A stretch of 20,030 nt of DNA from a virus, in the IMG/VR virus record IMGVR_UViG_3300023196_002948, positions 1-20,030 of that record; one strand, 5' to 3'. Shown here piece by piece: positions 1 through 20,030 of this stretch (the first letter of the stretch is position 1; each line of letters begins with the position of its first letter). Both the position numbers and the translations under genes were made by a program. The notes below the pieces were generated by a model. It did no database searches. It was not told the origin of the DNA and saw only the letters and a list, made by a program, of their open reading frames with translations.

Positions 1-216
1 GATTGTCTAGATTGTGAGCAGTGCAAATATTGTACAACTTGCGGTTACTGCGCAGCCTGTACAGATTGTACGCTATGTTTTGAGTGTGATCAGTGCATAT
101 ACTGTACAGATTGTGAAGGTTGCGAAGATTGTTATATGTGTACGGACACCATTTACTCTTATTCTAGTGAAAATAAAACTATAGGGGTGCAACTACAGAG
201 CCGCTTTAATAATTAG
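1..216 (+). CDS. Cys-triplet repeat protein, C-terminal part (cut by window edge)
   Basis: Frame 1 is open from the first base to TAG at 214-216, giving 71 residues with no start in the window. Cysteine falls at every third residue from 2 to 47, so 16 consecutive X-X-Cys triplets are visible and the array probably continues to the left. The other positions are mostly Asp, Glu, Thr, Tyr and Gln. At the DNA level TGT/TGC recurs every 9 bases. The last 24 residues have no Cys and form a polar tail. I do not recognise a family. A three-residue period would place all thiols along one face of an extended or 3-10-like helix, which suits metal, Fe-S or disulfide chemistry, but that is inference. Coding is supported by the perfect amino-acid periodicity, with codons varying between TGT and TGC. 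The function is unknown. Confidence 0.75.
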   Translation, partial: DCLDCEQCKYCTTCGYCAACTDCTLCFECDQCIYCTDCEGCEDCYMCTDTIYSYSSENKTIGVQLQSRFNN

Positions 217-264
217 CTTTAATCGCTTGCACTACCTGATAGATAGTGTAAGCTGTTAAGACTA
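203..264 (+). repeat. Structured intergenic repeat, copy 1
   Basis: This 62-base element is about 89% identical (7 differences) to 629-690. It folds into a 13-position stem, GCTTGCACTACCT against AGATAGTGTAAGC, with loop GAT and one C-A mismatch. Beyond a 2x2 internal loop, an outer TTAA/TTAA pairing extends it. It begins in the last codons of the Cys-rich gene and lies just upstream of the 303-635 gene. Size and position resemble the intergenic RNase III processing hairpins of T7 early mRNA, but the function is inferred. Confidence 0.7.
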
Positions 265-302
265 TTTAAGGTAAATCTAAAATCATCATAAGGGGATTGA
301 AT

Positions 303-635
303 ATGTCAGCATACGTTAGCAAAATAATAGCTCTTAGAGAAAAGGTAGAGCGTATCTCGCTAGAGATCGCGGCTACCAAAGACATGTCCGTTTTGGCAGA
401 ATGCCTAAAAACCAGACGCGTGCCAGAGCACGTGGTCAAGAGAGAGGCATACCTGAAAGGGTATTGCGCAAACCACTGGGAAGCTGCCAAAATAAAGGTT
501 GCTGAAAAGCAATCTAAGATACCGAAAATGAGGGAGCGCGTTCAACGCGCCGAATCTAAAATACTGAAAACAAAGATGGAGAGGGTATGGTCTCCTGATG
601 AGGCCGCCCTTCTTTATTTTAGTGGGGCGCTTTAA
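303..635 (+). CDS. Small helical, basic early protein, unknown function
   Basis: This encodes 110 residues. ATG at 303 is preferred over the in-frame TTG at 297 because the Shine-Dalgarno AGGGG (291-295) lies 7 bases before 303 but would touch 297. The protein is rich in Lys, Arg, Glu and Ala and looks almost wholly helical. It has no membrane segment and no motif I recognise. It sits between the two copies of the structured repeat (203-264 and 629-690), so its transcript could be released as a separate piece if those are processing sites. Its start region shares 20 identical bases with that of the 11519 gene. The first residues of the two proteins are also similar (MSAY/MSAF with a few matching hydrophobic positions), which may mean distant paralogy. 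Confidence 0.8.
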   Translation: MSAYVSKIIALREKVERISLEIAATKDMSVLAECLKTRRVPEHVVKREAYLKGYCANHWEAAKIKVAEKQSKIPKMRERVQRAESKILKTKMERVWSPDEAALLYFSGAL

Positions 636-690
636 TAAATAGCCTTAATCGCTTGCATTACCTATCAGGTAGTGTAAGCTGTTAAGACTA
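629..690 (+). repeat. Structured intergenic repeat, copy 2
   Basis: This is the second copy of the 203-264 element. The 13-base-pair stem is kept as GCTTGCATTACCT / AGGTAGTGTAAGC, with loop ATC instead of GAT. The outer stem gains a C-G pair where copy 1 has T-G. The main-stem changes exchange C-G for T-G and turn the C-A mismatch into C-G, so pairing is kept or improved. It begins in the stop region of the 303-635 gene. Confidence 0.7.
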
Positions 691-842
691 CCAAGCACAA
701 AGCAGGCAGCAGTAAGCCTGTTCTATTCCTCAATCTCTGCCCTATGTAGCGGCCACAATGCCGCTCGATATATTCGGTAAGCATAGGTAAGCGACGCCCA
801 ACCCTCTTTAACAGGAGTGTCAGTACTTTGGAGTGTTTCTAA

Positions 843-871
843 TTGTATACGCTAAAACCTAGTTGTATATA
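843..871 (+). promoter_or_regulatory. Possible sigma70-type promoter (weak)
   Basis: TTGTAT (843-848) is followed after 17 bases by TATATA (866-871) in an AT-rich stretch upstream of the structured region and the 1318 gene. Each box matches about 4 of 6 consensus bases. In AT-rich DNA such matches arise by chance, so this is only a candidate. Confidence 0.2.
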
Positions 872-1013
872 TACGTATGTACTAAAGATATAACAATATA
901 TCTTTTAAACATATGTTTATGCAAACGGTTACTAACTGTACGATCAATAGGTCAAGGATAGCTATATCAGACTTAGCGAGATACTTTGAAATGAAAACAG
1001 AGCCACTAATCTT

Positions 1014-1033
1014 AAGCACAACTATGTGCTTTT
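1014..1033 (+). terminator. Short terminator-like hairpin
   Basis: AAGCACA (1014-1020) pairs with TGTGCTT (1025-1031) around loop ACTA and is followed by only two further T residues before AAC. The stem is good but the U-tract is short, so termination would be weak. It could instead be a simple structural hairpin. Confidence 0.3.
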
Positions 1034-1056
1034 AACTATGCCGCGTAAGTAGTCCA

Positions 1057-1078
1057 CTTGTGTACATCTTGTGTACAT
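1057..1078 (+). repeat. Tandem 11-mer CTTGTGTACAT x2
   Basis: Two identical 11-base units lie head to tail at 1057-1067 and 1068-1078. Each holds the palindrome TGTACA, so identical dyads recur about one helical turn apart. This could be a protein-binding site such as an operator or small iteron. No binding protein can be named. Confidence 0.5.
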
Positions 1079-1120
1079 ACTCAATATGCATTAGTTTTAT
1101 GCCTTGACCACCGAACCAGT

Positions 1121-1177
1121 CTAATATTTATACAGTGCATAACACTCTTGCTTGCAACACGAGAGTATAAATATTAG
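1121..1177 (+). promoter_or_regulatory. Inverted repeat with nested stem
   Basis: CTAATATTTATAC (1121-1133) and GTATAAATATTAG (1165-1177) are perfect 13-base inverted repeats. An inner stem, ACTCTTG (1144-1150) with CGAGAGT (1160-1166), partly competes with the outer one. The right arm overlaps the left foot of the next, larger hairpin, so the two structures could be mutually exclusive. Confidence 0.6.
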
Positions 1178-1270
1178 GCGTACATTTAAAGATTACTTAC
1201 TGTTCCCGGATCTTCCTTCCCCCCCTACATAAGATCTGGGGGCGGTAGGTAATCTCTAAATGTACGTCTA
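1175..1270 (+). ncRNA. Long hairpin, 40-position stem with C-rich loop
   Basis: Bases 1175-1214 pair with 1231-1270 with one mismatch (A1189 with C1256) and about six G-T positions. The 16-base loop (1215-1230) contains seven consecutive C. Frequent G-T pairs indicate pairing as + strand RNA rather than a DNA palindrome. It ends 47 bases before the start codon of the 1318 gene, so it is either in that gene's 5' leader or a separate small RNA. A partial copy of its left arm recurs downstream near 1270-1287 (shared core TAGGCG-ACATT), giving the right arm an alternative partner. Confidence 0.55.
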
Positions 1271-1317
1271 TACTAGGCGCACATTCACTTCAATTTAAAC
1301 TAGGGGATATACATATC

Positions 1318-2109
1318 ATGGCTAGAAACAGAAACAGAACTAACCGAAACAAACCTACTGATAATAGCTTGGCTGTTATCAAACCTACTAAGAACCCTGC
1401 TAATGATGGCCAAGCTATCATCAAACCCACTAAGCACAATGACTCCACTAACGCTAGTGGTGAGCTTACTACAGAGCCGGTTAAATTCAAACTTGACGAT
1501 TTAACCCCGTCTAACGACAAGCAACAAAGGATATTTGACCGTGTTAAGTCATACATTAATGCCGGTCGCAACTTGGTTGTAGAATTTGAAACAAACGTTG
1601 GAGAATACTATAGTGGAGATAGTATGAATCCTTCAAACCTCTGTTTTTACATTAACTGTCTAAGAGTACGTCCGCAGATACAAAAACAGGTTCTACAATT
1701 ACTGCCTTTAATGACTGCTATCAACTTTTCTCTGGACGAGGACACCGGTAACAGAACAGCTAAGAATGCTGAGGGCATTACCAAGGAAGACAAGAAGCAA
1801 GGAAGAGCGGCGTTAGAAGCGTTCAAGGCGCTAGAACTAACCACGTTCCAGAAACACCCTTTGTTCAAGAAAGAAAAAGCCGTATATGATTTGTCGAAAG
1901 AAATCAAAGCATTCGACAAACAAATTAAGAAAATGGTTGAAGCCGGTAGCTCTGCATTGCAGTTGCATAACCTTGTTGACTCATACTTTAACAAGCAAGA
2001 GAAAGCAGAAACTAAAAAGGAAGATGACAAAGTGGTTAACATACCACCGGCTGAATACTTGGCGGAATCAAGTAACGATTCTAAAGAAGAACAGAAACAA
2101 ACCGGATAG
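1318..2109 (+). CDS. Hydrophilic early protein of unknown function, own terminator
   Basis: This encodes 263 residues. The start follows AGGGG (1302-1306) by 11 bases. The N-terminus (1-50) is polar and Asn/Lys-rich, with a short internal repeat (AVIKPTKN then AIIKPTKH). Residues 60-190 look like a folded helical domain with some hydrophobic stretches. The C-terminal 60 residues are Lys/Glu-rich and probably disordered. No signal, membrane segment or known motif is seen. It stands alone: a long structured leader precedes it and a strong terminator follows directly. An abundant product from a discrete transcript is a reasonable inference. It could be a nucleic-acid-binding or host-takeover protein, but nothing shows this. 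Confidence 0.85.
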   Translation: MARNRNRTNRNKPTDNSLAVIKPTKNPANDGQAIIKPTKHNDSTNASGELTTEPVKFKLDDLTPSNDKQQRIFDRVKSYINAGRNLVVEFETNVGEYYSGDSMNPSNLCFYINCLRVRPQIQKQVLQLLPLMTAINFSLDEDTGNRTAKNAEGITKEDKKQGRAALEAFKALELTTFQKHPLFKKEKAVYDLSKEIKAFDKQIKKMVEAGSSALQLHNLVDSYFNKQEKAETKKEDDKVVNIPPAEYLAESSNDSKEEQKQTG

Positions 2110-2120
2110 CCTTATCCGGT
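2101..2120 (+). other. Hairpin over the stop codon
   Basis: ACCGGATA and TATCCGGT form an 8-bp stem around GCCT, and the left arm contains most of the TAG stop of the 1318 gene. It is the first of three hairpins in tandem (2101-2120, 2131-2161, 2166-2187) and may protect the 3' end of the mRNA. Confidence 0.6.
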
Positions 2121-2130
2121 AGTACCATAT

Positions 2131-2165
2131 AAGCCAGTACTTTATAGGGAAGTACTGGCTTTTTT
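2131..2165 (+). terminator. Strong intrinsic terminator
   Basis: AAGCCAGTACTT (2131-2142) pairs perfectly with AAGTACTGGCTT (2150-2161) around TATAGGG, followed by a run of T to 2165. The 12-bp stem plus T-tract is a textbook Rho-independent terminator, placed just after the 1318-2109 gene. Confidence 0.9.
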
Positions 2166-2187
2166 GTGTCCACTATTCAGTGGGCAC
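2166..2187 (+). other. Hairpin directly after the terminator
   Basis: GTGTCCAC pairs with GTGGGCAC around TATTCA (8 bp, one T-G). There is no T-tract. It immediately follows the terminator's T-run and could be the 5' end structure of the next transcript or a processing site. Confidence 0.5.
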
Positions 2188-2302
2188 TGCTTAGGGGATT
2201 AAACTACAAAATGTTAAAGACTTAAAGAGTAAGATCAGAGATTATTATTTTTTTTACTACAGAGCCGCTAATAAAGCAGCGATGATATTTTAAGGAATGA
2301 AA

Positions 2303-2377
2303 ATGTCAACTATAAACGATGTGATTCTTAGTTTTTTATTTGTTTACTTTACTACAGAGACGAGTGAATTATCATGA
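2303..2377 (+). CDS. 24-residue hydrophobic leader peptide
   Basis: ATG at 2303 follows TAAGGA (2291-2296). The product has one short hydrophobic stretch (VILSFLFVYF) and ends at TGA 2375-2377, which overlaps the next gene's ATG at 2374 as ATGA. That overlap suggests translational coupling to the 2374 gene. It could be a tiny membrane peptide or only a coupling leader. The recurrent ACTACAGAG motif lies inside it (2351-2359). Confidence 0.5.
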   Translation: MSTINDVILSFLFVYFTTETSELS

Positions 2378-2670
2378 TGAAAAACGAGATATTAGTTCTT
2401 GAGCTAAGGCAGCTCAAGAAGCGACACCTCTTGCTAGAGGATCATATAGCTACTCTTAAACGAGAGGTGGCAGCTACTAAAGAAAGCGCGGACAGTAGGA
2501 TAGCTACTGTTCTTGACCTAGTTAAAAGAATGCTTCGGGTTGAGTTACTGCCCGAGATTGACCAAGCCCGTATACAGCTGGGCCTTGGTAATCATAAAGA
2601 GGCGAACGCAAGGGTGTGTAACAGCATTCAAATTATCTTGAATGAATTAGAGACGCTAGGAGAGAAGTAA
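2374..2670 (+). CDS. Small coiled-coil protein
   Basis: This encodes 98 residues and begins with two Met codons (2374 or 2377). Residues 5-60 are rich in Leu, Glu, Lys and Ala with heptad-like spacing, so a coiled coil is likely. There is no membrane segment or catalytic motif. It starts inside the end of the upstream leader peptide and its stop overlaps the ATG of the next gene (TAATG), so the three are probably one translationally coupled set. Function is not recognised; a structural or scaffold-type partner role is inference. Confidence 0.75.
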   Translation: MMKNEILVLELRQLKKRHLLLEDHIATLKREVAATKESADSRIATVLDLVKRMLRVELLPEIDQARIQLGLGNHKEANARVCNSIQIILNELETLGEK

Positions 2671-3242
2671 TGATACCTGATGAAAACAAATACCAAGTCT
2701 TAACAGAAATAGTGGACAGAAGGACAAATAAAAGCAACAAAATAGGATTTAAATACAGTGACGGTCACTACTCGTTGTATGTAGACGACGAGTACATTGT
2801 CTGCATATCTGCAAAGAACAATCCTATAGATTATCTCTTTGATCAGGATAAGGAGCAACTATTGTTCCTTATGGTCGTCTTGGAAGCAGAAGATCAGCTG
2901 TACAAAGGAAAGGGAGAGGGCAGGCTGCATGACGAAATAGCTAAAAGAATTGTGCTGGAAGCATCCACCTTAGCCACAAAGCATCGTCTAATGGATGTGT
3001 GTGAGCAGAACAGAATTAGGACTGACGTAACTATCTTCAGTCTACATAAGTCTCAACTCTCGAAATATTACCGAGAGTATAGGAAGCACCATGTCTTTGT
3101 GAGGCTTGGTGATGGTAAGACCTTGTCTGTTTTCAAAAGTTTCTCAGGTGAGAGTGCTAGAGCTGTAGCGAAAGCTACAAGAGAGACTTTTAGAACTAAT
3201 CTTGTAACCGTAATACCCCCTATCAACCAAGGAGGACGCTAA
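2670..3242 (+). CDS. Conserved-looking hypothetical protein
   Basis: This encodes 190 residues starting at the A shared with the previous stop (TAATG). It has mixed alpha/beta character: an N-terminal part with beta-like segments (KIGFKYSDGHYSLYVDDEYIVCI), a central helical region and a basic C-terminal third with Ser/Arg/Lys (KSQLSKYYREYRKHH). No signal, transmembrane segment or known motif is visible. It is followed closely by the 3244 gene, whose Shine-Dalgarno (AAGGAGG) lies in its last codons. Function is unknown. Confidence 0.8.
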   Translation: MIPDENKYQVLTEIVDRRTNKSNKIGFKYSDGHYSLYVDDEYIVCISAKNNPIDYLFDQDKEQLLFLMVVLEAEDQLYKGKGEGRLHDEIAKRIVLEASTLATKHRLMDVCEQNRIRTDVTIFSLHKSQLSKYYREYRKHHVFVRLGDGKTLSVFKSFSGESARAVAKATRETFRTNLVTVIPPINQGGR

Positions 3243-3243
3243 C

Positions 3244-3435
3244 ATGCGTAAGGAAAACGTAAATATTACTTTCGAAAAGAATATGGTAGCTGTATTCGAA
3301 AACAGGCACGGTGCCCTTAAGGAGGGACGCATAGTGCTTGTCAAAGACAAGACAGTCAGGATATGGACAGGATTAATCCACGCGGAGACAGTGCTTAAAT
3401 CTAACGTCTTGGACACTTATCATGACCACCATTAA
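3244..3435 (+). CDS. Small basic protein, possibly SH3/KOW-like fold
   Basis: This encodes 63 residues, with a strong Shine-Dalgarno AAGGAGG shortly before the ATG. Short beta-type segments with a central Gly and basic turns (EGRIVLVKDKTVRIWTG) suggest a small beta barrel, but this is weak. It ends in a His-rich tail (YHDHH). Its 3' end overlaps the start of the next small membrane peptide by 14 bases. Function is unknown. Confidence 0.7.
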   Translation: MRKENVNITFEKNMVAVFENRHGALKEGRIVLVKDKTVRIWTGLIHAETVLKSNVLDTYHDHH

Positions 3436-3577
3436 GAAGATAGCTTTAATTGCTCTGGTGTTATATGCGGCTACTGCCGTGTATTCGTTCCTTGAGTATC
3501 GAGATACTATAGAAGAGCTGCATAAGCAATGCGTCATGTACTCTTTAACAAAAAATTGTAACCTAGGAATCTTCTAG
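3422..3577 (+). CDS. 51-residue single-span membrane peptide
   Basis: ATG at 3422 lies within the end of the 3244 gene, in another frame. The N-terminus MTTIKK is followed by a hydrophobic stretch at about residues 7-24 and then a charged segment with two cysteines (37 and 46). The short basic N-terminus with Cys residues after the membrane segment suggests an N-in, C-out protein with a possible disulfide or thiol role outside. It is not a lipoprotein, as no lipobox is seen. It could be a small phage exclusion or lysis-accessory peptide, without direct support. Confidence 0.6.
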   Translation: MTTIKKIALIALVLYAATAVYSFLEYRDTIEELHKQCVMYSLTKNCNLGIF

Positions 3578-3612
3578 GTGAACAATAACCAACCCACTAC
3601 AAGGAAAATAAA

Positions 3613-4128
3613 ATGTCAAAAGGTAAAAAGTACTCTCCTAAAGCTAAGACGGAAATCGAACAAGAAGAAGTAGAGGTAGAAGTAGCTAGGGAGGAGACAG
3701 CAAAGTTTAAGGAAAGGTTAACTAAAGAGGCTATCCCCTACGTTCTGATAGCCACAGTCATCCTACTGAGCTTGTTGTATGCTTTCAGTATGGCTATCAA
3801 GAGCTTAGACAACAGTGCCCCTATTACTACAGAGACGGAGAAACGGGCTGAAGACTTCCTTCTTAAAGAAGTTGAAGATGTTCCTCCAATTGAAGTGAAA
3901 ATGGTAGAAGATGTTCCTCCAATTGAAGTAGAAGATGTTCCTCCAATTGAAGTAGAAGATGTTCCTCCAATTGAAGGGCTGAAAGTACTGCAAGTCTACG
4001 TACCTGCGGTGGGTTGGAGTACTCCATCTGAGGGAAAGTCTTTAGACTGTGATGAGGTCTCAGGAACTCTCATTGATAACGATAAAGCGAAGTTTGTAAG
4101 AGGAGTTGATTGCCGGTTCATTAGGTAA
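3613..4128 (+). CDS. Single-span membrane protein with four VEDVPPIE repeats
   Basis: This encodes 171 residues, preceded by AAGG near 3601. Residues 1-40 are highly charged and presumably cytoplasmic, 41-62 form one transmembrane helix, and 87-121 hold four copies of the octapeptide VEDVPPIE, with VKM between copies 1 and 2. The rest is a small C-terminal domain with two Cys (about 144 and 166). The repeats are 24-bp DNA units (3871-3894, 3904-3927, 3928-3951, 3952-3975), identical apart from one base, which points to recent slippage or duplication. The Pro/Glu repeats would act as a stiff spacer holding the C-terminal domain away from the membrane. An envelope role such as exclusion or bridging of membranes is possible. 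Function is unproven. Confidence 0.85.
   Translation: MSKGKKYSPKAKTEIEQEEVEVEVAREETAKFKERLTKEAIPYVLIATVILLSLLYAFSMAIKSLDNSAPITTETEKRAEDFLLKEVEDVPPIEVKMVEDVPPIEVEDVPPIEVEDVPPIEGLKVLQVYVPAVGWSTPSEGKSLDCDEVSGTLIDNDKAKFVRGVDCRFIR
3871..3975 (+). repeat. Four 24-bp direct repeats inside a gene
   Basis: The units at 3871, 3904, 3928 and 3952 each contain GAAGATGTTCCTCCAATTGA. Copies 2-4 are tandem, and nine bases (GTGAAAATG) separate copies 1 and 2. They keep the reading frame and encode VEDVPPIE. Copy number is likely to vary between related phages. Confidence 0.9.
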
Positions 4129-4139
4129 TAGTTCAATTA

Positions 4140-4166
4140 GATAGTATCTCTATAAGAGGTGCTATC
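4140..4166 (+). other. Intergenic hairpin
   Basis: GATAGTATCTC (4140-4150) pairs with GAGGTGCTATC (4156-4166) around TATAA: 11 positions including two T-G pairs. There is no T-tract, so it is more likely an RNA-processing or stability element than a terminator. It sits between the 3613 and 4206 genes. Confidence 0.6.
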
Positions 4167-4205
4167 TTGTAGAACTGTTAACTTGTAAAAAAGAGGGTAA
4201 TACAG

Positions 4206-4484
4206 ATGGAACCTATGATTTTTGTAATAATAGGAGAGATATTCGTCCTATTAACAGTACTTTACGTACACAAAGAATTAAGTGAGAGATTAAGACGTAT
4301 GGAAGCTCATCCAAACATGATGAGTGAAGACGGCGACCTCTCAATTAAGAAGGGTAGAAGCAGCCCTATACGTAGGGGCGGCCCCCCTGCAAATGTATAT
4401 ATTTTAGGCACATCTGATGTCGAAGAGATTATACAGCGTCGTACTGCAATGGACAAAGAAGGTCTCCAAAACCTATCTAAGTGA
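4206..4484 (+). CDS. Small membrane-anchored protein
   Basis: This encodes 92 residues, with GAGGG about 9 bases before the ATG. Residues 3-22 form one hydrophobic helix. A charged helix (HKELSERLRRMEAH), a basic Gly/Pro-rich linker (KKGRSSPIRRGGPP) and a polar C-terminus follow. Positive charge after the helix suggests that the C-terminal part is cytoplasmic. No motif is recognised. It is the last gene before a 553-bp untranslated gap. Confidence 0.75.
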   Translation: MEPMIFVIIGEIFVLLTVLYVHKELSERLRRMEAHPNMMSEDGDLSIKKGRSSPIRRGGPPANVYILGTSDVEEIIQRRTAMDKEGLQNLSK

Positions 4485-4552
4485 ACCGTACTTCTCTTGG
4501 TCAGTCCATCGCAACAAGTATCGTATAAGTCTAGCAGTCCCTGAGATAACGG

Positions 4553-4594
4553 AAAGGAGACAATACCACTATGCCATATATGCATAGTGGTTGA
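4553..4594 (+). promoter_or_regulatory. Seven-codon leader ORF with start buried in a hairpin
   Basis: AAAGGAGA (4553-4560) is a near-ideal ribosome-binding site. About 10 bases on is ATG 4571, which opens a frame of seven codons ending at TGA 4592-4594. The ATG lies in the left arm of a perfect 10-bp hairpin (ACCACTATGC 4565-4574, GCATAGTGGT 4582-4591, loop CATATAT). This arrangement fits a translated leader or translational switch. Alternatively the hairpin is a processing site and the tiny ORF is incidental. Confidence 0.4.
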
Positions 4595-4647
4595 CCCTTG
4601 TGTATCGTCTGAAGCATGACTACATGCTATCGCCTTACCCTACCTAG

Positions 4648-4668
4648 CAATCTAATACCATCAGATTG
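4648..4668 (+). ncRNA. AATACCATC-loop hairpin 1
   Basis: CAATCT (4648-4653) and AGATTG (4663-4668) pair perfectly around the nine-base loop AATACCATC; an outer G-T could add one pair. It lies in the gap upstream of the 664-residue protein gene and is one of five such hairpins in the window. Confidence 0.7.
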
Positions 4669-4742
4669 TAATCATCACACCTTAGCTAGCACAAAAGTAC
4701 TGGAGTATCGCACCAGAGCAGGTAAAGATCTCTTCCTGTCGA

Positions 4743-4805
4743 GTCATATATATAAATGACCAACTACCGATTAGTTGGCACGTCTAAACCGTATTCGAGT
4801 TACGG
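4743..4805 (+). other. tRNA-like set of three hairpins, no acceptor stem
   Basis: Three stems follow in tRNA order: GTCAT/ATGAC (4743-4760), CAACT/AGTTG with a 7-base loop (4761-4777), and CCGTA/TACGG with loop TTCGAGT (4789-4805), which matches the T-loop consensus. Against a functional tRNA, no 7-bp acceptor stem can be formed, the first loop lacks the usual GG and the middle loop lacks T at the position before the anticodon. It may be a decayed tRNA, a tRNA mimic or chance. Confidence 0.3.
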
Positions 4806-4903
4806 GACTTTCTTAGTTGATAATGACTAGCGCTGGCCAGATAAGCCTGAGATATCGCTATGTCAATCGGTAATTCTAAGCAAGGATTGAAAATTGGTAG
4901 CAT

Positions 4904-4920
4904 CTAGGTTTGAATCCTAG
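4904..4920 (+). other. Second T-arm-like hairpin
   Basis: CTAGG and CCTAG pair around TTTGAAT, again a T-loop-like heptamer. GGTAG occurs just upstream but there is no room for an anticodon arm, and no matching acceptor strand lies at tRNA distance. It is listed because two such arms occur within about 130 bases. Confidence 0.3.
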
Positions 4921-5037
4921 TCAGTACTAAATGGGGCAATTAATATTCTCTCTGTCCTATATCTGGTAAGCCTAAGTACGGAGTCGATACGCTTAGGTAA
5001 GAGAGATACCACACGCATCTGAAGGAGTAATACATTA

Positions 5038-7032
5038 ATGATAGCTGTATCTAATAAGAAACATCCTTGCGCTAGGGTTTTTAGGAACCCTCATAGCAAG
5101 TTAAAAGCTAAAAAGAGTGCCTTGTCCTTAGGAATATCGGGCAATGTAAGCGCCATCTCTCCCGTTTGTAGTGGTATTCAGGTAGTGCCTTACCTAGAAG
5201 ACACTATTCTGGATGTAGCCACTCTACTTAAAGAGGTAACGTCTACGCCAACACATGACGATATCAATTACTTCTTATGGCTACGGGATTCAGGGCTTAG
5301 TTCCTTAGAAGATCAGTTGTTGCATCCCTTCGCTCGGAAGACTGTATTGTATACCCCCCTCGATAGTTACGATAAGAAATATATCGAGAAGGTAGGGACA
5401 TTGTGCAGATACAGGAACGAGAGGAGTAGGAAGCATAGAGAAAGAGTGGAAAAATCACACACACCTAAGAGTAGCTCTAGATTGAGGCTTCTAAATAAAG
5501 AGCCTGCTGCTCATCTCTCCTACGTACCGAAAGAAAAGGTGGAAGGGTGGAACTCTTCAAGACCTCCAACTTACTCTCAACTCTTACAGAAGGTGGAGCG
5601 TAACCGCCTTAGTAAGGATTGTGATGGTAGAACTCCTTTAGATGATCGATACTTACTTACGTGGTATGAAAAGTACCTTAATGCTTATTACAACATACAC
5701 AAGTACATTATAACACATCCACCAGCTAGTCCGGAGAGTCAAGAGATGCTTACCAAGTCAAGAGCGTACCATAGAGAGAGGATTAAAAATGCAAGTGATA
5801 CTCCTTGGGACCTTACTCCTAACTTTAGCAGTACTTCAGCCAATGATAGTGGCGGAAGCGATCAAGAAATTAAAGAACTGGAAAGACAAGCGCACCAAAG
5901 AGGATACGAAGAAGCAGTCTTAGATTTAGAACAAGATGAGTCAGCTTCAGCAGACGCATACCAAGCTGGCTACAAACAAGCTATGCTGGAAATGAGTCAG
6001 CAAGGTGTTGTTGAGGAAGGTAGACTTCCCACACACCACACTAAGGCCTACTGGATGGATAGAGAAGGCCACTGCGAGACTAAGAGCGTGCTGAAGAGAG
6101 TTAAAGGTGAAACTGGTACTAACCTACCGGCTGTAGCTAGCGTCGCTTACACGGCCTCTGAGGAGCTTGTAGAGGCACAGGCGAAGTTTACATCTATGAA
6201 GTACTTGCCAGATAATGAGAGGTACGACCGTTGGTTTGACAGTAAATGTGTGATAGCTGAAGACTCCTTACAGTACTTAGGCAAGAGACATTCAACGGGT
6301 AGTTGTCCTCAAACTGTAAAGTTAGAGAGATGGTTGCTTAAACATTCTATCACACCTGCTATATATAAGCAAGTAAAAACTGATTCAGTATTTAACACAC
6401 ACTTTTGGAAGTGGCAAAGTGGACAGATAACCTACCCCACTTTCCTATCACTTACTACAGCGACGCCGCGGGCTACCTCCTCAGCTAATGCTAAAGCTTT
6501 TAACGAGTGGGCAAAAGGACTCTTGCCTGCTACCTCTAAACCTCAAGAAGAAGAGTACGTTCCAAACTTCGTTCTAGTCAAGGATATAGAGTTCGAAGAG
6601 TTATCTTTACAAGAGTACAACCGTCTTACAATGGAACGTTACGGAGTGACAACACGAGAGTTCGAAGAGTTACCTCGTCTTGTAGAAGATCCGTGTACAG
6701 CCCATGTACAAGCTTACGAAGAAGATGTTGAGGTAGTAGATCAGATCCGTAATCGCCTCACAGAGTACGTTGAGGAGTGTAAGAAGGATAAGGTTTACGA
6801 TAAGTTCCTTAGCAAGGTGATAGACAAACCATCTCTAATCACCACAAAACATAAAGCCAGTATTATCAGGCCTGACTTTAATAGGAATACTACTAGCTTG
6901 GATATCGAGGTTATAAATCTTATCCAGCAAGTAGAGACAGGGAGGATAAATAAACATGACCTCAGACGTAGGGCTTTCATAGCTTTTGAAAGAGAATACT
7001 TAATGCCGCTAGTATCTAGTACGTTAGTGTAG
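5038..7032 (+). CDS. Large unrecognised protein (664 residues)
   Basis: The start follows AAGGAG (5022-5027) by 10 bases. This is the largest gene in the window and matches no family I can name. The N-terminal 160 residues are basic and Ser/Arg-rich. Residues 286-321 contain two related units, HQRGYEEAVLDLEQ and YQAGYKQAMLEMSQ, separated by an acidic Ser-rich linker. Residues 380-500 look folded, with several Trp, and the C-terminal 160 residues are charged and helical. There are no membrane helices. I looked for signature motifs of single-subunit RNA polymerases and of Walker-type ATPases and found none. Preceded by a long structured leader and followed by unknown genes, it may be a host-takeover protein or one needed for transcription. 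Function is unknown. Confidence 0.85.
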   Translation: MIAVSNKKHPCARVFRNPHSKLKAKKSALSLGISGNVSAISPVCSGIQVVPYLEDTILDVATLLKEVTSTPTHDDINYFLWLRDSGLSSLEDQLLHPFARKTVLYTPLDSYDKKYIEKVGTLCRYRNERSRKHRERVEKSHTPKSSSRLRLLNKEPAAHLSYVPKEKVEGWNSSRPPTYSQLLQKVERNRLSKDCDGRTPLDDRYLLTWYEKYLNAYYNIHKYIITHPPASPESQEMLTKSRAYHRERIKNASDTPWDLTPNFSSTSANDSGGSDQEIKELERQAHQRGYEEAVLDLEQDESASADAYQAGYKQAMLEMSQQGVVEEGRLPTHHTKAYWMDREGHCETKSVLKRVKGETGTNLPAVASVAYTASEELVEAQAKFTSMKYLPDNERYDRWFDSKCVIAEDSLQYLGKRHSTGSCPQTVKLERWLLKHSITPAIYKQVKTDSVFNTHFWKWQSGQITYPTFLSLTTATPRATSSANAKAFNEWAKGLLPATSKPQEEEYVPNFVLVKDIEFEELSLQEYNRLTMERYGVTTREFEELPRLVEDPCTAHVQAYEEDVEVVDQIRNRLTEYVEECKKDKVYDKFLSKVIDKPSLITTKHKASIIRPDFNRNTTSLDIEVINLIQQVETGRINKHDLRRRAFIAFEREYLMPLVSSTLV

Positions 7033-7089
7033 CGCCACTATATTCGTGTACTTTAAGACACACCCCTAGCAAAATAACAGGAGGGTTCT

Positions 7090-7167
7090 GTGTCGTACTT
7101 AAATCCATCTAAGCGTATAGAGACGAGTTGTTCTGATCAAGTCAATAACAGGTCTGAAACGCCTTGA
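7090..7167 (+). CDS. Possible 25-residue peptide, GTG start
   Basis: GTG at 7090 is placed 5 bases after a strong AGGAGG (7079-7084) and the frame runs 25 codons to TGA at 7165-7167. The peptide is polar with no recognisable feature. The stop lies beside a hairpin, AGGTCT (7150-7155) with AGACCT (7167-7172). The good Shine-Dalgarno is the main support; it may be a regulatory leader rather than a functional product. Confidence 0.3.
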   Translation: MSYLNPSKRIETSCSDQVNNRSETP

Positions 7168-7227
7168 GACCTCTGTAAAATATTAGTTCCTCGACTAGCT
7201 TTAACTTACTTAAAAAGGAGACGTACT

Positions 7228-7914
7228 ATGTGGGTGCGCCACATAAGTCTGAACGGAGACAAAGTTGTCTTAACTGAGAAGCTTACCGGTTTCCGCCTAG
7301 GGAGTGGAAATCCTGCAGACTCCTTCCACAAGATTGGCTGGTGGACAGAAATGAATAGCCTGACCAACGGTCTTAATCGGAAGAAGAAGAGGGCTTATGA
7401 ACTTCACAAAGAGTTGTCCTCGTTGTATGAAGACATCTTGAAGGAAGGTGCACAAATACAAGCAGAGATAGACGACATTAACAAGGCCGTCAAAAAGAAG
7501 AGAGGTGAAGGTATTCCGTACAATATCAAGAACAAGAAACACCTCCCTAAGAAAGAAGTAATACTTGACGAGCAAAATATGGATTGGGTACAAAAGTTCT
7601 TCAACCCCGGATTGTTGAAACAAATCTATAGAAGAGTCAATGTCGACTACATGACAGAAAACAGACAAGGTAAGACCAATAGCTCGGCTAGTAATAGTGA
7701 CGGGCCGCGAGACCTTTCAACAGAAGGCTCTACTCAGACGACTTACGTACTGCCTTCCAGTGATATCTCTGAGAATGACTTGGAGATCATAGCTGATAAG
7801 GAAGGCTCTGATAAAGGAATGCAGTATAGGCCGCCTAGTAATAAACAAAAAGATAATGGTAAGAAAAACCGTGGTGGCGGTAACCATCAAAACAAGCGTG
7901 ATAACCATACCTAG
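7228..7914 (+). CDS. Hypothetical protein with coiled coil and basic disordered tail
   Basis: This encodes 228 residues, preceded by AAGGAGA about 8 bases before the ATG. Residues 1-45 look folded, with Trp and Gly. Residues 48-92 form a charged helix likely to be coiled coil (KKKRAYELHKELSS onward), and 95-140 are mixed. After about residue 148 it becomes Ser/Asn/Gly-rich and ends in a Lys/Arg/Asn/Gly-rich tail (KNRGGGNHQNKRDNHT). Such a tail would bind nucleic acid non-specifically. No enzymatic motif is seen. It stands between two gaps and probably has its own expression unit. Confidence 0.8.
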   Translation: MWVRHISLNGDKVVLTEKLTGFRLGSGNPADSFHKIGWWTEMNSLTNGLNRKKKRAYELHKELSSLYEDILKEGAQIQAEIDDINKAVKKKRGEGIPYNIKNKKHLPKKEVILDEQNMDWVQKFFNPGLLKQIYRRVNVDYMTENRQGKTNSSASNSDGPRDLSTEGSTQTTYVLPSSDISENDLEIIADKEGSDKGMQYRPPSNKQKDNGKKNRGGGNHQNKRDNHT

Positions 7915-8012
7915 CGTAGTGCAGCACTGCGGGCTAAGTCCTATCGTAATTAGGATTTCCTCACCTGAACAAAGCTGAGATATCAGCATGGTCTGCAAGA
8001 ACGTACACCTCT

Positions 8013-8038
8013 AAGAGAGAATACCATCCTCTCTTTTT
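8013..8038 (+). terminator. AATACCATC-loop hairpin 2, terminator-like
   Basis: AAGAGAG (8013-8019) pairs with CTCTCTT (8029-8035) around AATACCATC and is followed by three more T (five T in all from 8034). It fits a moderate intrinsic terminator for the 7228 gene and shares its loop with four other hairpins in the window, most of which lack a T-tract. The loop conservation suggests a second role beyond termination. Confidence 0.6.
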
Positions 8039-8134
8039 GAGTGTGCCAAGGGATGCGGCAGCGATAGACTTGATCTATCACTACAAGTGTCCCGAACTAC
8101 GTTATCCCTCCATAACCTTACAAGGATTGACATT

Positions 8135-8305
8135 GTGTTGAAAAATATTCTAGAAAAATTAAAATTATTTTTTAAAAAAGTTTTTGGCCGTAAGAAGAAG
8201 GCAACTGTCTTTTTTGACCCTTTAGAATTAGAGCCTCTAAAGAGTAAGCCTAGGAACATCGGTGATATTATCGCTGACCAAATGAATAAAGAGAGAGATA
8301 GGTAA
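8135..8305 (+). CDS. 56-residue protein with cationic amphipathic N-terminus
   Basis: GTG at 8135 is chosen because AAGGA (8122-8126) lies 8 bases upstream; an in-frame GTG at 8087 has no such site. The first 22 residues alternate Lys with Leu, Ile, Val and Phe (LKNILEKLKLFFKKVFGRKK), an amphipathic helix that would sit on a membrane surface. The rest is polar and acidic to neutral. The A/T-rich coding sequence at 8140-8180 stands out from its neighbours. The peptide resembles membrane-active helices, so a role at the host inner membrane is possible, but a simple membrane anchor is as likely. Confidence 0.6.
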   Translation: MLKNILEKLKLFFKKVFGRKKKATVFFDPLELEPLKSKPRNIGDIIADQMNKERDR

Positions 8306-8311
8306 TATCTC

Positions 8312-8362
8312 TTAAAGCATTCAAGGTTCTGAGTGCTTTAAAGGATAACACTTTCTGTTATC
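8312..8362 (+). other. Two tandem hairpins before a secreted-protein gene
   Basis: TTAAAGCATTC (8312-8322) pairs with GAGTGCTTTAA (8331-8341), 11 positions with one T-G. Next to it GATAACA (8344-8350) pairs with TGTTATC (8356-8362) around CTTTC. Neither has a T-tract. They form most of the spacer between the 8135 and 8395 genes and could be processing or stability elements. Confidence 0.6.
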
Positions 8363-8394
8363 GTCAACCTTATCTACATACATAGGAAATACTT

Positions 8395-8670
8395 ATGAAG
8401 AACTTTAAATTGATTGTACCTGCGCTAGCCTTATCTCTAGCAGCTCTCTCGACCGCTGCATCCTCACCTGCTATGGTGTCTGAAGTTACTGAAGACAAAG
8501 GCACTATTGCGGTAACCTTGGAGATTGCTGCTGACAAGTGGGAAGCACTGAAGGTGTGGGCCTCTGAAGTCGCAGACTTCTCAGATGAGGGTGTAGAAGT
8601 AGAGGTAGAAAATACTCCTGAGGATGTACAGTACGCAGACTCTTACGAGAACACTCCTCTAGACAAGTAA
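8395..8670 (+). CDS. Small acidic exported protein
   Basis: This encodes 91 residues. The N-terminus has a classic Sec signal peptide: basic MKNFK, a hydrophobic core at about 6-18, then small residues with possible cleavage after A22 or A26. There is no lipobox Cys. The mature part (about 65 residues) is strongly acidic (for example DEGVEVEVENTPEDVQ) and lacks Cys. It should be exported to the periplasm. A periplasmic phage protein made from a non-structural region may modify or inhibit an envelope function, for instance superinfection or proteases. This is inference, as no family is recognised. Hairpins flank the gene on both sides. Confidence 0.8.
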   Translation: MKNFKLIVPALALSLAALSTAASSPAMVSEVTEDKGTIAVTLEIAADKWEALKVWASEVADFSDEGVEVEVENTPEDVQYADSYENTPLDK

Positions 8671-8685
8671 TAAAGCTACTTTGTA

Positions 8686-8708
8686 AAGGGACACATTAAG
8701 TGTCCCTT
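8686..8708 (+). other. Perfect 9-bp intergenic hairpin
   Basis: AAGGGACAC (8686-8694) pairs with GTGTCCCTT (8700-8708) around ATTAA, between the 8395 and 8740 genes. No T-tract follows, so it is more likely an mRNA-stability or processing structure than a terminator. Confidence 0.6.
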
Positions 8709-8739
8709 GTAATCAACACTATAAGGGATACTTAATCAA

Positions 8740-9429
8740 ATGCCAGTCTTTATCAAAACATTATTCAGATTTCCATTCTTCTTAATATGCCTACTAACCC
8801 CTTTCAAGAAAAGGATCCCATTAATACCTCCAATCCCTTGGCACAAAGAACATTACCTCTATGTAACGTTAAGGAATCCGGGTAAGTGGTGTAAAGATCA
8901 AGCTACCTTCCTTAAGAGTATGCGGAAGCTCTTTGGAGAGAACATGGAGAACAGTAAGTTAGTCTTGTTTGATAACGTAGATCTACTCGGAACGTCAGTT
9001 TATACGGACCCCTTTCACTATATGAGTATCACTGAGAAAAGTGAGTGTCTCGAAGGTGACTGGTGTAGGACCTACATACTTAAAAGGACTGACTATAAAA
9101 GGTACCAGAAGAATCCACAGAAGTACCCCGGAGTGCACCTAGCTAACACGGGGGCTGTTGACCTTCAACCTGCTGTGTATAGGGCGTGCATCAGGTTGCT
9201 GCAAGAGGAGCTCCAAGAATCCGAGGTTCCTGTCGAATGTTGTGGTGAGATGAGAAGACCTCTCTGCGAGTTTGACGCCCTTTGTCCTGAATGCGACGAA
9301 GTACTTATTCCTCCTAATTTGATTTCTCGTAACGACGATGTACTTACAACGGTAAAAGCCACAAAGAAGTTCTTGGCTAAACTTGCGCTAGATAATGCGA
9401 TACTGGGGAAAAAGAATGAAGCAGCATAA
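8740..9429 (+). CDS. Membrane-anchored protein with a Cys cluster
   Basis: This encodes 229 residues. A weak ribosome site, AAGGG (8723-8727), lies 12 bases upstream. Residues 4-22 are hydrophobic with flanking basic residues, fitting an N-terminal membrane anchor. The middle is globular. Residues about 167-186 hold a cluster of five Cys, arranged C-C-X8-C-X5-C-X2-C, suggesting a zinc ribbon-like site. The C-terminal helix is Lys/Ala-rich. The arrangement suggests a membrane-tethered domain stabilised by metal. I do not recognise it. Its end overlaps the start of the next gene by 14 bases. Confidence 0.75.
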   Translation: MPVFIKTLFRFPFFLICLLTPFKKRIPLIPPIPWHKEHYLYVTLRNPGKWCKDQATFLKSMRKLFGENMENSKLVLFDNVDLLGTSVYTDPFHYMSITEKSECLEGDWCRTYILKRTDYKRYQKNPQKYPGVHLANTGAVDLQPAVYRACIRLLQEELQESEVPVECCGEMRRPLCEFDALCPECDEVLIPPNLISRNDDVLTTVKATKKFLAKLALDNAILGKKNEAA

Positions 9430-9673
9430 TAACGGTAAGTCTAAAGATTACAAGTCAAGGAGAGAAGAGGCCTCTTACGAGGAAGACACTCCAGTTGTGT
9501 CTCCGGTGGTAAAGTTTGTCCTTTACCTCTACCCTTTCTTAGCAACAACCTTCGCCTTGTTGTACCTTACCGGGGCGTGGGACCCAGCTAATGATGGCTG
9601 GGATATATTTATGGGGCAAGGTATCTTCTGGGTAGCAGTGCTTCAGTGGATACTTGTGGCTTTACTCCCTTAA
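9416..9673 (+). CDS. Two-span small membrane protein
   Basis: ATG at 9416 is preferred (85 residues): GGGGA lies 5-10 bases upstream, and the in-frame ATG at 9395 lies deeper in the preceding gene. Residues 1-30 are polar and charged. Two hydrophobic helices follow, at about 36-54 and 66-84, separated by WDPANDGWD. Two spans with a short loop and charged N-terminus fit a small class II holin, but the position (far from the endolysin) and lack of sequence recognition make that only one possibility. Confidence 0.7.
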   Translation: MKQHNNGKSKDYKSRREEASYEEDTPVVSPVVKFVLYLYPFLATTFALLYLTGAWDPANDGWDIFMGQGIFWVAVLQWILVALLP

Positions 9674-9690
9674 CTTGTAAAGGAACTCCG

Positions 9691-9963
9691 ATGGAATATA
9701 TTTTAAAGAAACTAGTAGTGCTTTCTATAAAGACAGTTGCGGGTATTATTTTCCTAACCATTATAGTTTTGAATGCTGTAGAAATTATTATGAATTGGGC
9801 AGTACCTCTTCTATGGAGGTTAGGTTGTTTGACAAATTCTTTAGCGGAAAAAGTATTGGAAAGTCTTCCTCAGGATTCTCACGAAGTTGAGAAAGAAGAA
9901 CCTGAGGTCGCTCAGTTCAATGAAAGGGAAGTATCAGAGCATCAGGCCGATACTGCTAAATAA
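9691..9963 (+). CDS. Small membrane protein with acidic tail
   Basis: ATG at 9691 follows AAAGGAAC by about 7 bases (90 residues); an in-frame ATG at 9646 lies inside the previous gene without a good site. Residues 9-50 are hydrophobic, enough for one long or two short helices. The C-terminal 40 residues are strongly Glu-rich. With the 9416 gene just upstream it may form a pair of membrane proteins. Holin/antiholin is a possibility, unproven. Confidence 0.7.
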   Translation: MEYILKKLVVLSIKTVAGIIFLTIIVLNAVEIIMNWAVPLLWRLGCLTNSLAEKVLESLPQDSHEVEKEEPEVAQFNEREVSEHQADTAK

Positions 9964-10225
9964 GAGAAGGACCAGAGTAGCTTCTGGAATGTCTCTCTAG
10001 GTATGATGACAACTCGCCTAGTCAAAACACCAAGTTTCAAATGAGAGGTCATCTCCTCTTACCACCCCCTCAACTACAGAGACACTGCCCGACCCTGAAA
10101 AGTCGGTGGCTGTACACAGGGAGTATTCATAAGGTTTCTTAGCGTACGGCTAGAGACTTTAACTTACTTCTTGTGGGCAGCGTTACAGGACTGTATCATC
10201 CACTTGATAAAGGAGTAATCGCCCT
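9964..10225 (+). other. 262-bp gap with short hairpins
   Basis: No supported gene. It contains hairpins CCAGA/TCTGG (9972-9976 with 9983-9987), CTAGG/CCTAG (9998-10002 with 10017-10021) and CCGAC/GTCGG near 10089-10108, and one copy of the ACTACAGAG motif (10073-10081). The 13-mer CTTTAACTTACTT near 10157 also occurs near 7198, in the gap before the 7228 gene, so both gaps may share a regulatory site. Confidence 0.45.
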
Positions 10226-10462
10226 ATGAAATTTGCAACAGGACCACCCTACAGAGTATTGGAGTTTGCACGACTTATTCTGGTAGAGTATCTCTTTCTG
10301 ACAATGGTTGCGTACGGCTTCCATTGGAAGAAGTTTGTTAGAATACTTCGTTCCAGCCCATTCCTCAGAAAACTGGGTAGAGTAATACGTAAGATAGTTC
10401 CAAATAGGAACCTTCAACTAAGACGGGCACTTCGTATGTGCACAATGAGGGATATGAGATGA
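10226..10462 (+). CDS. Very basic single-span membrane protein
   Basis: This encodes 78 residues with a strong Shine-Dalgarno AAGGAG about 11 bases before the ATG. One hydrophobic segment (about residues 14-32) is followed by a highly Arg/Lys-rich C-terminal half (FVRILRSSPFLRKLGRVIRK), which should be cytoplasmic and could bind nucleic acid or acidic lipids. No homologous family is recognised. Confidence 0.7.
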   Translation: MKFATGPPYRVLEFARLILVEYLFLTMVAYGFHWKKFVRILRSSPFLRKLGRVIRKIVPNRNLQLRRALRMCTMRDMR

Positions 10463-10520
10463 GAGTACCTAGTGGTGAAAAGGAGCAGTAACTGAAGGTA
10501 CGCTTTTAATAGTCAGTAGT

Positions 10521-10676
10521 GTGGAAGATCGCTACTCAGCGTTAATAATATTCGCTCATCTCTATAAGAGGAAATATCTTATCAATGTAAGAAGAAGAAA
10601 GAAGTTCTTAGGACGATGGACAGGTGATACTGAATATGAAGACGATGACTCTGAAGGCCCTTTAGAACCCCTCTGA
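10521..10676 (+). CDS. Possible 51-residue charged peptide, GTG start
   Basis: A frame from GTG 10521 to TGA 10674-10676 encodes a hydrophobic start (ALIIFAHLY), a very basic middle (YKRKYLINVRRRKKFLGRW) and an acidic end (EYEDDDSEGPLEPL). This block-like charge pattern resembles the neighbouring small proteins and supports coding. There is no good ribosome site: AAAGGAG near 10480 lies too far upstream and the frame has no ATG. It may be leaderless, use an unusual start, or be a remnant. Confidence 0.4.
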   Translation: MEDRYSALIIFAHLYKRKYLINVRRRKKFLGRWTGDTEYEDDDSEGPLEPL

Positions 10677-10692
10677 GAGACGTAAGAATGAT

Positions 10693-10716
10693 GCAGGCGC
10701 ATACCATCCGTCTTGC
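10693..10716 (+). ncRNA. ATACCATC-loop hairpin 3 (variant)
   Basis: GCAGGCG (10693-10699) pairs with CGTCTTGC (10709-10716) with one bulged T and one G-T pair. The loop is CATACCATC, differing from the other copies only in its first base. It lies between the possible 10521 gene and the 10755 gene. Confidence 0.5.
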
Positions 10717-10754
10717 TTAAAATACCCTTAAATCCACTCAGAGGAGGGCTAACA

Positions 10755-10925
10755 ATGTTGGTTCAGTATATTGGAGACCAAGCGATGTACATGGGAGAAA
10801 TATGTAAATCGTTTATGGTCTTTGCACTTGTATACTATGCCGCTTACAGGCATATCAAACTTAGACGCAAGTATAAACACCTACTTGCACCACCAGCCAA
10901 ACGGCTTAACATGAACGGAGTCTAG
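10755..10925 (+). CDS. 56-residue single-span membrane protein
   Basis: ATG at 10755 follows GAGGAGGG closely; an in-frame TTG at 10713 lacks a site. The first 34 residues are mostly hydrophobic, with Met, Tyr and Phe, ending at VFALVYYAAY. A strongly basic segment (RHIKLRRKYKH) follows, so the C-terminus is probably cytoplasmic. The stop is one base before the next ATG, so the pair is likely translationally coupled. Function is unknown. Confidence 0.7.
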   Translation: MLVQYIGDQAMYMGEICKSFMVFALVYYAAYRHIKLRRKYKHLLAPPAKRLNMNGV

Positions 10926-10926
10926 T

Positions 10927-11241
10927 ATGACTAGAGAAACACAGGAGGTTTTAGACTCCCTGCAAGAGTGCGATGAGTACGTTAAAAATGTAGAAGACCA
11001 ACACTTATCAGGTTGGCGTAGATTACGTCGTCGTTACATGACAGGTAATAGCTTCCTAGCATGGAACCTATCAAGTGTTGTTACATATCTCCAGTGCATC
11101 GCGGGAGCCGCACTGACATTTGGGCCGAAAGCTACTTGGGCCTTTATGTGTATTAAACTCCCTTGGTTAACGACTTCGTTAACTAAAATAGGTACTGCTA
11201 TATCAACAGCAGTTGCAGCGTTTGTTTCAATAGTATCTTAA
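10927..11241 (+). CDS. Small membrane protein, possible holin-like
   Basis: This encodes 104 residues, with CGGAG in the end of the preceding gene. Residues 1-40 are charged, with a basic cluster (RRLRRRY). Hydrophobic helices lie at about 45-65 and 83-104, with a Lys/Pro-containing loop between. A charged N-terminus followed by two spans rich in Ala, Thr, Ser and Gly resembles holins and pinholin-like proteins, but the gene is about 6.3 kb from the endolysin and no family is recognised. Confidence 0.7.
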   Translation: MTRETQEVLDSLQECDEYVKNVEDQHLSGWRRLRRRYMTGNSFLAWNLSSVVTYLQCIAGAALTFGPKATWAFMCIKLPWLTTSLTKIGTAISTAVAAFVSIVS

Positions 11242-11261
11242 TATAATTTATGCATGTGATT

Positions 11262-11292
11262 TGTTGTAATTTAATACCATCATCTTACAACA
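11262..11292 (+). ncRNA. AATACCATC-loop hairpin 4
   Basis: TGTTGTAA (11262-11269) pairs with TTACAACA (11285-11292). Inside, after a 2x2 internal loop, T11272-A11282 closes the nine-base loop AATACCATC (11273-11281). It follows the 10927 gene. Confidence 0.65.
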
Positions 11293-11312
11293 GTAAAATG
11301 GAAGCACTGCTC

Positions 11313-11343
11313 GTAAGAGTCTTAATACCATCAAGACTCTTGC
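11313..11343 (+). ncRNA. AATACCATC-loop hairpin 5
   Basis: AAGAGTCTT (11315-11323) pairs perfectly with AAGACTCTT (11333-11341) around AATACCATC; a T-G and a G-C pair extend it to 11313/11343. It lies 20 bases after hairpin 4 and has no T-tract. Confidence 0.75.
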
Positions 11344-11407
11344 CCTCCACGTATCAGCTCCGAAGACGACTTTCTGGGGAAGTTTGAGAGGAGACAGACT
11401 AGTACTG

Positions 11408-11460
11408 AGACATGCACCTTAAGCATTCTTTCTTAACAAGAGTGTTTAAGCGGCATGTCT
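11408..11460 (+). other. Long imperfect intergenic hairpin
   Basis: AGACATGC (11408-11415) pairs with GCATGTCT (11453-11460). After a small internal loop, 11418-11430 pairs with 11438-11450 (13 positions, two G-T) around a 7-base loop. The whole stem is about 21 pairs, in the size range of an RNase III substrate. It lies about 60 bases before the 11519 gene. Confidence 0.6.
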
Positions 11461-11518
11461 TACGGAAAACTCTGTGGGATATATCTGATACAGAATACAC
11501 AAAGAGGAGGGATTGAAT

Positions 11519-11701
11519 ATGTCAGCATTTAATCCGCATATCGTAGAAGTAACTAGAATGGTTACCGATTTGAGTAATAAGCACATTGGAGAACTCAATT
11601 GGGCCACAGTCGAGTGGAAGATTTTAGAGTTGTACAACCCCGATAGTTGGGGACACCCTATCGAACAGGTCGTTCCACTTATTAATTTTAACTTTAAGTA
11701 A
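11519..11701 (+). CDS. Small protein sharing its start region with the 303 gene
   Basis: This encodes 60 residues. ATG at 11519 lies 8 bases after GAGGAGG (11504-11510). The 20 bases at 11509-11528 are identical to 293-312 at the start of the 303 gene, covering the ribosome site and the first codons. The protein has no membrane segment; it is mostly helical with two Trp and a hydrophobic C-terminus. The first 20 residues show weak similarity to the 303 product. Function is unknown. Confidence 0.7.
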   Translation: MSAFNPHIVEVTRMVTDLSNKHIGELNWATVEWKILELYNPDSWGHPIEQVVPLINFNFK

Positions 11702-11770
11702 CCAGTACTGAACCATCCTACTAGAAATATACAAAAGAATTAAGTCTCATGAACTTTCTTCTTTGGTCAG

Positions 11771-11802
11771 TTGTCTAATTTTGTACTTAATATATTAGAC
11801 AA
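11771..11802 (+). promoter_or_regulatory. Inverted repeat upstream of the primase-helicase gene
   Basis: TTGTCTAAT (11771-11779) and ATTAGACAA (11794-11802) are perfect 9-base inverted repeats separated by 14 AT-rich bases, 25 bases before the 11827 start. The spacing (about 23 bp between half-site centres) suits a dimeric regulator. It could also form an mRNA hairpin. This is the likely entry to the replication module. Confidence 0.45.
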
Positions 11803-11826
11803 ATTATTCTAGGGTGGTTCTTTTAC

Positions 11827-13536
11827 ATGATTAAAGAAATAGTAGAAGAGAAAGCATGTGTATTTGAGGGTTGTGACTCAAGTGATGCTTACAAGGTTTA
11901 CAAGGAAGATGGTAAGTATAATGCTTATTGTTATTCTTGTAACAGATTTGATCAAGACCCTTACAAGACAAATGAAGTCCCTACTCCAGTACAACAGACC
12001 ACAACGCAGTCAAACTTTGTTGAAGAGTATGATACTCACCCTGTAAGAGCTATAACTGATAGAGGTATTAGTTACAGTACTGCCGAACATTACGGTGTTA
12101 AGGTAGGTGTCTCTACAACAGATGGTGATACACCTGTGTACCACTTATATCCCAGACACTCTAAAGGAGAGTTAGTTGGGTTTAAGAAGAAAACTGTTAA
12201 AGATAAGAAGTTTACATGTGTAGGTAAATCTAAAAATGTAGATCTCTTTGGTATTAACTTAATCAAACCTAAAGGTAAGAAGTTATGGATAACAGAAGGT
12301 GAGTTAGACTGCCTCTCTCTATTCCAAGCTCTCAAAGAAAACAGTACCTATCAAGATTTAAACCCCGCAGTACTTTCCCTCCCCGATGGTTGCACTTCTG
12401 CAACAAAAGCCATAACCCTAAACTTAGAAATACTATTACAGTACGATGAAATAATCCTTGTCTTCGATAACGATGCACCGGGAATAACAGCTACTGAAGA
12501 AGTCTGTAAGATACTTGCAGGTAAAGTTCACACCGTTAAGATTCCTAAACCTTTTAAAGATCCAAACGATATGCTACTGGCTGGTAAAGGTAATGACCTC
12601 AAGTGGTTAGCCCTTACTCACGCTAGAAAGTACCATCCCGACGGTATAGTTAATGCTAAAGATTGTTGGGAAAGATATAAGACTATTCAACAAACCCCTC
12701 GATACCCCTACCCACCTACAATGCCCCTTCTACAAGAAAAACTTCAAGGAGTTGGTCAAGGATCAATAACAATAATAACATCCGGATCTGGCTGCGGCAA
12801 AACACAATTCACTCGAGAACTAGAGTACTGGTTTTACAAATCAACAGATGAAAAGATAGCCTCTATAAAACTAGAAGAAGATATTGGGGATACAATCGGT
12901 GGCTTAATAGCTATCGACCTCAATAAAAGAATACAATTACCTGAGGTAACTGTCGATGAAGAAGAAGAAAAAGAATCTTTCAAAGACTTATTTGAATCCG
13001 ATAGATTTACTTTGTACGACTTTTTTGGAGGTATGGATGATAGCACTCTCTTCACTAAGCTACGTTATCTTGCTGCCAGTGGTAATCGCTTTATCTTTCT
13101 TGATCACCTTTCGATCATCATAAGTGAGTTCGCTAGCCAAGGAGATGAACGTCAACGTATCGACACTATCATGACAGGCCTTGCTAGGTTTGTTAAAGAG
13201 ACAGGGACTTGTCTCTTCTTAGTGGTTCACTTAAGGAAGACAGATCAAGGCAGTAACACTTTCGAAGAAGGAGCGGCACCCACCTTAGATGCACTTAGAG
13301 GTAGCAGTACTCTTAAGCAACTGACGTGGGATGTCATAGCCTTAGCACGTAACCAGCAGCACAAAGACAAATACTGTGCTAACACTACAGAATTAATTGG
13401 ACTTAAGAGTCGATTCACTGGTAGAACAGGTGTAGCCGATTACTTACATTTCGATGATAAGACAGGGAGAATGATAAATGTCCCACGACCAGAAAACTAC
13501 AGACCAGTTAAAGGTAAGGGATCTTTCGGTTCTTAA
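11827..13536 (+). CDS. T7-type DNA primase-helicase
   Basis: At 569 residues it is close to T7 gp4 (about 566). The N-terminal zinc site is C11-X4-C16-X18-C35-X2-C38, needed for primer-template recognition. The TOPRIM primase core shows E158 (ITEGELD) and D214/D216 (VFDNDA). The helicase domain has Walker A GSGCGKT (320-326), Walker B FIFLDH (422-427), the DnaB-like loop motif RGSSTLKQ (491-498) and Arg residues near SRFTGRTG (529-535). It should unwind DNA ahead of the polymerase and lay down primers. The C-terminus (PVKGKGSFGS) is basic, unlike the acidic polymerase-binding tail of T7 gp4, so polymerase coupling may differ. Its end overlaps the ligase gene by 59 bases in another frame. Confidence 0.95.
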   Translation: MIKEIVEEKACVFEGCDSSDAYKVYKEDGKYNAYCYSCNRFDQDPYKTNEVPTPVQQTTTQSNFVEEYDTHPVRAITDRGISYSTAEHYGVKVGVSTTDGDTPVYHLYPRHSKGELVGFKKKTVKDKKFTCVGKSKNVDLFGINLIKPKGKKLWITEGELDCLSLFQALKENSTYQDLNPAVLSLPDGCTSATKAITLNLEILLQYDEIILVFDNDAPGITATEEVCKILAGKVHTVKIPKPFKDPNDMLLAGKGNDLKWLALTHARKYHPDGIVNAKDCWERYKTIQQTPRYPYPPTMPLLQEKLQGVGQGSITIITSGSGCGKTQFTRELEYWFYKSTDEKIASIKLEEDIGDTIGGLIAIDLNKRIQLPEVTVDEEEEKESFKDLFESDRFTLYDFFGGMDDSTLFTKLRYLAASGNRFIFLDHLSIIISEFASQGDERQRIDTIMTGLARFVKETGTCLFLVVHLRKTDQGSNTFEEGAAPTLDALRGSSTLKQLTWDVIALARNQQHKDKYCANTTELIGLKSRFTGRTGVADYLHFDDKTGRMINVPRPENYRPVKGKGSFGS

Positions 13537-14383
13537 ACCTCTCTTAGCTGTCAAGGCAGATATATCTAAGTTAAAATACCCAGTAGTTGTATCTCCTAAG
13601 ATAGATGGTATCCGCTGCCTTATGGTAGACGGTGTAGCAATGTCCAGAACTATGAAACCTATCCCTAATAAGTTTGTCCAAGAACATCTTAAAGGTATGC
13701 ACGGAGAAGATGGAGAGTTAGTTGTTGTTGGTGAAGACTTCAATGGGACATCTTCAGGCATCATGTCTGTAGAAGGAGAGCCTGACTTCAGGTACATGGT
13801 CTTCGATTACTTCGACAGTGATAAAGGGTACACGGATAGGGTACCGCTGTGCGATACTCTCCTTGGAAAAGTCTTCCAATTACCTTACGCAACTTTACAT
13901 TGTGAGGAGAGAGTTCTTAAGATGTTTGACATCTTCACTCGAATGGGGTATGAAGGAGCAATGTTAAGAGACCCTGATGGGAAGTATAAGCACGGAAGGT
14001 CTACTGTTAAAGAAGGTATTCTTTTAAAGCTAAAGAAGTTTGAAGATAATGAAGGTGTACTGGTAAAGATCGTTGAGAAGATGCACAACACTAACCCTGC
14101 CAAGAAGGATGTCTTAGGTCACACTGAGAGGTCCTCAGCTAAAGAAGGTAAGGTGCCTTCCGGTACAGCAGGTGCATGTATCTTACAGCTACCCGATGGT
14201 AGAGAGTTTAAGGTAGGGTTTGGTCCCGGCTTCACAGATGAAGTGAAACAACAGATGTGGGATGACAGAGAAGAGTTAACAGGTAAAACTTACAAGTATT
14301 CTTACCAAGAGAAAAGCTCTAAAGGTATCCCAAGATTCGGTAAACTATTAGGAGAGAGACATGAAGAAGATATGGGAAACTAG
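13478..14383 (+). CDS. ATP-dependent DNA ligase, T7-like
   Basis: This encodes 301 residues (T7 ligase is about 359, so somewhat compact). ATG at 13478 follows AGGGAG by about 7 bases and lies within the primase-helicase gene. The adenylation motif KIDGIR (41-46) supplies the nucleophile Lys41. Other nucleotidyltransferase motifs are DGELVV (78-83), FRYMVFDYF (104-112), EGAMLR (159-164) and LLKLKKF (182-188), followed by an OB-fold-type C-terminal domain. It should seal nicks during replication and recombination, including those left by the exonuclease encoded downstream. The last bases overlap the next small membrane protein gene. Confidence 0.95.
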   Translation: MSHDQKTTDQLKVRDLSVLKPLLAVKADISKLKYPVVVSPKIDGIRCLMVDGVAMSRTMKPIPNKFVQEHLKGMHGEDGELVVVGEDFNGTSSGIMSVEGEPDFRYMVFDYFDSDKGYTDRVPLCDTLLGKVFQLPYATLHCEERVLKMFDIFTRMGYEGAMLRDPDGKYKHGRSTVKEGILLKLKKFEDNEGVLVKIVEKMHNTNPAKKDVLGHTERSSAKEGKVPSGTAGACILQLPDGREFKVGFGPGFTDEVKQQMWDDREELTGKTYKYSYQEKSSKGIPRFGKLLGERHEEDMGN

Positions 14384-14585
14384 TAAGGTAAGTTTGAAGT
14401 GGCTGTCAGGACTGTTTACTACAGTGATGACTGTAGCGATGGCCGTGACCTTCGGGTACCTAGTTGCTGTATACTCCACCTGCGTAAGGTTCTTTGGCCA
14501 AGCGTACGAAGGATGTGCTAGAGGAGACACCTTGATCTCCAAAATATTAGAAAGTGTAACATGGCTACTTGACAAGGTAGTGTAA
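14361..14585 (+). CDS. Small single-span membrane protein in the replication cluster
   Basis: This encodes 74 residues, with GGAGAGAG about 5-12 bases before the ATG. It overlaps the ligase end by 23 bases. Residues 16-40 form one hydrophobic helix (SGLFTTVMTVAMAVTFGYLVAV). The rest is short amphipathic helix with two Cys (41, 52). Its place between ligase and polymerase suggests co-expression with replication genes; a membrane tether or envelope role is possible. No family is recognised. Confidence 0.7.
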   Translation: MKKIWETSKVSLKWLSGLFTTVMTVAMAVTFGYLVAVYSTCVRFFGQAYEGCARGDTLISKILESVTWLLDKVV

Positions 14586-14586
14586 C

Positions 14587-14787
14587 GTGAACTACTCTAA
14601 AGCAGTAGCATTTAACATGGGCTACAACAACTACAATAGCAACAGAGGTATCACATCTTATCCAAGAGATATGGACATGGAAGATGTGGGACTTTATCAA
14701 CAAGGGTGGCTCCAATCTAAGAAAGATAAGTTAGAAATCCTTAATAACGTAAGACCTTTTAACACAGGCGATGAGTATGACACGTAG
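14587..14787 (+). CDS. Small hydrophilic protein, GTG start
   Basis: This encodes 66 residues from GTG 14587, one base after the previous stop; a weak AAGG occurs at 14574-14577. It is rich in Asn, Tyr and Asp in its first half and carries YQQGWLQSKKDKLEIL and the tail TGDEYDT. The Y-X-X-G-W motif recalls the two GY-containing units of the 664-residue protein (5038), though that may be chance. It overlaps the polymerase start by 17 bases, consistent with tight packing of the replication operon. Function is unknown. Confidence 0.6.
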   Translation: MNYSKAVAFNMGYNNYNSNRGITSYPRDMDMEDVGLYQQGWLQSKKDKLEILNNVRPFNTGDEYDT

Positions 14788-16615
14788 AACAGTTTTTGAT
14801 ATAGAAGGCAATGGTTTATATCTTGATTGTACTAAGTTGTGGTGTATTGTAAGTAAGACTGGCTCTGAAGAACTGGTTGTAAACAGGACTTGCTCTGAAG
14901 AACTGTACGAAGTTATGACTCCTACTGTAAGAGCTGCCTTAGCAGAGCTCGACAGAGCTACTATACTTGTAGGTCACGGCATCATAGACTACGATCTACG
15001 TATCTTAGAAAAGTTTTTTAACTGGAGACCTAAAGACGATGTGGAGATCGTTGATACGTTGGTTAAGTCGCGTCTGCTTAACCCTGATCGTAAAAAACCA
15101 ACCAACTATACCGGTAAAGGTGGACCTCACTCACTTGAAGCTTGGGGCTATAGAGTTGGCAGAGGTAAGATTAGCAACGAAGAGTGGGGTGTATATACTC
15201 CCAATATATTATTGCGTTGCAACGAAGATGTGGAGATCAATGCCCTCACAGACGATTGCCTTTCAACCGAAGAGATAGGACATAATTGGGATGAAGCTCT
15301 ACAACTAGAGTATAAGTTCGCTAAGATAGTTGCAGACCAAGCCAGCCACGGAATCTTAGTTGATCAAGAAAAGATGACAGCTCTGGTAACACTCTTCGAC
15401 AAGAAGGTAGCAGATATAGATTCAGAGCTAATCCCTAAACTCCCTACAGAGGTAATCAACAAAGGGCTGGTCTCTAAACCTTACACAAACAAAGGTACTC
15501 TTGCAGTAAGAATTGTAAACTACTTTGAAGAAGAACTACTAGTCTGGAAACCGAAGACTGTAGCAGGACCTTTTACAAAAGTAAAGATCAATTATTTCAA
15601 CTTAAATTCAATTAAAAAAGTTAAGGAGTACTTACTTGACAACGGATGGAAGCCCACCGAATACAACTACAGCAAAAAAACAGGCGAGAGAACCTCACCT
15701 AAACTCACTGAAGATTCGTTCCACTCTGTCGTTGGCGAAATGCCAAGACTTGTCAAAGAAAGGGTCATGCTCAACCAGCGGAGAAGTACGGTACAAGGCT
15801 GGTTTGAAAGGCTTCGTGGGGACGGGAGACTTACGGCTGGCGTCAATTCCTGTGGAACTAATACTGGAAGGGTACGACATATCGGAGTTGCCAACATACC
15901 AAGAGTGACTACAGCATTTGGTAAAGAGATGAGAGCAGTATTCATCCCTTCGCCCGGTCACGTAATGGTAGGTCACGATGCAAGTGGGTTAGAGTTACGT
16001 ATGCTGGCCCACTATATGAATGACTCTTTATTCATTCAAGAGATACTTGATGGAGACATACATGCTTACAACCAACAACTCGCAGGACTCCCCACTAGAG
16101 ATGCTGCAAAAACATTCATGTACGCTTTCCTCTACGGCGCAGGAGACGAGAAAATTGGAGCTATCATTGGAGAGGACGCTTATGGAGGTAGAGAGATTAA
16201 ACAACGATTTCTACAATCATTGCCAAATCTTGCAAAACTTATCCAAAGAGTTAAACGAGCTAGTAAAAAAGGTTGGCTCAGAGGATTAGACAATAGAAAG
16301 ATCTGGATGAGGAGAAACGATCAAGGAGAAGTATTGCAACACACAGCCCTCAATACTCTCCTCCAGTCAGCAGGTGCTGTAGTGATGAAGAAGAGTGCAG
16401 TTATTCTCGATCAATCTGTTAGAGAGACAGGGATTAGCGGTACTAAAGTGATTGACTATCACGATGAGGCACAGTGGGAGATTATACCTGAAGATGCCGA
16501 AAGGTATCAGGAACTAGCTGAGAAGAGTGTTGTCGAAGCAGGTGTCAGTTTTAACCTTAACATCCCTTTAGCAGCAGAGAGTAAAGTAGGAAACAGTTGG
16601 GCAGAAACACATTAA
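14771..16615 (+). CDS. Family A DNA polymerase with 3'-5' exonuclease, T7-like
   Basis: This encodes 614 residues. The proofreading domain shows Exo I D10/E12 (FDIEGNG), Exo II around H69-D73 (GHGIIDYD) and an Exo III-like D153. Polymerase motif A is HDASGLELR (D403), motif B is RDAAKTFMYAFLYGAG (443-458) with Tyr451 at the position that limits nucleotide sugar discrimination in T7, and motif C is HDE (564-566). It should replicate the phage genome with the 11827 helicase. It is about 90 residues shorter than T7 gp5, with roughly 50 missing between Exo III and motif A, where T7 carries the thioredoxin-binding thumb insertion. A reduced or absent thioredoxin loop is therefore likely. The start could also be the ATG two codons downstream. 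Confidence 0.95.
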   Translation: MSMTRRTVFDIEGNGLYLDCTKLWCIVSKTGSEELVVNRTCSEELYEVMTPTVRAALAELDRATILVGHGIIDYDLRILEKFFNWRPKDDVEIVDTLVKSRLLNPDRKKPTNYTGKGGPHSLEAWGYRVGRGKISNEEWGVYTPNILLRCNEDVEINALTDDCLSTEEIGHNWDEALQLEYKFAKIVADQASHGILVDQEKMTALVTLFDKKVADIDSELIPKLPTEVINKGLVSKPYTNKGTLAVRIVNYFEEELLVWKPKTVAGPFTKVKINYFNLNSIKKVKEYLLDNGWKPTEYNYSKKTGERTSPKLTEDSFHSVVGEMPRLVKERVMLNQRRSTVQGWFERLRGDGRLTAGVNSCGTNTGRVRHIGVANIPRVTTAFGKEMRAVFIPSPGHVMVGHDASGLELRMLAHYMNDSLFIQEILDGDIHAYNQQLAGLPTRDAAKTFMYAFLYGAGDEKIGAIIGEDAYGGREIKQRFLQSLPNLAKLIQRVKRASKKGWLRGLDNRKIWMRRNDQGEVLQHTALNTLLQSAGAVVMKKSAVILDQSVRETGISGTKVIDYHDEAQWEIIPEDAERYQELAEKSVVEAGVSFNLNIPLAAESKVGNSWAETH

Positions 16616-16631
16616 CCAGAGAGAACTAATT

Positions 16632-16880
16632 ATGTACATTGTACAAAGCATGGACAGAAGGATGACTACCTACCCTACTAAGGGAGAAGCTTTAATCGCA
16701 GCTAAAGAGCTGGCGGTAATCTCGGCTTACGAGTCTTATACTGACGGTATAGCCATCTGTAAATTGGAGGAGTGTCTCGTAGCTGTTCCTCCTGAACCTG
16801 AAGTAACAGTAAGGACAGTATCAGACAAAGTGACTTTAGAAGATCTGTTTCCTTGTGCATCACAGGAGAAATTACTATGA
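16632..16880 (+). CDS. Small acidic protein downstream of the polymerase
   Basis: This encodes 82 residues. The ribosome site is weak (AGAGA before the ATG). The sequence is alpha/beta-like, with a Pro/Glu-containing linker (VPPEPEVTVRTV) near residue 55. There is no membrane helix or known motif. Its stop overlaps the next gene's ATG (ATGA at 16877-16880), indicating translational coupling to the candidate ssDNA-binding protein. Function is unknown; a replication accessory role is inferred from position only. Confidence 0.7.
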   Translation: MYIVQSMDRRMTTYPTKGEALIAAKELAVISAYESYTDGIAICKLEECLVAVPPEPEVTVRTVSDKVTLEDLFPCASQEKLL

Positions 16881-17428
16881 AAGCAAGAAAGTCTAAGAGC
16901 GAACAACCAGAGATCGGTACACACCTAGCACGAGTAGTGCGATTGGCTGCCCTAGGCCACCAACCAGCTTGGGAATACAATGGTGAAGAAGTACCTAGTT
17001 CCCATCAGCTAGAAATTACTTACGAACTTGTTAACACTCTTATGAAAGATGGTAAACCATTCTTCGTAAGTGAACAGCTAAAGAATAGTGATAACGAAGC
17101 CAGCTCGCTCTCAGTGCGTGTAGCGGCGACTGGAGCTTCTTTCGACAAGTTAGAAGAGATGCTTGAGAAACCAGTAATGGTCACTGTGAAGCTAAGTCAG
17201 AAAGGTCGGGCTCAAGTAGCAGGTAAGGGTGGAGTCAGTGGAGTACCTGTAGGTATGCCTATCCCTGATCTTGTCAATGAACCTAAGTCCTTTGACCCTT
17301 ACTCTGAAAATGTAGATATGGAAGAGTTCGATTCTTTCCCTGAGTGGAAGCAAGATAGCTTCAAAAAAGCACTTGACTTTGGGGAGATGGTTTTAAGTCG
17401 TAAGTTAGCAGAAGAAAACAATCTGTGA
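16877..17428 (+). CDS. Candidate phage ssDNA-binding protein
   Basis: ATG at 16877 is chosen (183 residues) because AGGAGA lies 7 bases upstream; an upstream in-frame start at 16853 has no such site. The N-terminal region (EIGTHLARVVRLAALGHQPAW then SSHQLEITYELV) resembles a family often found beside phage replication genes and thought to be single-stranded DNA-binding, but I rely on memory. The body looks beta-rich and could be an OB-fold. An acidic segment with Phe and Trp lies near residues 140-160, but the C-terminus (RKLAEENNL) is not the acidic-Phe tail of T7 gp2.5. Its place between polymerase and exonuclease supports a replication or recombination role. Confidence 0.6.
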   Translation: MKARKSKSEQPEIGTHLARVVRLAALGHQPAWEYNGEEVPSSHQLEITYELVNTLMKDGKPFFVSEQLKNSDNEASSLSVRVAATGASFDKLEEMLEKPVMVTVKLSQKGRAQVAGKGGVSGVPVGMPIPDLVNEPKSFDPYSENVDMEEFDSFPEWKQDSFKKALDFGEMVLSRKLAEENNL

Positions 17429-17458
17429 TAAGTTACAACTCCCACGTACTTAAGTATA

Positions 17459-17500
17459 GGTCTTTCATGTGTTGGCTAGCTAAGACACTTAAAAGACCTT
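17459..17500 (+). other. Hairpin between ssDNA-binding candidate and endolysin
   Basis: AGGTCTTT (about 17458-17465) and AAAGACCT (about 17493-17500) form an 8-bp stem, with an inner GTGT/ACAC pairing. No T-tract follows. It may separate expression of the endolysin from the genes upstream. Confidence 0.45.
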
Positions 17501-17562
17501 TCGCAGAGACAATATGTATCCAAGAATACAACAATGAATTAGCGAGGACTTATGAAGATTAA
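17467..17562 (+). CDS. Possible 31-residue peptide overlapping the endolysin start
   Basis: ATG 17467 to TAA 17560-17562 encodes 31 residues with a Cys/Trp-containing start and an acidic end. It overlaps the next gene by 11 bases, as many gene pairs here do. The ribosome site is poor and its start lies within a hairpin. It could be a leader that couples translation to the endolysin. Confidence 0.3.
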   Translation: MCWLAKTLKRPFAETICIQEYNNELARTYED

Positions 17563-17890
17563 GAAGAATGTTAAGTTAGCTGGTGTTGTACCACAAATGT
17601 TGTTTGTAATCCCTGTCGTAGATGAAGCATCTCTTAACTGTTTAGGCGAGGAGCCTGCAAAAAATGACTGGGGCTGTGTCATCACTTGTGGAACTGAAGG
17701 TAAACACATGCAAGGTTCTGCTCATCACACAGGCAGGGCGTTGGATTTTAGGACAAGACACTTAGATCCAAACTTGTTAGATCTCTTTAGAGAGGAAGTA
17801 GCGGCGGCCTTGAGCGATGAGTACGATGTAGTGCTAGAGGAAGATCATCTGCACGTTGAGTGGGACCCTAAGACAGGAGTTAACCAGTAA
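17552..17890 (+). CDS. Peptidase M15-family endolysin
   Basis: This encodes 112 residues, with GCGAGG about 7 bases before the ATG. It carries the M15 zinc-peptidase signatures S56-X-H58-X2-G61-X-A63-X-D65 and H99-X-H101 with acidic residues just before, giving zinc ligands H58, D65 and H101. Family members (D-Ala-D-Ala carboxypeptidase or L-Ala-D-Glu endopeptidase types) cut peptidoglycan stem peptides, so this is the probable lysis enzyme. It has no signal peptide, so a holin or other export route would be needed; no holin is adjacent. In T7 the early lysozyme is an amidase. Here a different peptidoglycan hydrolase occupies a place inside the replication cluster. Confidence 0.9.
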   Translation: MKIKKNVKLAGVVPQMLFVIPVVDEASLNCLGEEPAKNDWGCVITCGTEGKHMQGSAHHTGRALDFRTRHLDPNLLDLFREEVAAALSDEYDVVLEEDHLHVEWDPKTGVNQ

Positions 17891-17891
17891 G

Positions 17892-18671
17892 ATGCACGCT
17901 CTCATAGATTCCGACATCTTCTGCTACGAGTTCGGTGCTTGTACAGACGCTGAGTACAAACCTTTAAGCTGGCCACTAGTGCAGTCTCGTATCCAAGGAA
18001 GGTTGTCGGGTATCTTAGAGGCTGTAGATGCTTCTTCCTACCAACTGTACCTTACTTCTACTGATAAAAGTAACTTCCGCATCGAGAGAGCCACTGTGAG
18101 GCCGTACAAGGGCCACAGAGAGACGGAGAAGCCTTATTGGTACAAACGTATCAGGGAGTTCCTCATCGCTCACAGACGAGCTGAGGACGTCTCAGGGTGG
18201 GAGGCAGATGATCAGCTATCAATAGAGCAGTGCCTTAATACTCAAGTATGTGTACAACAGGCCTTAGAAGGTTGTACCTTTACTGAGACAGTGATCTGCA
18301 GTAGAGATAAAGATCTCAACATGGTTCCCGGATGGCACTACTCTTGGGGCGCTGGTAACCAGAAAGAGAAACCTTTGTGGAACGTGAGTGAGTTAGATGG
18401 ACTTAGAAGCTTTTACTGTCAGTGCCTTACTGGTGATCCTACAGATAATATTCTTGGCCTTTACGGTGTTGGTGGCAGTAGTAAGTTATTACAGCACGTC
18501 AAAGATTGCCAGTCTGAAGTGGAGATGTATCAGAAAGTCAAGGAAGCGTATGAAAAGAGATTCGGATCGTACTGGAGACTCTTCTTAGAGGAGAACGGAG
18601 CCTTACTGTGGATGCTTAGGACTCCTAACATTAACGAATGGAAAGAGAGGATGGATAGTCTTGATAAATGA
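17892..18671 (+). CDS. 5'-3' exonuclease, T7 gp6 / FLAP type
   Basis: ATG at 17892 is preferred (259 residues), directly after the endolysin stop with AGGAG (17875-17879) 12 bases upstream; an in-frame start at 17856 lies inside the endolysin gene. Metal-binding acidic residues appear in family order: D7/D9 (LIDSDIF), E104/D106/D107 (GWEADDQ), D139/D141 (CSRDKDLN) and D182/D185 (GDPTDN), the last followed by the helix-hairpin-like GLYGVGG. It should remove RNA primers and degrade or resect double-stranded DNA for recombination and host DNA recycling. It works with the ligase and endonuclease I encoded nearby. Its end overlaps the next gene. Confidence 0.9.
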   Translation: MHALIDSDIFCYEFGACTDAEYKPLSWPLVQSRIQGRLSGILEAVDASSYQLYLTSTDKSNFRIERATVRPYKGHRETEKPYWYKRIREFLIAHRRAEDVSGWEADDQLSIEQCLNTQVCVQQALEGCTFTETVICSRDKDLNMVPGWHYSWGAGNQKEKPLWNVSELDGLRSFYCQCLTGDPTDNILGLYGVGGSSKLLQHVKDCQSEVEMYQKVKEAYEKRFGSYWRLFLEENGALLWMLRTPNINEWKERMDSLDK

Positions 18672-18891
18672 TACTGAAGTTAGTCGTCTACATACTATAA
18701 ATAAAATACTAGATAAACTACTAGATGAAATATACATGTATTACGATAATGATCCTGACGAGTGTTACAGATATAGCACTATGAAATCTTTCTTAAAAGA
18801 GATAATAGACTCTTATGAAGAAGCCGAAGTTCCGGAGCAAGTTCGAGGAGACGCTGTACAACTCCTTAAAGAAGAAGAAAGTAAACTTTGA
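18661..18891 (+). CDS. Small acidic helical protein, TTG start
   Basis: This encodes 76 residues from TTG 18661, which has GAGAGGA about 11 bases upstream and overlaps the exonuclease end by 11 bases. No good ATG exists until residue 26. It is helical and acidic (for example DKLLDEIYMYYDNDPDE), with no membrane segment. Its last 77 bases overlap the start of endonuclease I in another frame. Function is unknown. Confidence 0.6.
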   Translation: MINDTEVSRLHTINKILDKLLDEIYMYYDNDPDECYRYSTMKSFLKEIIDSYEEAEVPEQVRGDAVQLLKEEESKL

Positions 18892-19231
18892 ATATGAACC
18901 TAAAGAGAAGAAGATAAGTTATGTCAAACCTGCTACTCATCATTGGTATCTCCCTGATTTTGTCATCCATACCAATTCTGGCAAGACTATATATATTGAG
19001 GCGAAGGGAATTTTTAGTGCTGCCGATAGACTCAAACACCTCCTCATTAGAAAACATTATGGTAAGTCTAAAGATATTAGATTCGTCTTCTATTACTCAA
19101 AACAAAGAATTAGAAAAGGAAGCAAAACAACTTATGAAGACGTTTGCAACGGACTTGGACGTGCTCCTTTCAAAGGCGTAAAGTGGAAGTTCTCCGATAA
19201 AACTATACCTGAGGAATGGTTAAGTGAGTAA
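18815..19231 (+). CDS. T7-type endonuclease I (junction resolvase)
   Basis: At 138 residues it is close to T7 gp3 (149). Recognisable segments are FRSKFEE, FEYEPKE, YLPDFVI, IYIEAKG, KHLLIRK, IRFVF and IPEEW, matching T7 gp3 in order. The catalytic set is E11 or E12, D48, E62 and K64, equal to T7 E20, D55, E65 and K67. The enzyme cuts branched DNA such as four-way junctions and helps degrade host DNA. The start at ATG 18815 keeps the conserved FRS segment near the N-terminus; the ribosome site is poor, so translation may depend on the overlapping upstream gene. The end overlaps the next small gene by 8 bases. Confidence 0.95.
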   Translation: MKKPKFRSKFEETLYNSLKKKKVNFEYEPKEKKISYVKPATHHWYLPDFVIHTNSGKTIYIEAKGIFSAADRLKHLLIRKHYGKSKDIRFVFYYSKQRIRKGSKTTYEDVCNGLGRAPFKGVKWKFSDKTIPEEWLSE

Positions 19232-19391
19232 ATTTGAATACGACCCAGTACCCCCCGAAGACTATCCGGGACTGCTTATCCAGTTTCACCGATTAGTACG
19301 TATGAACAACAATTTCCTTAGCCACATAGACACCTTAGAAGAAAGAGTGAAAGGATTAAAACAGGAGTTAGAAGACATACGTAAGTATTGA
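19224..19391 (+). CDS. 55-residue coiled-coil peptide, GTG start
   Basis: GTG at 19224 lies 8 bases after GAGGA (19211-19215), inside the end of the endonuclease I gene. The N-terminus is Pro/Asp/Tyr-rich (YDPVPPEDYPG). Residues 20-54 form a charged helix with heptad-like Leu/Ile spacing (DTLEERVKGLKQELEDIRKY), so a coiled coil is likely. It is the last + strand gene before the terminator. Function is unknown. Confidence 0.75.
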   Translation: MSKFEYDPVPPEDYPGLLIQFHRLVRMNNNFLSHIDTLEERVKGLKQELEDIRKY

Positions 19392-19408
19392 CTTTATTAC
19401 GGACATAA

Positions 19409-19447
19409 AAAAGCCCCTCTGGTATGAACCTTTGGGGCTTTTCTTTT
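19409..19447. terminator. Bidirectional terminator between convergent modules
   Basis: AAAAGCCCC (19409-19417) pairs with GGGGCTTTT (19434-19442), with a possible inner GGT/ACC. On the + strand T-rich bases follow to 19447; on the - strand the A-run 19407-19412 supplies a U-tract. It sits exactly where rightward replication genes meet leftward genes, so it can stop transcription from both sides. Confidence 0.9.
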
Positions 19448-19459
19448 GCTTATTATTTA

Positions 19460-19729
19460 CTAGCTAGTTGTAAGAAATTTAGTAAGTAGTATAGTACCTA
19501 TAGTTGTTAAGGCAAAGGAAAGAACCGTAACCACTAAGTTAAGACGTTGATTCATCTTAGCTTGTTTAGTTATAACTCCCTCTTGATCTGTACCATTTCC
19601 AAACAAAGCGTACTCTACCTTTACGATAGATTTCAGTAAGCTTTCTACTTCTACTGTAAGCACTGTCTGAGACTGCTTCATCTCACCCAATAACTCTAGG
19701 ATTCTTACTTCCAATTTACGTTCCTGCAT
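19460..19729 (-). CDS. Coiled coil plus C-terminal membrane helix, lysis-type accessory
   Basis: This encodes 89 residues on the - strand, with AAGGGAAGG just before the ATG. Residues 1-45 form a charged helix (MQERKLEVRILELLGEMKQS onward). FGNGTDQEG makes a turn, residues 52-62 form another amphipathic helix, and 64-86 is one hydrophobic span (LNLVVTVLSFALTTIGTILL). A helix then C-terminal anchor is the build of XhlA-like holin-associated proteins. As the last gene of the leftward module, a lysis role is plausible but not proven. It starts 14 bases after the preceding structural gene stops. Confidence 0.75.
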   Translation of the reverse strand: MQERKLEVRILELLGEMKQSQTVLTVEVESLLKSIVKVEYALFGNGTDQEGVITKQAKMNQRLNLVVTVLSFALTTIGTILLTKFLTTS

Positions 19730-19743
19730 TACCTTCCCTTATA

Positions 19744-20030
19744 CTACCCTTCAGTAACATTAACATCAGCTGTCCCTGATTTCATTACAGCTGATACCTC
19801 CCCTGTATATATATTGTACTGCTGCAAAGTGTGAGACAGGCTAAACACATTGGTCGCACCTTGTGAATTATGTTGTAACATGTGTCCTTGGAATATGTCA
19901 TCTGTAGCTGCCGGGTAGTAACGTACAGCTACACACTCATCATCTAATCCACAATCAAGACAGATATTAAGATATTTTCGATTAGGATTAGCAGCTGCTA
20001 GAACTACAGCAGTAGTGCCTACTGTAACAG
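19744..20030 (-). CDS. Likely virion structural protein, C-terminal part (cut by window edge)
   Basis: The - strand frame is open from the right edge to TAG at 19744-19746, giving about 94 residues and no start in the window. It reads as a beta-rich domain: an Ala/Val-rich segment, then NPNRKYLNICLDCG, a middle part with FQGHMLQHNSQGATN, and an end QYNIYTGEVSAVMKSGTADV. Segments like NPNRKYL and YTGEVSAV followed by a Gly/Ala/Val-rich C-terminus are typical of small phage head or neck-type beta proteins, from memory. It opens the leftward structural module that presumably lies beyond the window. Confidence 0.65.
   Translation of the reverse strand, partial: VTVGTTAVVLAAANPNRKYLNICLDCGLDDECVAVRYYPAATDDIFQGHMLQHNSQGATNVFSLSHTLQQYNIYTGEVSAVMKSGTADVNVTEG

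Follow-up and report, generated by a model that had tools for sequence, protein, structure and literature searches.

The window analyzed in this study, the whole 20,030-nt stretch of viral DNA, is an IMG/VR fragment whose early region carries five hairpins with a nearly constant 9-nt loop. The hairpins, and two of the genes lying among them, are as follows.

4647..4669, + strand: hairpin 1, 7-bp stem GCAATCT/AGATTGT, loop AATACCATC at 4654-4662
5038..7032, + strand: FBIG gene, 664 aa, no known family, with hairpin-bearing gaps on either side
7228..7914, + strand: F228 gene, with HMM matches and an AlphaFold2 model
8013..8035, + strand: hairpin 2, 7-bp stem AAGAGAG/CTCTCTT, loop AATACCATC at 8020-8028
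10693..10716, + strand: hairpin 3, 5-bp stem AGGCG/CGTCT (longer if a bulge is allowed), loop CATACCATC at 10700-10708
11261..11293, + strand: hairpin 4, 7-9 bp outer stem, internal loop TTT/ATC, loop AATACCATC at 11273-11281
11313..11343, + strand: hairpin 5, 11-bp stem GTAAGAGTCTT/AAGACTCTTGC, loop AATACCATC at 11324-11332

All five hairpins were confirmed as real. As originally predicted, four loops are identical and one is a variant, and all five lie on the + strand outside called ORFs, in a region (positions 1-11826) that is 74% coding. The 6-11 pairs first assigned to the stems proved slightly generous: continuous stems were found at only four of the five sites (7, 7, 5, and 11 bp at 4654, 8020, 10700, and 11324), and at 11273 the TTT/ATC internal loop lies between the 9-nt loop and its 7-9 bp stem. 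Hairpin 1 is located in a 550-nt gap 5' of the 664-aa ORF and hairpin 2 about 100 nt past the F228 stop codon; hairpin 3 sits inside an 8-bp outer stem (CCTCTGAG/CTCAGAGG), the 3' arm of which overlaps the Shine-Dalgarno sequence of the next ORF. The loop family of the window can be written as [AC]ATACCATC. The + strand has five copies of the core ATACCATC and the - strand a single one, inside the ligase gene; for the two strands together, 0.54 copies would be expected.

Short stems are common in any genome, and hairpin 2 is followed by a T run, so that chance repeats or ordinary intrinsic terminators had to be considered. When 9-nt NNNRCCANY loops on stems of at least 5 bp were counted, the window contained four, whereas 30 shuffled sequences contained a mean of 0.13 and a maximum of one. 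The window set thus exceeds chance, and the refutation by shuffled sequence that had been proposed with the original prediction fails. In the early region, a stem of at least 5 bp adjoins four of the five loop copies but only 1.0% of all positions; the p-value of this enrichment is optimistic because the loop was first spotted in hairpins, and independent support comes from the relatives described below. Like intrinsic terminators, the hairpins are intergenic; unlike them, they have a constant loop, and a T tract straight after the stem was found only at 8020, the other four window hairpins having none. Simple termination had already been judged no explanation for the set, and this judgment stands. 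With the strand bias, the independent families in relatives, and the covariation at homologous sites also contradicting it, an origin by chance or termination retains next to no probability.

Relatives of the window were traced through its primase: IMG/VR records and PQ867844 (L090), the latter with a Zobellviridae annotation. These genomes were scanned for any loop repeated among the hairpins of one genome, the window sequence not being assumed; ORF calls were mechanical, except in L090. Hairpins with the exact ATACCATC formed no set in the relatives comparable to that of the window; the family became visible only once each genome was scanned for its own loop. Hairpin sets were then found in six phages whose primases are 48-56% identical to that of the window. 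By per-phage loop clustering, the sets exceed those of shuffled sequences in L103, L101, L090, L086, and L174, and that of L177 is weaker and smaller. Their loops are as follows.

L103: TG[AT]G[CT]CANT
L101: TG[AT]G[ACT]CANT
L090 (PQ867844, Zobellviridae): [AT]GNG[AC]CA[AT]T
L086: AAC[AGT]CCAAT
L174: AAACCCANT
L177: TATG[AC]ATGT

The loop is 9 nt long in every family, and the stems are largely unrelated. Among 45 hairpins, loop position 2 is a purine and position 9 a pyrimidine without exception, and positions 6-7 are mostly CA. L177 fits this consensus loosely, and the stem bases beside its loop are alike among its hairpins. Hence, upstream of the primase gene, the window and these six phages (L103, L101, L090, L086, L174, and L177) each have three or more hairpins on the sense strand that present a 9-nt loop specific to the phage. 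The same scan found no hairpin family in L169 and L171. L091, which is near the window on the primase tree, yielded a doubtful set, partly within a gene, and was rejected as a member. The suggestion that relatives lacking the hairpins would speak against the family is therefore answered in two ways: it fails for six relatives, in which the hairpins are kept and the loop has changed, and holds for L169, L171, and probably L091. In six other phage records (other Zobellviridae and one Autographiviridae) the family was absent and only tRNA T-arms were detected. These T-arms (L135, L227), with a fixed loop TTCGAAT on varied stems, served as a positive control of the loop scan; their loop differs from those reported here, and the hairpins do not belong to a cloverleaf. 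The positive phages form three subgroups on the primase tree, with negative or unexamined phages between them, so the family is presumably ancient and its absences would reflect loss or drift beyond detection.

Within a phage, the stems are unrelated and whole-length homology is absent, which distinguishes the hairpins from dispersed repeats of the REP, MITE, or IS200 type. No covariance-model match was found in Rfam at the hairpins, and the family is not described in the open-access literature searched. A covariance model built here (R2) gave weak per-hit E-values because the motif is short. When two conserved-flank DNA patterns were searched against IMG/VR, matches occurred in L101 and L103 only, and a scan of bacterial genomes with the primase alignment revealed no close relative. 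The ACTACCATC repeats of L086 were set aside, as they have no adjacent stems and are mostly coding.

Homologous sites provide the cleanest view of the stems. Past a conserved block, GGAAGGTCTTACTTT, the stem is CTGC/GCAG in L101, CTAC/GTAG in L090, and a variant of ATCCC/GGGAT in L103, and the loops at this site are TGTGCCAAT, AGTGACAAT, and TGAGCCAAT, respectively. A tandem hairpin pair is spaced 26-27 nt apart in L103, L101, and L090, with loops that change within each phage. A third homologous site keeps a distance of 34-36 nt to the tRNA-like RNA that follows it and has three unrelated stems. These comparisons show that the stems at homologous sites change in a compensatory manner while the flanks and loop core persist. 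In an alignment of 40 hairpins, standard pairs fill 86% of the stem pair cells compared with 42% after shuffling, although rows of this alignment were partly picked for pairing and the homologous sites are the cleaner test.

Hairpins can also be extruded in single-stranded DNA, and there they might mark origins or primase sites, or provide an N4-like polymerase with single-stranded promoters; many loops read TGGY on the opposite strand, which is reminiscent of T7-type primase sites. However, at the internal stem pairs (positions 5-12) G-U occurs 18 times and A-C four times (p=0.004), an excess that favors a structure in sense RNA rather than DNA. The hairpins are also confined to early coding strands and mostly to untranslated regions, and N4 promoter hairpins have 3-nt loops in contrast to the 9 nt found here. 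Action in DNA is thus highly improbable.

A search of whole genomes with nothing but the loop pattern gave 87 sense and 13 antisense matches; a stem of 4 bp or more adjoins 42 of the former and none of the latter, and all 42 lie upstream of the primase gene or at its start. Since the patterns were derived from the clusters themselves, the p-values count for less than the controls (antisense, reversed, and permuted patterns). In all six relatives the hairpins are on the strand of the early genes. The original prediction had proposed that selection maintains an RNA structure whose loop is read by a partner, and this proposal is supported by the relatives' own loop sets, the covarying stems, the strand specificity, and the preference for G-U over A-C.

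A partner of this kind might be another RNA, of phage or host, that pairs with the loop in a kissing interaction. An exposed 9-nt loop suits such pairing, and the L177 loop contains the palindrome ATGCAT. Nevertheless, none of the genomes contains a complementary hairpin loop, and loop positions 3, 5, and 8 differ among the hairpins of a single phage. The complementary sequence GATGGTAT in the ligase gene of the window, to which attention had been drawn with a caution about coincidence, indeed looks coincidental: tblastn did not find the gene in any other hairpin-bearing relative, so the match is not common to them. As no antisense loop match lies in a hairpin, these genomes do not, at the level tested, encode a kissing-loop partner of their own. 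A phage RNA is therefore an unlikely partner; a host RNA might take that place, but loop pairing with an RNA of any source is very doubtful as the function of the family.

The positions of the hairpins bear on whether they act at translation starts. An early region usually has 3-9 sites, and 40 of 49 sites lie clear of all ORFs that reach 40 aa and have a Shine-Dalgarno sequence; some are within coding sequence. If the hairpins were translational operators, a repressor would bind them near a ribosome binding site. Four of the 49 sites abut a Shine-Dalgarno sequence (L103 1715, L101 1847, L090 40231, and L174 1357), and window hairpin 3 is enclosed by a stem that pairs with the next one, but most sites are tens to hundreds of nucleotides from the next start or inside genes. 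The RNA operators of phage repressors, such as those of T4/RB69 gp43 and the MS2 coat protein, are similar in that the loop bases hold the specificity; they differ in being single autoregulatory sites at one start codon, whereas here there are many sites, few of them near a Shine-Dalgarno sequence. An operator function is accordingly a poor prospect for the family as a whole. The gp43 system nevertheless offers a parallel for the loop changes, as its operator loops drift between related phages (PMC3014915, PMC3526286), reading UAAC in T4/RB69 and UAAA in RB49 (PMC3014915).

The early region is probably transcribed by the host RNA polymerase, since neither a sigma70 region 4 domain (absent from seven records, with a positive control) nor a T7-type RNA polymerase was found, although the control of the latter search gave no positive either. 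Under these conditions the hairpins might be antitermination sites like lambda boxB, where a bound phage protein modifies the host polymerase to read through the long early region with its many non-coding gaps. The lambda nut/boxB and N system is similar in having a short hairpin in the early RNA, on a variable stem, with a protein-read loop specific to the phage; a hairpin with a phage-specific loop in the early transcript is likewise found here. In contrast to that system, the loops here are 9 nt long, most phages have several sites in each early region, not just one or two close to the promoter, no boxA-like element was recognized by eye in the flanks, and no N-like protein was identified among early proteins too diverged to screen. 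In function the family would resemble boxB/N and the gp43 operators; antitermination itself is rather unlikely.

A further possibility concerns RNA processing or decay. The long early gaps of several relatives hold tRNA, tRNA-like, and YrlA-like RNAs; a TROVE (Ro60) protein, looked for on account of the last of these, was not found. Sites cluster in these gaps, and one lies at the conserved distance from a tRNA-like RNA noted above. The loop might therefore be read by a phage or host endoribonuclease, or by a protein that blocks exonucleases, so as to free mRNAs from the tRNA-like RNAs or to time early mRNA decay. T4 RegB, a nuclease that attacks early mRNAs in the stretches between genes, is a precedent (PMC3014915). 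Its target sites are similarly concentrated between early genes; however, RegB reads GGAG/U, and the loops here lack GGAG or GGAU and are bound to stems. No nuclease candidate was found, ordinary RNase III would need longer stems, and sites also occur in gaps without evident noncoding RNA, so that a processing or decay signal has only a limited chance of being the principal role.

The reading that we favor, with some confidence, is that the hairpins act in cis, as RNA elements in untranslated parts of the early transcript, and that their loop is read by a coevolving trans factor, likely a phage RNA-binding protein. The comparison of relatives shows a stem of 4-13 bp, free in sequence, that presents the 9-nt loop; the loop is held nearly constant within one phage and drifts between phages around NRNNNCANY; and the sites keep homologous places on the early coding strand, mostly outside genes, even as their stems change. 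The factor that binds the loop would coevolve with it and is most likely an early RNA-binding protein encoded by the phage; a phage protein is likelier than a host protein because the loop is phage-specific, and host proteins would tend to hold it constant. Binding may act on the fate of the early transcript, through elongation, processing, or stability, rather than on translation starts, because so few sites abut a Shine-Dalgarno sequence; it may also, perhaps, part mRNA from the tRNA-like RNAs of the same gaps. At a few sites, translation might be controlled as well. A broader view, which we put forward only tentatively, is that a clade of podovirus-like, Zobellviridae-related phages tags its own early RNA with a multicopy, loop-coded hairpin in a phage-specific code read by a coevolving phage protein, a form of self-identification that would protect viral transcripts, process them, or keep them transcribed, alongside the tRNA-like RNAs.

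Pairs of phage proteins and RNA hairpins, such as boxB/N and MS2, are standard models and tools. The family described here, new to the literature searched and to Rfam, has several natural sites per genome in at least seven related phages with differing loop codes. The seven codes can serve directly as a coevolution series in which loops are swapped to find the partner, and the hairpins offer a handle on how long early transcripts are managed in phages that have no evident sigma factor.

Among the neighboring genes, F228 is a weak candidate for the partner of the loop. Its product has N-terminal beta strands, a long helix, and a Gly/Asn/Gln/Lys-rich tail; its AlphaFold2 model, of moderate quality, gave no fold match. 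F228 is present in the window, L086, L103, L101, L090, and L091, weakly in L174, and by eye in L177. Its candidacy is weak because it also occurs in L169 and L171, which have no visible hairpin family. By tblastn, early proteins were too diverged among the relatives to be compared, with the exception of one small protein. For FBIG, the structure model was useless, and a profile search identified homologs in L103, L101, PQ867844, and L086.

RNAs resembling tRNAs were found in relatives of the window phage by primase, each of which has its own hairpin-loop set: L086, L101, L103, L177 and L090 (PQ867844, annotated Zobellviridae).

Features resembling tRNA in the window and relatives
L086 2400-2500, L177 1950-2060 and window 4900-4930: T-arm-like GGTTCGAATCC
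L103 8033-8107, L101 8255-8352 and L090 about 34080-34185 (- strand): tRNA-like RNA with a CCGACCA end
L103 7541-7644: early-gap match to YrlA-like RNA (Y RNA, tRNA-mimic), 39.3 bits, E 2.5e-5, below gathering score
L090 34445-34547, - strand: early-gap YrlA-like match, 31.8 bits, E 0.0021, below gathering score

In L086 and L177, the T-arm-like element is followed by a short hairpin and then by the D-arm-like GGCGGAAA...GGTATACGC; these are permuted tRNA-like RNAs. One family hairpin (loop at 2010) occupies the D-loop position of the L177 RNA. A conserved family hairpin also lies upstream of the CCGACCA-ending RNA in L103, L101 and L090; in L101 this RNA clears the Rfam tRNA cut-off (30 bits), and in L103 it gave a weak tmRNA match. 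No TROVE/Ro60 gene was found in the L103 or L090 genome, both of which carry YrlA-like matches.

At L103 11021-11803 the primase reading frame is interrupted, breaking at 11056 and resuming near 11803; the group I intron matches between its parts were weak (35.2 and 21 bits, below cut-off).

Repeats in the window and other phages
L090 (four copies), L103 1-14 and 406-420, early regions: palindrome GTTGTCTAGACAACA
L102 (another phage record) 260-560, upstream of early genes: iteron-like array of 15-nt units like AACTTAAGGNATGCT
Window 190, 1466, 2254, 2349 and 3824: 22-nt motif YWACTACAGAGMCG...
Window 202-264 and 628-690: 63-nt repeat, 89% identical
Window 3863-3980: in-frame 24-nt tandem repeat encoding EDVPPIEV

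The recurring palindrome is a candidate operator. Several copies of the 22-nt motif stand directly 5' of genes, and the motif is possibly a promoter or a second RNA element. Both 63-nt copies carry the strong hairpin GCTTGCAYTA...TAGTGTAAGC.
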